64,000 nucleotides of DNA from Bradyrhizobium paxllaeri (GTDB lineage: Bacteria; Pseudomonadota; Alphaproteobacteria; Rhizobiales; Xanthobacteraceae). The number at the start of each line of letters is the position of its first letter. Positions within the stretch are counted from its first letter, which is position 1. This document shows, in pieces, positions 1 to 64,000 of the stretch. The notes below the pieces were generated by a model. That model was not told where the DNA came from. It saw nothing but the letters and a program-made list of their open reading frames with translations, and searched no databases. Where the stretch lies: positions 2,728,001 to 2,792,000 of the forward strand of contig NZ_CP042968.1 in assembly GCF_001693515.2 (NCBI RefSeq), in the 5' to 3' direction. A program made the position numbers and the translations under genes.

Positions 1-182
1 GTTCGATCGATGTCGTGGCTTCGCTCCTGCCTTACGAACGCTATATCACGGCGGAGACCGTGCTCAGCATGTCGCAGGTCCGCGGCGATATGGGGAGCCC
101 GTTCCGCACCTCCGAGCAGGCGTCAAGCGCGCTCAACGAACTGAGGCGCGCCCAGGCCGAAGCGGAAGTGCGCTGCTTCTGA
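1..182 (+). CDS. C-terminal end of an unidentified protein (5' truncated by window edge)
   Basis: An open frame enters from the left edge (first full codon at base 3) and ends at TGA 180-182, giving about 59 residues ending in VRCF. The tail is hydrophilic and helical-looking, rich in Ala, Glu and Arg, with no recognisable motif. It converges on the SoxYZ-like gene, whose stop lies 18 bases away on the other strand. The frame has the codon bias of the neighbouring genes, which supports it being coding. I do not recognise the family; the rest of the gene, outside the window, is needed to name it. Confidence 0.5.
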   Translation, partial: SIDVVASLLPYERYITAETVLSMSQVRGDMGSPFRTSEQASSALNELRRAQAEAEVRCF

Positions 183-199
183 GCGCATACGCCGCCTGA

Positions 200-1018
200 T
201 CACATTCCGGAATCGTCGACCTTCCACTCGCGCTGGAAGACGCGTCCCTCGGTATCCTTTGCCTCGGCGCGGAAGCGTTTGGCGCCATTCGACACGTAGG
301 TGAACCTGATATTGGGATCCTCCGAAATCGAGATGCCGCCTTCCATGGTCAACACCAGGCTGTCGTCCTGCCAAAGCCGCAGTTCATTGACGAAGTAAGC
401 CGGGACATAGAGGTGCGTGACCTGGTCCATCTGCAGGCCGGAATTGTTGGGATGCCCGATCATGATCTGGGCCTCGCGGACGCCGCTGGCCGGACCTTCG
501 CCGGCCTTTGCGAACTGCCGGTAGCGCATCTGGCCGAGCCTGCCCTTGGCCTCCTCGGCATTCTTGGCGGCCGGCGCTGAACAGCCGCCGGACGCCTTCA
601 CATAGGTTTTGGCCATGTAGAGCTTGCCGTCGCTGAGTTCGGCCACCGCATGAACGTCGGTGTAATTGTTGACGCGGACGCGGGTGGAGATTTCCGACAC
701 CTTGGCGTCGGGGCCGAGCTGGAATTTCGCCGCCATCGGCGCAGGGTTTTGGTCGATGACCAGCGTAATGCTCACTACCTGACGGCTATCCTCAGGCGAA
801 AGCTTGGTTCGCAAGGTCACCGGGACGATTGCCGCATCCTCGGCGCGCGCGGGCATCTCGATGCCGATCACGTCGCTGCCGTCGTTCATCAGGCGATTGC
901 TGAAGATATCCTGGACCAGGCCGGGCCAGGGGTTGTTCGTCTCGGCCGCGAGCACCAGCGGCGCGCCGAACAGCAGCAGGCCAGCGACGCCGAACAGGCG
1001 GAAGAGATATCCAAACAT
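200..1018 (-). CDS. Quinoprotein dehydrogenase-associated SoxYZ-like carrier protein
   Basis: Exported protein of 272 residues with a hydrophobic signal segment (about 8-24, ending LVLAAE). The N-terminal half resembles SoxY and the C-terminal half SoxZ, the fused arrangement found beside PQQ-dependent dehydrogenases. The carrier-type cysteine sits in an SGGCSA motif at Cys146, like the Gly-Gly-Cys swinging arm of SoxY, although here it is internal to the fusion. I chose the ATG at 1018 because it begins the signal peptide; an upstream in-frame ATG at 1084 would add a non-signal extension overlapping the next gene. It follows the zinc hydrolase gene on the same strand after 56 bases, so the two are probably cotranscribed. 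The cargo in these clusters is not established. Confidence 0.8.
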   Translation of the reverse strand: MFGYLFRLFGVAGLLLFGAPLVLAAETNNPWPGLVQDIFSNRLMNDGSDVIGIEMPARAEDAAIVPVTLRTKLSPEDSRQVVSITLVIDQNPAPMAAKFQLGPDAKVSEISTRVRVNNYTDVHAVAELSDGKLYMAKTYVKASGGCSAPAAKNAEEAKGRLGQMRYRQFAKAGEGPASGVREAQIMIGHPNNSGLQMDQVTHLYVPAYFVNELRLWQDDSLVLTMEGGISISEDPNIRFTYVSNGAKRFRAEAKDTEGRVFQREWKVDDSGM

Positions 1019-1074
1019 GGTCACCACCTTCACGCGGATGGAAGCAACGGGCGCAATATAGGGCAATGCGAATC

Positions 1075-1998
1075 CTATTCCCATTCAATTTCCGAGAATG
1101 CTGCGGTTGCGTTGCGGGCGTTGAAGTCGTCGAACAACTGCCATCGCGATCTCTCGGTGCCTGCGGCCGAGCCCGCCGCCGCGATCGGCTCGCCGCGGGC
1201 GACCAGCCGGCGCACATCTGAAGCTAACGTCTCGAGGTAACGGCGCTCATCGGCGAGGGCGGCAGGCCATTCGCTCACGGGGCCGTGACCGGGAACCACG
1301 CGCTGCGCGGGCAGGGCGCCAAGCTCGCCGATCGCGCGTAGCCAGCCGCGAAGGCTGCCGTCCAGCACGGGCGTGTGGGAAAGAAACACAAGGTCGCCCG
1401 CAAACAGGGTTGCGGTCTTGTCATCGAGCACGGTGAGGTCGCAATCGCTATGCGCGGCGGGCCACGCCCGCAAGACGAGTGTTCGTCCGCCGAGATCGAG
1501 ATTGAGGGTACCGTCGACGAGCAGCGTCGGCGGTACGATGCGGACCTCGTCGATCAGTTGATCGCCCATCGTGCGGCGAAAGGCGTCGAGATAGAATTGT
1601 CCGCGCGCGGCCAGCGCGCGCGGCAGGTTCGCATGGCCGACGAACGTCGTTCCGTCCTGCACGAAAGCGCCGTTGCCGAAAACGTGATCGGGGTGGCCGT
1701 GGGTATTGATGACGTATCGGATCGGCTTGTCGGTCCGGGCACGAATGGCCGCCAGCAATTGCTGTCCTTCGTGGAGGCTGCCGCCTGAATCGATCACCGC
1801 AACCGCATCCTCGCCAACGACGAATCCGACATTGGCGATCGCGCCGTGGTTCTCTCGCGTCATCTGTGCTGTCTGGCCGGTGTGCGCGAAGACGCCATCC
1901 GCAATGGAGTTGACGGTCAACTCCCGTTGCTGCGCAAGCGAGGCGCTGGCCGAAGCGAGCATCGCGAGCACGGCAAGGATCAATGCGGGGCGAGCCAT
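1075..1998 (-). CDS. Quinoprotein relay-system zinc metallohydrolase (metallo-beta-lactamase fold)
   Basis: Protein of 307 residues with a signal peptide (cleavage probable near ASLAQQ). The metallo-beta-lactamase zinc motif THGHPDH lies at residues 99-105 (His100, His102, Asp104, His105). Further candidate ligands occur in the AAHSDCD, FAGDLVF and VPGHGP segments, which are spaced as in SoxH-like hydrolases. Members of this family occur with SoxYZ-like carriers in PQQ alcohol dehydrogenase clusters. They are thought to act in the periplasm, but the substrate is unknown. The gene reads toward the SoxYZ-like gene and is divergent from xoxJ; the 238-base gap 1999-2236 should hold both promoters. 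General hydrolase identity is secure; the role is inferred from context. Confidence 0.8.
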
Positions 1999-2236
1999 AT
2001 TTCGGCCTCCGTCTCACCACGAAGCGCTGCGGCACTTCGATTGCGACATCGCGGCAAATGTTTGCGTCGCAGCACGGGCAGCGAGTCCGTCACGAAGATT
2101 ATTCCTGTTGCAGGCCCCAATTGACAAGCATAGCATTTTGCTCGTCTGCGGCTTCAACGGAACTTTCTTCGTCGAGGTTGCCGATATTTTTTCTGAAGTT
2201 GGCAACCATGGCGGGCCGGAAGTGCAGCAGCTTTCG

Positions 2237-3121
2237 ATGACATATGCCGGACAAAAGCGCTGGCTGGTGATTACCATAGCGGCGATCTTCGCCGTGCTCC
2301 TCGGGCGTGATATCGCGCACGCGCAGATCAAGGAAGGCGGCGATCTGTCGATTGAACTCGTCGATCCCAAGGTGCTGCGCGTCTGCGCCGACCCGCACAA
2401 TTTGCCATTTTCCAACGACAAGGGTGAGGGATTCGAGAACAAGCTCGCTGAGCTGTTCGCCGAGAAGCTGAACAAGAAACTGGACTACATGTACTTCCCG
2501 CAGGCGACGGGCTTCGTCCGGATGACGCTCGGGGCCCATCGTTGCGACGTCATCATGGGCTTCCCGCAGGGAGACGACCTGGTTCAGGGCAGTAATCCCT
2601 ATTACCGCACCGCCTATGCGCTAGTCGTCAAGAAGGGCAGCGGCCTCGAGGACGTGACGACGCTGGAAGACGAGCGTCTCAAAGGCAAGCATGTCGGCAT
2701 CGTGGCCGGAACACCGCCCGCCACGAATATGGCGGTCAACGGCCTGATGGCGAATGCCAAGCCATATCACTTGATGGTCGACACCCGTTTGGATTCGTCA
2801 GCGGAATCCATGATAGCCGACCTGACGTCCGGCAAGATCGACGCCGGCATTCTCTGGGGACCGATGGCCGGCTTCTATGCGAAGAAAGCGAACCCGCCGC
2901 TTCAGGTCACGCCGCTCGTGAAAGAAAAGACAGGTCCGCGATTGACGTTTCGTATCGGCATGGGGGTGCGGGCGGCCGACCAGAACTGGAAGCGACAGCT
3001 CAACCGCCTGATCCAGGAGAACCAGCCCGCCATCAACAAGATACTGCTCGACTTCGGCGTTCCCCTGCTCGACGAGAATGATCGTCCGATCGGTGCGGAG
3101 ACGGCAACGAAAGCGCCATGA
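2237..3121 (+). CDS. xoxJ: XoxJ/MoxJ-like periplasmic binding protein of the methanol dehydrogenase system
   Basis: Protein of 294 residues with a hydrophobic signal segment (about 10-28, ending IAHAQ) and a type-II periplasmic binding fold. The LRVCADPHNLPFSN opening and a GFPQGDDL segment are characteristic of the family associated with quinoprotein dehydrogenases. XoxJ is encoded with xoxF and xoxG in many methylotrophs and is thought to help activate the dehydrogenase rather than import a solute. The frame stays open far upstream, but ATG 2237 is the only start that puts the signal peptide at the N-terminus. The stop overlaps the next gene's start (ATGA at 3118-3121). Here it lies 12 kb from xoxF, separated by the ABC and regulatory genes. 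Confidence 0.85.
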   Translation: MTYAGQKRWLVITIAAIFAVLLGRDIAHAQIKEGGDLSIELVDPKVLRVCADPHNLPFSNDKGEGFENKLAELFAEKLNKKLDYMYFPQATGFVRMTLGAHRCDVIMGFPQGDDLVQGSNPYYRTAYALVVKKGSGLEDVTTLEDERLKGKHVGIVAGTPPATNMAVNGLMANAKPYHLMVDTRLDSSAESMIADLTSGKIDAGILWGPMAGFYAKKANPPLQVTPLVKEKTGPRLTFRIGMGVRAADQNWKRQLNRLIQENQPAINKILLDFGVPLLDENDRPIGAETATKAP

Positions 3122-3693
3122 GGGCTACGCTCGCAGGCCTGATCCTTGCGGCATTCTCATTCATCGTCTCGCCTCTTGCGCAGGAAAGACCTCCCGAGCC
3201 CGACGATTACCGCATGGAGGATTACCGTGCGCCGGTTCCTGCAACGCTTGCCGGCGCACGCGTTCTTGTTACCGCGGAGGCGGAATCGATCTGGCGAGCG
3301 AAGACGGGCGTGTTCATTGACGTCATGCCCCGCGCGCCTAAACCGCCAAATCTTCCGCAAGGTACGATCTGGCGTGACAAGCCACGGCTCAATATTCCCG
3401 GCAGCATGTGGCTGCCGGACACCGGCTATGGGAAACTCGCGGCCGTGACGGAAGATTATCTGCGGCGCGGGCTGGTTCGCGCGACGGCTGGCAATACGGC
3501 GGCGCTGATCGTGGTTTACTGCCAGGCCGATTGCTGGATGTCCTGGAACGCGGCGAAGCGAATTCTGTCGTATGGCTATTCGAACGTGGCCTGGTATTCG
3601 GAAGGAACCGACAGTTGGGAGCGGGCCGGCTTGCCGCTGGCTGAATCGCAGCCGGAGCCGCGGGCAGATGAGGAGATCGCATCGCCGCGTTAG
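3118..3693 (+). CDS. PQQ-dependent catabolism-associated CXXCW-motif protein (rhodanese-like)
   Basis: Protein of 191 residues with an N-terminal signal segment. The hallmark is CQADCW at Cys135-Trp140, followed by MSWNAAKR, the signature region of the small exported rhodanese-like proteins found in PQQ alcohol oxidation clusters. Cys135 sits where rhodaneses carry the catalytic cysteine. The C-terminal 20 residues are Glu/Pro-rich and look disordered. It overlaps xoxJ by four bases, so translation is probably coupled. A thiol transfer or redox role supporting the dehydrogenase is plausible but unproven. The stop codon abuts the inverted repeat at 3693. Confidence 0.8.
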   Translation: MRATLAGLILAAFSFIVSPLAQERPPEPDDYRMEDYRAPVPATLAGARVLVTAEAESIWRAKTGVFIDVMPRAPKPPNLPQGTIWRDKPRLNIPGSMWLPDTGYGKLAAVTEDYLRRGLVRATAGNTAALIVVYCQADCWMSWNAAKRILSYGYSNVAWYSEGTDSWERAGLPLAESQPEPRADEEIASPR

Positions 3694-3741
3694 AGCATGA
3701 TCCGGAAAAGTGTGCAGCGGCTTTCCGAGAAGATCATGCTC
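3693..3741. repeat. Intergenic inverted repeat of a Bradyrhizobium-type family
   Basis: A 49-base element has perfect 10-base outer arms, GAGCATGATC (3693-3702) and GATCATGCTC (3732-3741), with further partly complementary bases inside (CCGGAAAA against TTTCCGAGA). It sits between two convergent genes and starts on the last base of the upstream stop codon. The sequence resembles a dispersed intergenic repeat I associate with Bradyrhizobium genomes; that family link is from memory. It may also act as a bidirectional transcription stop. Confidence 0.65.
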
Positions 3742-3753
3742 AAACAAAGACGG

Positions 3754-4365
3754 CTATTCGATCTCCTGCTGAATCGTTCGTCCAAGCGCGAACAGTCGCT
3801 GATCGATCGCCGTCGGCACCTCGCAGACGAATTTGATGACATTCCGCCGGTCTTCGAAGATGCGCGTCTGCCAGACGAGCTGATTGCCGAGCTCGTCGAC
3901 CTTGGTCTGGTTGGGCGGCGTTTCACCCTGCAGCGCCTGCAGGGCCAGTGTGTCGGCGCGGATCTTGTCCGCCGCCTCGCGTTGCTTGCGGGTGACGCGC
4001 TCCAGCCCGTTCATCACCTGGGAGCGTTGGGCATTGAGGGATTCGAACAGGCCGGCAAACAGCAGTTTTCCGCTGGCAGTTTTGTCGGCTGCACTGTGCA
4101 GATATTCGGTGATCGCCTTTTGCGCTTCCTCGAGCGGGGTTCGCCTTGCTGCGAGCCGCGCGACCAGTGTGCTGACGTTGGGATTGTCCTTCCATTTGCC
4201 GGCGACATCATCGAGCGGCGGGCCCGCCCACACCGCGGCCAGCGAAATCTCGGGCACCTTGGCCTGAACGCATGGCCAATCCGGATAGCGGGGATCGGCG
4301 GCATGGCCGTATCCGCTCATGGCCGTCATGGCGAGCGTTGCCGCGATCGCGATTCGATATTTCAT
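3754..4365 (-). CDS. Exported hypothetical protein of the PQQ/ABC cluster
   Basis: Protein of 203 residues with a clear signal peptide (MKYRIAIAAT start, cleavage near GHAAD) and a mostly alpha-helical body rich in charged residues. Two Cys (PDWPC near residue 32 and KFVCEV near 180) could form a disulfide in the periplasm. The start at 4365 overlaps the stop of the ABC permease gene by four bases, so it is the last gene of that operon. The coupled position and signal peptide suggest an accessory part of the exporter or of periplasmic alcohol oxidation. I do not recognise an enzymatic motif and assign no function. Confidence 0.75.
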   Translation of the reverse strand: MKYRIAIAATLAMTAMSGYGHAADPRYPDWPCVQAKVPEISLAAVWAGPPLDDVAGKWKDNPNVSTLVARLAARRTPLEEAQKAITEYLHSAADKTASGKLLFAGLFESLNAQRSQVMNGLERVTRKQREAADKIRADTLALQALQGETPPNQTKVDELGNQLVWQTRIFEDRRNVIKFVCEVPTAIDQRLFALGRTIQQEIE

Positions 4366-5210
4366 GTCTCGCCTCCGGCCGGCCCGCGGCGGATCAGGCC
4401 GCGCGAGGGATCGTACGCCAGGATCGCACCGACCATGAAGACGATCGTGCAGCCTCCGACGACCGCGAGTGCGATCCAGTTGATTTGTCCATACAGCGCA
4501 AAACGGATCAGCTCCACGGCATGCGTGAACGGATTGAACAGGCAGACATAGTAGAGCATCGGGCTGCTCTCCAGGATGCGCCACAACGGATAGAGCGCTG
4601 ACGAAGCGAAGAACATCGGAAAGATGACAAAGTTCATCACGCCTGCAAAGTTCTCGAGCTGCTTGATGCCGGAGGAGATCAGCATGCCCAGTGCGCCGAG
4701 CATCAGGCCGGACAAGACCAGCGCCGGCAGCACCGTGAGATAGCCGGCCGGCGGCGGCGCGATATCCCAGAACCAGGCAATCAGCAGGAAGGCATAGACC
4801 TGAAGCAGCGAGACCGCGGTTCCCGCCAGAAGCTTGCAGGACAACAGAAACCAACGCGGCAGCGGGCTTACCAGCAACGTCCGCATATTACCCATCTCGC
4901 GGTCGTAGACCATGGAGAGCGAGGACTGCATGCCGTTGAATAGCTGGATCATCGCCATCAAGCCGGGCGCGATGTAGACCTCATACAGGATGTAGGTTTC
5001 GTAGGGCGGGATGATGGAGAGGCCGAGCACCTGACGGAAGCCGGCGGCGAAGATGAACAGCCAGACCAGCGGCCGCACCAGCGCCGAGATGAAGCGCTCG
5101 CGCTGATGCAGGAAGCGAAGCGCCTCGCGCCACACGATGCCGTTCAGGCAGGTGAGGTATTCGGCGAGCGAGAAGCCGCTCCGGATTGGCGCCACGGTTG
5201 TCGAGGTCAT
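4362..5210 (-). CDS. ABC-2 type transporter permease of the PQQ alcohol dehydrogenase system
   Basis: Protein of 282 residues with about six hydrophobic segments and the ABC-2 exporter layout: a cytoplasmic N-terminus, a loop with YDREMGNMRTLLVSPLPRWF that contacts the ATPase, and a C-terminal membrane bundle. It resembles the permease consistently encoded with PQQ-dependent alcohol dehydrogenase genes (PedC-like). It overlaps the ATPase gene upstream and the exported hypothetical downstream by four bases each, so the three are translationally coupled. The substrate is unknown; the ABC-2 architecture points to export, although a binding protein is also encoded in the operon. Confidence 0.85.
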   Translation of the reverse strand: MTSTTVAPIRSGFSLAEYLTCLNGIVWREALRFLHQRERFISALVRPLVWLFIFAAGFRQVLGLSIIPPYETYILYEVYIAPGLMAMIQLFNGMQSSLSMVYDREMGNMRTLLVSPLPRWFLLSCKLLAGTAVSLLQVYAFLLIAWFWDIAPPPAGYLTVLPALVLSGLMLGALGMLISSGIKQLENFAGVMNFVIFPMFFASSALYPLWRILESSPMLYYVCLFNPFTHAVELIRFALYGQINWIALAVVGGCTIVFMVGAILAYDPSRGLIRRGPAGGET

Positions 5211-6028
5211 GGCGTCGCGCCTCCGCTCGGTTCGGCGGAGCCGGTCAATCGCATGAACGCCGTGTTGATGTCGCTGCCGCCGGCATCGGCGATCACGTGC
5301 GGTGCCTTGCCCTTGGCCAATACCCGGCCCTGATGCAGGACGACGAGATCATCGCTTGCGCTGATCTCGTCAAACAGATGCGTCGCCCACAGTACGCTTA
5401 TTCCCTGTTCGGCAACGAGCTGGCGGACGTGGGTGAGAATGTCGGCGCGCGCCTTGACGTCGAGGCCGACAGTTGCCTCGTCGAGTAGGAGCAGGCGCGG
5501 CTGGTGCAACAGCGCCCGCGCGATCTCCAATCGCCGCATCTGGCCGCCGGAGAGGTCGCGCACCTTGCTGCCGGCGCGGTCCGCAAGGCCGATGCGCGCC
5601 AGTACCTCCTGGCTGCGCGCGCGGGCATCGCGTCGGCCGATGCCGTGCAGGGCGGCGTGATACAACAGGTTCTGCGTCACCGAGAGGTCGAGATCGAGGG
5701 TGCGGGGCTGAAACACCACGCCGAGCAGCCGCAGTGCTTCGCCGGGGGTACGCGCGACGTCATGGCCGAAAATTCCAATACGTCCGTGCTGGATTCCGAA
5801 CAGCCGCGTGATCAGGGAGAACAGGGTGCTCTTGCCGGCGCCGTTCAGGCCGAGCAATGCGGTGAAGCTTGACGGTGCGACGGAAAAGCCGATGTCGATC
5901 AGCGCGCGCCTGCTACCATAGGAATGGCTGACGCCATCGATCGATAGTGCAGGCATCGCCACGGCGTCAGGCCGCGAAGGGATGTCCCGCGTACCCTGAC
6001 TGGAAGAATATGCGTCACTGGCCGTCAT
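5207..6028 (-). CDS. ABC transporter ATP-binding protein of the PQQ alcohol dehydrogenase system
   Basis: Protein of 273 residues with a complete nucleotide-binding domain: Walker A GLNGAGKST (about residues 59-67), the ABC signature LSGGQMRRLE, Walker B LLLLDEATVGLD and the switch histidine in WATHLFDE. The first 25 residues are a polar extension not needed for the fold, so an internal start at the AMPALSIDGV methionine is possible. It overlaps the beta-propeller gene upstream and the permease gene downstream by four bases. It should energise the ABC-2 permease from the cytoplasmic face. Family members occur specifically with PQQ alcohol oxidation genes. Confidence 0.88.
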   Translation of the reverse strand: MTASDAYSSSQGTRDIPSRPDAVAMPALSIDGVSHSYGSRRALIDIGFSVAPSSFTALLGLNGAGKSTLFSLITRLFGIQHGRIGIFGHDVARTPGEALRLLGVVFQPRTLDLDLSVTQNLLYHAALHGIGRRDARARSQEVLARIGLADRAGSKVRDLSGGQMRRLEIARALLHQPRLLLLDEATVGLDVKARADILTHVRQLVAEQGISVLWATHLFDEISASDDLVVLHQGRVLAKGKAPHVIADAGGSDINTAFMRLTGSAEPSGGATP

Positions 6029-7002
6029 GGCTGTGCAATCGTGATCCCCCAGGGTAGTTCGCCAACCTGGATCGTCTTGATGACCTTCTGCGCGGCGACA
6101 TCGATCACCGAGACGTCGTTCGATACGCCGTTGGTGGTGAGCAGATATTTCTCGTCCGGGGTGAATGCCACGTGCCAGACCCGCTGTCCCACCAGCAGAT
6201 ACTTCGTGACCTTGTGGCTGGCGACATCGACCACCGCGATGCGGTTGGCGGGGCCGAGCGCGACGAATGCGGTCTTGCCGTCCTTGGTCATGCTGATGCC
6301 GACCGGCTGAATGGCCTCGCTCCGCAAGCCCGGAATCTCGAATGCAATCTTCTTTGTCACCTCCCGCTTGACCGGATCAATCACCGAAACGGTGCCGCCG
6401 ATCTCCGACGATACCCATACTTCGGAGTTGTCACGCTTGAACTCGGCGTAGCGCGGGCGTGCATCGACCAGCACGTTGGCGACGATCTGGCGCGTCGTGG
6501 TGTCGATGAAGTGGGCCATGTTGGTGGTCTCGGACGTATTGATCAGGATCTTGCCGTCCGGACTGATGGCCATGCCTTCCGGCTCGACGCCGACCTGGAT
6601 ATCACCGAGACGGGTACGCTTTTCGACGTCAATGATGGTTACCGTGTTGTCGTTCTCGTTGGCGACGTAGAGAATCTTTCCTTCGGCATCGAGGGCGAAT
6701 AGTTCGGGGTCCGGGCCGGAGGGCAGGGTATCGACGACCTCCTGTTTCGCTACGTCGATGACTTGAATGCTGTCGTCGTCCCCGACGGCGACGAACACGA
6801 ATTTGCCGTCCCTGGTGAACTCGATGCCGCGCGGCCGTTGGCCGACCTTGATGGTCTTGATGACGGACCAGTTGTTCGTATCGATCACCGTTACGGTGTT
6901 GCTCTTCTCGTTGGAGACATAGGCGATGAACGCCGATGCGGGGCTCGCCGCCGCGAGCCAAAGGACCATTCCGGAAATCAGGCAGTGACGCCACATGCGC
7001 AA
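6025..7002 (-). CDS. PQQ-associated YVTN-family beta-propeller protein
   Basis: Exported protein of about 325 residues built from repeated blades with YVSNEKSNTVTVID, YVANENDNTVTIID and similar YVTN-type motifs after a signal peptide (ASPASAF). These propellers are found with quinoprotein dehydrogenase ABC genes; they lack PQQ-binding residues and probably scaffold or bind a ligand in the periplasm. Start choice: an AAGGAG lies 7 bases before a TTG at 7002, which fits better than the ATG at 6996 (13 bases). An ATG at 7029 would overlap the upstream gene. It overlaps the ATPase gene by four bases. Confidence 0.85.
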   Translation of the reverse strand: MRMWRHCLISGMVLWLAAASPASAFIAYVSNEKSNTVTVIDTNNWSVIKTIKVGQRPRGIEFTRDGKFVFVAVGDDDSIQVIDVAKQEVVDTLPSGPDPELFALDAEGKILYVANENDNTVTIIDVEKRTRLGDIQVGVEPEGMAISPDGKILINTSETTNMAHFIDTTTRQIVANVLVDARPRYAEFKRDNSEVWVSSEIGGTVSVIDPVKREVTKKIAFEIPGLRSEAIQPVGISMTKDGKTAFVALGPANRIAVVDVASHKVTKYLLVGQRVWHVAFTPDEKYLLTTNGVSNDVSVIDVAAQKVIKTIQVGELPWGITIAQP

Positions 7003-7013
7003 TTTCGTTCTCC

Positions 7014-8195
7014 TTAACGCAATTTGCATTTCGTCTCCGGCCGATCGGCGCCAAGCGTATCGAGTTCCGACACCTGGTGCAGGAATCCCTCCTGCGGCGA
7101 AACCGAGACCACCATGCGTCCATCGACCAGCAGGATCGGCTGGCGAAGCTGCAGGTTCCAGTCCCGCAATGTCAACCGCCGGCCCTTGAAAGCCGCAACC
7201 GAAAAGTCCGGTCCCTTGAGGAAGTCCGATATCGCCTTGGGATCGCCGGATTTCGTGCGCGACGTCGCTTCGCCGATCATGCGCGCGGCCGTCCACGCCT
7301 GCATGTCCAATGCGGTCATCTGTCGCGAGTTCAACTTCACAAACCGGTTCTGGATCTGGATCGCGCCCCACTGATCCTGTGCGGCGTGCCAACTGGTCGG
7401 AACCAGTCCGGCCGAGCCGGCGACGGGCCGCGGGTCCCAGGTGCGGTAGGGCAGGTAGGACGCGAACACCTCGCTCTCGTCGGCCGCGACGAGTACGTCA
7501 TAGGCCGGCGCCTGCTGGGTGAAAGTTGGCATTTGCCGCTGGATCAGGGTGACGCCGCTGTCGGTGCGGCGGGCCCCACCGGTATCGTCAAACGTTCGCT
7601 CCTGAACGATCTTGGCGCTGAAGCGCGTGGCGGCGCGGCGCAAGGCGTCGGCGTAGAGCTTGTCCCGATCATGCGAGCCGACGACGAACAGCCAACGCTT
7701 CCACTGCTTCCACACCAGATATTGGGCGAGCGCATCCGCCAGCATCGAGCGCGTCGGCGCGACATGGATGACGTTGGCGCGGCAATCCTGCTCGCGCAAC
7801 CGGTCGTCGATCGCGCCGGCGTTCAACAGCAGCGTCCCGCGATCGCGAAGCGTGTCTGCGGCCTTCAGCAGATCATCCGCCGGCAGGTCGGTAATGATGA
7901 AGCCGGTACGCTCGGCAAGCGTTGCCGCGGCTTTCGCGACGTCCTCATTGTCCTTGAGCCGGACCTCTTCGAGCGTGAAGCGCTGGTTGAGGAATTTGCC
8001 CGTGGTGTTGTTGTCCTCGACGGCCAGCCGTGCGCCGGCGACGCCATCGTTTTCGGCCGGCAGTTCGACGAGTGACAATTTCGCCTTGACGCCGGCACGG
8101 CCGAGATAGCCGATGCCGATCTCGATGGGGTCGGCCGCGAGCACAGGGGTAGTCGCGATGCTCAAGCCGATCACAGCGACCAACCATCGGATCAT
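7014..8195 (-). CDS. Branched-chain amino acid-type periplasmic binding protein, PQQ-dependent alcohol dehydrogenase system
   Basis: Protein of 393 residues with a signal peptide (TTPVLAADP) and a type-I periplasmic binding fold: an IEIGIGYLGRAG opening strand, two lobes and a hinge. It belongs to the divergent family that accompanies the ABC-2 transporter of PQQ alcohol oxidation loci. It is the first gene of a tight run SBP, propeller, ATPase, permease, hypothetical (7014 down to 3754). It lies 114 bases downstream of fghA on the same strand, so readthrough from the regulator/fghA pair is possible. Pairing a binding protein with an ABC-2 permease is mechanistically unusual; it may sense or deliver a periplasmic ligand. 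The ligand is unknown. Confidence 0.85.
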   Translation of the reverse strand: MIRWLVAVIGLSIATTPVLAADPIEIGIGYLGRAGVKAKLSLVELPAENDGVAGARLAVEDNNTTGKFLNQRFTLEEVRLKDNEDVAKAAATLAERTGFIITDLPADDLLKAADTLRDRGTLLLNAGAIDDRLREQDCRANVIHVAPTRSMLADALAQYLVWKQWKRWLFVVGSHDRDKLYADALRRAATRFSAKIVQERTFDDTGGARRTDSGVTLIQRQMPTFTQQAPAYDVLVAADESEVFASYLPYRTWDPRPVAGSAGLVPTSWHAAQDQWGAIQIQNRFVKLNSRQMTALDMQAWTAARMIGEATSRTKSGDPKAISDFLKGPDFSVAAFKGRRLTLRDWNLQLRQPILLVDGRMVVSVSPQEGFLHQVSELDTLGADRPETKCKLR

Positions 8196-8210
8196 GGCTT
8201 CTCCCTAAAA

Positions 8211-8240
8211 GGTCTTCTCGACTTCGCGCTATGGAAGACC
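8211..8240. other. Hairpin between fghA and the ABC operon
   Basis: GGTCTTC (8211-8217) and GAAGACC (8234-8240) can form a 7-bp stem with a 16-base loop in the 114-base gap. There is no U-run beside it, so it is at most a weak terminator or an RNA processing/stability site that sets how much fghA transcription reaches the ABC genes. Confidence 0.35.
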
Positions 8241-8309
8241 CTTAGCTTGAACCATGACCGAATTGTCTGGGCTTGCAACTCAATTCTGTCGTGCAGGAAC
8301 TGCGTCGTT

Positions 8310-9155
8310 TCAGCCCTTCAGGCGTGCGGCGTGCCAACGCAGATGATCGCCCATGAATGTGGAGATGAAGTAGTAGCTGTGGTCGTAGCCGGGCTGCCGG
8401 CGCAAGGTGAGGGGGATCTTGGCCCTCTCGCACGCGCTTTGCAGCAGTTCGGGACGGAGCTGTTCTGTCAGGAACTGATCGGCATCGCCGTAGTCGACCA
8501 ATAGATCTGGTAACCTGGCGCCGTCCTCGATCAGGGCTACCGCATCGTGCTTGCGCCATGCTTGCCGGTCGTTGCCGAGATAGCCGCCGAGCGCCTTGAT
8601 GCCCCATGGCACCTGCGAGGGAGCGACGATCGGCGCAAATGCGCTGGCCGCGCGGTAACGACCCGGATGGCGCAACGCGACCGTTAGTGCACCGTGGCCG
8701 CCCATGGAGTGACCAAAAATGGATTGCCGATCGGGATCGACCGGAAACTTGTCGGCGACCAGCTTCGGCAGTTCTTCCGTCACATAGCTCCACATGCGGT
8801 AATTGCGGGCGAACGGCGCTTGCGTCGCATCGACATAGAAGCCGGCGCCAAGCCCGAAATCATAGGCATTGGCTGGATCGCCGGGCACGCCTTCACCGCG
8901 CGGGCTGGTGTCGGGTGCAACGAAGATCAGTCCAAGTTCGGCGCAGGCGCTGCGGAATTCGCCCTTCTCCGTCACGTTGGCATGGGTGCAGGTCAGGCCG
9001 GAGAGATACCAGACCACCGGCAGCCTGGCGCCGGCGGCGTGCGGAGGGATATAGACCGAGAAGGTCATGTCGGTGTGGGTTTCGCCGCTGGCATGTCGAT
9101 ACACGCCTTGCGTTCCGCCATATGACGTGTTGAGCGAAACGGTCTGCATGGTCAT
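8310..9155 (-). CDS. fghA: S-formylglutathione hydrolase
   Basis: Protein of 281 residues of the esterase D/FghA family, full length. The nucleophile Ser150 lies in GHSMGGHG; the acid is in the VDYGDADQF region and the histidine in GYDHSYYF. The CTHANVTEKGE segment is typical of this family. It hydrolyses S-formylglutathione to formate and glutathione, the last step of the glutathione-linked formaldehyde pathway whose earlier enzymes are gfa (19010) and flhA (17869). It begins inside the stop of the response-regulator gene (ATGA at 9152-9155), so synthesis of the two proteins is probably coupled. Confidence 0.95.
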   Translation of the reverse strand: MTMQTVSLNTSYGGTQGVYRHASGETHTDMTFSVYIPPHAAGARLPVVWYLSGLTCTHANVTEKGEFRSACAELGLIFVAPDTSPRGEGVPGDPANAYDFGLGAGFYVDATQAPFARNYRMWSYVTEELPKLVADKFPVDPDRQSIFGHSMGGHGALTVALRHPGRYRAASAFAPIVAPSQVPWGIKALGGYLGNDRQAWRKHDAVALIEDGARLPDLLVDYGDADQFLTEQLRPELLQSACERAKIPLTLRRQPGYDHSYYFISTFMGDHLRWHAARLKG

Positions 9156-9808
9156 TGTCTTGCTACTCCGGCGCCGTGCGGCACGGTTACGCCGATGCCG
9201 CTTTCGATCGCCAACCGCACCAGTTCAGCGGAAGTTCGCACGCCGAGTTTCTGGCGCATGATCGACGATGTGTTGGCAACGGTCTTGTACGAGGAATGAA
9301 CCAGCCACGCGATCTCGGAAAGGCTCTTGCCTGCGCTGAGCAGGCGGAGGATTTCCATTTCCCGCGAGGTGAGTTTGGAAAGCGGGCTGCGGGCGAATGC
9401 AGGTCCGGCGAAGGCGATGCTTCGCGCGATCGCAGACGGCAGATAGACGCCGCCCTTGCCGACTTCACGGATCGCCTCGACCAGATCCTGCGGATCGCCC
9501 GTTTTCGCGACATAGCCCTTGGCGCCGATGTCGATGGCGCGCGCGGCGAAGACCGGATCGTCGTTCATGCTGAACATGATGATTCGTGCGGAAGCCGCGC
9601 GCGCAAGAATGCGCCGCGCCAGCTCGAACCCCGACACCGTCGGCAGGTTGATATCGATCACGCAGATGTCGGGGCGTTCGGCGATGAACACGCGTTCGCC
9701 GCTCTCCGCGTCGGCTGCCTCCAGCAGCACGACCTCCGGATCGTCGGCAAACACTGTGCGGCAGCCCGAAGCGACGATGGGATGGTCATCGACGATCAGT
9801 ACACGCAT
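9152..9808 (-). CDS. LuxR/NarL-family response regulator
   Basis: Protein of 218 residues. The receiver domain begins MRVLIVDDHP; the phospho-acceptor aspartate lies in CVIDINLP, and the conserved lysine in GYVAKT. The C-terminal LuxR-type helix-turn-helix runs from LTSREMEIL through VANTSSIMRQKLGV. I prefer the ATG at 9808 (GGGGA upstream) over 9847, since it begins directly at the receiver strand. It is divergent from a histidine kinase gene across 184 bases (9809-9992) and overlaps fghA. The pair is probably cognate and probably controls C1 oxidation genes, as LuxR-type regulators do in other PQQ alcohol systems; the signal is not known. Confidence 0.88.
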   Translation of the reverse strand: MRVLIVDDHPIVASGCRTVFADDPEVVLLEAADAESGERVFIAERPDICVIDINLPTVSGFELARRILARAASARIIMFSMNDDPVFAARAIDIGAKGYVAKTGDPQDLVEAIREVGKGGVYLPSAIARSIAFAGPAFARSPLSKLTSREMEILRLLSAGKSLSEIAWLVHSSYKTVANTSSIMRQKLGVRTSAELVRLAIESGIGVTVPHGAGVARQ

Positions 9809-9992
9809 TACATTGATCCCCGAGTTGCTTCGATCGCGTTGTTGCATCGCATCACGTTACGCCGACGTCGGCGCGAGGCCGATCATGCAACGCCGACGCG
9901 ATTGCTGTACGCTTCAATCTGATCGTCGGTTTTTCGACTGTCAACGGTCCTCTCGTCGGGGAACTGATTGAGACGCGATTGGGGCAAACGTC

Positions 9993-11345
9993 ATGTGGCA
10001 GAAACTATCGTTGCGTTCCCGGATCAATTTGCTGCTGGCGCTGGGGCTCACGCTAGGTTTAGCGATCAACATCGCGCGGCTGGTGGTAGAGGCGGCGCCC
10101 CGCGTTCGCGCCGAAGATCAGAGCGTCATCCGTCTGGCGCGGGAGTTCGTCGAGACGATCGTGCCAAGCCTGAACGAGGCTCCGGACCCGGACGCGCGGT
10201 TGAACCAGATCGCGTCTGACCTCAGCCGGCTCCGTCATGTCAGCATCACGCGGCAGGGCGATGTTGGCACGAACGAACGCTCCGGCAATGGCGAGGGGGA
10301 GCGGTCGCCGCCGGCGTGGTTTATTGCGCTCGTTCATCCGGAAACCACCACCGTGAGCGTACCGATCACGATCCACGGCAAGCCGCAATCGCTGCTGATC
10401 ACCTCGCATCCGAACGACGAAGTGGCCGAGATCTGGGACGGAATCGTGACCCAGCTTGCGGTCGGTACCGGCCTCGCTCTCGCGCTCTTTCTGGTTACGA
10501 TGACGGTGGTTGGCCGCGCGCTGGCGCCGCTACAGGCGTTGTCGCAAACCATGGCGAACATCGAGGCCGGGCAATATGATTCACGCGTCGAGCCCGGCGG
10601 CCCGCCCGAACTGGCGGGAATCTGTGCCAAGCTGAACCATCTTGCGGGCGCCCTCGGCGAGGCCGTCGAGGACAAGCGCCGGCTTGCCGAACGCACGGTC
10701 TCGCTGCAGGATATGGAGCGCAAGGAGATTGCGCGCGAGCTGCATGACGAGTTCGGGCCGCATCTCTTTACGCTGCGCGCCCACGCCGGCGCGCTGACGC
10801 GGCTGTCCGAGGATGGGCGTGCGCTGAGCGCCGATGCGTTGCGCAAGCATGCCACCGCCATCATGGAACAGCTCAATGCGCTTCAGAAATTCAATCGCCG
10901 GATATTGGAAAAGCTGCGGCCTGTCGGGCTCGCGGAGCTTGGACTATCCGAAGCGCTCGGCGTGCTGCTGCGCTTGTGGCGCGAGTCCCGACCCGATGTC
11001 GCGATTGAGGCCAACATTGCATGCGCGCCGGGTGAGCGCGGAGAAGTCGCAGATCTGACGATCTACCGCACCGTCCAGGAAGCCTTGACGAACGCTTTCC
11101 GCCACGCCGACGCGACGACCGTCAGCGTCACGGTCGAACAGGCCGAAGGCATCCATGGAAGTCGCGGCTGCGCTCTGGTGCGCGTTAGCGACAACGGCCG
11201 CGGTCTGGCGCCGGATCACAAGTCCGGCTTCGGCCTGGTTGGGATGCGCGAGAGAATTCTGGCGTTGGGCGGGACGCTGAATGTCATCTCCGACAATGGG
11301 GGCGTAACGGTCGAGGCGGTCGTCCCCCACGGCTCGAATCCGTGA
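9993..11345 (+). CDS. Membrane-bound sensor histidine kinase (HisKA_3/HATPase_c)
   Basis: Protein of 450 residues with two membrane segments (about 11-31 and 148-168) that flank a roughly 115-residue periplasmic domain. These are followed by a HAMP linker, a HisKA_3 dimerisation helix with the phosphorylated histidine in IARELHDEFG, and an ATPase domain with an N-box (EALTNAFRHAD) and G-boxes (SDNGRG, GFGLVGMRER). This NarX-like class pairs with LuxR-type regulators, consistent with the divergent response regulator. The sensor domain is unfamiliar to me. Being upstream of the TonB receptor and xoxF, it may sense methanol, formaldehyde or lanthanide status; this is inference. Confidence 0.88.
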   Translation: MWQKLSLRSRINLLLALGLTLGLAINIARLVVEAAPRVRAEDQSVIRLAREFVETIVPSLNEAPDPDARLNQIASDLSRLRHVSITRQGDVGTNERSGNGEGERSPPAWFIALVHPETTTVSVPITIHGKPQSLLITSHPNDEVAEIWDGIVTQLAVGTGLALALFLVTMTVVGRALAPLQALSQTMANIEAGQYDSRVEPGGPPELAGICAKLNHLAGALGEAVEDKRRLAERTVSLQDMERKEIARELHDEFGPHLFTLRAHAGALTRLSEDGRALSADALRKHATAIMEQLNALQKFNRRILEKLRPVGLAELGLSEALGVLLRLWRESRPDVAIEANIACAPGERGEVADLTIYRTVQEALTNAFRHADATTVSVTVEQAEGIHGSRGCALVRVSDNGRGLAPDHKSGFGLVGMRERILALGGTLNVISDNGGVTVEAVVPHGSNP

Positions 11346-11470
11346 TCGATTTGCGAGCTGCTGTTCGGGAATTTGTCCCGGTCTCCTTCGGGAGGAATGC
11401 AAGGTGAGGAAGCCGACCTTTTGCAGCTAGCGCGTATCGTTGCCTTGTCACTAGTATTGCTCACATCAAA

Positions 11471-11489
11471 CCGGCTGGGGACAAGCCGG
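11471..11489 (+). promoter_or_regulatory. Small hairpin ahead of the TonB receptor start
   Basis: CCGGCT (11471-11476) pairs with AGCCGG (11484-11489) across a 7-base loop, ending 5 bases before the first ATG (11495) and 17 before the second (11507). Its position at the ribosome-binding region suggests it could modulate translation. I see no known riboswitch pattern. Confidence 0.35.
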
Positions 11490-11494
11490 TATGT

Positions 11495-13945
11495 ATGGGG
11501 TGGCATATGGGCGTGCGCGTACTGTCGATCGGGACGATCTCTATCTGCCTCGTTCCCGCGCTGGACTGTGCTCAGGCGCAAACCGCATCCGGCGGCAGCG
11601 AGGTGTTGCCGGCCATCGAGGTCGTGGCGCCCCCAACCACATCAACCAGACCTGCCGCCAGACCAGCCCGCGGTAGTACCGCACCTCGAGCTACGCAAAA
11701 TGTGCGCAGGGTCCTTGTCTACCCGACCGCGCCTACCCCGACGGCCCGTTCCGGCATGGATGTCGACAAGGTGCCGGCAGCGATCAATGCCGTTGGTGCC
11801 GCTCAGATCGCGCGCACGGATTCGCTAAACGTTGCCGTCGCACTGCAGCAACAGATTCCCGGTGTCGTCCTCAGTGATACGACCGGCAATCCATTTATGC
11901 CGGACGTCCAGTTTCGCGGTTTTGTTGCATCTCCGGTCTCCGGTACGCCTCAGGGGCTCGCAGTGTACCAGAACGGCATGCGCATCAACGAAGCGTTCGG
12001 CGATACCGTCCACTGGGACTTGATCCCGACTGCGGCGATCCGATCGGTCACCATCGTGACCAATAATCCCGCGTTTGGCCTCAACGCGCTCGGCGGCGCC
12101 GTCAACGTGCTGATGAAGGACGGCTTCAACTACAAAGGCGCCGAAATCAACACGATGGGAGGCTCATTCGGACGCATCCAGAGTTCGGCGCAATATGGTC
12201 AGCAGTTCGGCAACTGGTCCGTCTATGGCGCGCTCGAAGGCGTGCGCGACAACGGCTATCGCAATTTTTCGGAGTCGGCGATTCGCCGGTTTTACGGCGA
12301 TGTGGGCTACCGGACCGACAGCAGTGAGTTCCACCTCAACGTCGGTGTTGCCAAGAACAATTTCGGCGCGGCAGCGGCGGTGCCGGTCGAACTGCTGCAG
12401 AAATATTGGGGTGCAACCTATACGACGCCGCAGACCACGGACAACCGCGTGGCCTACGCCAATCTGACCGGAAAGGTCGAGGTGACGCCGACCTGGACGC
12501 TCGAAGGCTCGGCGCGAGTCCGTGCGTTCCGGCAGAAGACGGTCGATGGCAACCCGACCGAGACGGAGCCATGCGGTGCCGATCCGGCTCTGCTCTGCTT
12601 CAATGACGATACCAGCCCGGCAAATGGCCTCAACGGGGTCCAACTTGCAAACCCCTTCCCAGCCGACGCCGTGCTGGGACAGATCGACCGGACATCGACC
12701 CGTTCGACCACGACAGGGGCGACCCTGCAGGCCACCAACACCGACCAGCTATTCGGCCACAACAACCAGTTCATGGTTGGCACCAGTTTCGACTCCGGCG
12801 TCACCCGCTTCGGGGCCAGCGCGGAACTGGGCACGATCGGCTCGAACTACGTCGTCAACGGCAGCGGCATATTCCTCGGGCCATCAGGCAGTCCGATTTC
12901 GATCGGTCCGGTGTCGCTTCGCGCCACCAACCGCTACACTGGAATCTATGCGCTCGACACGTTCGACGTGACGGACGCGTTCTCGATCTCGGGAGGTGGC
13001 CGGTTCAACCATGCGAACATCGTCCTTCAGGACCTGATCGGCACCGACCTCAACGGCAATCACACCTTCAGCCGCTTCAATCCGATGATCGGCGGCACCT
13101 ACAAGATCACGCCCGAACTGACGGCCTATGCTGGCTATTCCGAAGCCAATCGCGCGCCGACCCCGCTGGAGCTCGCCTGCGCCGATCCTGCGCGCCCCTG
13201 TATCGCCGCGGCGTTCCTCATCGCCGACCCGCCGCTGAAGCAGGTCGTGTCCCGTACCATCGAGGCCGGCTTCCGCGGCACCAGGGAGTTGAATATCGGC
13301 ACGCTCGGGTGGAAAGTCGGCGCGTTCCGCGCGACCAATGCCGATGACATCCTGGCGATTCCGAGCCCGGAGTTGCAGGGATTTGGCTATTTCCAGAACG
13401 TAGGCCGGACAAGGCGGCAGGGCATCGAGGCCCAGGTCAATCTGACGTCGAAGACGCTGCAGCTCTACGCCAGCTATGCCCTGGTCGACGCGCGCTTCCT
13501 CGATCCCCTGACGCTCGACTCCAACAGTCCGTTCGCTGACGCCGACGGCAAAATTCAGGTCCTGCCGGGTAACCGAATCCCGGCAATCCCCCGCAACCGG
13601 TTCAAGGTCGGCGTCGACTATTCGATCACCGACGCCTTCAAGGTCGGCGGTGATGCGCTGTTCGTCGGCAGCCAATATTTTGTCGGCGATGAATCGAACC
13701 AGGCAGCGAGACTGCCCGGGTATTCGGTTTTCAACCTGCACACCTCGTATCAGATCAACAAGACGTTCCAGATCTACGGCCGCGTCGACAATGTCTTCGA
13801 CAATCGCTATTCGGTTTACGGGACGTTCTTCGAAAGAGATGACATCCCCAACTTCACCAATGGCGGGGCGGAGTTCACGGATGCCCGCTCTGTCAGTCCG
13901 GCGCGGCCGCGTGCCTTCTACGCGGGGCTGAAGGCAACCTTCTGA
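11495..13945 (+). CDS. TonB-dependent outer-membrane receptor, candidate lanthanide-complex receptor
   Basis: Protein of about 816 residues with a signal peptide (VPALDCAQAQ), a Pro/Thr-rich spacer, a plug domain (near 90-205, with PGVVLSDTTGNP and the LGGAVNVLM motif) and a 22-strand-type beta-barrel ending in the terminal Phe of AGLKATF. ATG 11507 is an alternative start that gives a cleaner signal peptide. Its position between the sensor kinase and xoxF is the main clue: methanol oxidisers with XoxF often import lanthanides through a dedicated TonB receptor (LutH-like). A siderophore or vitamin receptor is possible from sequence alone. No tonB or periplasmic transport genes lie beside it. 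Confidence 0.85.
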   Translation: MGWHMGVRVLSIGTISICLVPALDCAQAQTASGGSEVLPAIEVVAPPTTSTRPAARPARGSTAPRATQNVRRVLVYPTAPTPTARSGMDVDKVPAAINAVGAAQIARTDSLNVAVALQQQIPGVVLSDTTGNPFMPDVQFRGFVASPVSGTPQGLAVYQNGMRINEAFGDTVHWDLIPTAAIRSVTIVTNNPAFGLNALGGAVNVLMKDGFNYKGAEINTMGGSFGRIQSSAQYGQQFGNWSVYGALEGVRDNGYRNFSESAIRRFYGDVGYRTDSSEFHLNVGVAKNNFGAAAAVPVELLQKYWGATYTTPQTTDNRVAYANLTGKVEVTPTWTLEGSARVRAFRQKTVDGNPTETEPCGADPALLCFNDDTSPANGLNGVQLANPFPADAVLGQIDRTSTRSTTTGATLQATNTDQLFGHNNQFMVGTSFDSGVTRFGASAELGTIGSNYVVNGSGIFLGPSGSPISIGPVSLRATNRYTGIYALDTFDVTDAFSISGGGRFNHANIVLQDLIGTDLNGNHTFSRFNPMIGGTYKITPELTAYAGYSEANRAPTPLELACADPARPCIAAAFLIADPPLKQVVSRTIEAGFRGTRELNIGTLGWKVGAFRATNADDILAIPSPELQGFGYFQNVGRTRRQGIEAQVNLTSKTLQLYASYALVDARFLDPLTLDSNSPFADADGKIQVLPGNRIPAIPRNRFKVGVDYSITDAFKVGGDALFVGSQYFVGDESNQAARLPGYSVFNLHTSYQINKTFQIYGRVDNVFDNRYSVYGTFFERDDIPNFTNGGAEFTDARSVSPARPRAFYAGLKATF

Positions 13946-13946
13946 T

Positions 13947-13986
13947 CGCTGCGGAAGCGCCGGTTTGTATCGTCGCCGGCGCAGCG
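13947..13986. terminator. Hairpin between convergent TonB receptor and AraC genes
   Basis: CGCTGC…GCGCCGG (from 13947 and 13957) is mirrored by CCGGCGC…GCAGCG (13976-13986), giving a two-part GC-rich stem directly after the receptor stop. There is no clear U-run, so it is a probable but not classical bidirectional terminator. Confidence 0.5.
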
Positions 13987-14021
13987 AGAGCTTGGAGATT
14001 TCGGTGCCTGACGCTTCGCCT

Positions 14022-14990
14022 TCAGGAGGCGTCCGAGACAGGAGCGCTGTGCGCGGTCTTATGGATGGCGGAGGGGACGAACCCGAAATGCTTCCGGAAC
14101 ACGCGGCTGAAATGCGACGAGCTGGAAAAGCCCCACGAAAACGCTACGTCCGTGATCGTCTTTCCGTGCTGGGTCTCCAACTCCTGCCGGCAGTGCAGCA
14201 GCCGCGCCCGCCAGATGTAATCGCTGACGGTCATGCCCTTGTCGCTGAACAGCATGTGCAGATAGCGCTTGGTGCAGCCCAGTGCCGCGGAGATCTGGTC
14301 GATGCAAAGCTCCGGGTCGCGCAAATGTTCGCGGATGAAGGCTTGCGCGCGGATGTACATTGCCTCGGGACCGACGCGATCGAACATCGTGTCGGCCTCG
14401 CGCAGCGGCAACAGCAGCAAATCGATCAGCGAATCGGCAACGCCGATGGCGTTGTAGGGCGACAGCCTGTTCGCTTCATCGAACGCGGTGTGTACGAAGT
14501 CGTAGGCAATACGGCCGGTGCCGTTACGCGCGGAAAGCTTGCACGGCAACATCTTCGCCGTGCGGAAGCCGCGTTCGTGAAGCAATTCCTTCGGCACGAT
14601 CACGACCTCGTGCCGGGTCAGCGAGGGGCTGACGATCGTGTGCGGGCAGGAGACGTCATAGGCGAGGCAATCGCCGGGCATGATGTCCATGCGCCGGCCG
14701 GCCTGTTCGAAATGCGAGATGCCGTAGGTCTGGAACAGAATCTTGACGTAGGGATGTTCGCTCAGCTTGGTGCCTGAGACCGTGTGCGCGATACGATGCT
14801 GGCTTGCCTCTATCTGGCACAGCTTCAGCTGCGAGACGGTCGTGTAGTTGATCCGCCCTTCCAGCGAGGAACCTTCCAGCGGATCGACATCGAATTGACC
14901 GCATAGATCCGTCAGCGCATCTGACCAAGTTTGGATCTGCCTTTTCGGCGCCAACCCGGAAGTGCTGAGTGAACGAACTGTATCAGACAT
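14022..14990 (-). CDS. AraC-family transcriptional regulator
   Basis: Protein of 322 residues. The N-terminal two-thirds resembles the AraC-binding-like cupin domain of FeaR-type regulators (KLSEHPYVKILFQT, MDIMPGDCLAYD). The C-terminal 100 residues carry two helix-turn-helix motifs (CIDQISAALGCTKRYLHMLF and ITDVAFSWGFSSSSHFSRVFRK, cited by their ends). ATG 14990 is favoured; an in-frame ATG at 15032 would add 14 residues. It is divergent from xoxF across a 426-base region, making xoxF its likeliest target, perhaps as an activator responding to an alcohol or aldehyde. The effector is unknown. Confidence 0.85.
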   Translation of the reverse strand: MSDTVRSLSTSGLAPKRQIQTWSDALTDLCGQFDVDPLEGSSLEGRINYTTVSQLKLCQIEASQHRIAHTVSGTKLSEHPYVKILFQTYGISHFEQAGRRMDIMPGDCLAYDVSCPHTIVSPSLTRHEVVIVPKELLHERGFRTAKMLPCKLSARNGTGRIAYDFVHTAFDEANRLSPYNAIGVADSLIDLLLLPLREADTMFDRVGPEAMYIRAQAFIREHLRDPELCIDQISAALGCTKRYLHMLFSDKGMTVSDYIWRARLLHCRQELETQHGKTITDVAFSWGFSSSSHFSRVFRKHFGFVPSAIHKTAHSAPVSDAS

Positions 14991-15416
14991 GGCCCAGCCA
15001 CCGATTTGAGAACAGGCCGCAACCTCGGCCAAAGCCTTGGCAACACGGTCGTAACATTTGGACCCAATTTAGGCAGTCGTTGCAGTCGTTCAGGGAAGGC
15101 GCGCAGATTCTTCCCAATATCCCTTTGACAATCCTCCAACTTAGTTTTGGCGGCGTCAAGGAAAACATCGGCGCGGAGTGGCGCAGGGCGACCGTGGGAA
15201 CACGCCCACGTAATGATGCTTCGCAGCATTTTTGACAGAGCCGAAACATCGCGTCGGCCTAAATTAAAAAGTTTTTTGAGTTTTCGCTATTGAGCAAACG
15301 CGCTTCGCTCTTGGGCAAGTTTCCTATTTCAGGACGGGATACGAATAGGGACCAAGATGGAAGAAATGGGCCGTTTCGGCGGAACCCAAAAAACTCGTAT
15401 CTGGGAGGAATCCACT
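14991..15416. promoter_or_regulatory. Divergent araC-type/xoxF regulatory region
   Basis: These 426 bases have no convincing gene. They contain a tandem 9-base direct repeat GCAGTCGTT (15073-15081 and 15082-15090), an AraC-style operator candidate. They also contain a hairpin CGTGGG/CCCACG (15193-15210), and a small stem ATGCT-TCGC-AGCAT followed by five T (15216-15234) that resembles a weak intrinsic terminator upstream of xoxF. A TTGACA lies at 15232-15237 without a well-placed -10. The tract 15260-15290 is AT-rich. The xoxF ribosome-binding site GGGAGGA is at 15402-15408. Confidence 0.5.
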
Positions 15417-17222
15417 ATGCGCAAGGTGCTATCCGCGACTTGTCTTGGCGCCATGGCGGCATTCGCCGTCGGCGGCGCTTACGCCAATGATGAATTGATC
15501 AAGATGTCGCAGAACCCAAAGGACTGGGTGCAGCCGGCCGGCGACTACGCCAATACACGCTACTCGAAGCTCAACCAGATCAACGCATCCAACGTCGGCA
15601 AACTTCAGGTCGCCTGGACCTTCTCGACCGGCGTGCTGCGTGGCCATGAAGGTGGACCGCTCATCATCGGCAATATCATGTACGTCCACACGCCGTTCCC
15701 GAACAAGGTCTATGCTCTTGACCTATCGCAGGACAACAAGATCGTCTGGAAGTACGAGCCGAAGCAGGATCCGAACGTCATTCCGGTGATGTGCTGCGAC
15801 ACCGTCAATCGCGGCGTGGCCTATGGCGACGGCAAGATCTTCCTGCACCAGGCCGACACCACGCTGGTCGCGCTCGATGCCAAGACCGGGCAGGTCGCGT
15901 GGAGCGTGAAGAATGGCGATCCCGGCAAGGGCGCCACCGGCACGTCCTCGCCGCTGGTCGTCAAGGACAAGGTTCTGATCGGCATTTCCGGCGGCGAGTT
16001 CGGCGTGCAATGTCACGTCACGGCCTACGACCTCAAGAGCGGCAAGCAAGTATGGCGCGCCTTCTCGGAAGGACCGGATGATCAGATCATGGTCGATCCC
16101 GAGAAAACGACCGAACTTGGAAAGCCGGTCGGCAAGGATTCGAGCATCAAGACCTGGCAGGGCGATCAATGGAAGATCGGCGGCGGCTGCACGTGGGGCT
16201 GGCTGTCCTATGATCCCAGTCTGAACCTCGTCTATTACGGCTCGGGCAATCCCTCGACCTGGAATCCCAAACAGCGTCCAGGCGACAACAAGTGGTCGAT
16301 GACCGTCTTCGCCCGCAACGCAGATACCGGCATGGCGCGCTGGGTCTATCAGATGACGCCCCATGACGAGTGGGACTATGACGGCGTCAACGAAATGATC
16401 CTCAGCGACCAGCAGGTCAACGGCCAGGATCGCAAGCTGCTGACACATTTCGACCGCAACGGCTTGGCCTACACCATGGACCGTGCAACCGGCGAACTGC
16501 TTGTCGCCGAAAAGTACGATCCCAAGGTGAACTGGACCACCGGCGTCGACATGAACAAGAGCTCGCCGACTTATGGTCGTCCCAAGGTTGTCGATCAGTA
16601 TTCGACGGAGAAGGGCGGCGAGGACAAGAACACCAAGGGTATCTGCCCGGCAGCGCTCGGCACCAAGGACCAGCAGCCGGCAGCCTATTCACCCGACACG
16701 CAGCTGTTCTATGTCCCGACCAACCACGTCTGCATGGACTATGAGCCGTTCAAGGTGAGCTACACCGCGGGTCAGCCCTATGTCGGCGCGACGCTCTCGA
16801 TGTATCCGCCCCAGGGCGAAAGCCATATGGGCAACTTCATCGCCTGGGACAACAAGACCGGGAAGATCGTCTGGTCGAACAAGGAGCAGTTCTCGGTGTG
16901 GTCGGGTGCGCTCGCGACGGCCGGCGGCGTGGTGTTCTACGGAACGCTCGAAGGCTATCTGAAGGCAGTCGATGCCAAGACCGGCAAGGAGCTGTACAAG
17001 TTCAAGACCCCGTCCGGCATCATCGGGAACATCAACACCTATGAGCAGGGCGGCAGGCAGTTTGTGGCCGTGCTGTCCGGCGTCGGCGGCTGGGCGGGTA
17101 TCGGCCTTGCCGCAGGTCTGACCGATCCGACTGCGGGCCTCGGTGCGGTCGGTGGCTATGCCGCGCTGAGCAACTACACCGCACTCGGCGGCACGCTCAC
17201 GGTGTTCGCGCTGCCGCAGTAA
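15417..17222 (+). CDS. xoxF: Lanthanide-dependent methanol dehydrogenase XoxF (PQQ quinoprotein)
   Basis: Protein of 601 residues with a signal peptide (AVGGAYAND), full length for an eight-bladed quinoprotein. It has the vicinal Cys126-Cys127 pair in MCCDTVNRG, the PQQ-stacking Trp260 in GGGCTWGW, and metal ligands Glu194 (GGEFG) and Asn278 (GSGNPS). The catalytic Asp320 is followed by Asp322 in EWDYDG; this second Asp is the XoxF hallmark that coordinates a lanthanide, where calcium-type MxaF has Ala. It oxidises methanol, and possibly formaldehyde, in the periplasm and passes electrons to XoxG. A GGGAGGA precedes ATG 15417. No mxaF, mxaI or PQQ synthesis genes are in the window. The gene is also known as mxaF' in Bradyrhizobium. 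Confidence 0.97.
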
Positions 17223-17238
17223 AGCAGAACCACTTCCT

Positions 17239-17266
17239 CCGGCGCGTGGCTCGCTCCACGCGCCGG
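17239..17266 (+). terminator. Strong hairpin between xoxF and xoxG
   Basis: Perfect 11-bp stem CCGGCGCGTGG (17239-17249) / CCACGCGCCGG (17256-17266) with a 6-base loop, 16 bases after the xoxF stop and 31 before xoxG. It has no U-run, so it is more likely an mRNA-stabilising or partial-termination element that makes xoxF transcripts outnumber xoxG. Confidence 0.6.
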
Positions 17267-17297
17267 CTGGTCTGCATCTGATATCGAGGATGAGCTC

Positions 17298-17798
17298 TTG
17301 CGTAAAATCTGGTTGATTGCGGCCACTGTCATGCTGGTGGCGCAGGGAACGAGTGCCTTCGCTGCGGACGACGCTACCGCGGTCAAGTCTGAGGACGGTA
17401 AGTACTACGACAAGGATGGAAACCCGACCTACAAAGTCGGCGCCGACGGTACGGTCGATTGGTACACCTACTCCGGATACCGTCGTTATCATTCCGAATG
17501 CCATGTCTGTCATGGCCCCGACGGAATGGGATCGACCTATGCGCCGGCGCTACAGGATTCGCTGAAGACGATGAACTACGGCGACTTCGTCAGCGTCGTC
17601 GCGAGTGGCCGCAAGAACGGCAACTCCGTCATGCCGGCGCTCGGCGATAATCCGAATGTCGCCTGCTACATGGACGACCTCTATGTGTATCTGCGTGCCC
17701 GCGCTCATGACGCCATCGGGCGCGTCCGGCCCGCCAAGAAGGAAGACAAGCCTGAGGCGTACACCGAGACGGAAAAGTCCTGCATGGGAGGCAAGTGA
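17298..17798 (+). CDS. xoxG: XoxG-type cytochrome c, electron acceptor of XoxF
   Basis: Exported monohaem cytochrome of 166 residues with a signal peptide (GTSAFAADD), haem motif CHVCH at about residues 68-72, and a probable axial Met in NSVMPALG. The position after xoxF and its size match XoxG/CycB cytochromes that take electrons from XoxF. The only sensible start is TTG 17298: GAGGA lies 7 bases before it and no in-frame ATG precedes the signal peptide. The weak start codon together with the hairpin upstream suggests lower output than xoxF. The stop is followed 70 bases later by flhA. It corresponds to the gene called cycB in Bradyrhizobium japonicum. Confidence 0.92.
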   Translation: MRKIWLIAATVMLVAQGTSAFAADDATAVKSEDGKYYDKDGNPTYKVGADGTVDWYTYSGYRRYHSECHVCHGPDGMGSTYAPALQDSLKTMNYGDFVSVVASGRKNGNSVMPALGDNPNVACYMDDLYVYLRARAHDAIGRVRPAKKEDKPEAYTETEKSCMGGK

Positions 17799-17868
17799 TC
17801 ATGCCGAACATACGAGGCATATGTCCTGGCACTGTGCAGCGACTTGAAGAACAAATGTGGAGTTTAGG

Positions 17869-18975
17869 ATGAAGACCCGCGCTGCTGTCGCATTCGAAGC
17901 CAAGAAGCCGCTTGAAATCGTCGAGGTCGATCTCGAAGGCCCGAAGGCCGGTGAGGTTCTCGTCGAGATCAAGGCGACCGGAATATGCCACACCGATGCC
18001 TACACGCTCGATGGATTCGATAGCGAAGGAATCTTTCCTTCGATTCTCGGTCATGAGGGCGCAGGTATTGTCCGCGAAGTCGGCGCGGGCGTGATGTCGG
18101 TCAAGGCCGGCGATCACGTGATTCCGCTCTACACGCCGGAATGCCGCCAGTGCAAAAGCTGTCTGAGCGGCAAGACCAATCTTTGCACCGCCATCCGCGC
18201 CACCCAGGGCAAGGGGCTGATGCCGGACGGCACCTCGCGCTTCAGCCATAAGGGCAAGCCGATCTTCCACTATATGGGCTGCTCGACGTTCTCGAACTTT
18301 ACCGTGCTGCCGGAAATCGCGGTGGCAAAGATCCGCGAGGACGCGCCCTTCGACAAGAGCTGCTACATCGGTTGCGGGGTGACGACGGGCGTTGGCGCCG
18401 TGGTGAATACCGCCAAGGTGACGCCGGGCGCCAACGTCGTTGTTTTCGGTCTCGGCGGCATCGGGCTCAACGTCATCCAGGGCGCGAAGATGGTGGGCGC
18501 GGACAAGATCGTCGGCGTCGACATCAACGATGCCAAGGAGGATTGGGGCCGCCGCTTCGGCATGACGCATTTCGTCAATCCGACCAAGGTTAGCGACATC
18601 GTCCAGCATCTGGTCGGGCTCACCGATGGCGGCGCGGACTACACCTTCGACTGCACCGGCAACACCAACGTGATGCGGCAGGCGCTCGAAGCGTGCCACC
18701 GCGGCTGGGGCGTCTCGGTCGTTATCGGCGTTGCGGAATCCGGCAAGGAAATCGCGACCCGGCCGTTCCAGCTCGTGACCGGCCGCGTCTGGAAGGGAAC
18801 GGCATTCGGTGGCGCGCGTGGCCGCACGGACGTGCCGAAGATTGTCGACTGGTACATGAACGGAAAGATCGAGATCGATCCGATGATCACGCACGTACTC
18901 AAGCTGGAGGAGATCAACCAGGGATTCGATCTCATGCACCAGGGCAAGTCGATCCGTTCGGTTGTCGTGTTCTGA
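17869..18975 (+). CDS. flhA: S-(hydroxymethyl)glutathione dehydrogenase (class III alcohol dehydrogenase)
   Basis: Protein of 368 residues, full-length zinc-dependent class III alcohol dehydrogenase. It has the catalytic zinc Cys in [11 protein letters not shown], the structural zinc cluster [25 protein letters not shown] for the second catalytic Cys, and the NAD-binding GLGGIGLNV motif. It oxidises S-(hydroxymethyl)glutathione to S-formylglutathione in the cytoplasm, between Gfa and FghA. I use ATG 17869 (GGAG 7 bases upstream), the usual [11 protein letters not shown] start; an upstream GTG at 17857 is less likely. It is part of the xoxF-xoxG-flhA-gfa run. The gene can also be called adhC. 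Confidence 0.95.
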
Positions 18976-19009
18976 ATAGCGGAACTTCAAACACAAGGAG
19001 GATAGGCCC

Positions 19010-19579
19010 ATGACTGTTCATATCCACCCATCGGTTGATAGCGGCGTAAAACAAGGGACGGGTAATTTCGCCGGCGGCACCCTGGTCTGCAAATGCTCGG
19101 ACAGGCCGGTCAAGGTCACCATCAAGGGTGACGTCGCCCACAACCATGCCTGCGGCTGCACCAAATGCTGGAAGCCCGAGGGCGCGATCTTCTCCGTCGT
19201 GGCCGTCGTTCCGCGCGACAATGTGAAGGTGACCGAGAATGGCGACAAGCTGGCGATTGTCGACTCCGCAGCGGTGATCCAGCGCTACGCCTGCAAGGCC
19301 TGCGGCGCGCATATGTACGGCCGAATCGAGAATACGGGGCATCCGTTCTACGGCCTCGACTTCATTCATCCTGAGCTGTTCCAGGAAAGCGGATCGGCGG
19401 CTCCGGGGTTCGCGGCGTTCGTGTCGTCCGTTCTGGAGTCCGGCGTCCAGCCGGGCGAGATGGCTGGAATCAGGGCCCGGCTGAAGGAGCTCGGACTGGA
19501 GCCTTATGATTGCCTGTCGCCGCCTTTGATGGATGCGATCGCGAGCCATGTGGCAAAGTCCAAGGCCAAGGCGGCCTAG
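19010..19579 (+). CDS. gfa: S-(hydroxymethyl)glutathione synthase (glutathione-dependent formaldehyde-activating enzyme)
   Basis: Protein of 189 residues, full length for Gfa. The zinc-binding cysteines are all visible: CKC near residue 27, CGCTKCW near 48-54 and CKACGAH near 95-101. It condenses formaldehyde with glutathione, feeding FlhA. An AAGGAGGA lies 34 bases after the flhA stop, just before ATG 19010. It is the last gene of the xoxF operon and is followed by a long perfect palindrome. Confidence 0.95.
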
Positions 19580-20000
19580 GCAAGGCGACTTGAGGCAGCC
19601 CGATCTTGCGCGGTACCCGAACTTGCGCTGATGGCGATCGCCATCAGCGCAACCGGACTGCGAGAGGATCACGACGTTGTGCCATTCCGTCGCGGTGGCC
19701 AGTAGGTGAAGCCTACAAGCCCGCGGGTTGTAGTTCGGCACGACCTGTGCCGCATCGAACGCCCTGACATCGAAGGCCCATCGAAGCTTTTGCACAATCG
19801 CCTTCCACGGCGGGTTGCCGCGCGTGCAGGCGGTTGTACTTGGCCAATTGTCTGATTTTGCATGCTGCGGCGCGATGAGCCTTGTCGGGGCGGCCGCGGC
19901 GAAAGGCAGAGCTTCCCCGAAGGTGTTGACCCGTAGAGCAGTTCCCTTTTTATGGACGATGCTGCCCTGACCGGACCGCCCCTTTGCGAGGATTTCCACG
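19580..20000. other. 421-base spacer with a perfect 30-bp palindrome
   Basis: No gene is convincing here. The main feature is a perfect palindrome at 19623-19652 (15-base half-sites TTGCGCTGATGGCGA and its complement), 43 bases after the gfa stop. As RNA it would make a very stable stem without a U-run; as DNA it could be a dimeric protein site. A short reading frame on the minus strand (about 19669-20007) is Arg/Ser-rich and looks like noise. GCGAGGA at 19986-19992 is the ribosome-binding site of the next gene. Confidence 0.6.
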
Positions 20001-21188
20001 ATGCCAATCTCTACTGACGCCGCTTTTATTCTGCCCGACGATTTCGCCGGCGCTGCACTGATGGGGCGGATCTGGCGTCCTGACCTTGCCGCGCCGTCGG
20101 TGGTCGCGATTCGTCAGGATGGCGTATTCGACATCACCGACGAATTTCCTACCGCCAGCCAACTTGCCGCCGTTGCCGATCCGGCCGGGGCGCTGCGCGC
20201 CGCGCGTGGCGAGCGGGTTAGCGCGCTGCAGGATCTCCTGAACAATACGCCGCCCGATACGCGCGATTCGACCAAGCCATGGTTGCTGGCCCCGATCGAC
20301 CTGCAGGTGATCAAGGCCGCCGGCGTCACCTTCGCCGTCTCGATGCTGGAGCGGGTGATTGAGGAGCGGGCGCGCGGCAATCCCGACTCGGCGGAGGCGA
20401 TCCGGGCCGAGGTGACGCGGATCGTCGGCACCGACCTGTCGCAATTGAAACCGGGCTCAGCCGAAGCGCAGCACGTGAAGGACGTGCTGGTTTCGCAAAA
20501 TGCCTGGAGCCAGTATCTCGAAGTCGGCATCGGCCCGGACGCCGAGGTGTTCACCAAGGCGCCCGTGCTGTCGGCGGTCGGCACCTGCGTGGATGCGGGC
20601 CTGCATCCGAAATCGACCTGGAATAATCCGGAGCCCGAGGTCGTGCTGGTGGTAGCCAGCGATGGCCGGATCGTCGGCGCCACGCTCGGCAACGATGTCA
20701 ATCTGCGCGACTTCGAGGGACGCTCGGCGCTGCTGTTGTCCAAGGCCAAGGACAACAACGCGTCCTGCGCCATCGGTCCGTTCGTGCGCTTCTTCGACGC
20801 AGGCTTCACGCTCGACGATGTCAGGAGGATGGATATCTCGCTGGAGGTGAAGGGGCCGGAAGGTTTTGTCCTGCACGGCGCATCCTCGCTGACGAAGATC
20901 AGCCGCGACCCGGCCGACATCGTCGGTCAGACGATCAACGAGAACCATCAATATCCCGACGGCTTCGTGCTCTTCCTCGGCACGATGTTCGCGCCGATCC
21001 AGGACCGCTTTGCGAAGGGGCAGGGGTTCACCCACGTGGTCGGGGATCTCGTGACGGTTGCGACGCCGAAGCTCGGCCGGCTGACCAACCGGATGCGCCA
21101 CAGTGGCGATTGCGAGCGATGGCAGTTCGGCCTGACCGATCTCTTCGCCGCATTGATGCGCCGGAAGGCTGGCCGAAGCAGCAACTAG
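20001..21188 (+). CDS. Fumarylacetoacetate hydrolase-family protein
   Basis: Protein of 395 residues. The C-terminal 220 residues carry the FAH fold, with metal-binding acidic motifs NNPEPEVVLVV (Glu-x-Glu) and GNDVNLRDFEG, plus SKAKDNNASCAIGPF typical of the family. The N-terminal 170 residues are the extension seen in larger members annotated only as FAH family. Known homologues include hydrolases, decarboxylases and sugar-acid dehydratases acting on 2-oxo acids, so the reaction cannot be fixed. It precedes a Gfo/Idh/MocA dehydrogenase by 54 bases, suggesting a sugar or sugar-acid pathway. A GCGAGGA site precedes ATG 20001. Confidence 0.8.
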   Translation: MPISTDAAFILPDDFAGAALMGRIWRPDLAAPSVVAIRQDGVFDITDEFPTASQLAAVADPAGALRAARGERVSALQDLLNNTPPDTRDSTKPWLLAPIDLQVIKAAGVTFAVSMLERVIEERARGNPDSAEAIRAEVTRIVGTDLSQLKPGSAEAQHVKDVLVSQNAWSQYLEVGIGPDAEVFTKAPVLSAVGTCVDAGLHPKSTWNNPEPEVVLVVASDGRIVGATLGNDVNLRDFEGRSALLLSKAKDNNASCAIGPFVRFFDAGFTLDDVRRMDISLEVKGPEGFVLHGASSLTKISRDPADIVGQTINENHQYPDGFVLFLGTMFAPIQDRFAKGQGFTHVVGDLVTVATPKLGRLTNRMRHSGDCERWQFGLTDLFAALMRRKAGRSSN

Positions 21189-21242
21189 CTGCGAGCCGCG
21201 CAGCAACAGGGTCTTGGCTGACAACCCGGAGACATTCCGCAG

Positions 21243-22412
21243 ATGGCGAAAATCAGAATCGGCCTGGCCGGCTGCGGCTTTGTGTCCGAGCTGCATATGC
21301 ATGCCTATCGCCGCGTTTACGGCGTGAATGTCGAAGTCCGGGCCGTTGCGGCGAGAGGCGATCATGTCGTCGAGTTTGCCCGCCGCCACCAGATCCCGAC
21401 GGTCTATCGCAGCTTCCGCGACCTGATCGCCGACGCTGATCTCGACGTCATCGACATCTGCACGCCGCCCAATCTGCACACCTCGATGATCGTGGATGCG
21501 ATGCAGGCCGGCAAACACGTCATCTGCGAAAAACCGTTCGCCGGCTATTTTGGCCGGGATGACGACAAGACACCGATCGGCAAGCATGTGCCGAAGGCAT
21601 TGATGTATGAGCGCGTGCTGGAGGAGATGGAGAATACCCGCGCAGCGATCGAACAGACCGGCAGGCTCTTCATGTATGCCGAGGACTGGATCTACGCGCC
21701 GGCGGTGACCAAGACCGTGGAGATCCTGAAAGCCAGCAAAGACAAGATCCTGTTCATGAAGGGGGAAGAGAGCCATTCCGGCTCGCATGCCGCGCATGCC
21801 GCCCAATGGGCGATGACCGGCGGCGGCTCGTTGATCCGGATGGGATGCCATCCGCTGTCGGCGGTGCTCTATCTCAAGCAGGTGGAGGCGAAGGCGCGCG
21901 GCGAGACGATCGGTGTGGCCAGCGTGACGTGTGACGTCGGCAATGTCACGGCATGCCTGCGCCCCGACGAACGTTCCGTGCTCAAGGCCAATCCCGTCGA
22001 TGTCGAGGATTGGGGCGTGCTCACGGCCACGTTCTCGGACGGCACCAAGGCCACGGTGTTTTCCGGCGACATGATCCTCGGCGGCGTCCGCAACCTGATC
22101 GAAACCTACACCAGCAGCGGCTCGCTGTTCGCCAACATCACGCCGAACACGCACATGATGAGCTATCAGACCAGCGAGGAGAAGCTCGCCAACGTCTACA
22201 TTACCGAGAAGGTCGACCGGAAGACCGGCTGGCAATACATCTGCCTCGAGGAAGAGTGGACGCGAGGCTATACGCAGGAAATCCAGGATTTCATGGAATG
22301 CGTCGCCACCGGCCGCCAGCCGCTCTCGGATCTGGCGCTGGCTTTCGAGACCATCAAGGTCAACTACGCCGGCTATTGGGCAGCGGAGGAGGGGCGGCGA
22401 GTTACGCTGTGA
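21243..22412 (+). CDS. Gfo/Idh/MocA-family NAD(P)-dependent oxidoreductase
   Basis: Protein of 389 residues. The Rossmann motif GLAGCGFVSELH is at the N-terminus, the family CEKPFAG motif near residue 97, and the C-terminal substrate domain contains GGGSLIRMGCHPLS. Family members oxidise or epimerise cyclic polyols and sugars. An insertion with DDDKTPIGKHVPKA after the EKP motif is unusual. It lies in an apparent two-gene operon with the FAH-family gene and ends before a bidirectional hairpin. The substrate is unknown; the context suggests a sugar or polyol degraded to a 2-oxo acid. Confidence 0.82.
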   Translation: MAKIRIGLAGCGFVSELHMHAYRRVYGVNVEVRAVAARGDHVVEFARRHQIPTVYRSFRDLIADADLDVIDICTPPNLHTSMIVDAMQAGKHVICEKPFAGYFGRDDDKTPIGKHVPKALMYERVLEEMENTRAAIEQTGRLFMYAEDWIYAPAVTKTVEILKASKDKILFMKGEESHSGSHAAHAAQWAMTGGGSLIRMGCHPLSAVLYLKQVEAKARGETIGVASVTCDVGNVTACLRPDERSVLKANPVDVEDWGVLTATFSDGTKATVFSGDMILGGVRNLIETYTSSGSLFANITPNTHMMSYQTSEEKLANVYITEKVDRKTGWQYICLEEEWTRGYTQEIQDFMECVATGRQPLSDLALAFETIKVNYAGYWAAEEGRRVTL

Positions 22413-22436
22413 GGCGCTGTGGCGGCGGCGTCCTTA

Positions 22437-22462
22437 CCTCGCCCCGCAAGAGCGGGGCGAGG
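22437..22462. terminator. Bidirectional hairpin terminator
   Basis: CCTCGCCCCG (22437-22446) and CGGGGCGAGG (22453-22462) form a perfect 10-bp GC-rich stem with a 6-base loop, midway between convergent genes ending at 22412 and 22506. There is no U-run. Confidence 0.65.
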
Positions 22463-22505
22463 TGGCGCAGCCTTGACGCGGCTGCTATTCGACATTCTAT
22501 CGCGA

Positions 22506-23816
22506 TTAGCTCGAATACACCGATGATTTCGGCAGCGGGAATACGGGGTCCTGCGTTCTGATATTGGTCGGCCAGACCACCGAGATGTGCTCGCCGGCAT
22601 TCTGCATCACCACCGGCGTCGAGCGCTCATTCTGGCCGGAGAGCGGCGTGCCGGGCCGATAGAATTTCACGCCATAGCCCTGGATGGTGCCGCCCGCCGG
22701 GATGTCGACATCGAGCGCCGCCTTGCGAATGGCTTCGGGATCGAAGCCGCCATACTTCTCCTTGGCCTCGGGCAGCACGCTGTTGAGCAGGATCCAGGTC
22801 TGATTGAAGCCCATCGAGCAGTGCGGCGGAACATCGGTTGCGTTGGTCTTCTCCTTGTAGCGCGCGACCATGATTTTCGTGAGATCGCCGATTCCGGGCG
22901 CGAGCTTCGAGGCATCGAGCAATTGCGCCGGCACCGGATCGATATTGCAGAAATTATCGATATCCGCAGCAAACGCCGCGCGCAGCTTGTCAAGCTGGCT
23001 ATAGCCCGCTCCGTTGCCAAACAGCATCTTGAACCGAAGGCCATTCTCGCGTGCCTGCCGGAGGAACAGGGTGATGTCGGGATTGTAACCGGCGTGCGAG
23101 ATCACGTCTGCCCTGGCGCGTTTGAGCTTGGTGACGAGTACCGAGAGATCTGGTGCGGATGCCGAATAACCTTCCTTGAGCACAACCTGGAGGCCCGCCT
23201 CCTTGCAATAGGCCTCATCGGCAGCGGCGACGCCGACCCCATAGGGACCATCCTCGTGGATCAGCGCGATCCTGACGTCCTTGGGCTCCATGCCGAGCTT
23301 GGCCTTGGCATGCTCGGTGATGAAGCTCGCAAAGGCCTGGCCATACTGGTCGGAATGAATTTGCGCGCGGAAGACGTATTGCAGGTTCTTGTCCTTGAAC
23401 ACGGCGGTCGAAACCGCAGTCGTGATCCAGAGGATCTTCTTCTGCTGCTCGACCTTGGCCGCGAGCGGGACCGCGTGCGAACTCGCGTACACGCCGTTGA
23501 TGATGTCGATCTTCTCCTGGTCGATCAGGCGATTGGCCTCATTGATCGCGACATCGGGCTTGCTTTGGGAATCCGCGGCGATAGCGGCAACCTTGTACTT
23601 GCCGCCGATGCCGCCTTTTTCGTTGACGAGGTCGATGGCGATCTGCGCGCCGATCGAGGAGGCGACCGAGCCGCCTGCGGCAAAGGGACCGGTCAGATCG
23701 TAGATCAGGCCGATGCGGACTGTTTCGGCTTGCGCCTGCGCGCGGGTCCAATCGAAGGTGAATGCAGCGGCGGCGGCCGCGGAAGTCTTCAGCAGTGTTC
23801 TGCGTGAAGTCGGCAT
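22506..23816 (-). CDS. Orphan branched-chain amino acid-type ABC substrate-binding protein
   Basis: Protein of 436 residues with a twin-arginine-like signal (SRRTLLKTSAAAAAA) and a type-I periplasmic binding fold starting VRIGLIYDLTGPFAA. This is the Leu/Ile/Val-type binding family, which takes diverse ligands including amides, aromatics and urea. No permease or ATPase genes adjoin it, so it must borrow a transporter from elsewhere or act as a sensor. It is convergent with the FAH/Gfo pair and lies 167 bases from cbbR, same strand. The ligand is unknown. Confidence 0.82.
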   Translation of the reverse strand: MPTSRRTLLKTSAAAAAAFTFDWTRAQAQAETVRIGLIYDLTGPFAAGGSVASSIGAQIAIDLVNEKGGIGGKYKVAAIAADSQSKPDVAINEANRLIDQEKIDIINGVYASSHAVPLAAKVEQQKKILWITTAVSTAVFKDKNLQYVFRAQIHSDQYGQAFASFITEHAKAKLGMEPKDVRIALIHEDGPYGVGVAAADEAYCKEAGLQVVLKEGYSASAPDLSVLVTKLKRARADVISHAGYNPDITLFLRQARENGLRFKMLFGNGAGYSQLDKLRAAFAADIDNFCNIDPVPAQLLDASKLAPGIGDLTKIMVARYKEKTNATDVPPHCSMGFNQTWILLNSVLPEAKEKYGGFDPEAIRKAALDVDIPAGGTIQGYGVKFYRPGTPLSGQNERSTPVVMQNAGEHISVVWPTNIRTQDPVFPLPKSSVYSS

Positions 23817-23983
23817 CGTTTCCTCCCTTTTTTATCTGTCGTCGGGACTGCTTGCCCGCGCTTTTTGGCCAAGTATTTGGAGAAGAGGGCAGGATGTCAA
23901 CCTGTCGGCGATTGGCCCGGTGGCGTGCCGGAATGATGGCGCTCAGACTTTCGTCGCATCATTCGGAATGCATCGCACCATCG

Positions 23984-24955
23984 TCACCGCCGCTTGCCGC
24001 GGGCCGACGTCCGGGTGAGCCTGATCCGGCCGTGGGTACGCGGCAGGAATTGCGCGCCGCGGGCGCTGAGGAATTCCAGCATGGCGCGCGCCGGCGGCAG
24101 CAGGATCTTGTCCTTTCGCGACAGGGCGAACCATTGCCGGACAATAGGAAGGCCGACCACATCCAGCGTGACCAGCCGCCGCTCGTCGAGTTCGGTGGCG
24201 ACCGTATGCGCCGAAATAAACGCAATGCCGAGCCCGGCGATCACCGCTTGCTTGATCGTTTCATTGCTGCTCATCGCCATGCCGATGTTCGGGCGTATTC
24301 CCGCCGTCTCGAACAATTGCTCCATCAGGCCGCGCGTCCCCGAGCCAGGCTCGCGCGTCAGGAACGTCTCGTTGGCGAGGTCGCTCGCCGCGATGCGGGA
24401 TTTTCGTGCCAGGCGGTGGCTGGTCGGCGCGATGATGACATGCGGATGATCTCCGATCGGATAGACATCCATGTCGATGTCGGCCGGCGGGCGGCCCATG
24501 ATCGCGAAGTCGAGATCGTAACCGCGTAGCGCCGTACCGATCTCCTGGCGGTTTCCGATCGAGAGCGTGACATCGATGTTCGGATGCAGTTTCGAGAATC
24601 CCGAGATCATGAACGGCACGAAATATTTCGCGGTGCTGACGGCACCGATCGAGATACGTCCCGCGGTCTTTCCCGCGATCATCTCGAGCGAAGTTTCGCA
24701 ATCCGCAATCGCCGCATCGATGCGCTCGGCGAGCGTCAGCACCTCGCGCCCGGCGTCGGTCAGCAGCATGCCGTCATTGGTGCGCTGGATCAGGGGCACG
24801 CCTGCAATCTCCTGCAGATTGCGAATCTGCAGCGTGACGGCCGGCTGCGTCAGGTGAAGCCGCTTGGCCGCCGCCGTGACCGATCGATCGTCGTGAACGG
24901 CTGCCAGCGCGCGCAACTGGCGAATGGTCAATTCCCGCCGAAACCTGTTTGCCAT
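23984..24955 (-). CDS. cbbR: CbbR, LysR-family regulator of the Calvin cycle operon
   Basis: Protein of 323 residues (from ATG 24955) with an N-terminal winged helix-turn-helix (LTIRQLRALAAVHDDRSVTAAAKRLH region) and a LysR effector domain. The first 90 residues closely match CbbR proteins. It is divergent from cbbF, the standard cbbR arrangement. It should bind the intergenic region and activate cbb transcription in response to metabolites such as RuBP, as known for the family. An alternative start at 24967 adds four residues but has no ribosome-binding site. The C-terminus is Arg/Lys-rich. Confidence 0.9.
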   Translation of the reverse strand: MANRFRRELTIRQLRALAAVHDDRSVTAAAKRLHLTQPAVTLQIRNLQEIAGVPLIQRTNDGMLLTDAGREVLTLAERIDAAIADCETSLEMIAGKTAGRISIGAVSTAKYFVPFMISGFSKLHPNIDVTLSIGNRQEIGTALRGYDLDFAIMGRPPADIDMDVYPIGDHPHVIIAPTSHRLARKSRIAASDLANETFLTREPGSGTRGLMEQLFETAGIRPNIGMAMSSNETIKQAVIAGLGIAFISAHTVATELDERRLVTLDVVGLPIVRQWFALSRKDKILLPPARAMLEFLSARGAQFLPRTHGRIRLTRTSARGKRR

Positions 24956-25106
24956 GGGCCTGTCCATATAAGAAAAACTTTGGCAAAGCCAAAGATAAGA
25001 AAATTTCACTAATTTTGCAAACTGGATTGTTGTTAGGCGCGGAGTGCGGATGGGCGCGCGACGCTTTGCAATCGCCCCGAAAGCGGGCGCCAAACGGGGA
25101 ACGGCC
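24956..25106. promoter_or_regulatory. cbbR-cbbF divergent promoter with CbbR operator candidate
   Basis: A perfect inverted repeat CTTTGGC-AAA-GCCAAAG lies at 24978-24994 in an AT-rich tract. It is flanked by a direct repeat ATAAGAAAA (24968-24976 and 24995-25003). This fits LysR sites of the T-N11-A type and is the natural CbbR operator. GGGGA 6 bases before ATG 25107 is the cbbF ribosome-binding site. Confidence 0.6.
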
Positions 25107-26144
25107 ATGGGCGCACGCGTGACCTTGTGCTCGCATCTTGATCAGACGGGATCGGAGACACCGGCCGGACCGGCCGTGTCCACCGTGATTGAAGCGATCG
25201 CTACTGCTGCGATCGGCCTTGCCGATCTCATTGCCGACGGACCGCTGGCGGGCATTACCGGAAAAACCGATGGCGTCAACTCCGACGGCGACTATCAGCG
25301 GGATATCGATCTCGCCGCCGACGGGATGATGCGCGCAGCGTTACGCAGGTCGCCAGTCGCCGCCGTCCTGTCAGAGGAATCGGAACTGCCGGAAGTGTTC
25401 GATGCCAAGGCGTCGCTCTGCGTCGCGATCGATCCGCTCGACGGGTCTGCCAACCTCGAAAACAACATTTCCGTCGGAACCATCTTTTCGATCAGATCGC
25501 GCGGCAACGACATTGTCTCCACTTTCTTCGAACCCGGCACCGCGCAGTGCGCGGCAGGTTTCGTGGTCTACGGCCCGCAAACGACGCTGGTGCTGGCATT
25601 CGACGAGCGCGTCGACATCTTCATTCTGGACCGGCGTGCGAGGGAGTTCCTGCTGATCGCGCGCCGCGTCAGGATCGCGCCCGACACGCCTGAATTCGCC
25701 ATCAACGCCTCGAACCGCCGGCACTGGCACGGACCGGTGCGCACCTATATCGACGAGTGCCTGGCCGGCATCAATGGCGGCTGCGCGGCCGATTTCAACA
25801 TGCGGTGGATCGGCTCACTGGTCGCGGAGTCGCTTCGCATTCTCGTTCGCGGCGGCGTGTTCCTGTACCCGGCGGATGCGCGGCCAGCCTATCGCGAGGG
25901 ACGTCTTCGCCTGCTTTACGAGGCGCATCCGATGGCGCTGGTGATGGAGTGGGCGGGCGGTGCCGCGACCACCGGCCGCCGGCGCATCCTTGAGGTTTCG
26001 GCGAAAACGCCGCACCAGCGGGTGCCGCTGATCATGGGATCGATGCGTGGCGTTCGCGACATCACCGCCATTCATGAAGGCACTCAGCCGATGTTCGACA
26101 ACAGCGACGCGCCGCTATTCGCGCGGCGCGGCCTGTTTCGCTGA
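25107..26144 (+). CDS. cbbF: Class I fructose-1,6-/sedoheptulose-1,7-bisphosphatase
   Basis: Protein of 345 residues, full length for class I FBPase. The metal/phosphate motif IDPLDGSANLENNISVGT lies near residues 110-127, with an acidic SEESELPE upstream and NMRWIGSLVAE near the substrate site. It dephosphorylates FBP, and probably SBP, in regeneration of RuBP. I prefer ATG 25107 (GGGGA upstream) to the in-frame start at 25044, which would run into the operator region. It is the first gene of the cbb operon and is followed 13 bases later by cbbP. Confidence 0.93.
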   Translation: MGARVTLCSHLDQTGSETPAGPAVSTVIEAIATAAIGLADLIADGPLAGITGKTDGVNSDGDYQRDIDLAADGMMRAALRRSPVAAVLSEESELPEVFDAKASLCVAIDPLDGSANLENNISVGTIFSIRSRGNDIVSTFFEPGTAQCAAGFVVYGPQTTLVLAFDERVDIFILDRRAREFLLIARRVRIAPDTPEFAINASNRRHWHGPVRTYIDECLAGINGGCAADFNMRWIGSLVAESLRILVRGGVFLYPADARPAYREGRLRLLYEAHPMALVMEWAGGAATTGRRRILEVSAKTPHQRVPLIMGSMRGVRDITAIHEGTQPMFDNSDAPLFARRGLFR

Positions 26145-26157
26145 CCGGGAAGAGCAG

Positions 26158-27033
26158 ATGTCGCGCAGCTACCCCATCATATCGATCACGGGCTCATCCG
26201 GCGCCGGCACGACGTCGGTGAAGAAGACGTTCGAAAACATCTTCCGCCGCGAGAACGTCGCCGCCGCCTATGTCGAGGGCGACGCCTTCCATCGCTACAA
26301 CCGCTTTGAGATGCGCACGAAAATGGCCGAGGAAGCCGAGCGCGGCAACAAGCATTTCAGCCATTTCAGCCCGGAAACCAATCTGTTCGAGGAACTGGAA
26401 AAGCTGTTCCGAGACTACGGCGAGTCCGGGACGGGCACCACGCGGCACTACGTCCATGACGATGAGGAAGCAAGACTGTACGGCGCAAAACCGGGCACGT
26501 TCACCGAATGGACGCCGCTGCCGGAAAACTCCGATCTGCTGTTCTATGAAGGCCTGCATGGCGCTGTCGTGACCGACAAGGTCAATATCGCGCAACATGC
26601 CGACCTCAAGATCGGCGTCGTTCCCGTCATCAATCTGGAATGGATCCAGAAGCTGCATCGCGACCGCCGCGACCGCGGCTACACCGCGGAAGCGGTGACG
26701 GACACCATCCTGCGGCGGATGCCTGATTACGTGAACTACATCTGTCCGCAGTTCACCGAGACCGACATCAACTTCCAGCGGGTGCCGACCGTCGATACGT
26801 CGAATCCCTTCATCGCGCGCTGGATACCGACGCCGGATGAATCGATGGTGGTGATCCGGCTGAAGAATCCGCGCGGCATCGATTTTCCCTATCTGCTGTC
26901 GATGATCCCGAACAGCTTCATGTCGCGCGCCAACTCGATCGTGATCCATGGCTCAAAACTCGATCTCGCCATGCAGCTCATTCTCACCCCGCTGATCCTG
27001 CAACTGATGGAACGTAAGAGGCGCATGATATGA
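26158..27033 (+). CDS. cbbP: Phosphoribulokinase
   Basis: Protein of 291 residues, the usual length of proteobacterial phosphoribulokinases. The P-loop [10 protein letters not shown] is at residues 12-21, [10 protein letters not shown] follows near 40, and [10 protein letters not shown] near 131 carries the catalytic-region acidic residues. It makes RuBP from ribulose-5-phosphate and ATP. AGAGCAG precedes ATG 26158, and the stop overlaps cbbT by four bases (ATGA 27030-27033), so the two are coupled. Confidence 0.95.
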
Positions 27034-29069
27034 CCGATCTAGCTCTATCCCGCGTTGCCAACGATTCGGCTGTTTCGCATGCTGAAATGGCGAACGCGAT
27101 CCGCTTCCTGGCCATCGACGCCGTCGAGAAGGCGAAGTCCGGTCATCCCGGCATGCCGATGGGCATGGCGGATGTCGCCACCGTGCTGTTCTCGCGTTTC
27201 CTCAAGTTCGATGCCACCGATCCGGCATGGCCGGATCGCGACCGGTTCGTGCTCTCGGCCGGTCACGGCTCGATGCTCCTGTATGCGCTGCTGCATCTGA
27301 CCGGCTACGAGGGTGTGACAGCGGACGAGCTGCGGGCGTTCCGGCAGTGGGGATCGAAAACCCCCGGCCATCCCGAGTACGGACATACGCCGGGCGTCGA
27401 AACGACCACGGGCCCGCTGGGGCAGGGGATTGCCACGGCGGTCGGCATGGCGCTGGCGGAGCGTCTGATGAATGCACGCTTCGGCGATGATCTCGTCGAT
27501 CACTATACTTACGTGATCGCCGGCGACGGCTGTCTGATGGAGGGCCTCAGCCACGAAGCGATTTCGCTGGCGGGGCACCTCAGGCTCAGCCGCTTGATCG
27601 TGCTCTACGACGACAACGAGATTTCGATCGACGGCTCCACGTCGCTGTCATGCTCGGATGACCAGCTTGCGCGCTTCAAGGCGTCCGGCTGGTCGGCGGT
27701 CCGGATCGATGGCCATGACCCCGAGGCGATTGCGGCAGCCATCCGCCGCGCCCGGCAGAGCGACCGGCCATCCCTGATTGCCTGCCGCACGGTGATCGCT
27801 TTCGGCGCGCCGAACCGGCAGGGGACCGAAAAGGCGCATGGCGCGCCGCTCGGAGCCGATGAAATCGAGAAAACGCGCGGCGCGTTGAACTGGCCGCACG
27901 CGCCATTTGAGGTTCCGGAAGCCGTCCTCGATGCCTGGCGCGAAATCGGTGCGCAGGGACATGCCTCCCGGCGCGCCTGGGTCGAGCGGAGCCGTCGGGT
28001 CAATTCGGCGGGACGCTCGCCGTTTCACGATGCGCTGAACCGGAATTTGCCCTGCGGATATGCCGGGCTCATGGCGCAGTTACGGGAACAGTTCGGCAGC
28101 GAACGGCCTGACATCGCCACCCGGCAAGCCTCGCAACTGGTAATCGACGTGATCGCCGAAGCGTTGCCGAATCTCCTCGGCGGCTCGGCTGATCTTACCC
28201 ATTCGAACCTGACGCGCGCCAAGACGCAGCAGCCGGTGCGGGCCGATGCGCTCGAGGGCAGCTATATCCATTATGGCATCCGCGAGCATGCGATGGCGGC
28301 CGCGATGAACGGGATCGCGCTGCACGGCGGCTTTATTCCCTATGGCGGCACGTTTCTCAGCTTCGCCGACTACAGCCGGCCGGCGATCAGGCTGGCGGCG
28401 TTGATGGGCGTCCGCGTCATCCACGTCATGACGCATGACTCGATCGGCCTGGGCGAGGACGGTCCGACGCATCAGCCGGTCGAGCATCTGGCGTCGCTGC
28501 GGGCGATTCCGAACTTGCTGGTATTTCGGCCCGGTGATGCCGTCGAGACCGCGGAGGCGTGGGACTGCGCGTTACGCTCGCAGGGAGCTCCGTCGGTGCT
28601 GTGCCTATCGCGGCAAGCGGTCCCGACGTTCCGCGAAGTGGTTGACGAAACCAATCTGGTCGCGTTCGGCGCCTACGTCGTCGTTGAACCGGAGGCCGGC
28701 CGCGATGTAACTCTGATCGCAACGGGCTCCGAAGTATCGATCGCGCTCGAGGCGGCAATATTGCTCGAGAAAGACAACGTCCGCGCCGCGGTGGTCTCGG
28801 CGCCATGCTTCGACCTGTTCCGCCAGCAATCCCGCGAATACCGGACCGCCGTTCTGGGGCGCGTTCCCCGGGTCGGTCTCGAGGCCGCGGTCGAAGGCGA
28901 CTGGGCGCGCTGGCTTGGCGATGGCGGCGAATTCGTCGGCATGACCGGCTTTGGAGCATCCGCGCCGGCCGAGACGCTCTACCGCGAGTTCGGCATCACG
29001 CCGGAGGCCGTTGCGACCGCCGCCATGCGTTGCTTGGCCCGCACCAGAATGACGGCGACCTACGCATGA
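27030..29069 (+). CDS. cbbT: Transketolase
   Basis: Protein of 679 residues, full length. The thiamine diphosphate-binding motif begins [13 protein letters not shown] and ends with YDDNEIS; further landmarks are [34 protein letters not shown] (given here by its ends), and the C-terminal [15 protein letters not shown]. It interconverts sugar phosphates in the regenerative part of the Calvin cycle. The position within cbbFPTALS, overlapping cbbP, marks it as the Calvin-specific copy; a housekeeping transketolase is likely elsewhere in the genome. Confidence 0.95.
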
Positions 29070-29106
29070 CGCTGAACGTAACGCCGAACCCGAGAAGGAG
29101 CCGCCG

Positions 29107-31708
<2,602 letters not shown>

Positions 31709-31720
31709 GGAGCAAAGATC

Positions 31721-32140
31721 ATGCGTATCACTCAAGGATGTTTTTCATTTCTGCCTGATCTTACCGACGAGCAGATCACGCGGCAGGTGCAGTATTGCCT
31801 CGGCAAGGGGTGGGCGGTGAACATCGAATTCACCGACGACCCGCATCCGCGCAACAATTTCTGGGAGATGTGGGGCCTGCCGATGTTCGACCTGCCGGAT
31901 GCCGCGGGCGTGCTGATGGAGCTCAATGAATGCCGCGAGGTCTATGGCGACCGCTACATCCGGATGTCGGCGTACGATTCCAGCCATGGCTGGGAGTCGC
32001 TGCGGCTGTCGTTCATCGTCAACCGGCCCAAGGATGAGCCCGGCTTCCGTCTCGAACGTCACGAAGTGGCCGGCCGCAACATCCGCTACACCACGACATC
32101 CTATGCCGCCGACCGCCCGGAGGGCCGGCGCTACGGGTAA
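31721..32140 (+). CDS. cbbS: RuBisCO small subunit, red-type
   Basis: Protein of 139 residues, the red-type length with the C-terminal extension that forms a beta-hairpin. [19 protein letters not shown] and the [23 protein letters not shown] region are conserved. It caps the L8S8 holoenzyme. It lies 12 bases after cbbL with a TAAGGAG site shared with the cbbL stop. A terminator-like hairpin follows it. Confidence 0.97.
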
Positions 32141-32202
32141 ACGACTCCTCGGGCCGGCGAACGAGTTCTCCCTGATCGTTGCTGCGTTCGCCGGGTTCAC
32201 TG

Positions 32203-32240
32203 CTCCGTCGCTGGGCAAGCGGCGACGGAGTTTTTTTGTT
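32203..32240 (+). terminator. Intrinsic terminator between cbbS and cbbX
   Basis: CTCCGTCGC (32203-32211) pairs perfectly with GCGACGGAG (32222-32230) and is followed by TTTTTTTGTTTT (32231-32242), a textbook factor-independent terminator. It lies 62 bases after the cbbS stop and 38 bases before the cbbX start. Confidence 0.85.
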
Positions 32241-32278
32241 TTCCCCGAATACGCGCAAGGCGCGCTGAGGTTCGGCAG

Positions 32279-33193
32279 ATGGATATGGATGTGCCAGCAA
32301 CCACGGACAGGGTAAGCCTTCGGGAAGAACTCGAGGCCGTCGGCATCGAGGAAATCCTGACGCAGCTCGATCGCGAGCTGATCGGCCTGAAGCCGGTCAA
32401 GACGCGAATCCGCGAGATTGCGTCGCTATTGCTGATCGAGCGCATCCGCAAGCGCATGGGACTGACGTCGGAAGCACCGACGCTGCACATGTCGTTTACG
32501 GGAAATCCCGGCACCGGAAAGACCACGGTGGCGCTGCGGATCGCCGATATCCTGCACCGGCTCGGCTATGTCCGCCGTGGCCAGGTGGTGTCGGTGACGC
32601 GCGACGAGCTGGTCGGGCAATATATCGGCCACACCGCGCCGAAGACCAAGGAGATACTGAAGAAGGCGATGGGCGGCGTGCTGTTCATCGACGAAGCCTA
32701 TTATCTGTACCGGCCGGACAACGAGCGCGACTACGGCCAGGAGGCGATCGAGATCCTGCTGCAGGTGATGGAATCGCAGCGTGACGATCTGGTGGTGATC
32801 CTCGCCGGCTACGGCGACCGGATGGACAAGTTCTTCGCGAGCAATCCCGGCTTCCGGTCACGCATCGCGCACCACATCGATTTTCCCGATTATTCCGACG
32901 ATGAGCTGATCGACATCGCGGAATTGATGCTGCGGGAGATGAACTACAAGTTCACGCCGGAGGCGCGGGCGGAGTTCGTTCGCTACATTGCGTTGCGCAA
33001 GAACCAGCCGCTGTTTTCCAACGCGCGCTCGATCCGCAACGCGCTGGATCGTCTGCGGCTGCGCCAGGCCAATCGTCTCATCGCCGATCTCGACCATGTC
33101 CTGACGGTAGACGATATCAGGTCGATTGAGGCTTCGGACGTGCTGGCGAGCCGGGTGTTCGGGAAGGGAGGAAAATCCGCCGAAGCGAATTAG
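32279..33193 (+). CDS. cbbX: CbbX, red-type RuBisCO activase (AAA+)
   Basis: Protein of 304 residues with one AAA+ module: Walker [10 protein letters not shown], Walker [13 protein letters not shown], and an arginine-finger region with SNPGFRSRI. It remodels inhibited red-type RuBisCO by pulling on the large-subunit C-terminus, using ATP and activated by RuBP as known for the family. It lies 138 bases after cbbS, behind an intrinsic terminator, so its expression is either attenuated or driven by its own promoter. Its last codon overlaps the stop of the convergent Lrp gene. Confidence 0.95.
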
Positions 33194-33663
33194 CGCTGTA
33201 ATGCCGTTTCAGGGATCGCCCTGCGAACCACTTCGCGCATCGCAAAGCTCGAGTGGATGCGTGCGACGCCGGGCATCCGCGAGAGATGCTGCTTGTGGAT
33301 CCGCTCGAAGTCCGCGATGTCGCGCGCGATCACCTGCAGATGATAGTCATCGCTGCCCGACATCAGGTGGCAGGACACCACGTCGGGACAGCGGGCAATC
33401 GCTGCTTCGAACGCGGCGAGATATTCCTCGCTTTGTTTTTCCAGTGTGATGGTGACGACAACCGTCGTGACAAGGCCAAGCGCAGTCGGTTCGAGGTCGG
33501 CTCGATAGCCGCGAATGATGCCGGTTTCCTCGAGCTGACGAATGCGACGCGCACAGGCGGTCGGTGACAGTCCGACCTTTTCGGCGAGCTCGATCTGGCT
33601 GGCCCGTGCGTCGGAGAGCAACTCAGCCAGAATCCGAAGATCAATACGATCCAGCTCGCTCAC
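33190..33663 (-). CDS. Lrp/AsnC-family transcriptional regulator (alanine dehydrogenase regulator candidate)
   Basis: Protein of 157 residues with the Lrp layout: helix-turn-helix ([21 protein letters not shown]) and a C-terminal effector-binding domain with [16 protein letters not shown]. Translation begins at GTG 33663. It is divergent from alanine dehydrogenase with 144 bases between, the AldR/ald arrangement known in other bacteria, so it probably activates ald in response to alanine. The stop overlaps the end of cbbX on the other strand. Confidence 0.88.
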
Positions 33664-33693
33664 GCCGCTATTCTCTAAAAGTTATTATCTAGG

Positions 33694-33708
33694 CGCAGAA
33701 TATCTGCG
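33694..33708. promoter_or_regulatory. Lrp-type operator candidate for lrp/ald
   Basis: A perfect 15-base palindrome CGCAGA-ATA-TCTGCG lies in the lrp-ald gap, matching the size of Lrp/AsnC sites. A related half-site CGCAGAGAA follows at 33734-33742. The decamer GCCGCTATTC occurs at 33664 and again at 33726, a 62-base spacing that may mark further Lrp contacts. Confidence 0.5.
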
Positions 33709-33807
33709 TAGATCGTTCGCGGCAAGCCGCTATTCGCAGAGAACCGTTGTCCCTTCAGAGGTAGTTTTCTTGTATCGGACAGCAGCTTCCAATGCAGGAG
33801 CAAGGCG

Positions 33808-34923
33808 ATGCGGGTCGGTGTGCCCAGGGAAATCAAGGTTGAGGAATATCGTGTCGGTCTGACGCCGGCGTCGGTCCGGGAATATGTGGCGCAAGGACAC
33901 GACGTGATCGTCGAGCAGGGTGCCGGGCTCGGCATTGGCGCCGGCGACGATATTTACCGTTCGGCCGGTGCTGCGATCGTGGACACGGCAGCCGAGATAT
34001 TCGCGACCACCGACATGGTGGTCAAGGTCAAGGAACCGCAGCCGACGGAATGGCGCCAGCTTCGCGAGAACCAGATCCTCTTCACCTATCTGCACCTTGC
34101 GCCTGATACCGCGCAGACCAAGGGGCTTCTCGCGTCCGGCTGCACCGCGATCGCCTACGAGACGGTAACGGACGCAAATGGCGGGCTCCCGTTGCTGGCG
34201 CCGATGAGCGAGGTGGCGGGACGGCTGGCGATCGAGGCGGCCGGCGCCGCCTTGCGAAAATCGGCTGATGGGATGGGCAAGCTGATCGGCGGCGTGCCCG
34301 GCGTCGCACCGAGCAGGATCGCGGTGATCGGCGGCGGCGTGGTCGGTACGCATGCCGCGCGGATGGCCGCAGGTCTCGGTGCCGATATCGTCATCCTTGA
34401 CCGCTCGCTGCCGCGGCTTCGCGTCCTTGACGAGATGTTCCTCGGTCGCGTTCGCACGCGCTATGCGACGCAGGATGCGATCGAGGAGGAGGCCATCGGC
34501 GCCGACGTCGTCATTGGCGCGGTACTGGTGCCGGGCGCCAGCGCGCCGAAACTCGTCTCCCGTGCGCATCTCGCCCGCATGAAGCGCCGCGCCGTGCTGG
34601 TCGATGTCGCGATCGACCAAGGGGGCTGCTTCGAGACGTCGCGGCCGACGACCCATCAGGCGCCGACCTATCTGGTCGACGAGATCGTGCATTATTGCGT
34701 CGCCAACATGCCCGGCGCCGTGCCTGTCACGTCGAGCCACGCGCTCAACAATGCCACGCTGCCGTTCGGCCTTGCGCTGGCCGGGAAGGGCATCCGCGCG
34801 CTGATCGAGGATCCGCATCTGCGCGCCGGGCTCAACGTGCATCGCGGGCAGATCGCCAACCGTGCGGTCGCCGACAGCCAGAATTTACCCGCGGCGGCGC
34901 CCGAGAAAATTCTCGCGGCGTGA
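33808..34923 (+). CDS. ald: Alanine dehydrogenase
   Basis: Protein of 371 residues, full length. The N-terminus MRVGVPREIKVEEYRVGLTP is diagnostic, followed by VKVKEPQ with the substrate lysine region, HLAPD, and the NAD-binding GGGVVGTHAARMA. It interconverts alanine and pyruvate plus ammonia with NAD. In Bradyrhizobium this enzyme is of interest in nodules. CAGGAGCAAGGCG lies before ATG 33808. Regulation by the divergent Lrp protein is likely. Confidence 0.94.
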   Translation: MRVGVPREIKVEEYRVGLTPASVREYVAQGHDVIVEQGAGLGIGAGDDIYRSAGAAIVDTAAEIFATTDMVVKVKEPQPTEWRQLRENQILFTYLHLAPDTAQTKGLLASGCTAIAYETVTDANGGLPLLAPMSEVAGRLAIEAAGAALRKSADGMGKLIGGVPGVAPSRIAVIGGGVVGTHAARMAAGLGADIVILDRSLPRLRVLDEMFLGRVRTRYATQDAIEEEAIGADVVIGAVLVPGASAPKLVSRAHLARMKRRAVLVDVAIDQGGCFETSRPTTHQAPTYLVDEIVHYCVANMPGAVPVTSSHALNNATLPFGLALAGKGIRALIEDPHLRAGLNVHRGQIANRAVADSQNLPAAAPEKILAA

Positions 34924-34965
34924 AGCCCGCCGGCTGACAGGCGAGGTCTCCCGCCGGGCCGACCA

Positions 34966-35877
34966 TCAGCTTCTGGCCGGGTGGCCGGAATTCCGTTTCT
35001 GGCCAAGAAAACGACGGGCCAGCTTGATGAAGTTGTGGACGACCATCGACGTCTCGTCTTTTCTGAACACGAGAAAGACATCGGCGGAGGGCGGTGAAGG
35101 CCTGATCGGCCGGAATACGATTTCGTCGGTCGTGAAGCGGGCAATTGATTGTGGGACGAGGGCTACGCCGAAGCCTGCGGCGATCAAACTGGGGACCGAC
35201 TGTGCATCGATGACTTGCTGGGAAACCCGCGGCAGGAAGCCGGCGTCGACACAGCATTTCTGGATGTAGCGCGCAAACTGAGAGCTTTCGGGCTGCAGGA
35301 CAATCTGATCCTCCGACGCAAGGTCGCCGAGGGCGATGCGCTTGCGTCGCGCCAGCGGATGCGCCTTCTGCATCGCAACCACGACCTCTTCCGACCACGC
35401 AAGCTCGCTGTGGAGTTGATGCTCGGTCGGGATGCTGCGATTCAGGCTGATGTTTGTCGTGCGATTGAGGAGAGCCGCAATCTGCAGGGCCGGCGCTTGT
35501 TCATGCACTGTCATCCTTACCGCAGGCGCATCCTTTCGATACGCCGCGAGCAGGTCGGCCAGGCGTCCGCGCAGGATGGAGCCGGTTGCTCCGATGTCGA
35601 GAGTCCCAACCAGGCCGGCGCCGATTGAATGGACCTCGTCCTCGGCCAGTTTGATCTGCTGTTGAATGGCGCGCGCCCGCGCCAGGAGCGCTTCTCCCGC
35701 CTGGGTCAGTTCGACCCTGCGACTGGTTCGGTAGAGGAGCTGCGTCCCCAACGCCGCTTCGAGCGACTGGATGTGCTGGCTGAGGGGCGGCTGCGAAAGA
35801 TTCAATCGTCGCGCCGCGGCAGTGAAGCTGCGTTCCTCGGCCACCGCGATGAAGTACCGGAGCTGGCGGAGATCCAT
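34966..35877 (-). CDS. LysR-family transcriptional regulator
   Basis: Protein of 303 residues from ATG 35877, whose MDLRQLRYFIAVAEERSFT opening is classical for LysR regulators; an upstream in-frame start would add 34 residues with no function visible. The effector domain has ATGSILRGRLADLL and is similar to BenM/CatR-type regulators. It is divergent from the symporter gene (212-base gap) and probably controls it with the ureide genes allA and allE. The effector is unknown. Confidence 0.85.
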   Translation of the reverse strand: MDLRQLRYFIAVAEERSFTAAARRLNLSQPPLSQHIQSLEAALGTQLLYRTSRRVELTQAGEALLARARAIQQQIKLAEDEVHSIGAGLVGTLDIGATGSILRGRLADLLAAYRKDAPAVRMTVHEQAPALQIAALLNRTTNISLNRSIPTEHQLHSELAWSEEVVVAMQKAHPLARRKRIALGDLASEDQIVLQPESSQFARYIQKCCVDAGFLPRVSQQVIDAQSVPSLIAAGFGVALVPQSIARFTTDEIVFRPIRPSPPSADVFLVFRKDETSMVVHNFIKLARRFLGQKRNSGHPARS

Positions 35878-36089
35878 AGGGTTTTCCTCTTGATCGTGTC
35901 GTTCTATATATTGGACACCCTGTGCGGCATGGTCAACGAATGCCTTGGTGCGCGGCCGGGACGGAAGTCCGGCGGGCAATCATTTGTTTCGAAGCGACGT
36001 CAGCGTCGCTGCCAAGAGCAAAAGTGGCGCCCGGCCGCAGGTCGACGAAGCCATATCAAATGGAAACACCGACCGAGCGAGGGAACGCC

Positions 36090-37424
36090 GTGCCAAGGTT
36101 ATTCAAGTCACTCTTCTTCCAGGTCATCGTGGCGCTGGCGCTGGGTATTGCGCTTGGCGTGTCTCACCCGGATGCCGCTCTTCAGATGAAACCGCTGGGC
36201 GACGGCTTCATCAAGCTCATCAAGATGCTGGTTCCGGTGATCGTGTTTTGCGTTGTCGTGCACGGGATCGCCGCCGCAGGGGACCTGTCGAAGGTTGGGC
36301 GAGTCGGGGTGCGCGCGCTGATTTACTTCGAGGTCATCACGACGATTGCGTTGGTGCTCGGCATTGCGCTCGCCTATTACTTCCAGCCCGGTGCCGGAAT
36401 GAATATCGATCCGAGGACGCTGGACGCAAAAGCGTTGAGCGGCTTCAGCCAGACGGCGGCCCAGGTCGCCGGCGGCGGTGTCTCGGAATTCCTCATGAAG
36501 CTCATTCCCTCGACGGTGGTCGGGGCCTTCACGACCGGCGACATCCTGCAGGTGCTGATCGTCTCGATCATGTTCGGCTGTGCTGCCTCACTGTGCGGCG
36601 AGCGGGCCAAGCCGGTGGCGGATTTCATCGGACGCGTGAGTGACATCGTCTTCAAGATGATGAATTTCGTCGTCAGGTTGGCGCCGCTCGGTGTGTTCGG
36701 GGCGATCGCGTTTACGGTCGGCAAGTACGGCATCGGTTCGCTCAAGCAACTCGGCGGGCTCGTCGCCCTGTTCTATGTGGCCGTGGTCGTTTTTGTCGTC
36801 GTCGTGCTGGGCGCGGTCATGCGCGTTTCCGGCTTCAGCCTGTTCAAGTTGCTCCGTTACTTGCGCGAGGAACTGACGATCGTCCTCGGCACGGCGGCCG
36901 GAGACAGCGTGCTGCCGCAGACCATGCGCAAGCTCGAGCTTCTCGGCATCAAGCCGTCGACCGTCGGACTGGTAATCCCAACGGGCTATTCATTCAATCT
37001 GGATGCCTTCTCGATCTACCTGACGCTGGCCGCGGTGTTCATTGCCCAGGCGACCAATACGCCGCTGGCCACGGGTGATCTTCTGGCAATTCTCGGCGTT
37101 GCCCTCCTGACTTCGAAGGGTGCTCACGGCGTTCCCGGCTCGGCCATCGTCGTGCTTGCGGCCACCCTCGCGGCCATCCCGACCATTCCGGCCATCGGAT
37201 TGGTGTTGATCCTGTCGGTGGACTGGTTCATTGGCATTGCGCGCGCGCTGGGCAACTATATCGGGAACTGCGTCGCCACGGTCGCCGTGGCCTCTTGGGA
37301 AGGCGATATCGATCGGGAGAAGGCGCATCGGGTCCTGAACGGGCAGGTTGATCCCGTGAGTGTGGAAGCAGAGATCGATCCGGCGGAGCTGGACACAACG
37401 GGAGCGCAGCCTCAGGCGATCTGA
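36090..37424 (+). CDS. DctA-type dicarboxylate/amino acid:cation symporter
   Basis: Membrane protein of 444 residues with about eight transmembrane helices. The re-entrant/substrate region has GTAAGDSVLPQTMRKLE and PTGYSFNLDAFSIYL, and SKGAHGVPGSAIVVLA follows, all as in DctA/GltP. DctA proteins take up C4-dicarboxylates such as succinate and malate with protons or sodium. Many have TSSES in the first hairpin, whereas this one reads TAAGDS, so its substrate may differ. GTG 36090 (AGGGA upstream) gives the usual MPRLFKSLFFQV start. It precedes allA and allE, suggesting a ureide-related substrate. Confidence 0.85.
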   Translation: MPRLFKSLFFQVIVALALGIALGVSHPDAALQMKPLGDGFIKLIKMLVPVIVFCVVVHGIAAAGDLSKVGRVGVRALIYFEVITTIALVLGIALAYYFQPGAGMNIDPRTLDAKALSGFSQTAAQVAGGGVSEFLMKLIPSTVVGAFTTGDILQVLIVSIMFGCAASLCGERAKPVADFIGRVSDIVFKMMNFVVRLAPLGVFGAIAFTVGKYGIGSLKQLGGLVALFYVAVVVFVVVVLGAVMRVSGFSLFKLLRYLREELTIVLGTAAGDSVLPQTMRKLELLGIKPSTVGLVIPTGYSFNLDAFSIYLTLAAVFIAQATNTPLATGDLLAILGVALLTSKGAHGVPGSAIVVLAATLAAIPTIPAIGLVLILSVDWFIGIARALGNYIGNCVATVAVASWEGDIDREKAHRVLNGQVDPVSVEAEIDPAELDTTGAQPQAI

Positions 37425-37508
37425 TATCAGGCGCTAGGCGTCCGGTATTGGCTAGACGCGGCCGATCTGGACATCTTGCCATGCTAAAATTTGATCGGAG
37501 TTTGAACG

Positions 37509-38045
37509 ATGCTGGTGCTTTCGGTTGCACCTTTGACAAAGGCGGGGTTCGCGCCTTTCGGCGAGGTCGTCGAGACGGAAGATGTGACGCCGAAACTGAT
37601 CAACGAAGGATTTGCCAGACGCTATGACGACCTGGCGAAGATTGACGTCGCCTCGGCAGGCGGAGAGGTCAATGTCAGTCTGTTCATCGGCACGGTGAGA
37701 CCGGCGCCGATTGTCATCAAGATGATGGAGCGCCATCCGCTCGGAAGCCAGCTTTTCGTCCCGCTGAACGAAATGCCCTGGCTGGTGGTCGTTTGCGTAG
37801 ATCCGGATATCCCGGCGAGCTACCGGGCGTTTGCTGCGTCGGGACGGCAGGGCGTGAACTATGCGAAAAACTGCTGGCATCATCCGCTGCTTGTAACTGC
37901 AGATGCTGGTCCGTTCGTTGTGGTCGATCGAAAGGGCGCGGGCAGCAACCTCGAAGAAAAGTGGCTTGAAGAACCAAACTGGCTACAGATCGCGTTCGAT
38001 GGTGCTGCTGCAACGCATCCGGACATCACGGCACAGCCGGGCTAG
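37509..38045 (+). CDS. allA: Ureidoglycolate lyase
   Basis: Protein of 178 residues of the AllA family, near its usual length of about 160-170. The motifs NVSLFIGTVRPAP, MERHPLGSQLFVPL and GVNYAKNCWHHPLL are typical; the His and Glu residues there form the active site. It splits ureidoglycolate to glyoxylate and urea in allantoin breakdown. TCGGAG precedes ATG 37509. It is followed 45 bases later by allE. Allantoinase and allantoate amidohydrolase are not in the window. Confidence 0.9.
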   Translation: MLVLSVAPLTKAGFAPFGEVVETEDVTPKLINEGFARRYDDLAKIDVASAGGEVNVSLFIGTVRPAPIVIKMMERHPLGSQLFVPLNEMPWLVVVCVDPDIPASYRAFAASGRQGVNYAKNCWHHPLLVTADAGPFVVVDRKGAGSNLEEKWLEEPNWLQIAFDGAAATHPDITAQPG

Positions 38046-38090
38046 TCATTCGACGAACATCCGCAAGAACCGTCTTTAAGAGGCCAGGAA

Positions 38091-38936
<846 letters not shown>

Positions 38937-39030
38937 ATCGGGCTTGTCGGATGACCTGACGATTCAGTGTCGGCGATGACAGACGTTGCGAGAGGGACGA
39001 CCACATCTAACAGGCCGAGCCGGAACTGCG

Positions 39031-39294
39031 CTACTTGCCCTTGGTATCGACCTTGTGCTTTTCGTCCTCGTTCATTTTCTTCACCACGGGATCGCGGCTG
39101 GCTTCGCCGGTGGTCTGCGTCGTCGTGGCCGGCGGGCTTTCGTTTGGCAGCGAGCTCTGCCCCGGCGATGTCGTCGCGGGCCGCGTGGCGGTCGCGCTCG
39201 GCGGCGACGTTGTTTGAGCGGTCGCCGCCTGAGCATTCAATAGAAGCGCGCCCGACAGTAGCGATACCGCGAGCGCCGTTGAGTTGGGTTTCAT
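39031..39294 (-). CDS. Small exported Thr/Ser/Pro-rich hypothetical protein
   Basis: Protein of 87 residues with a signal peptide (LLLNAQAATAQ) and a mature part rich in Thr, Ser, Pro and Ala, ending in a charged helix (KKMNEDEKHKVDTKGK). It lies 55 bases beyond the 3' end of the molybdenum hydroxylase gene on the same strand. It looks like the small periplasmic or surface proteins common in rhizobia. I assign no function; the signal peptide and codon use support it being real. Confidence 0.65.
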   Translation of the reverse strand: MKPNSTALAVSLLSGALLLNAQAATAQTTSPPSATATRPATTSPGQSSLPNESPPATTTQTTGEASRDPVVKKMNEDEKHKVDTKGK

Positions 39295-39349
39295 CGGCCT
39301 GAACTCCTCTCAGACCAAGGAAAACGGCCCGTTCGATCTAACGTTCCTC

Positions 39350-41668
39350 TCACGCCTCCAATTGCTTGCCGATCGGCAGCGCGCGGATGCGCTTGCCGGT
39401 CGCGGCGAAGATCGCGTTGATCAGCGCCGGTGCAACGGGCGGCAGCCCTGGCTCGCCAACGCCGCTGGGCGGCGTGTCGGGACCGGCAGGCGCGATATAG
39501 ACGTTGGTCACAGCAGGGGCTTCGTCCATCCGGATCACGGGGAAATCGTCGAAATTGCCCTGTTGCACCTTGCCGTCCTTGAAAGTGATCTCGCCATACT
39601 TGGCGAAGCTCATACCCATGATTACAGCGCCTTCCATCTGCGCCTGGATTCGCTCCGGATTGACGTGGGTTCCGCAATCGATCGCGGTATCCACCCGGGG
39701 TACGGTAAGCTTGCCCTTGTCGTCGAAAGCTACCTCGACAATGGTCGCGATGTAGCTGACGAAGCTCCGGTGCGCGGCAATGCCGAGCCCGTGGCCCTTG
39801 GGCACGGACCGTCCCCAACCGCCCTTGTCCGCGACCAGCTCGACGACCTTGCGAAGGCGCGCGGTATCGATTGGATAGCTGTCATAGGGTTCACCATAGT
39901 TCCAGAGGTCCTTCACGGAATCTAGCTTGAGGATCCGGGGAGAGCCGATCAGCTCCAGCAGCATGGTCTTTTGATCGCGGTTGGTGGCATGAGCGAGTTC
40001 GCCTACCATCGATTGCACCGCAAACGCGCGCGGGATATTCGACACCGAGCGGAACCAGCCGATGCGGGTCCGCGCGGCCGCTTCCGGATTCTCGCACTGG
40101 ATGTTGGCGATCTCGAAGGGCATGTCGACAAGCCCCATGCCAAGCTCAAACGGCGCCTGATGCACCGCATTGGCCGCAAAGGTCGAGGCAATGGTCGGCG
40201 CGACGCTGCGATGCCGCCATGCCGTCACCTTCCCGCTTTTGTCGAGGCCGGCCTCGATGCGCTCCACCGAGACGGTGTGCAGGAAGCAGTTGCGAATGTC
40301 GTCTTCTCGCGTCCATTGCACCTTTACAGGAGCGCCGAGCTCCTTTGAAAGCAGTGCCGCCTCGAGGGCGAAATCGCACTTCGACTTGCGCCCGAACCCG
40401 CCGCCGAGCAGGGTGACGTTGACGGTGACGTTCTCCTGGGGAATGCCCAGCGTTTTGGCTACGTCTTCGCGCGTTCCGCCCGCGCTTTGCACCGGTGCCC
40501 AGATCTCCGCCTTGTCGCCCTTGACGTCCGCGACCGCGACCGGCGGTTCCATACTGGCATGGGCATGATGCGGCACGTAGTACTCACCAACGATCACCTT
40601 GTCGGCGCCCTTCAAGGCGGCATCCACGTCGCCCTCCTTGCGTACCACAAGGCCGGGTTTCCGTGCGGCTTGCTCCAGTTCGGCGCGGTAGGCGACCGAC
40701 TCGTATTTGCCGTTGGCGCCATCGTCCCAGACGACCTTCAACGCGTTGCGGCCCTTGATGGCCGCGCCGGTGTTGCGCGCGATCACAGCGATCCCGCCGA
40801 GCGGCTGGAATTTTGAAGGCCACGGCCAGCCCTTGACTTCCATAACCTTCTCGACGCCGGAAACCTTCATCGCTTCCGCCCCATCGAACGACGCGACCTT
40901 GCCGCCGGTGACCGGCGGCCGGGCAATGACGGCATATTTCATGCCGGGCAGGCGGACGTCGGCGCCGTAGCGCGCGGCGCCCACCGTGATATCGCGACCG
41001 TCGACGATGCCGATCGTGCCCTTGCCGAGATAACGGAAGTCCTTCGGGTCCTTGAGCCTCAAGCCTTCGACACTCGGCACCGACTCCCTGGCGGCATCTG
41101 CTGCCAGCTCGCCGAAGCCGATGCGGCGTCCGCTTGCATTGTGAACGACCTCGTGATTGATCGCCTTCACTTCGGTCGCTGGCACGCCCCAACGTTTCGC
41201 CGCTGCGGCCTCGAGCATCGTGCGGGCCGAAGCGCCGATCTGGCGCATCGGCATCAGATAGTGCCGCGTGCTGCGCGATCCGTCGGTATCCTGGTTGCCA
41301 AACTTGACCTCGTCGCCAGGCGCCTGCTGGACGCGAACGCGCGACCAGTCGGCCTCCATCTCTTCGGCGACGATCAGTGGCAGGCTGGTGCGGACACCCG
41401 TTCCCATCTCGGCGCGGTGCGCGACGATCGTCACTGTTCCGTCGGATGCGATAGAAACGAAAACGCGCGGGTTCACCACGGTACCGTGCGGCATCTTGTC
41501 CGCGCCGGTCTGGTACGCTGCAAAGCCGGGGCGTGACATCACGGGAGCGGCAAGCACAAAACCGCCGGCCAGCCCGAGGCCTTTCAAGATACTGCGGCGT
41601 GAAACGTTGTCGACCTTGATGTGCCGTTCGAAGCCACGGAGCTTGTTGGGATTGGTAAGGATATTCAT
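39350..41668 (-). CDS. Molybdopterin-binding subunit of a xanthine dehydrogenase-family hydroxylase (isoquinoline oxidoreductase/aldehyde dehydrogenase type), Tat-exported
   Basis: Protein of 772 residues with a twin-arginine signal ([14 protein letters not shown]) near residue 24, so it acts in the periplasm. The molybdenum-site landmarks are [25 protein letters not shown] and the catalytic glutamate motif GVGEPGLPP near the C-terminus. This layout matches two-component IorAB-like enzymes, which hydroxylate N-heterocycles or oxidise aldehydes and pass electrons through the iron-sulfur subunit; no FAD subunit is present. The iron-sulfur subunit gene ends 2 bases upstream. It is divergent from a Rieske/PQQ alcohol dehydrogenase pair, suggesting that an aldehyde made there is its substrate. 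Confidence 0.88.
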
Positions 41669-41670
41669 GG

Positions 41671-42123
41671 TCACACCCCCGTCGATGCGAGATGCACGGC
41701 CTTCGCGATGCGTTGATAAGTGCCGCAGCGGCAGATATTGCCTGCCATCGCTTCGCGTATCTGCTCGGGATTGGGCTTTGGATTTTCCATCAGCAGCGCG
41801 GCCGCCTGCATGATCTGGCCGACCTGGCAGAAGCCGCATTGCGGAACATTGAGCTGGCGCCAGGCCTTCTGAACCGCGTGATCGCCAGTCGGATGAAGGC
41901 CTTCGATCGTCGTGACCTCCCGGTCGACCACGTCGGAGACCGACGTGATGCAGGAGCGTACTGCCTGCTTGTCGACGATCACGGTACAGGCGCCGCAAAG
42001 CGCTTGGCCGCAGCCATATTTCGTACCCGTCAGTCCGATTTCATCGCGGAGGAACCAGAGCAGCGGAAGATCGGGATCGCCATCCCAGTTCTTTTGCTGG
42101 CCGTTAATCTTCAACGTAATCAT
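41671..42123 (-). CDS. (2Fe-2S) subunit of the molybdenum hydroxylase
   Basis: Protein of 150 residues, the standard small subunit with two clusters: plant-type ferredoxin cysteines in YGCGQALCGACT and a C-terminal cluster in QCGFCQVGQ and CRCGTYQ. It relays electrons from the molybdenum centre. It lacks its own signal peptide, so export would depend on hitchhiking with the Tat-bearing large subunit, as known for this family. ATG 42123 begins the typical MITLKINGQ. The gene is directly upstream of the large-subunit gene. Confidence 0.92.
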   Translation of the reverse strand: MITLKINGQQKNWDGDPDLPLLWFLRDEIGLTGTKYGCGQALCGACTVIVDKQAVRSCITSVSDVVDREVTTIEGLHPTGDHAVQKAWRQLNVPQCGFCQVGQIMQAAALLMENPKPNPEQIREAMAGNICRCGTYQRIAKAVHLASTGV

Positions 42124-42745
42124 GATCGATCCTCGCTCTTCGTAAGCTGCTGATGGTTGCTCCGGCGTGAACGACAACACACCTGCTGACCGCTCGACGC
42201 CGCTGCTTCGAAATTCCTTGCTGTCTGGCTGGGATTTCTGTGAGCCATCCTCCTGATCGTTATTATTGGCTGTTGTTCAGTAGGCCGCGCTTTTCGATCA
42301 CTACCACAAGGCGTCTACATTTTGCTTCCGCATGTTTGGCGAAAGCGGGGCGTTGCCAAAAGAATTGAATTTGGTAAGCGACGCTGACGCAGTGAGAGCG
42401 GGCACGCGCAATTCGCGTCAAACTTGAACGTTTCCGTCGGGACAAAATGGAAGATCGTCTCTTCAAGGGTCGTGCAGTAGCATGGACTTGTATCGCGTGC
42501 GCACCGGACACCGGCGTGGCGCCGCTCGCGTGCCCGTAACGCACTGCACATCACCAAAGGCTGGGCTGTTCTGCGAAATATGCATGAGACGTCGAGCTGC
42601 AATGACGACGTTCAAGAAAATGCGAGGACGCTTACTGTTACGGGCACTTGTTGCAATCGTTGACGCTCCACGAACGAAAAGATTGCTCAAGACACAATTT
42701 TTCCGTCGCCATTTTTTTGACCGACTCTCTCCTTCAGGTTGAGTG
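42124..42745. promoter_or_regulatory. Divergent intergenic region, hydroxylase versus Rieske/PQQ dehydrogenase
   Basis: These 622 bases separate the two halves of the redox module and look more AT-rich than the flanking genes. Short frames on both strands (for example 42482-42742 plus, 42315-42602 minus) are Arg-rich, without motifs or ribosome-binding sites, so I treat it as non-coding. The size leaves room for both promoters and a regulator site, but I can name no specific operator. Confidence 0.5.
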
Positions 42746-43393
42746 ATGTGCAAATCCGATCAGGCAACGTCGATCACAAGCACTGACACGGAGCTCGCGA
42801 CGGCGATGTGTCAGGATCCAACGCGGCGAGCGCTCATCCTGACAGCCCTTGCCACGGGTGCCTGCCTGGCGTCGGCAAGGCCTTCCATTGCTGAAGAGGA
42901 TTTGCCTGGAAGCAGCGAGCGGCCTCAGAAGGGCGACGTTCTGGTTTTCGCCGAAGGGGATCGTGCGGGCGAGGTAATCAAGCCGCAGGATCTGCAGGCT
43001 GGCGGACCGCCGGTGCGGGCCTGGCCAAAAGATCCCAAGACATCGGTAGTGCGCAAGGGCTCGCGCCTCAACGAGATACTCGTCGTAAAACTGGAACCGG
43101 CTGAGCTGGATGAAGAAACGCGCTCACGCGCCGCCGGCGGTGTCGTGGCGTATTCGGCTATCTGCGTCCACACCGGTTGTCCGATCACTGCATGGGTGAA
43201 GGCGGCAGGCGGCGACAAGGACGTGTTCAAATGCGTTTGCCATAATTCGGAATATGACCCCAGGCAGAGCGCGCAGGTCGTGTTTGGACCGGCGCCGCGG
43301 CGCCTGCCGGCGCTTCCGTTGGCGACGGACGACGGTTCGCTGACGGTGGCTGCGGCATTCATTGGAAAGGTAGGCGCGCAGCAGGCCAGGTGA
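42746..43393 (+). CDS. Exported Rieske (2Fe-2S) protein paired with a PQQ dehydrogenase
   Basis: Protein of 215 residues. A Tat-like signal (PTRRALILTALATG) lies about 25 residues in, so the protein is probably exported folded. The high-potential Rieske motif is complete: Cys140, His142 and Cys145 in CVHTGC, and Cys163, Cys165 and His166 in CVCHNS, giving the two ligand pairs plus the disulfide typical of electron-transfer Rieske proteins. The gene lies 73 bases before the PQQ alcohol dehydrogenase and no cytochrome c gene is present, so it may be that enzyme's electron acceptor. GTG 42743 immediately precedes ATG 42746 in frame. Confidence 0.85.
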   Translation: MCKSDQATSITSTDTELATAMCQDPTRRALILTALATGACLASARPSIAEEDLPGSSERPQKGDVLVFAEGDRAGEVIKPQDLQAGGPPVRAWPKDPKTSVVRKGSRLNEILVVKLEPAELDEETRSRAAGGVVAYSAICVHTGCPITAWVKAAGGDKDVFKCVCHNSEYDPRQSAQVVFGPAPRRLPALPLATDDGSLTVAAAFIGKVGAQQAR

Positions 43394-43466
43394 CGGTGGG
43401 CGGCCGTCTCGATTCACGACGAGAAAAACAGAATTCGTGAGATGGAAACAAAGGGGAGGTTGCGCT

Positions 43467-45188
43467 ATGGCCTTGAAGCAATGGCTTTTGTCCGGTTTGC
43501 TCGCGTCTACATGCCTCGTTTCGGTCGCTGCCGCCGGCCCGATCGAGAACTACAGCCCGGTAACCACTGAACGACTCAAGAATCCCGAGCCCGGCAACTG
43601 GATGCATTACCGTCGGACCTATGACGGGCAGGGTTACAGTACACTCGACCAGATCAACACCTCGAACGTGAAAAACCTGGTGCCGGTGTGGACGTTCTCG
43701 ACCGGTGTAGTCGAAGGACACCAGGCGCCGCCGATCATCAACAATGGCGTGATGTTCGTCTCAACGCCCGAGGGGCAGGTGATCGCGCTCAACGCCAAGA
43801 CCGGCGATGAGTACTGGCGATACAAGCGCCAGCTACCCGAAGATCTCTTCCAGTTGCATCCCACCAACCGCGGCGTCGGGCTGTGGGAGGACAAGCTTTA
43901 TCTCGCCACGACGGACGACCATCTGGTCGCGCTCGATGCCAAGACCGGCAAAGTGGTCTGGGACACCAAGGTTCAGGACTACAAAAAGGGGCAGTATTTG
44001 ACCCTGATGCCGCTGGTCGTGGACGGCAAGGTGATTGTCGGCGGTTCCGGCGGCGAATTCGGTATCCGCGGTTATATCGTTGCCTACGATGCCAACACGG
44101 GCAAGGAACTGTGGCGAACCTTCACCATTCCCGGCCCGGGCGAGCCCGGCCATGACACGTGGAGCGGCGACGACTGGAAAACCGGAGGTGCGCCTGCCTG
44201 GATGACAGGCACCTACGACGTGGATACCAGAACGGTCTATTGGGGCACCGGCAATGCCGCTCCGTGGCCGGGCGAGACCCATCCCGGCGACAATCTCTAC
44301 TCGACATCGGTGCTCGCGCTCGATCCCGACAGCGGCAAGATGAAATCATATTTCCAGTACCATCAAAACGATTCCTGGGACTGGGACGAGGTGGACGCCC
44401 CCATGCTGATCGACCTGCAAAGGGACGGCCGCACCATCAAAAGCCTGGTTCATCCCGGCCGCAACGCGATCTTCTGGGTGCTCGAGCGCAAGCCGGAGGG
44501 CATCAAATACGTCGCCGGCTGGCCTTTCGTTTATACCAACGTCTGGAAGAGCATCGATCCCAACGGCAAGCCGATTGCCGATCCGGCCCACAAGCCGGGA
44601 ATCGGCAAGCGCGTTGAATTCTGTCCATCATTGTGGGGCGGCAAGGATTGGCCGTCGGCGGCCTATAGTCAGAAAACCGGATTGGTCTACGTTCCCGCCA
44701 ACGAGAATTTCTGCGGCGGCTTTACCGGCGAGAAAGTGCCGCTCGTTGCCGGCAAGCTTTGGCTCGGGACCAAGCCCGAAGATATCGGCTTGACGCCCCG
44801 TCCGGGCGCTACCCACTTTGGCGAACTGCAGGCGTGGGATCCGGCCACGGGCAAGAAGGTCTGGTCGCATAATTTTCCGAAGTCACAACTGTTCGGTTCG
44901 GTGACCGCTACCGCAGGCGACCTCATCTTTGTCGGCGGCACCAATGACCGGATGTTCCGTGCCTTCCATGCCAAGACCGGTGAGTTGCTTTGGGAGCAAA
45001 AGACCAATTCCGGGATCGTGGGCATGCCGATCGCCTATGAGGTGGACGGCACGCAGTATATCGCTGTCCAGTCGGGCTGGGGCGTCGACGCGCAGCGCAT
45101 CCAGGACGCATTGGTGGGCAAGGTTCCCGGCCTGGAGAACAACGTGCCGCAAGGCGGCGTCGTCTGGGTGTTCGCCGTTAAGAAGTGA
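43467..45188 (+). CDS. PQQ-dependent alcohol dehydrogenase (quinoprotein), lanthanide-type metal site
   Basis: Exported protein of 573 residues with a signal peptide (SVAAAGP). The eight-bladed quinoprotein fold is evident, with metal ligands Glu197 (GGEFG) and Asn263 (GTGNAAPW), a stacking Trp245 (GAPAWMTG), and catalytic Asp305 followed by Asp307 in SWDWDEVD. The second Asp is the feature that marks lanthanide-using quinoproteins. The vicinal Cys pair found in XoxF and ExaA is absent: the segment reads QLHPTNRGVG. It is not a methanol dehydrogenase by sequence; an alcohol of unknown size is expected. It follows the Rieske gene, and GGGGAGG precedes ATG 43467. Confidence 0.88.
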   Translation: MALKQWLLSGLLASTCLVSVAAAGPIENYSPVTTERLKNPEPGNWMHYRRTYDGQGYSTLDQINTSNVKNLVPVWTFSTGVVEGHQAPPIINNGVMFVSTPEGQVIALNAKTGDEYWRYKRQLPEDLFQLHPTNRGVGLWEDKLYLATTDDHLVALDAKTGKVVWDTKVQDYKKGQYLTLMPLVVDGKVIVGGSGGEFGIRGYIVAYDANTGKELWRTFTIPGPGEPGHDTWSGDDWKTGGAPAWMTGTYDVDTRTVYWGTGNAAPWPGETHPGDNLYSTSVLALDPDSGKMKSYFQYHQNDSWDWDEVDAPMLIDLQRDGRTIKSLVHPGRNAIFWVLERKPEGIKYVAGWPFVYTNVWKSIDPNGKPIADPAHKPGIGKRVEFCPSLWGGKDWPSAAYSQKTGLVYVPANENFCGGFTGEKVPLVAGKLWLGTKPEDIGLTPRPGATHFGELQAWDPATGKKVWSHNFPKSQLFGSVTATAGDLIFVGGTNDRMFRAFHAKTGELLWEQKTNSGIVGMPIAYEVDGTQYIAVQSGWGVDAQRIQDALVGKVPGLENNVPQGGVVWVFAVKK

Positions 45189-45276
45189 CGGCGAGCGGTC
45201 GCGTCGGACGTCTGGCTGCTGCGGCGGCAGTGGCGAGGCGCTGGCGCGATCCAGCTCTCTCACGCGTGGCGTACGG

Positions 45277-46560
45277 TTATGCCTCGTTCAAGGCCTGAGC
45301 GAGGTCCGCGATCAGGTCGGACGGGTGCTCGATGCCGATCGACAGCCGGATCGTGCAGTCGAGAACGCCGATTTTCTGGCGGATGTCGGCGGGAACACCG
45401 GAGTGGGTCATGCTTGCGGGCAGGCTGGCAAGCGATTCAGTGCCGCCCAGGCTCACCGCGAGCTTGAATATCTGCAACGCGTTGAGGAACTTTGAAGCGG
45501 CGGCCTGGCCGCCGACGATGTCGAACGAGAATGTGGAGCCTGCGCCGCTGCATTGGCGCGCGAACAGGCGGCCGGCCACGGAGTCCGGCTCGTGATGAGC
45601 AAGGTAATGAACCTTCGCCACCTTGTTGTGGTCGCGCAGGTAATCGGCCACGAGCTGCGCGTTTCGGTCTGCTTTCTCCATGCGCAGGCTCAGCGTCTCG
45701 AGCGATCGGCCGATCATCCAGCAGGAGTGCGGATCGAGCTGGGTGCCGATCGCGCTTCGCAGTGCCTTGATATCCTTCATGATGGCTTTTGAGCCGATCG
45801 CCGCGCCCGCGATCAGGTCGGAATGGCCGCCGACATATTTGGTCAGCGAGTACACCGAAAGATCAGCGCCGTGTTCGATCGGCCGCTGAAACACCGGCCC
45901 GAGCAGCGTATTGTCGCACGCGATGATCGGCGTGTGCCGTTGGGTCTGCCCGATCATGTCGGCGACGCGGCGGATCATCGCGATATCGACCAGTCCATTG
46001 GTGGGGTTTGCCGGCGTTTCGATGAAAATCATCGCAACCCGGCCTTTCTGCATGGTGTCCTCCGCCGCCGCTCTGACCGCAGTTTCGTCGAGGCCGTCGG
46101 CAAAGCCCACGGCGCCGATCGAGAGGTTTGCAAGCGTCTTCGCAAACAGGGTCTCTGTTCCGCCATACAGCGGCTGAGAATGCAGAATGACGTCACCGGG
46201 CCGGACGAATGCGAGGATGGTGGTCGAAATCGCGGCCATGCCCGAAGAGAACAGCGCGCAATTTTCCGCGCGTTCGTAGACAGCGAGCCTGTCCTCGACG
46301 ATCTCGCTGTTGGGGTGATTAAAGCGCGAGTAAACCAGACCCGCACCCATTCCCTCCGGAGGCTCGCGCCGGCCCGAGACGAAATCGAAGAAATCCTGTC
46401 CGTCTTCGGCGGTCCTGAAGACGAAGGTCGAGGTCAGGAAGACCGGTGGCTTGACGGCGCCTTCCGAGAGTTGCGGGTCGTAGCCGTAATTCAGCATCAG
46501 CGTTTCCGGATGCAGCATGTGGTTGCCGATGTGGGTTTTCGACGGAAACGGTTTCACCAT
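45277..46560 (-). CDS. Cystathionine gamma-synthase/methionine gamma-lyase-family PLP enzyme
   Basis: Protein of 427 residues of the Cys/Met metabolism PLP family. The pyridoxal lysine is in [12 protein letters not shown], with [10 protein letters not shown] in the cofactor-phosphate region, [10 protein letters not shown] and [12 protein letters not shown] as further signatures. It could perform gamma-replacement or gamma-elimination on homoserine esters or methionine; sequence alone does not separate these. It stands alone between the PQQ dehydrogenase and the ABC transporter genes, with 178 bases (46561-46738) upstream before the ABC ATPase stop, so it likely has its own promoter. Confidence 0.82.
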
Positions 46561-46738
46561 GGCTGTCTCCCTGTCGGGATGCGGAGCGTCGCACTGCGTT
46601 GGAGGTTCGCAATGGCGAGGCGGTCAGGAGTGTTGGATGCGACGGCATCCAACGAGTCCAGTGCAAGCAGGGATCAGCGTAGCAAAATCCGGGACTGATT
46701 TCACCGCGTCCGGGGGCGTATTTCACAGCGCGCGATGG

Positions 46739-47524
46739 TCAGGCGTGAGCCGCAACCTTCAAGGCCTCGGCGCGGATCTCTTCGACGAGCCGTTCCTTCA
46801 GTCTGACGAACTCAGGCGCGGTTTTGATCTTGTAGGATCGCGGGTGCGGCAGATCGACCGCGATCTCGGCCTTGATGCGGCCGGGGCGGGCGCTCATGAC
46901 GATGACGCGGCTGCCGAGGAAGATCGCTTCCTCGATATCATGCGTGACGAACAGCACGGTCTTCTGGTCGCGTTCCCAGATGCCGAGCAGCATTTCCTGC
47001 ATCAGCACGCGGGTTTGATTATCCAGCGCGCCGAACGGTTCGTCGAGCAACAGGATTTTGGGATCGTTGGCCAGAGCTCGTGCGATCGCCGTGCGTTGCT
47101 GCATGCCGCCGGAGAGTTGCTTCGGCCAATGATTTTCGAAGCCCGACAGGCCGACGCGCTGGATGAAACCGTCGGCGATTTTTTCGCGGTCCGCTTCCGA
47201 AACCCCGCGCTCGCGCAGGCCGAACGCGATGTTCTCTCGCACGGTCAGCCATGGAAACAGCGTGTAGGACTGAAACACCATGCCGCGATCCGCGCCGGGG
47301 CCCGTGACCTCTTGCCCGTCCAGAATGACGCGGCCGCTGGTCGGCCGGTCGAGCCCGGCGATGATGCGCAGCAGCGTTGATTTTCCGCAGCCCGACGGGC
47401 CGAGGATGGTAACGAAGTCATTGTTGCCGACGTTGAGGTCGATCGGTTCCAGGGCGCGCGTCGGTGCATGGCCCTGGCGTGCGGGGAAGGTGCGGGCGAC
47501 TTGATCGATTTTGAGCTCGGTCAT
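46739..47524 (-). CDS. NitT/TauT-type ABC transporter ATP-binding protein
   Basis: Protein of 261 residues with Walker A GPSGCGKST, signature LSGGMQQRT, Walker B ILLLDEPFGALD and switch His in VTHDIEEAI. It resembles SsuB/TauB/NrtD ATPases of importers for sulfonates, nitrate or pyrimidine precursors. The start ATG 47524 overlaps the permease stop by four bases. A much longer frame upstream is an artefact of antisense openness across the permease gene. Confidence 0.9.
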   Translation of the reverse strand: MTELKIDQVARTFPARQGHAPTRALEPIDLNVGNNDFVTILGPSGCGKSTLLRIIAGLDRPTSGRVILDGQEVTGPGADRGMVFQSYTLFPWLTVRENIAFGLRERGVSEADREKIADGFIQRVGLSGFENHWPKQLSGGMQQRTAIARALANDPKILLLDEPFGALDNQTRVLMQEMLLGIWERDQKTVLFVTHDIEEAIFLGSRVIVMSARPGRIKAEIAVDLPHPRSYKIKTAPEFVRLKERLVEEIRAEALKVAAHA

Positions 47525-48297
47525 GCCAGCTTCCACGGGAATAGCCAGGCGTTGAAAGCCTTGAACAGAAAGTCCGATACCAGGCCGATCAGCCCGATGA
47601 CGATGATGCCGAAAATGATCTGGCCGGTGTTGAGCAGGGCCTGGCTGTCGGTGATCATGTGGCCGATGCCCGAGGATGATCCGATCAGCTCGGCGACGAT
47701 GACATAGGTCCACGCCCAGCCGAGAACGAGCCGAAGGATTTCCGCGACTTCGGGGGCGGAGGAAGGCAACAGCACCCGGTTGATGATGCCGCGGTCGCTG
47801 GCGCCGAGCGTGTAGGCGGCTTCGACAAGGTCGCGCCTGGTGTTTCCGACCGTGACGGTGACCATCAGGATGATCTGGAACACCGAGCCGATGAATATGA
47901 CCAGCAGCTTCTGCAGTTCGCCGATGCCCGCCCACAGGATCAGCAGCGGGATGAAGGCCGAGGCGGGCAAATAGCGGGCAAACGAGACGAACGGCTCCAG
48001 AAAGGCTTCGATCGGCTTGTAGGCACCCATCAACACGCCGAGTGGCACGGCGATGATGGCCGCCAGCACGAAGCCGCCGACGACCCGCCAGATGGTCATG
48101 CCGATGTCGAACAGGAAGCCGTGCTTTGTCAGTAGCTCCCAACCCTCCTGCAACATGGTCAGCGGGTTGGCGAGGAAGGTCTTGGAGACGTAGCCGCCGA
48201 AGGTTGCCCACGCCCACACGGCGACGAAAAGCACGAAGAACGCAAGGCCATAGGTCGCGCGCTGCCTCGATGTCACGGGATCCAGGGGACGTATCAC
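47521..48297 (-). CDS. NitT/TauT-type ABC transporter permease
   Basis: Protein of 258 residues with about six membrane helices and the coupling motif AAYTLGASDRGIINRVLLPSS. I choose GTG 48297, which has AGGA 6 bases upstream and gives the usual family length; an in-frame TTG at 48372 would add a non-homologous segment reaching into the upstream gene's end. It forms an importer with the ATPase and the binding protein encoded just upstream. Confidence 0.87.
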   Translation of the reverse strand: MIRPLDPVTSRQRATYGLAFFVLFVAVWAWATFGGYVSKTFLANPLTMLQEGWELLTKHGFLFDIGMTIWRVVGGFVLAAIIAVPLGVLMGAYKPIEAFLEPFVSFARYLPASAFIPLLILWAGIGELQKLLVIFIGSVFQIILMVTVTVGNTRRDLVEAAYTLGASDRGIINRVLLPSSAPEVAEILRLVLGWAWTYVIVAELIGSSSGIGHMITDSQALLNTGQIIFGIIVIGLIGLVSDFLFKAFNAWLFPWKLA

Positions 48298-48374
48298 AGG
48301 ATATCCTAAAAACGGTGTGCTGATATCGCTGGTCCCGCTCCCGTGACCGAAGGCGGGACCGGCGCAAACCAAAA

Positions 48375-49319
48375 CTACTTGATGAAGCTCGTATCAACGA
48401 GATCGTCGATTTTCGGAATCGATTTGATGATGCCGATCTCCAGTAACAGGTCCGCGGCCTCCTTGGTAAAGGCCTGCCACTCGCCTGCGAAGAATTTCTG
48501 GTTCGCAGCCTTGTCCTGCCAGCGCAGATACTTTGCCGAGTTGCCGAACTGTTCGCCGGACTGCTTCACATCGGAGCCCATGATTTCGTAAGACTTGGCC
48601 TGGTCCTTCTCGATCATGGCGACAGCCTCGAAATAGCTGTCGGCCAGCGCCTTCGCGGCTTTCGGATTCTCGGTCAGAAATTTCGGCGTGCAGCCGAATG
48701 TGTCCATGATCATCGGGTAGTCGAGCGTGGTCGCGATGATCTTGCCCTTGTCGGGCGCGGCGCGCACCGTCGACAAATAAGGCTCATAGGTCATGGCTGC
48801 ATCGTTCTGGCCGGACACGAATGCCTGCGCCGCTGCGGCTGGCTCCAGATTTACCACCGTGACGTCCTTGACCGTAAGGCCGTTCTTCTTGAGCATCCAG
48901 GCCAGGGTGAAGTAGGGAGCGGTGCCGGGCGCGGACGCGGCGACCGTCTTGCCTTTCAGATCCTTGATCGCCGCGACATCGTTCCGCGTTACCATGCCGT
49001 CGGCGCCGTAGCTCTTGTCGAGCTGGAAGATCTGCTTGGTCGCAACGCCATTGGCATTCCAGGAAATCCAGGTCTCGACCGTGGTCGCCGCGCACTGGAT
49101 GTCGCCTGAAGCGATGGCGAGATGGCGGTCCTTCTGCGGGATCTTCTTGATCGTCACATCGAGGCCGTTCTTCTTGAAGATGCCGGCCTGGTTTGCGAGC
49201 GTGAGTGGCGCAAACCCGGTCCATCCGGAAATGCCGATGCCGACCTTTACGTCCTGAGCGGCGGCCGGTGCGGTTACTAAGAGAGCGGCGGCTGCCGCCA
49301 AAAATCCAAAACTACGCAT
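48375..49319 (-). CDS. NitT/TauT-type ABC transporter substrate-binding protein
   Basis: Protein of 314 residues with a signal peptide (APAAAQDV) and the GWTGFAPLTLANQAGIFKKNG segment of nitrate/taurine/thiamine-precursor-type binding proteins. It is the first gene of the binding protein-permease-ATPase set. It lies 102 bases downstream of hutC on the same strand, so the transporter may be under the histidine-utilisation regulon and import histidine, urocanate or a related imidazole. That substrate is inference from position only. Confidence 0.85.
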   Translation of the reverse strand: MRSFGFLAAAAALLVTAPAAAQDVKVGIGISGWTGFAPLTLANQAGIFKKNGLDVTIKKIPQKDRHLAIASGDIQCAATTVETWISWNANGVATKQIFQLDKSYGADGMVTRNDVAAIKDLKGKTVAASAPGTAPYFTLAWMLKKNGLTVKDVTVVNLEPAAAAQAFVSGQNDAAMTYEPYLSTVRAAPDKGKIIATTLDYPMIMDTFGCTPKFLTENPKAAKALADSYFEAVAMIEKDQAKSYEIMGSDVKQSGEQFGNSAKYLRWQDKAANQKFFAGEWQAFTKEAADLLLEIGIIKSIPKIDDLVDTSFIK

Positions 49320-49421
49320 GGCTGTATCCCTTTTGCTGGTTCATGGATTGTGTCTTGGTCAGTTCACGTTCATCGAAACTGTTGCATAGCTTGTGCCAGA
49401 TCTTGCGCGCATTGTTATCCC

Positions 49422-50165
49422 TCAGCCGCCTTTGAAGCGGGCAACCAGTTTATGAGACTCGCCCGGATAGAGCAGGCGCACGGCCGTTAGCGGCCGGGAG
49501 CTGCGCCAGGTGTGCCGGTCGATCACGAGGCAGGGCGCCCCGATGGCGATATCGAGCGCCGCCGCGGCCTGTTCGTCAGCCACGATGGCGCTGATCGAAT
49601 GCTCGGCTTCCGTCCATGGCACATGGTGAAGCAGCCATGTGCCGGGTGGCTCGGTCGCAAAATCCGCCGTGGCCGCTTCGGGCACTGCGTCGAGATCGAT
49701 CAGCCTGTCCTCGATGGCGAACGGCACGTCGTCTGCGCTGTGACGGCACGCAATCGCGATCACCTTGCCGGTTTTCCTTGCCCCAAGGCGGTCGCGGTCG
49801 GCGGCGTTTGCGGCGCGCCGCGAGCACTGGATCAGCTCATAGCCGTAACTGCGGCCGAGCGCGCCGATCTCCGCGCGAATGTCGGCGATCTTGAGCACCG
49901 CCGACAGAAATGTGGGACGGCGGACAAAGCTGCCCGCCTTGCGCCGCCGCTCGATAAGATCGGCCTGCGCCAGCTCCGACAGCGCCTTGCTCACCGTCAT
50001 GCGCGAGCAGCCATAGAGCGACATCAGTTCGTGCTCGAACGGGATGCGATGACCGGGCGGCCATTCTCCGGTCAGGATGCGGCGCTCGATGTCGATCCGG
50101 ATCTGCTTGTACAGCGTCGGCTTGTCGGCCGACTGGGGTTTGCCGCGATCGGTGGCGAGGCTCAT
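49422..50165 (-). CDS. hutC: HutC, histidine utilisation repressor
   Basis: Protein of 247 residues, GntR/HutC type: winged helix-turn-helix in the first 75 residues (LMSLYGCSRMTVSKALSEL) and a UTRA effector domain. It should repress hut genes until urocanate binds, as established for HutC. The start overlaps the hutF stop by four bases, so the repressor is translated from the hutF message. Likely operator: 51559-51572 between hutF and hutI. Confidence 0.93.
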   Translation of the reverse strand: MSLATDRGKPQSADKPTLYKQIRIDIERRILTGEWPPGHRIPFEHELMSLYGCSRMTVSKALSELAQADLIERRRKAGSFVRRPTFLSAVLKIADIRAEIGALGRSYGYELIQCSRRAANAADRDRLGARKTGKVIAIACRHSADDVPFAIEDRLIDLDAVPEAATADFATEPPGTWLLHHVPWTEAEHSISAIVADEQAAAALDIAIGAPCLVIDRHTWRSSRPLTAVRLLYPGESHKLVARFKGG

Positions 50166-51520
50166 GCCACAAGCCTCCGCACCGCTGCATTGAACGTGTC
50201 CCGCGCCTTCTGACGCAGCATATGCCGTCCATTCTCGACGACTTTGGCGCCGCCGGCCCAGACCGTGTCGACGGCGCCTGCGCTCGTCGCAAAAATCCAG
50301 CCGTCGAGGGCGGCGTCGCCGCGGCGTCCAGCGAGCGAGGGATGGGTGGTGTCGAGGGTCACGATGTCGGCGCGCGCACCTGCCTGAAGTCCGGCGGTTG
50401 GCTGTGCGAGCGCCTGGGCTCCGCCGGAGCGCGCGGCTTCGAACAGCGCGCGGCCGGTCGACAGGCCGGGACCGCCTGACAGCACATTGCGCTCGCGGTG
50501 TTTCAGGCGCTGGCCATATTCGAGCCGACGCAGTTCGTCGGTCACGCCGACCAGCACGTTGGAGTCCGTGCCGATACCGAACCGTCCGCCGGCGTCAAGG
50601 AATTCGCGGGCTGGAAAAATACCGTCGCCAAGGCTCGCTTCGGTGACCGGGCAGAGCCCGGCGACCACGCCGCTTCTAGCAAGCGCGGCGGTTTCCGCCT
50701 CTGTCATATGGGTCGCATGGATGAGGCACCAGCGCCGATCGACGGGGGCATGCTCAAGCAGCCACTCAACTGGCCGTCGGCCCGACCAGGCGATGCAGTC
50801 CTCGACCTCTTTTGTCTGTTCGGCGGCATGGATATGCACCGGTCCGCCTTCGGCCAGCGGCGCGATGGCTGCCAATTCGTCAGGCGTCACGGCGCGCAGG
50901 CTGTGTGGCGCGATGCCGATATTGACTCCGGGCAACGCGCGGACGGCTGACCGTGTCGCGTCAATCAGCCTGGCGAACTGGTCGACCGAGCAGATGAACC
51001 GGCGCTGGCCGGCATGCGGGGCCGCGCCACCAAACGAGCCATGCGCGTAGAAACTCGGCAGCAGCGTCAGCCCGATACCGGCGATTTCGGCGGCCCGCGC
51101 AATTCGCGTCGCCATCTCGGCGAGGTTGGCGTATGGCGCGCCATCGTGGTCGTGGTGGAGATAGTGGAACTCGCCGACGCGCGTAAAACCTTGCTCGAGC
51201 ATCTCGACATAGAGCAGCGTCGCAACGGCTTCGGTGTCTTCCGGCGTCATTTCGCGCGCGAAGCGATACATTGTCTCGCGCCATGTCCAGAACGTATCCG
51301 CGGAAGCGCCGCGCGTTTCGGCGAGCCCCGCCATGCCGCGCTGAAATGCGTGGCTGTGCAGGCTCGCGATGCCGGGAATGGCGAGCCTGTAGCGTTCGTC
51401 GTGCGGGCCCGGCGGAACGCCGGCCGTAACCTTCGTGATGGTCTGATCCGTCACCTCCATTTGCACGTCATCGGCCCACCCCGAGGGGAGCAGCGCTGAT
51501 GCGAAATGCAGTGTCGACAT
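50162..51520 (-). CDS. hutF: Formimidoylglutamate deiminase
   Basis: Protein of 452 residues of the amidohydrolase superfamily. The metal ligands are visible in [24 protein letters not shown] and GTDSNVLVG. It deaminates N-formimino-L-glutamate to N-formyl-L-glutamate, the route that bypasses direct formamide release and normally requires HutG to yield glutamate and formate. ATG 51520 is chosen; an in-frame start 30 bases upstream is unlikely. It is divergent from hutI and cotranscribed with hutC. No hutG is in the window. Confidence 0.93.
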
Positions 51521-51558
51521 GTTTCGAAACCGGCTGGACAGAACGACCACACGATTTT

Positions 51559-51572
51559 ATGTATAGACATAT
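51559..51572. promoter_or_regulatory. HutC operator candidate in the hutF-hutI gap
   Basis: The 84-base divergent gap contains TATGT-ATAG-ACATA, an inverted repeat close to the TGTATA-type sites bound by HutC in other proteobacteria. A second overlapping near-palindrome, GACATATCGATACGTC (51567-51582), continues it. Together they could hold one or two HutC dimers that shut off both directions. Confidence 0.6.
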
Positions 51573-51604
51573 CGATACGTCAAGCTCCTGCCGCGGAGGA
51601 CTGC

Positions 51605-52819
51605 ATGGCCGAGCGCTTCGATCGAATCTGGCTCAATGCCCGGCTCGCTACGGTTCGGGAGGATATGCCCGGGCTCGGTGTGATCGAGGATGGCCTGGTT
51701 GCCGCGCGCGGCGGCCGCATCGCCTTCGCCGGCAGCCGGGCCGATTTTCCATCGGATACCGATGCTGCCGAGCGGATCGATTGCGCCGGGCGCTGGATCA
51801 CGCCGGGACTGGTGGACTGTCACACCCATCTGGTGTTTGGCGGCAACCGTGCACATGAATTCGAGCTGCGGCTGCAGGGCGCAAGCTATGAAGAGATTGC
51901 GCGTGCAGGCGGCGGTATTGTCTCGACGGTTGCGGCAACGCGGGCGTCGAGCGAGGCCGAGCTTGTGGCCGGCGCGCTGCCAAGGCTCGACGCCTTGATC
52001 GGCGAGGGCGTGACGACGCTGGAGATCAAATCCGGCTACGGGCTCAATACGGAAACCGAGATGCGCCAGCTATCGGCGGCGCGTACGCTGGGCCGCACCC
52101 GGACGGTCGCCATCAAGACGTCGTTTCTTGGCGCGCACGCGCTGCCGCCGGAAGCCGATGGCGACAAGGATCGATACATCGATCTTGTCTGCCGCGAGAT
52201 GTTGCCGGCGGTGGCGCAGGCCGGATCGGCGGACGCCGTCGACGGCTTCATGGAGGGCATCGCGTTCTCGGGAGAGCAAACGGCGCGGGTGTTCCGCGCG
52301 GCAAAAGCGCTTGGATTGCCGGTCAAGCTGCACGCGGATCAACTGTCGAATCTCGGCGGCGCCGCGCTTGCCGCGGAATTTTCCGCTTTGTCCGCCGATC
52401 ATCTGGAGCACACGGACGAGGCCGGCGTTGCCGCCATGGCGCGGGCAGGGACGGTGGCCGTGCTGCTGCCGGGCGCGTTCTATTTCATTCGCGAGACGAA
52501 GAAGCCGCCGGTCGAACTGTTCCGCACACATGGCGTGAACATGGCGCTGGCCACCGATTGCAACCCCGGCAGCTCGCCGCTGACGTCGCTTCTGCTGGCC
52601 TTGAACATGGGGGCAACGCTGTTTCGGATGACCGTTGCCGAATGCCTCGCCGGCGTAACGCGCGAAGGGGCCCGCGCGCTCGGCATTCTCGGCGAGACCG
52701 GTACGCTCCAGGCCGGCAAATATTGCGATCTCGCGATCTGGGATGTCGAGCGGCCGGCCGAGCTCGTTTACCGCATCGGTTTCAACCCATTGCATAACCG
52801 GGTGTGGAGGGGACAGTGA
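51605..52819 (+). CDS. hutI: Imidazolonepropionase
   Basis: Protein of 404 residues, full-length amidohydrolase. Zinc ligands and active-site motifs are [24 protein letters not shown] and [10 protein letters not shown]. It hydrolyses imidazolonepropionate to N-formimino-L-glutamate, the substrate of HutF. CGGAGGA is placed before ATG 51605. Its stop overlaps the GTG start of hutH, so the two are coupled. Confidence 0.95.
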
Positions 52820-54393
52820 GCGGCCCCGACGCCTCCATTGTGGTTTCGCCTGGAAGGGTCAGCCTCGACGATCTGGCGCAGGTCCTTGCCGGTGCGCCGG
52901 TCGTGCTCGATCCATCCTTCTGGCCGCGCGTTGAAGCTGCATCTTCGATTGTTGCAGCGGCTGCGCGTGCGGAAGCTCCCGTCTACGGCATCAATACCGG
53001 TTTCGGAAAACTGGCATCGAAACGAATCGCTGCCGACCAGACGGCCGTGCTGCAGCACAATCTCATTGTGTCGCATTGCTGCGGGGTCGGGTCACCGACG
53101 CCGGAACCGATCGTTCGCCTGATGATGGCGCTGAAGATCGTCTCGCTCGGGCGAGGCGCATCGGGCGTGCGCCGCGAAATCATCGAACAGCTTCAGGCCA
53201 TGCTGGCACGAGGCATTTACCCGCTGGTGCCGCAGCAGGGATCGGTCGGAGCGTCCGGCGATCTGGCGCCGTTGGCGCATATGACCGCCGTCATGATCGG
53301 TGAGGGGCAGGCGCTGGTCGATGGAAGCATTGTGCCGCCCCGCGATGCGCTGGCCGCCGCTGATCTCACGCCGATCACGCTCGGGCCGAAGGAAGGCCTT
53401 GCGCTGATCAATGGCACGCAGTTTTCCACCGCCTATGCCATTTCCGGATTGCTGCGCGCCCACCGCCTGGCTTGCGCCGCGCTCGTGACAGGCGCCTTGT
53501 CGGTCGATGCGGCCATGGCTTCGACGGCGCCGTTTCGTCCGGAGATCCAGCAACTGCGGGCGCATGCCGGACAAGTCGCTGCAGCCGCCGCCCTGACGGC
53601 ATTGCTTGAGGGCAGCGATATCCGCATGTCGCATCTCGAAGGCGACGAGCGCGTGCAGGATCCCTATTGCCTGCGCTGCCAGCCGCAGGTGGCCGGCGCC
53701 GCGCTCGACATTTTGATACAAGCCGCCCGCACGTTGACGATCGAGGCCAACGCCGTCACCGACAACCCGCTGGTGCTGGTTGATACGGGAGAGATCGTCT
53801 CGGGCGGCAATTTTCACGCGGAGCCGGTCGCGTTTGCCGCCGACCAGATTGCGCTGGCGCTGTCCGAGATCGGCGCGATCAGCGAGCGGCGCATCGCGAC
53901 CCTCGTCGATCCCGCGCTGAACTTCGGCCTGCCGCCGTTCCTCACGCCCGATCCCGGCCTCAACTCCGGCTTCATGATTGCCGAGGTGACGGCGGCTGCG
54001 CTCTATGCCGAGAACAAGCAACGCGCCGCGGCCTGCTCGATCGATTCGACGCCGACCAGCGCCAACCAGGAAGATCATGTGTCGATGGCCGCGCATGCCG
54101 CACGCCGTTTGTCTGACATGGCGGACAATCTTGCCACTATACTAGGCATCGAGCTCCTGGTTGCGGCGCAAGGCATCGGCCTGCGTGCCCCGCATACGAC
54201 CAGCCCTGCGCTTGCCGCGGTCATTGCAGTGTTGCGTGAGCAGGTGCCGGCGCTCGGTCACGATCGATATATGGCCGACGATCTGAAGAAGGCTGCGGCG
54301 CTGGTCGAAGCTGGCGCATTGCCGGCCGCCGCGATGTCGGTGCTCGAACAGAACCCGTTTCCAATCCTTGCCGAGAGAGACTCCTTGTCATGA
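52816..54393 (+). CDS. hutH: Histidine ammonia-lyase
   Basis: Protein of 525 residues, full length. The Ala146-Ser147-Gly148 triad in [14 protein letters not shown] forms the MIO cofactor by self-cyclisation. It converts histidine to urocanate and ammonia. Start choice: GTG 52816 overlaps the hutI stop (GTGA) with GGAGGGG just upstream; GTG 52804 is in frame but has no ribosome-binding site. The stop overlaps hutU by four bases. Confidence 0.95.
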
Positions 54394-56060
54394 ACCGCCG
54401 ACTGGACAACGACCGCACGATCCGAGCGCCCCACGGCTCAGAGATCAGCGCCAAGAGCTGGCTGACAGAAGCACCGCTCCGGATGCTGATGAACAATCTC
54501 GATCCCGATGTTGCCGAACGGCCGAGCGAGCTCGTCGTCTACGGTGGTATCGGCCGCGCTGCCCGCGACTGGGAAAGTTTCGATCGGATCGTTGCCTCGC
54601 TGCGCAAGCTTGAGGGCGACCAGACGCTGGTGGTCCAGTCGGGCAAGCCGGTCGGAATTTTCCGCACCCATGCCGATGCGCCGCGCGTGCTGATCGCGAA
54701 CTCGAATCTGGTGCCGCACTGGGCGACGCTCGATCACTTCAATGAACTCGACAAGGCCGGGCTGATGATGTTCGGCCAGATGACGGCAGGCTCGTGGATC
54801 TACATCGGCAGCCAGGGCATCGTGCAGGGGACGTACGAAACCTTTGTCGAGGTCGGGCGGCGTCACTACGGCGGCAATCTCGCGGGCAAGTGGATACTGA
54901 CGGCGGGTCTCGGCGGCATGGGCGGCGCCCAGCCGCTTGCCGCGACCATGGCCGGCGCGTCGATGCTCGCGATCGAATGCCAGCCGAGCCGCATTGAGAT
55001 GCGTCTGCGCACAGGCTACCTCGACCGGCAGGCAAGCTCGCTTGACGAGGCGCTTGCGATCATGGCGGAGGCGGCGCAGAGCAAGAAGGCAATTTCGGTC
55101 GGCCTGCTCGGCAATGCTGCCGATATCTTTCCTGAACTGGTGCGCCGCGGCGTCAGGCCTGACATCGTCACCGATCAGACCAGCGCGCACGATCCGATCA
55201 ACGGCTATTTGCCGAAGGGATGGACGCTTGCCGAGTGGGAGTCGAAACGCAGCGACGATCCGAAAGCGGTTGAAGTCGCGGCGAAGACCTCCATGGTCGG
55301 CCACGTTCAGGCCATGCTGGATTTCCACGCGCAAGGCATTCCCACGCTCGACTACGGCAACAACATTCGCCAGATGGCGAAGGACATGGGACTGAAGAAC
55401 GCGTTCGATTTCCCCGGCTTCGTTCCGGCCTATATCCGTCCGCTGTTCTGCCGCGGTATCGGCCCGTTCCGCTGGGCGGCACTATCAGGGGATCCCGAAG
55501 ACATCTTCCGCACCGATGCCAAGGTGAAGGAGTTGATGCCTGACGACAAGCATCTGCACAACTGGCTCGACATGGCCAAAGCGCGGATCAAGTTTCAGGG
55601 TCTGCCGGCGCGGATCTGCTGGGTCGGCCTCGGCGATCGCCATCGGCTCGGCATGGCGTTCAATGAAATGGTGGCGCGTGGCGAGTTGAAGGCGCCGATT
55701 GTCATCGGCCGCGATCATCTCGACAGCGGCTCGGTCGCGAGTCCGAACCGCGAAACCGAAGCGATGCGCGACGGCTCGGATGCGGTGTCCGACTGGCCGC
55801 TGCTCAATGCGCTGCTCAATTGCGCCAGCGGGGCCACATGGGTCTCGCTGCATCATGGCGGGGGCGTCGGGATCGGCTATTCGCAGCACGCCGGCATGGT
55901 CATTGTCGCCGACGGAACGCCGGAGGCTGCGCGTCGTCTCGAACGTGTGCTGTGGAACGATCCAGCGACAGGCGTCATGCGCCATGCCGACGCCGGCTAT
56001 GAAAGTGCTGCCGCATGTGCCCGCGCCAACGGGCTCGATCTGCCGAGCCTGACGTTGTAG
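54390..56060 (+). CDS. hutU: Urocanate hydratase
   Basis: Protein of 556 residues, full length. The tightly bound NAD is held by the [10 protein letters not shown] region, and the active-site motif [10 protein letters not shown] lies near residue 350, with [14 protein letters not shown] and [15 protein letters not shown] later. It hydrates urocanate to imidazolonepropionate. It is the last gene of hutIHU; the following 274 bases hold the promoter of the uracil operon. Confidence 0.95.
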
Positions 56061-56212
56061 CGCACCGGATCGGCCCGCGCTTCGCCGGCGTCGTTGGTTA
56101 CCTTAAAAAGTGATCGAACGTTGATACACGTGATTTACCCTTGGGCGTCCGGCCATGGGTCCTGGTCAACCGATGGCGCTCGACCGAAGGGCGGATTACC
56201 CCTCTTGATGGT

Positions 56213-56320
56213 TGTGTATGCGCGCAACTTGCTTATATAATGCTGCATGGGTCAGTGACCCCTGCAAATTCAATTGGTTTTCCGGTCAGGCCCGTCATTC
56301 AGGCGGGCCGTTGCCGTTTT
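56213..56320 (+). promoter_or_regulatory. Promoter, operator and leader of the uracil catabolism operon
   Basis: TTGTGT (56213-56218) and TATAAT (56236-56241) are 17 bases apart, a good sigma-70 promoter. A perfect palindrome GGGTC-AGT-GACCC (56249-56261) covers the expected transcription start and is an operator candidate. Further down, GGCCCG/CGGGCC (56289-56309) forms a hairpin followed by TTTT (56317-56320), a possible attenuator in the leader before ATG 56335. Confidence 0.65.
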
Positions 56321-56334
56321 GGGACTACCGAAAG

Positions 56335-57585
56335 ATGAGCCAGTCCAATCGTACCGACCATATCCGCCTGACATCGCACCCGGTGCCCGGTGCGACGCAT
56401 GAATTCCCGATCCGGTGGGGTGCGCCGACCGCGCGTGAACGTGGTCCGATCATCGGGACCGTATCGCGTCCGCAGGATCGTAATGTGATTGGCACTCACG
56501 GCGGCTCCTATGCGGTCTATCGCGCGCTTGCCGTATCTTCGGGGGCGCTGGACCCGATCCGTCGCCCCGATCTGACCAACACACACCCAGCCGCGACCGT
56601 CGGGCCGTTCTCGCAATGGATGGATCCTGAGCGCATTGTTGCGCTCGATCCGTGGGGACATCTCGTGGCGGAGAACTACCGCGCCGAAATCGCTGAGGGC
56701 ATCGATATCAGGCCGAGCATCGCGATCACGCGCGCCCGTCTCGATCTGCCGGAAATTCAGGCGGCTCTGGCGGCCAAGCGGCTGGAGGCCGATGGCGAGT
56801 TCGTTCACGCCAGCGGCTCCGTCTCCGTCGTCAAGATCGCGATCGATCCTGTCTGGTATCTGCCGGGGATCGCGCAGCGCTTCGGCACCAGCGTGACCAA
56901 CCTGCGGCGTGCACTGTTCGAACAGACGGCCGGCATGTTTCCCGAGCTTGTCACGCGCCCGGATCTGCAGGTCTTTCTTCCGCCGATCGGCGGAACGACC
57001 GTCTATCTGTTCGGCGACGTCACGAAGCTTCCGGACCATCGGACCAAGATCACCTGCCGCGTCCATGACGAGTGCAACGGCTCGGATGTCTTCGGCTCCG
57101 ATATCTGCACCTGCCGTCCTTATCTCATCCACGGCATCGAGGAATGCGCGCGCGCCGGACAGGCCGGCGGCCTGGGCGTCATCGTCTACAACCGCAAGGA
57201 AGGAAGGGCGCTCGGCGAGGTCACGAAGTTTCTGGTCTACAATGCGCGCAAGCGCCAGGAAGCGGGCGACGATGCGGCCGCCTATTTCGAACGAACGGAA
57301 TGCGTTGCCGGGGTTCAGGATGCGCGCTTCCAGCAATTGATGCCTGACGTCATTCACTGGCTGGGATTGAAACGCATCGACCGCTTCATTTCGATGAGCG
57401 ACATGAAGTATGATGCGCTGACGGGGCAGGGTATCGAAATTGTCGAGCGCGTCGCTATTCCCGATGACATGATTCCGGCCGACGCCCATGTGGAAATCGC
57501 CGCCAAGAAGGCTGCAGGATATTTTTCGCCGGACCAGAAGCCCGAGGACCTGATCGCCTCCGGCCGGCCGCTCGAAAAATATTAG
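56335..57585 (+). CDS. URC1-type GTP cyclohydrolase II-like protein (uracil catabolism)
   Basis: Protein of 416 residues. The C-terminal half is GTP cyclohydrolase II-like, with zinc ligands Cys247, Cys258 and Cys260 in HDECNGSDVFGSDICTC and GVIVYNRKEGRALGE downstream. The N-terminal 200 residues are an extension not found in riboflavin-type RibA. Combined with the following DUF1688 and uracil phosphoribosyltransferase genes this is the URC1 protein of the ribosylurea uracil degradation pathway first described in fungi, not a riboflavin gene. It probably opens the pyrimidine ring of a uracil nucleotide. Start ATG 56335 is the only one after the promoter-operator region. Confidence 0.88.
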   Translation: MSQSNRTDHIRLTSHPVPGATHEFPIRWGAPTARERGPIIGTVSRPQDRNVIGTHGGSYAVYRALAVSSGALDPIRRPDLTNTHPAATVGPFSQWMDPERIVALDPWGHLVAENYRAEIAEGIDIRPSIAITRARLDLPEIQAALAAKRLEADGEFVHASGSVSVVKIAIDPVWYLPGIAQRFGTSVTNLRRALFEQTAGMFPELVTRPDLQVFLPPIGGTTVYLFGDVTKLPDHRTKITCRVHDECNGSDVFGSDICTCRPYLIHGIEECARAGQAGGLGVIVYNRKEGRALGEVTKFLVYNARKRQEAGDDAAAYFERTECVAGVQDARFQQLMPDVIHWLGLKRIDRFISMSDMKYDALTGQGIEIVERVAIPDDMIPADAHVEIAAKKAAGYFSPDQKPEDLIASGRPLEKY

Positions 57586-57605
57586 CGCGGGCCGGACCTT
57601 TGATC

Positions 57606-58844
57606 GTGACCGAAGACACGAGCGCAGACGCCCTTTCTCTTTTGAGTGCGCAAGCGGTGCGCGCTCGCGCCCACCGGATGCTGAACATCGGCCTGAGCGA
57701 CCAGCTTCGGCATTTCCGGGTGGACCTTGGCCGGCTCGAGGCGGCGGTTGATCTCGTGCTTGCGACAACGCGCAAGGCCTATCCGACATTCGACGTGCCG
57801 TTTCATTCGCGCTGGCGCCATTTCGTCGTCGGTGGCGTCGATCGTTGGGCGGCACTTGCCGGCGCGAGGGGCTGGCGCGACGGCAAGGAGCGCGCCCGCG
57901 CCGAATTTGATCTCGCCATCATCAGCGTGTTTCTCGACGCCGGCGCAGGTCCGTCGTGGCGCTATCGAGATCCCCTGACGGGCACAAGCATTGGCCGTTC
58001 GGAGGGGCTGGCGCTTGCCAGCCTGGACATGTTTGCGCGCGGCGTTTTCTCCGCGAAGGCTGATGAGCCGCTGCGGGCCGATGCCGCTGTACTTCAGCGA
58101 CTGACCGTTGCCGATCTGCGGACTGGCTTTCAGGTTGCGGACGACAATCCGCTGGTTGGCCTCGAAGGCCGTGTCAGCCTTCTTCGCCGGCTGGGTGAAC
58201 AGGTATCGGCGGCGCCGCAGGTTTTCGCTCGCGGCGACACGGCCCGACCCGGCGGATTGTTTGATCACCTCACGGGGGCGGCCGAGCAGGGCGTGATCGA
58301 GGCCCCGACGATCTTGTCGGAGCTTTTGCGCCAGTTCGGGCCGATCTGGCCGTCGCGCATCACGCTCGGCGGAATTCCGCTGGGAGATTGCTGGCGTCAT
58401 CCCGCGCTCAAGACCGAGGACGCGACCAGCGAACTGGTGCCGCTGCACAAGCTGTCGCAGTGGCTGTCGTATTCGCTGATCGAGCCGATGCAGCGGGCCG
58501 GGCTGCAGGTGACCGATATCGACGGCCTGACGGGCCTGGCGGAATATCGCAACGGCGGGTTGTTCGTCGACGCCGGGGTCCTTGAGTTTCGCGACCCCGT
58601 GGACGCGCAACGCGAGCACGATGTCGCGTCTCCGCTCGTGGTCGAGTGGAGGGCGCTGACCGTTGCGCTACTGGACCGGCTGGCGGATCTGCTGCGGCAG
58701 CGCGTTGGCCTCGATCCCGTCTCGCTTCCACTGGCGAAGATTCTGGAAGGTGGCACCTGGGCGGCGGGCAGGGCGATGGCGTTCGAACGCCGGCCCGACG
58801 GCTCTCCGCCGGTCAAGGTCGTCAGCGATGGTACGGTTTTTTGA
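57606..58844 (+). CDS. URC4/urg3-family protein (DUF1688), uracil catabolism
   Basis: Protein of about 412 residues of the URC4 family. Typical stretches are [29 protein letters not shown] and [13 protein letters not shown]. Its biochemical step in the URC pathway is not established; genetics in yeast place it after ring opening. Start: GTG 57606 or TTG 57600, both near a GGA; I use GTG. It follows the URC1 gene after 20 bases and precedes upp by 26, forming one operon. Confidence 0.87.
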
Positions 58845-58870
58845 GCGACTATTCGCAAGAGGGCAAGAGC

Positions 58871-59500
58871 ATGGAAGGCGTTACGATCGTGGATCACCCA
58901 CTGGTCCAGCACAAGCTTACGCTGATCCGGGACAAGACAATTTCGACCAAGTCATTTCGCGAGCTCCTCAAGGAGATCGGGATGCTGCTCTGTTACGAGG
59001 TGACGCGCGATCTGCCGCTGACCGATGTGGAGGTGGAGACGCCGCTTGCACGCATGCACTCCGCCAAGATCGCGGGAAAGAAGCTGGTCTTCGTGCCGGT
59101 ATTGCGGGCAGGGGTGACCTTTGTCGACGGAATGCTGGACCTCGTTCCGACCGCCCGCGTCGCGCATATCGGGCTCTATCGCGAACCGCAGTCATTCGTG
59201 GCGGTCGAATATTTCTTCAAATCGCCGTCCGATCTTCGCGAGCGGTTGGCGATCGTGGTGTCGCCGGTTCTTGCAACTGCGAACACGGCGGTGGCGGCGG
59301 TGGACCGGCTGAAGGAACGCGGCGCGAAGGACATCCGGTTGGTGTGCCTGCTTGCTGCGCCGGAAGGGGTGGAGCGCTTTCGCGGCTTGCATCCCGACGT
59401 GCGGTTGTGGACGGCCGGGATCGACGAGGGGCTGGATGCGAACGCCTTTATCCTGCCCGGCCTCGGCGATGCCGGGGATCGCGCATACGGGACGCGATAG
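58871..59500 (+). CDS. upp: Uracil phosphoribosyltransferase homologue with altered PRPP loop
   Basis: Protein of 209 residues, the usual UPRT length. The uracil-binding C-terminus [16 protein letters not shown] is intact, as are CYEVTRDLP and [14 protein letters not shown]. The PRPP-binding loop, normally DPMLATGGS, reads SPVLATANT at residues 131-139: the Asp and both Gly are replaced. In the URC pathway the homologue (URC6) makes UMP from uracil to start degradation. Here the loop change raises the possibility of altered activity or substrate. GAGGGCAAGAGC precedes ATG 58871. Confidence 0.88.
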
Positions 59501-59508
59501 CTGGCTGC

Positions 59509-61011
59509 TTACTGGAAAGCCGTTTCCGAAAAATTTCGGAGCTTGCGCGAGTGCAGCCGCTCCAGCGGCATATCCGCCAGCTTCTCCAGCGCCCTGATGC
59601 CGATCGTCAAATGCTGGCCGACCTGCCGCTTGTAGAATTCGGTGGCCATGCCGGGCAGCTTCAGCTCGCCGTGCAAAGGCTTGTCGGACACGCACAGCAA
59701 GGTTCCGTAGGGCACGCGAAAGCGAAATCCGTTGGCTGCGATGGTCGCCGATTCCATGTCGAGCGCGATCGCCCGCGACTGCGACAGCCGTTGCACCGGA
59801 CCACGCCGGTCGCGTAGCTCCCAGTTGCGGTTGTCTATGGAGGCAACGGTGCCGGTGCGCATGATGCGCTTCAGGTCGTATCCGGAAAACCCCGTGACTT
59901 CCGCCACGGCTTCCTCGAGCGCGACCTGAATTTCGGCGAGCGCGGGAATAGGGACCCATAACGGGAGATCGTCGTCGAGAACATGGTCCTCGCGCACGTA
60001 AGCGTGGGCCAGCACATAGTCGCCCAGCGCCTGGGTGTCGCGCAATCCGGCGCAGTGCCCGAGCATCAGCCACGCATGCGGTCTCAGCACGGCAATATGG
60101 TCGGTGATCGTCTTGGCGTTCGCCGGCCCGACGCCGATGTTGACCATGGTGATGCCGCCATAGTCCGGTTTCTTCAAATGATACGCCGGCATCTGCGGCA
60201 GGCGTAGTGCCGGCGCGCCGGCATCCAGCCGCTGTTCGCCGGGGTAGGTGATGACGTTGCCCGGCTCGACGAATTCGGTATAGCCGCCGCCGCCTTTCGC
60301 CATCAGCTCTCTGGCGCGCGCACAGAATTCATCGATGTAGAATTGGTAGTTGGTGAAAAGTACGAAATTCTGGAAGTGCTGCGGGCTGGTGGCCGTGTAG
60401 TGCGTCAGGCGGTGCAGCGAATAGTCGACGCGCTGCGCGGTGAATTGCGCCAGCGGCCGCGGCCGGCCGACCGGCGCTTCATATGTGCCGTTGGCGATCT
60501 GATCGTCGGTTCCATCAAGGTCGGGAACGTCGAACAGGTCCCGGAGCGGTCGCTTGATGTGCTTGGCCGCGCTGCCGTCAACATAGGTGCCTTCAAGAAA
60601 AGCAAAATGCAGCGGGATCGGCGTATCCGATTCCGATACGACGACCGGAACGCCATGATTGTGCATGATCAGATCAAGCTGCTCGATGAGATAGGTTTCG
60701 AACAGGTCGGGCTGGGTGATCGTGGTCGAGAAGTGCCCAGGCGTCGGCATATGGCCATAGGCCTGGCGGGAATCGATCTGCGTATATGAGTTCGTGGTGA
60801 CGCTGACTTCCGGATAGAAGGCGCGGTAGCGCCGGTTGCTGTCGCCACCGGCCGCGAGCGCGGCGAAGGAATCGCGCAGGAACGAAGTGTTTCGCGCATA
60901 AAGCGATCGCAAGGCTGCGACCGCCTCCCGTGCGTCGTCGAAGCTTTGCCGCGGGAAGGGCTCCGGCGTGGCTATTGAACCAATGGCTTGGGGCTGGCCG
61001 TGATTCTTCAT
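59509..61011 (-). CDS. amn: AMP nucleosidase
   Basis: Protein of 500 residues, full length for bacterial AMP nucleosidase. The C-terminal nucleoside phosphorylase-type domain has GVGPANAKTITDHIAVLRPHAWLMLGHCAGL (given by its ends), ALDMESATIAANG and LCVSDKPLHGELK. The N-terminal 200 residues form the regulatory domain. It hydrolyses AMP to adenine and ribose-5-phosphate. ATG 61011 is preferred; ATG 61041 would add 10 residues. It is convergent with upp, with only 8 bases between stops. Confidence 0.93.
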   Translation of the reverse strand: MKNHGQPQAIGSIATPEPFPRQSFDDAREAVAALRSLYARNTSFLRDSFAALAAGGDSNRRYRAFYPEVSVTTNSYTQIDSRQAYGHMPTPGHFSTTITQPDLFETYLIEQLDLIMHNHGVPVVVSESDTPIPLHFAFLEGTYVDGSAAKHIKRPLRDLFDVPDLDGTDDQIANGTYEAPVGRPRPLAQFTAQRVDYSLHRLTHYTATSPQHFQNFVLFTNYQFYIDEFCARARELMAKGGGGYTEFVEPGNVITYPGEQRLDAGAPALRLPQMPAYHLKKPDYGGITMVNIGVGPANAKTITDHIAVLRPHAWLMLGHCAGLRDTQALGDYVLAHAYVREDHVLDDDLPLWVPIPALAEIQVALEEAVAEVTGFSGYDLKRIMRTGTVASIDNRNWELRDRRGPVQRLSQSRAIALDMESATIAANGFRFRVPYGTLLCVSDKPLHGELKLPGMATEFYKRQVGQHLTIGIRALEKLADMPLERLHSRKLRNFSETAFQ

Positions 61012-61100
61012 GGCCTTAACATAGTATCTTGCACCCGCCATGGGGAGGCTTGACGAGGCGGCCCTGTCAGGAACTTTCTCCGCCCCCAAAAAGCGCGCGT

Positions 61101-61961
61101 TCAGTTGTTCGGCAAGGTCATGCCGGCGGGCTTTGAGCCCCACATGCAGAAACTCGCCGGCTCGAAGCCGAATTGCCGCGGCCGGTGCGTGGTCTCGTCC
61201 TCGATCTCGTCGACGCCGACCGAATATTCGAAGATCATGCCGTCGGGGCCCTCGAAGTACAGGAAGCGTGCGCCCGACGTCGGATGTCGGCCCGGGCCGA
61301 ACACGATTGGCACGCGGCGCTCACTGAGGAAATAATAGGAGCGCAGCACATCGTCGCTGCTCTCCACCTGATGATTGATGTGCTGGATGCCGGCCTTCGG
61401 GGCGCGCACAAGCGCGATCGTGTGATGGATCGCGTTGACGCGCATCAACGGGATGTCGCCGATGCGGTCACTGACGCGGGCGTTGCACACCTGGGTCCAG
61501 AACCGTTCGTCGCGGGCGGGATCGCTGGAATTCAGTCCGATATGGCTGAAGCCGGTAATCCCGGCGTCGCGGCTGGCAAAATAGCGGCGCCCGCTTCGTT
61601 CGGGCCGCACCACGAGTTCAATGTGGTTACCGGTCGGATCGCGAAAGCCGATGAAGGCTCTTACCTTGCGTTGCTCGGCTTCATGCGGGGAGCCGGCGTG
61701 GACGGCATGGCCGAGCGACTCAAGCGTCGAAGCCGCTTCCTGCAGGCTGGCCTCGTCCTCGACCTCGAAGCCGACGGTCTGATCATTGGGATTGCCCTCG
61801 GAATAGCACAGCGTATGCGCGCGGGCGTCGGAACGGAGATAGAGATCCTTCTTGCCGCGTTCGGCAATCTGCAGTCCGAGGCAGGTCGTGGCGAAAATCT
61901 CGGCAGACTCCAGGTCGGGCGAACCAAGGCGAACGTAGCTCACGTCCTTTAGCTGAATCAT
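61101..61961 (-). CDS. VOC-family extradiol ring-cleavage dioxygenase
   Basis: Protein of 286 residues with two VOC domains. The iron ligands of type I extradiol dioxygenases are all present: His140 (GFSHIGL), His194 (GIQHINH) and Glu245 (MIFEYS), with the catalytic-type His pair at IHHTIAL (179-180). It should cleave a catecholic ring using Fe(II) and oxygen. It is the last gene of a minus-strand operon that also holds a paralogue, TetR, a Rieske ferredoxin and an SDR. The aromatic substrate is unknown; a ring-hydroxylating oxygenase is probably encoded beyond the right edge. Confidence 0.85.
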   Translation of the reverse strand: MIQLKDVSYVRLGSPDLESAEIFATTCLGLQIAERGKKDLYLRSDARAHTLCYSEGNPNDQTVGFEVEDEASLQEAASTLESLGHAVHAGSPHEAEQRKVRAFIGFRDPTGNHIELVVRPERSGRRYFASRDAGITGFSHIGLNSSDPARDERFWTQVCNARVSDRIGDIPLMRVNAIHHTIALVRAPKAGIQHINHQVESSDDVLRSYYFLSERRVPIVFGPGRHPTSGARFLYFEGPDGMIFEYSVGVDEIEDETTHRPRQFGFEPASFCMWGSKPAGMTLPNN

Positions 61962-61978
61962 GCTGCTCTCCCGTGCAT

Positions 61979-62857
61979 CTACACCGCTGCGCCCAGTTCC
62001 GGTACATCTTTGCTTTCGCTCCCCCAGTCGCAGAGCGAGGTCGTGGCGAGCGGAAACTGCCGCGCCAGCCGCGGCTTTCCATCGAGCGTGGCCATGCCAT
62101 TCACATAAGAGAAGATCAGGCCGTCGGGTCCCTCGACATGCAGGAACATCTGGCGCGAAGCTGGTTCGCGGCCTGGGCCCTGAACGACCCTGAGCTGGCT
62201 TTCCTGCATGAAATAGCTGTTCTGCATGATATGATCGAGCGCTTCGACTTCGAATGCCGTGTAGAGAATTCCGTTGCGTTTTGATGGATAGAGCGCAACG
62301 CGATGATGCAGTCCGTCGATCCTCACATAGGCGATATCACCGACCCAGTCGCTCACCTCGGCGCCAAGCGCACGCCAGAACGCGAGGTCGCGGACGTGAT
62401 CGGTCGTGCGGAGGCCAACGCCGTGAAAAGCGACGATGCCGGCGTCGCGCGCCGGAAAATAGCGCCGTCCGCTTCGGGTGGGCCGGACCACCAGATCGAT
62501 CCGGTTGCCCGATGCATCCTCGGCCAGCAGCGCTGATTGCACGTAGCGGCGCCGGCACTCGCCGGCGGTGGCCTCCCTGGCTGTAAAGCCGGCCGTGCTT
62601 AGCCGCCGGCCGATCTCCTTCAGGGCGTCATCGTCCCAGACTTCTATGCCAACGCTTGCACCGTCCGGGGCCTGATGGCCGAGGCTTACCGTGCGAAAGC
62701 GGTCGTCCGAACGAAAGGCAATCTCGCCATCCTGATCGGCGACGCGCTGCAGGCCAAAGATGTCGGAGACAAAGCGTGCGCTGGCGCCGGGCTCGCTGAC
62801 GGCGAGCCGGACGTAGCAGACCGAACTGATCAGCGGTATGGCGCGGCCATTGTTCAT
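61979..62857 (-). CDS. VOC-family extradiol dioxygenase paralogue with missing metal ligands
   Basis: Protein of 292 residues, clearly related to its neighbour (VRP-RSGRRYF-RDAGI and VEGPDGLIF shared). The first ligand His145 (AFHGVGL) and the His pair LHHRVAL (184-185) remain, but the second ligand position is Tyr199 (GILYTAF) and the third is Ser250 (LIFSYV). A classical Fe(II) site therefore cannot form. It may be an inactive partner, bind a different metal or catalyse something else. It overlaps the TetR gene by four bases and lies 17 bases before the intact paralogue. Confidence 0.82.
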   Translation of the reverse strand: MNNGRAIPLISSVCYVRLAVSEPGASARFVSDIFGLQRVADQDGEIAFRSDDRFRTVSLGHQAPDGASVGIEVWDDDALKEIGRRLSTAGFTAREATAGECRRRYVQSALLAEDASGNRIDLVVRPTRSGRRYFPARDAGIVAFHGVGLRTTDHVRDLAFWRALGAEVSDWVGDIAYVRIDGLHHRVALYPSKRNGILYTAFEVEALDHIMQNSYFMQESQLRVVQGPGREPASRQMFLHVEGPDGLIFSYVNGMATLDGKPRLARQFPLATTSLCDWGSESKDVPELGAAV

Positions 62858-63537
62858 CGTGTCCGCGCCTTCGGGTGCTGGTGCTCGAGGAAAATCTTGA
62901 TCATCCGCCGCCAGACCGCGAACAGCTCATCGAACCATTTTGGATCGTTGTCCCAGAGCGTGCGCAGCGCCATGCCGCGGACGACGCTGAGAGTCAGTGC
63001 GACGATGTCGGCAGCTACCGAGGCCGGCACGCCGCTCGCCGCCAGCGCCTCGGTCCAGGCTGTCTCGACCGGCCGGCGGGCCTTGCGGGAGATGTCGAGG
63101 ATTTGCTTGCGAACGGCATGGTCGGTCGAGGTCGACAGCACGATGTCGATCGCCACCATGAAGTGCTCGCTGAAGAAGAATTCGCGGGCGTCTTCGATGA
63201 CGGCTTCGATCAGGTCGCGCGGCCGGTTGATGGCGGCGGCGCGGCGGCGGCTCTGGATCTGGGCCTGTTCAAAAACATACTCCAGCGTCGCCACGACGAG
63301 CGAATCCTTCGTCGGGAAATGGTGAAGTTGCGCGCCCCGTGACAAGCCCGCCTCGGCGGCGACATCGGCGGTTCGAAAACGGGCGTAACCGCGCCGGCGT
63401 ATCAGCTCGGACGCAGCTTTCAGGATTCGCGTTCGCGTCTCCTCCGTGCGTTCCGCCTGGGTTCGTCGCCGGGCGGTGCCACGCGATCGGCGCGCGGTTC
63501 TTTGCGGGGCGGGGACACGGTCGGGACGGTTCGGCAT
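62854..63537 (-). CDS. TetR-family transcriptional regulator
   Basis: Protein of 227 residues with an Arg-rich N-terminal extension (about 1-30), a TetR helix-turn-helix (FRTADVAAEAGLSRGAQLHHF region) and a ligand-binding C-terminal domain. ATG 63537 has GAGG 7 bases upstream; a GTG at 63543 overlapping the ferredoxin stop is the alternative. It is embedded in the operon it probably controls, likely as a repressor released by the aromatic substrate or a metabolite. Confidence 0.85.
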   Translation of the reverse strand: MPNRPDRVPAPQRTARRSRGTARRRTQAERTEETRTRILKAASELIRRRGYARFRTADVAAEAGLSRGAQLHHFPTKDSLVVATLEYVFEQAQIQSRRRAAAINRPRDLIEAVIEDAREFFFSEHFMVAIDIVLSTSTDHAVRKQILDISRKARRPVETAWTEALAASGVPASVAADIVALTLSVVRGMALRTLWDNDPKWFDELFAVWRRMIKIFLEHQHPKARTR

Positions 63538-63539
63538 TT

Positions 63540-63854
63540 TCACACCTCAATCTGAACCTGCCCGTCAACGATGGTGACGGGATATGTTTTCAACGCGACC
63601 TCGCAGGGCATTCCGGTCGGCTCGCCGGTGGTGACGTCGAAAGTGCCAAAATGAAAAGTGCACTCCACGATCTTCCCGCTGATGATGCCTTCCTCCGCAA
63701 GCGAAGCTTCGCCATGGGTGCACATGTCGGCGGTGGCGTAGATTGAGCCATCGACCCGATAGAGCGCGACATTGGAGCCATCGGGCAGGGGAGCCTGCTT
63801 GATTTCGCCTTCGACCACCTCGTCGGCGGCGCAAAGAATTACTGTTTCGGCCAT
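63540..63854 (-). CDS. Rieske-type ferredoxin of a ring-hydroxylating oxygenase system
   Basis: Protein of 104 residues with no signal peptide, so cytoplasmic. The Rieske ligands are in MCTHGEASL and VECTFHFGTFD (Cys-x-His and Cys-x2-His). This is the small ferredoxin that carries electrons from an NADH reductase to a terminal ring-hydroxylating oxygenase. It overlaps or abuts the TetR gene (stop 63540). The SDR gene lies 10 bases upstream, and the oxygenase subunits are probably beyond the window. Confidence 0.9.
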   Translation of the reverse strand: MAETVILCAADEVVEGEIKQAPLPDGSNVALYRVDGSIYATADMCTHGEASLAEEGIISGKIVECTFHFGTFDVTTGEPTGMPCEVALKTYPVTIVDGQVQIEV

Positions 63855-63864
63855 CGCATGAACC

Positions 63865-64000
63865 CTAGAGCATGGTGCTGCCGCCGTTGACGCTGATGAC
63901 CTGGCCGGTCACGAACGACGCTTCGGCGGAAGCGAGATAAGAGACCATGGAGGCGACTTCCTCCATTTCGGCCGGACGGCCCATGGGGATGACGCTGACG
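63865..64000 (-). CDS. Short-chain dehydrogenase/reductase, C-terminal part (continues past window)
   Basis: The last 45 codons of an SDR on the minus strand, ending at TAG 63867-63865. GRPAEMEEVASMVSYLASAE and FVTGQVISVNGGSTM are the classical C-terminal SDR signatures. In an aromatic operon the likely role is dehydrogenating a cis-dihydrodiol to a catechol, or a related alcohol step. The 5' part, catalytic Tyr-x3-Lys included, lies beyond base 64000. Confidence 0.88.
   Translation of the reverse strand, partial: VSVIPMGRPAEMEEVASMVSYLASAEASFVTGQVISVNGGSTML

Follow-up and report, generated by a model that had tools for sequence, protein, structure and literature searches.

Excerpts of two papers (PMC8546591, PMC12997753) describe quinoprotein alcohol dehydrogenases that donate their electrons to c-type cytochromes, and tie the vicinal Cys-Cys ring over the PQQ cofactor to this transfer. 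An additional Asp in the active site is used for predicting lanthanide dependence, according to an excerpt of a further paper (PMC12628762). In canonical type I quinoproteins the dehydrogenase gene adjoins a gene for a dedicated cytochrome c, and in the type II quinohemoprotein alcohol dehydrogenases a fused heme c domain serves for electron transfer. The locus analysed here carries a Rieske gene beside a gene for a PQQ-dependent alcohol dehydrogenase (PQQ-ADH). No description of a PQQ alcohol dehydrogenase paired with a Rieske protein was found in the literature searched for Rieske.

Gene content of the module

The stretch of DNA analysed, referred to as the window, is 64 kb in size and comes from a Bradyrhizobium-like genome. 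A sequence-only reading had proposed that it encodes a two-subunit molybdenum hydroxylase divergent from a Rieske protein and a PQQ-ADH. Open reading frames, family profile matches and intact motifs bore out the gene content and coordinates, with all module genes at the positions given there and the Rieske gene directly upstream of the PQQ-ADH gene (Table 1). These two genes are separated by 73 bp, and a GGGGAGG stretch resembling a Shine-Dalgarno sequence precedes the latter. Neither a sigma-54-like nor a sigma-70-like site was found in the intergenic region between the divergent units. The divergent layout holds in the window but fails as a general one, being local to L043-L049. Elsewhere in Bradyrhizobium, the Mo genes, where present, are downstream and convergent. 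Of 10 more distant loci with both genes, 9 have them after the PQQ gene and on its strand, in the order MoS-MoL, whereas L162 has them on the opposite strand.

Table 1. Positions of the module features in the window
Feature	Coordinates	Strand	Remarks
Mo hydroxylase large subunit	39350..41668	-	ATG at 41668; MoCoBD_1 and MoCoBD_2
Mo hydroxylase [2Fe-2S] small subunit	41671..42123	-	Fer2/Fer2_2; lacks its own signal peptide
Intergenic region separating the divergent units	42124..42745
Rieske [2Fe-2S] protein, 215 aa	42746..43393	+	ATG start; GTG at 42743 possible
Twin arginine R27-R28 of the Rieske precursor	42824..42829	+
Rieske cluster-binding loops C140xH142..C145 and C163xC165H166xS168xY170	43163..43255	+
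PQQ-ADH, 573 aa	43467..45188	+	signal peptide by eye; no heme domain
Q129-L130-H131 of PQQ-ADH, matching the vicinal Cys-Cys(-Asp) ring of canonical enzymes in position	43851..43859	+	by alignment
D305-W306-D307 of PQQ-ADH	44379..44387	+	by alignment

The PQQ-ADH matched the methanol/ethanol PQQ enzyme profile TIGR03075 with 621.8 bits (cut-off 480.05), and the GGEFG, WKTGG..W and NDSWDWD motifs of the PQQ and metal sites were aligned. The D305-W306-D307 segment presumably includes the catalytic Asp, and D307 corresponds to the extra active-site Asp, a position with Asp in 102 and Ala in 12 of 114 Rieske-linked PQQ proteins. The window enzyme thus probably uses a lanthanide, as far as sequence can tell. 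A C-terminal heme c domain is absent, with no CxxCH in the ORF.

For the Rieske protein, PF00355 scored 36.4 bits (cut-off 20.3), and the motifs CVHTGC and CVCHNSEYD contain all ligands, two Cys and two His, and the disulfide Cys. The full ligand motif was present in all 122 distinct linked Rieske proteins, with the motif Ser in 122 and either Tyr (64) or Phe (58) at the next conserved position. The twin arginine is invariant across the 28 rows of alignment A1, and RR occurs at or before residue 70 in 121/122 distinct linked proteins, the remaining one (L136) having RR at residue 86, counted from a start called too far upstream. Residues 1-54 of the Rieske model, which comprise the twin-arginine signal, were nearly all below pLDDT 50.

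The molybdenum hydroxylase belongs to the xanthine dehydrogenase family by its MoCoBD_1, MoCoBD_2 and Fer2/Fer2_2 subunits, while no NCBIfam cut-off was reached. Its large subunit has a twin-arginine signal, SRRSILKG, and a GVGE..P motif near the C terminus, which we take to hold the catalytic Glu; the small subunit would be exported together with it.

Linkage of the Rieske and PQQ genes and loss of the Cys-Cys ring

The sequence-only reading named homologues with the Rieske gene away from the dehydrogenase gene as refuting evidence, and proposed conserved co-occurrence as a check. Co-occurrence was found across genomes, GTDB loci and plasmids. In the sampled Pseudomonadota genomes a PQQ gene lay beside the Rieske gene for 40/40 homologues, down to 31% Rieske identity (at most seven Rieske candidates were scored per genome, and one listed genome set was scored in full). 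The genes were also linked in 77 of the 78 GTDB loci examined, which represent the best 80 of 108 relatives, the weaker 28 lying outside the sample; these loci overlap with the surveyed genomes (e.g. L045 and L016). The exception, L098 from B. elkanii, has a Rieske gene without PQQ. Linkage was seen in 8 of 10 plasmid loci, one of them in Deinococcus, and the two others were Thermus and Meiothermus relatives with a Rieske gene without PQQ; the 10 were opened from 16 matches, leaving out five from Thermus and one from Paracoccus yeei. Truncated PQQ genes and identical duplicates between loci were dropped from the comparisons.

The Rieske gene is located before or after the PQQ gene, indicating that the linkage has outlived rearrangement. 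Rieske and PQQ distances were correlated (r = 0.635 for 38 pairs, with related sequences treated as independent), and 0 of 999 permutations gave a value as high. Such a correlation is expected for any co-inherited operon.

The vicinal Cys-Cys ring is absent from the window enzyme. Q129-L130-H131 is found in its place, where the position of His131 over PQQ rests on the alignment, the AlphaFold model being middling (pLDDT 71.5). Absence of Cys-Cys together with presence of the motif [LFMS]HxT[NS]RG was observed in 112/114 linked proteins, and the two that kept Cys-Cys were L136, from Deinococcus, and L152. In a tree of 41 of the 114 linked proteins and 99 unlinked ones, from which most Bradyrhizobium rows were left out, the 39 His-type enzymes formed one clade (SH-aLRT 100), and the unlinked group nearest to this clade also had no Cys-Cys.

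We also surveyed 106 PQQ proteins irrespective of Rieske genes, with at most five PQQ candidates scored per genome and using loci with a flank of about 1.5 kb, and less at contig ends, from which a Rieske or cytochrome gene could escape. A Rieske neighbour was found for 6/106, all six without Cys-Cys, and for 0/79 Cys-Cys enzymes. The other 21, one of which (L212) is a 230-aa piece, had neither Cys-Cys nor a Rieske neighbour. Ten of the 21 have a CxxCH ORF in the locus, one of these being the own-genome paralogue in L199, which is directly adjoined by its CxxCH ORF. A rule that absence of Cys-Cys means a Rieske partner was rejected on account of these 21 proteins, and ring loss alone need not imply a Rieske acceptor.

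No CxxCH ORF of at least 80 aa was found in positions 34000-52000 of the window, in agreement with the earlier claim that no cytochrome gene lies next door, and thus no dedicated cytochrome c gene of the type I kind adjoins the PQQ-ADH gene there. The sole CxxCH ORF of at least 100 aa in the window is xoxG-like (17223-17795) and is located 25 kb from the module. Among linked PQQ genes, a CxxCH ORF lay no more than 1.5 kb away in 4 of 34 cases outside Bradyrhizobium and in 2 of 79 Bradyrhizobium-like cases. The corresponding number for Cys-Cys enzymes without a heme domain in the PQQ-centred survey was 36/47.

Some relatives encode additional small proteins: 140-150 aa or so after the Rieske gene in Paracoccus and Alteromonas, and 185 aa in Roseomonas. 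No Pfam family scored above cut-off in the four scanned, and no CxxCH was present in the five read. A secreted family of 154-205 aa follows the PQQ gene in four loci; the one member scanned had no Pfam family. These small proteins were left out of the proposed mechanism since the scan of the module's neighbours in the window showed none of them.

Proposed relay and alternative explanations

We consider it fairly probable, at about 0.72, that the locus encodes a periplasmic alcohol-oxidising module in which the Rieske protein stands in for the usual cytochrome c, with the molybdenum hydroxylase acting on the aldehyde. The quinoprotein, holding PQQ and probably a lanthanide, would oxidise the alcohol to the aldehyde, and the reduced PQQ would pass its electrons one at a time to the Rieske protein encoded upstream, acting either as a tightly bound subunit or as a dedicated partner. 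This protein is likely to be the dedicated acceptor of the PQQ-ADH, and a general periplasmic cytochrome c is likely to take its electrons onwards to an oxidase. Comparison lends strong support to the earlier proposal of a periplasmic relay, through the linkage of the pair and the 112/114 linked enzymes without the ring.

The two-subunit molybdenum hydroxylase would convert the aldehyde to the acid. It is plausible that it acts on the aldehyde made by the quinoprotein, and, more speculatively, it may share the same Rieske protein. Both Mo subunits were encoded within 8 kb for 75 of 79 linked genes of the Bradyrhizobium-like group and for 10 of the 34 others. The large subunits linked outside Bradyrhizobium were 53-61% identical to that of the window, while its own-genome paralogues were 29-38% identical over long matches. 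The pair was missing within 8 kb for 24/34 linked genes outside Bradyrhizobium, 7 of the 24 in loci with a flank of <6 kb, and hence the Mo enzyme appears optional in at least many of them. NAD aldehyde dehydrogenases are linked in some relatives, so that the aldehyde part of the relay draws support from the Mo hydroxylase in some and from NAD enzymes in others.

The physiological acceptor could instead be an xoxG-like or c550-like cytochrome c encoded elsewhere, with the Rieske protein in an accessory role such as redox sensing, protection or enzyme maturation. The xoxG-like gene 25 kb away would fit, as would the CxxCH ORF found in the locus for 10 of the 21 PQQ proteins with neither Cys-Cys nor Rieske, and the use of c-type cytochromes by published quinoprotein alcohol dehydrogenases in the excerpts of PMC8546591 and PMC12997753. 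However, an accessory role makes it hard to explain the near-obligate pairing, the complete ligands in every linked Rieske protein and the few CxxCH ORFs in linked loci, and we regard this explanation as unlikely.

In a further explanation, which seems very improbable, a cytochrome bc complex would accept the protein as its alternative Rieske subunit, and the dehydrogenase would feed the respiratory chain through this complex. Among solved structures the Rieske protein is closest to that of Thermus and to actinobacterial QcrA, and exchangeable bc Rieske subunits have been reported, judging by a title cited in PMC4013037. Yet it scored below the curated cut-offs for bc1 Rieske subunits (TIGR01416, 38.1 versus 97.4; NF050121, 89.5 versus 275), no cytochrome b or c1 family was found in the six neighbour genes scanned (38091-46560), and a likely donor is encoded next door. 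Least probable of all is that it serves the molybdenum hydroxylase alone, as in AioAB, the closeness of the PQQ gene being incidental. The structural relationship to AioB, which serves a Mo enzyme as its Rieske subunit, and the presence here of a two-subunit Mo enzyme with no adjoining cytochrome gene suggest such an arrangement, but of the 25 linked genes outside Bradyrhizobium that have 6 kb or more of flank on each side, 17 lacked a Mo pair within 8 kb (one of the 17, L165, has the large subunit alone), and Rieske and Mo genes without PQQ occurred in no locus examined.

Returning to the Rieske protein as acceptor of the PQQ-ADH, the pairing and the ring loss suggest a hitherto undescribed route for draining electrons from alcohol oxidation. 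A broader combined reading is tentative, and we would not quite give it even odds: the Tat-exported Rieske protein would be a third electron exit for PQQH2 beside separate cytochromes and fused heme domains, the disulfide ring would have given way to a conserved His, this Rieske protein would, where all four genes are present, also drain the Mo hydroxylase in an alcohol-to-acid relay without a dedicated cytochrome, and the pairing would have arisen at least twice, in the main clade and in L152.

The Rieske-paired clade without the ring may be viewed as a natural experiment on how electrons leave PQQ enzymes. The module would point to a role for some of the many unnamed Rieske proteins, the window protein having 2617 relatives at E 1e-10 or better, with gene contexts seen for a minority. 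It would also add a probable lanthanide-dependent pathway beside XoxF in Bradyrhizobium, and biosensors could gain a heme-free electron-transfer partner from it.

Comparison with known systems

The nearest solved structure to the PQQ-ADH is PedH (6zcv; 374 bits, TM 0.83 of target). The lanthanide-dependent PedH/ExaF and XoxF, which use cytochrome c550 or XoxG, have the fold, the PQQ site motifs and the extra Asp in common with the window enzyme, but they combine the Cys-Cys ring with a cytochrome, whereas the window enzyme has neither and is adjoined by a Rieske gene. The type II quinohemoproteins (1kb0, 1kv9) likewise join a quinoprotein to a dedicated electron-transfer unit, which is a separate [2Fe-2S] protein in the window instead of a fused domain.

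For the Mo large subunit the closest solved chain, at 247 bits, was 8gy3_C, which is the large subunit of an aldehyde dehydrogenase. In domain content, the Mo subunit and the Fe-S subunit agree with the Mo aldehyde oxidoreductases (8gy3 large subunit, PaoC), which presumably also include IorAB, but no cytochrome gene adjoins the window enzyme.

The Rieske protein is closest to that of Thermus thermophilus both by sequence and by fold (1nyk; 135 bits, TM 0.88 of target), which is named a quinol-cytochrome c reductase subunit in 3fou and carries Gly at the Ser position of the window protein's CxCHxSxYD motif. Arsenite oxidase, AioAB, is a Tat-exported oxidoreductase whose electron-transfer subunit is likewise a Rieske protein; the oxidase's structure with cytochrome c552 is listed as 8ed4. 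AioB is a structural relative of the window protein, which scored 47.6 against the cut-off of 95.65 for the arsenite oxidase small subunit (TIGR02694) and has a PQQ-ADH gene rather than aioA as its neighbour. The logic of AioAB would most likely be shared while the family is not, and the catalytic partner there is a different Mo enzyme, compared to a PQQ-ADH here.

Conservation of the Rieske-PQQ gene pair

Surveys with a Rieske query gave 28 matches in 397 genomes of the order, 9 new matches in 385 genomes of the class and 2 in 398 genomes of the phylum, while a relative used as query in 274 genomes of another class added 1. The Rieske family is uncommon, being present in 27/397, 11/385, 12/398 and 2/274 genomes, respectively. 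The sequence-only reading had named homologues with a Rieske gene unlinked to the PQQ alcohol dehydrogenase gene as a refutation, and the test went in its favour: the two genes were adjacent in all 40 genome-survey matches and, on GTDB contigs, in 77 of the 78 best loci drawn from 108 relatives. Of the 16 matches among plasmid records, 10 were opened and 8 of these carried the pair (Roseomonas, Azoarcus, Deinococcus aetherius, three Paracoccus, Methylobacterium and Alteromonas). On the two others, from Thermus and Meiothermus, a TauE/SafE gene stood in place of the PQQ gene.

The Rieske gene came first in 148 of 158 rows, a count that takes in repeated loci, with the PQQ gene first in 7 and absent in 3. 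An opposite-strand ORF separated the two genes in one locus (L158). In the Thermus and Meiothermus plasmids, the same-family Rieske genes adjoin genes for sulfite exporters (L133 5968-7500, L135 5911-7469). Bradyrhizobium elkanii WSM2783 has kept the Rieske gene (L098 9998-10627) with no PQQ gene within 10 kb on either side, possibly a loss in progress. Two pairs lie in tandem in Bradyrhizobium hereditatis (L056 10001-16926) and B. archetypum (L057 10001-15358). A record titled Frankia sp. RB7 (L117) contains a Bradyrhizobium-type four-gene set with 67% identity for the Rieske protein and 84-85% for the other three; a mistaken title or a mixed assembly may account for this. A small secreted family with an acidic C-terminal tail is encoded directly 3' of the PQQ gene in four loci (L150 11960-12430, L155, L163 and L165); the L165 member, the one scanned, matched no Pfam family.

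The cysteine ring and cytochrome genes

Aligned with unlinked dehydrogenases, the Rieske-linked enzymes have other residues followed by His, [LFMS]HxT[NS]RG, in place of the canonical adjacent Cys pair. Of the 114 distinct linked proteins, 112 carried this motif and two, from Deinococcus (L136) and locus L152, retained the Cys pair. The latter (G202:C1:948500-968000) is a second Rieske-PQQ pairing in a genome that also has a His-type pair (L151).

In the reverse direction, a PQQ-centred search of 240 class genomes gave matches in 54 genomes, and 106 distinct PQQ proteins, drawn from all listed places, were examined. The Cys pair was found in 79, none with a Rieske ORF in the locus, while all 6 proteins with such an ORF lacked it (Fisher p 1.7e-4, related rows counted as independent). 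The other 21 had neither; for 10 of these, including a paralogue in the host genome, the locus contained an ORF with the heme c-binding motif CxxCH. This paralogue (L199, G000:C1:2568000-2581000) reads QTHSPYNRG at the site, and the CxxCH ORF (L199 4901-5443) adjoins its gene.

CxxCH ORFs longer than 80 aa were seen no more than 1.5 kb from the PQQ gene for 2 of 79 Bradyrhizobium-like linked genes and 4 of the 34 other linked genes, as compared with 36 of 47 enzymes that have the Cys pair and no heme domain (4/34 versus 36/47, Fisher p 5e-9, related rows counted as independent). The Cys-ring proposal reportedly goes back to a 2009 paper. The ring has been tied to electron transfer to cytochrome c, and a 2021 paper refers to considerable evidence for such a role (available text of PMC12997753 and PMC8546591). 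If the acceptor has changed, absence of the ring is expected in a clade with a Rieske gene and mostly without a cytochrome gene.

A tree was built from 140 proteins, including 41 linked ones after thinning of the Bradyrhizobium sequences. All 39 linked enzymes of the His type formed a single clade (SH-aLRT 100), which the Deinococcus enzyme joined weakly (SH-aLRT 62). The L152 enzyme was placed away from the clade, so that the tree calls for two changes of the Rieske-linked label. Ring loss may have preceded the Rieske partner, since the nearest unlinked group also lacks the Cys pair. Judged by motif, the Rieske partner occurs with both metal types, as the extra lanthanide Asp is found in 102 and Ala in 12 of the 114 linked proteins.

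The Rieske protein, the proposed aldehyde step and the probable electron route

The window Rieske precursor has a twin arginine. In its structural model residues 1-54 are nearly all below pLDDT 50 and the remainder is a confident Rieske fold; the nearest solved structures by sequence and fold are, in descending order, those of the Thermus thermophilus Rieske protein, actinobacterial QcrA and AioB. Ser and Tyr occupy the places tied to potential in bc1 Rieske proteins, where these residues raise it. With every ligand and both disulfide Cys also intact, the protein is likely of high potential. Among 122 distinct linked relatives, all have the full ligand set and the Ser, and 121 have a twin Arg within the first 70 residues; in the remaining one (L136) it lies further in, on an over-long start call. 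The Tyr is found in 64 and Phe in 58, the latter perhaps with a lower potential.

For 75 of 79 Bradyrhizobium-like linked genes and 10 of 34 others, both molybdenum hydroxylase subunits were encoded no more than 8 kb away. Both flanks reach at least 6 kb for 25 of these 34, and 8 of the 25 have the subunit pair, not counting L165, which has just the large subunit. The Roseomonas genes run in the order Rieske, PQQ, small and large subunit, all on one strand. The linked large subunits look like a particular orthologous group, because those outside Bradyrhizobium are 53-61% identical, versus 29-38% over long matches for the own-genome paralogues. Neighbour clusters, each named from one scanned representative, included an NAD aldehyde dehydrogenase (9 of 41 neighbourhoods), a sigma-54 activator (11/41) and a LutB-like lactate-utilisation protein (6/41). 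For the LutB-like group, a pathway from 1,2-propanediol through lactaldehyde to lactate would be a natural guess.

Electrons would likely pass from the alcohol to PQQ, the Rieske cluster, a cytochrome c and an oxidase. Rieske proteins of this type have potentials of about +150 to +300 mV. With PQQ at +90 mV (available text of PMC11697101), the step from PQQ to Rieske would be downhill. Less probable readings are that a cytochrome encoded elsewhere in the genome is the acceptor, that the Rieske protein belongs to a bc complex, or that it serves the molybdenum enzyme alone.

Genomic setting and known systems

The host genome is Bradyrhizobium-like and 8.38 Mb in size; its nearest named relatives are B. 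lablabi and B. jicamae, with 94-95% Rieske identity. The flanks of the module are ordinary, with (S)-ureidoglycine aminohydrolase before and a cystathionine gamma-synthase family gene after.

Features in the window; the xox names come from position and motif, with no curated model behind them
Feature	Position	Strand	Remark
xoxF-like gene	15357-17222		named by position and motif
Cytochrome c-like gene, xoxG position	17298-17798		PF13442 26.9 bits, just under cut-off 27
Calvin-cycle genes	25-33 kb		
Mo hydroxylase large subunit	39350-41668	-	
Mo hydroxylase small subunit	41671-42123	-	
Gap, small Mo subunit gene to Rieske gene			622 bp
Rieske protein	42746-43393	+	
PQQ alcohol dehydrogenase	43467-45188	+	

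Full-text searches of the open PMC literature listed no title or abstract opening that describes a PQQ alcohol dehydrogenase with a Rieske partner; an earlier description may exist, because most subscription papers lie outside this literature. The available text of PMC11697101 suggests that in Bathyarchaeia the donors to small intracellular Rieske proteins, which are close to those of alkene monooxygenases, might themselves draw electrons from PQQ-domain proteins; that text mentions no linkage between Rieske and PQQ genes.

The window also holds, at 11495-17798 and 25044-33193, a TonB-dependent receptor, the xoxF-like and cytochrome c-like genes and a Calvin-cycle set (FBPase, PRK, transketolase, aldolase and RuBisCO large subunit), probably a lanthanide methanol-CBB island. 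The xoxF-like, xoxG-position and Calvin-cycle genes resemble a XoxF-CBB route of methanol use reported from Bradyrhizobium (available text of PMC12628762).
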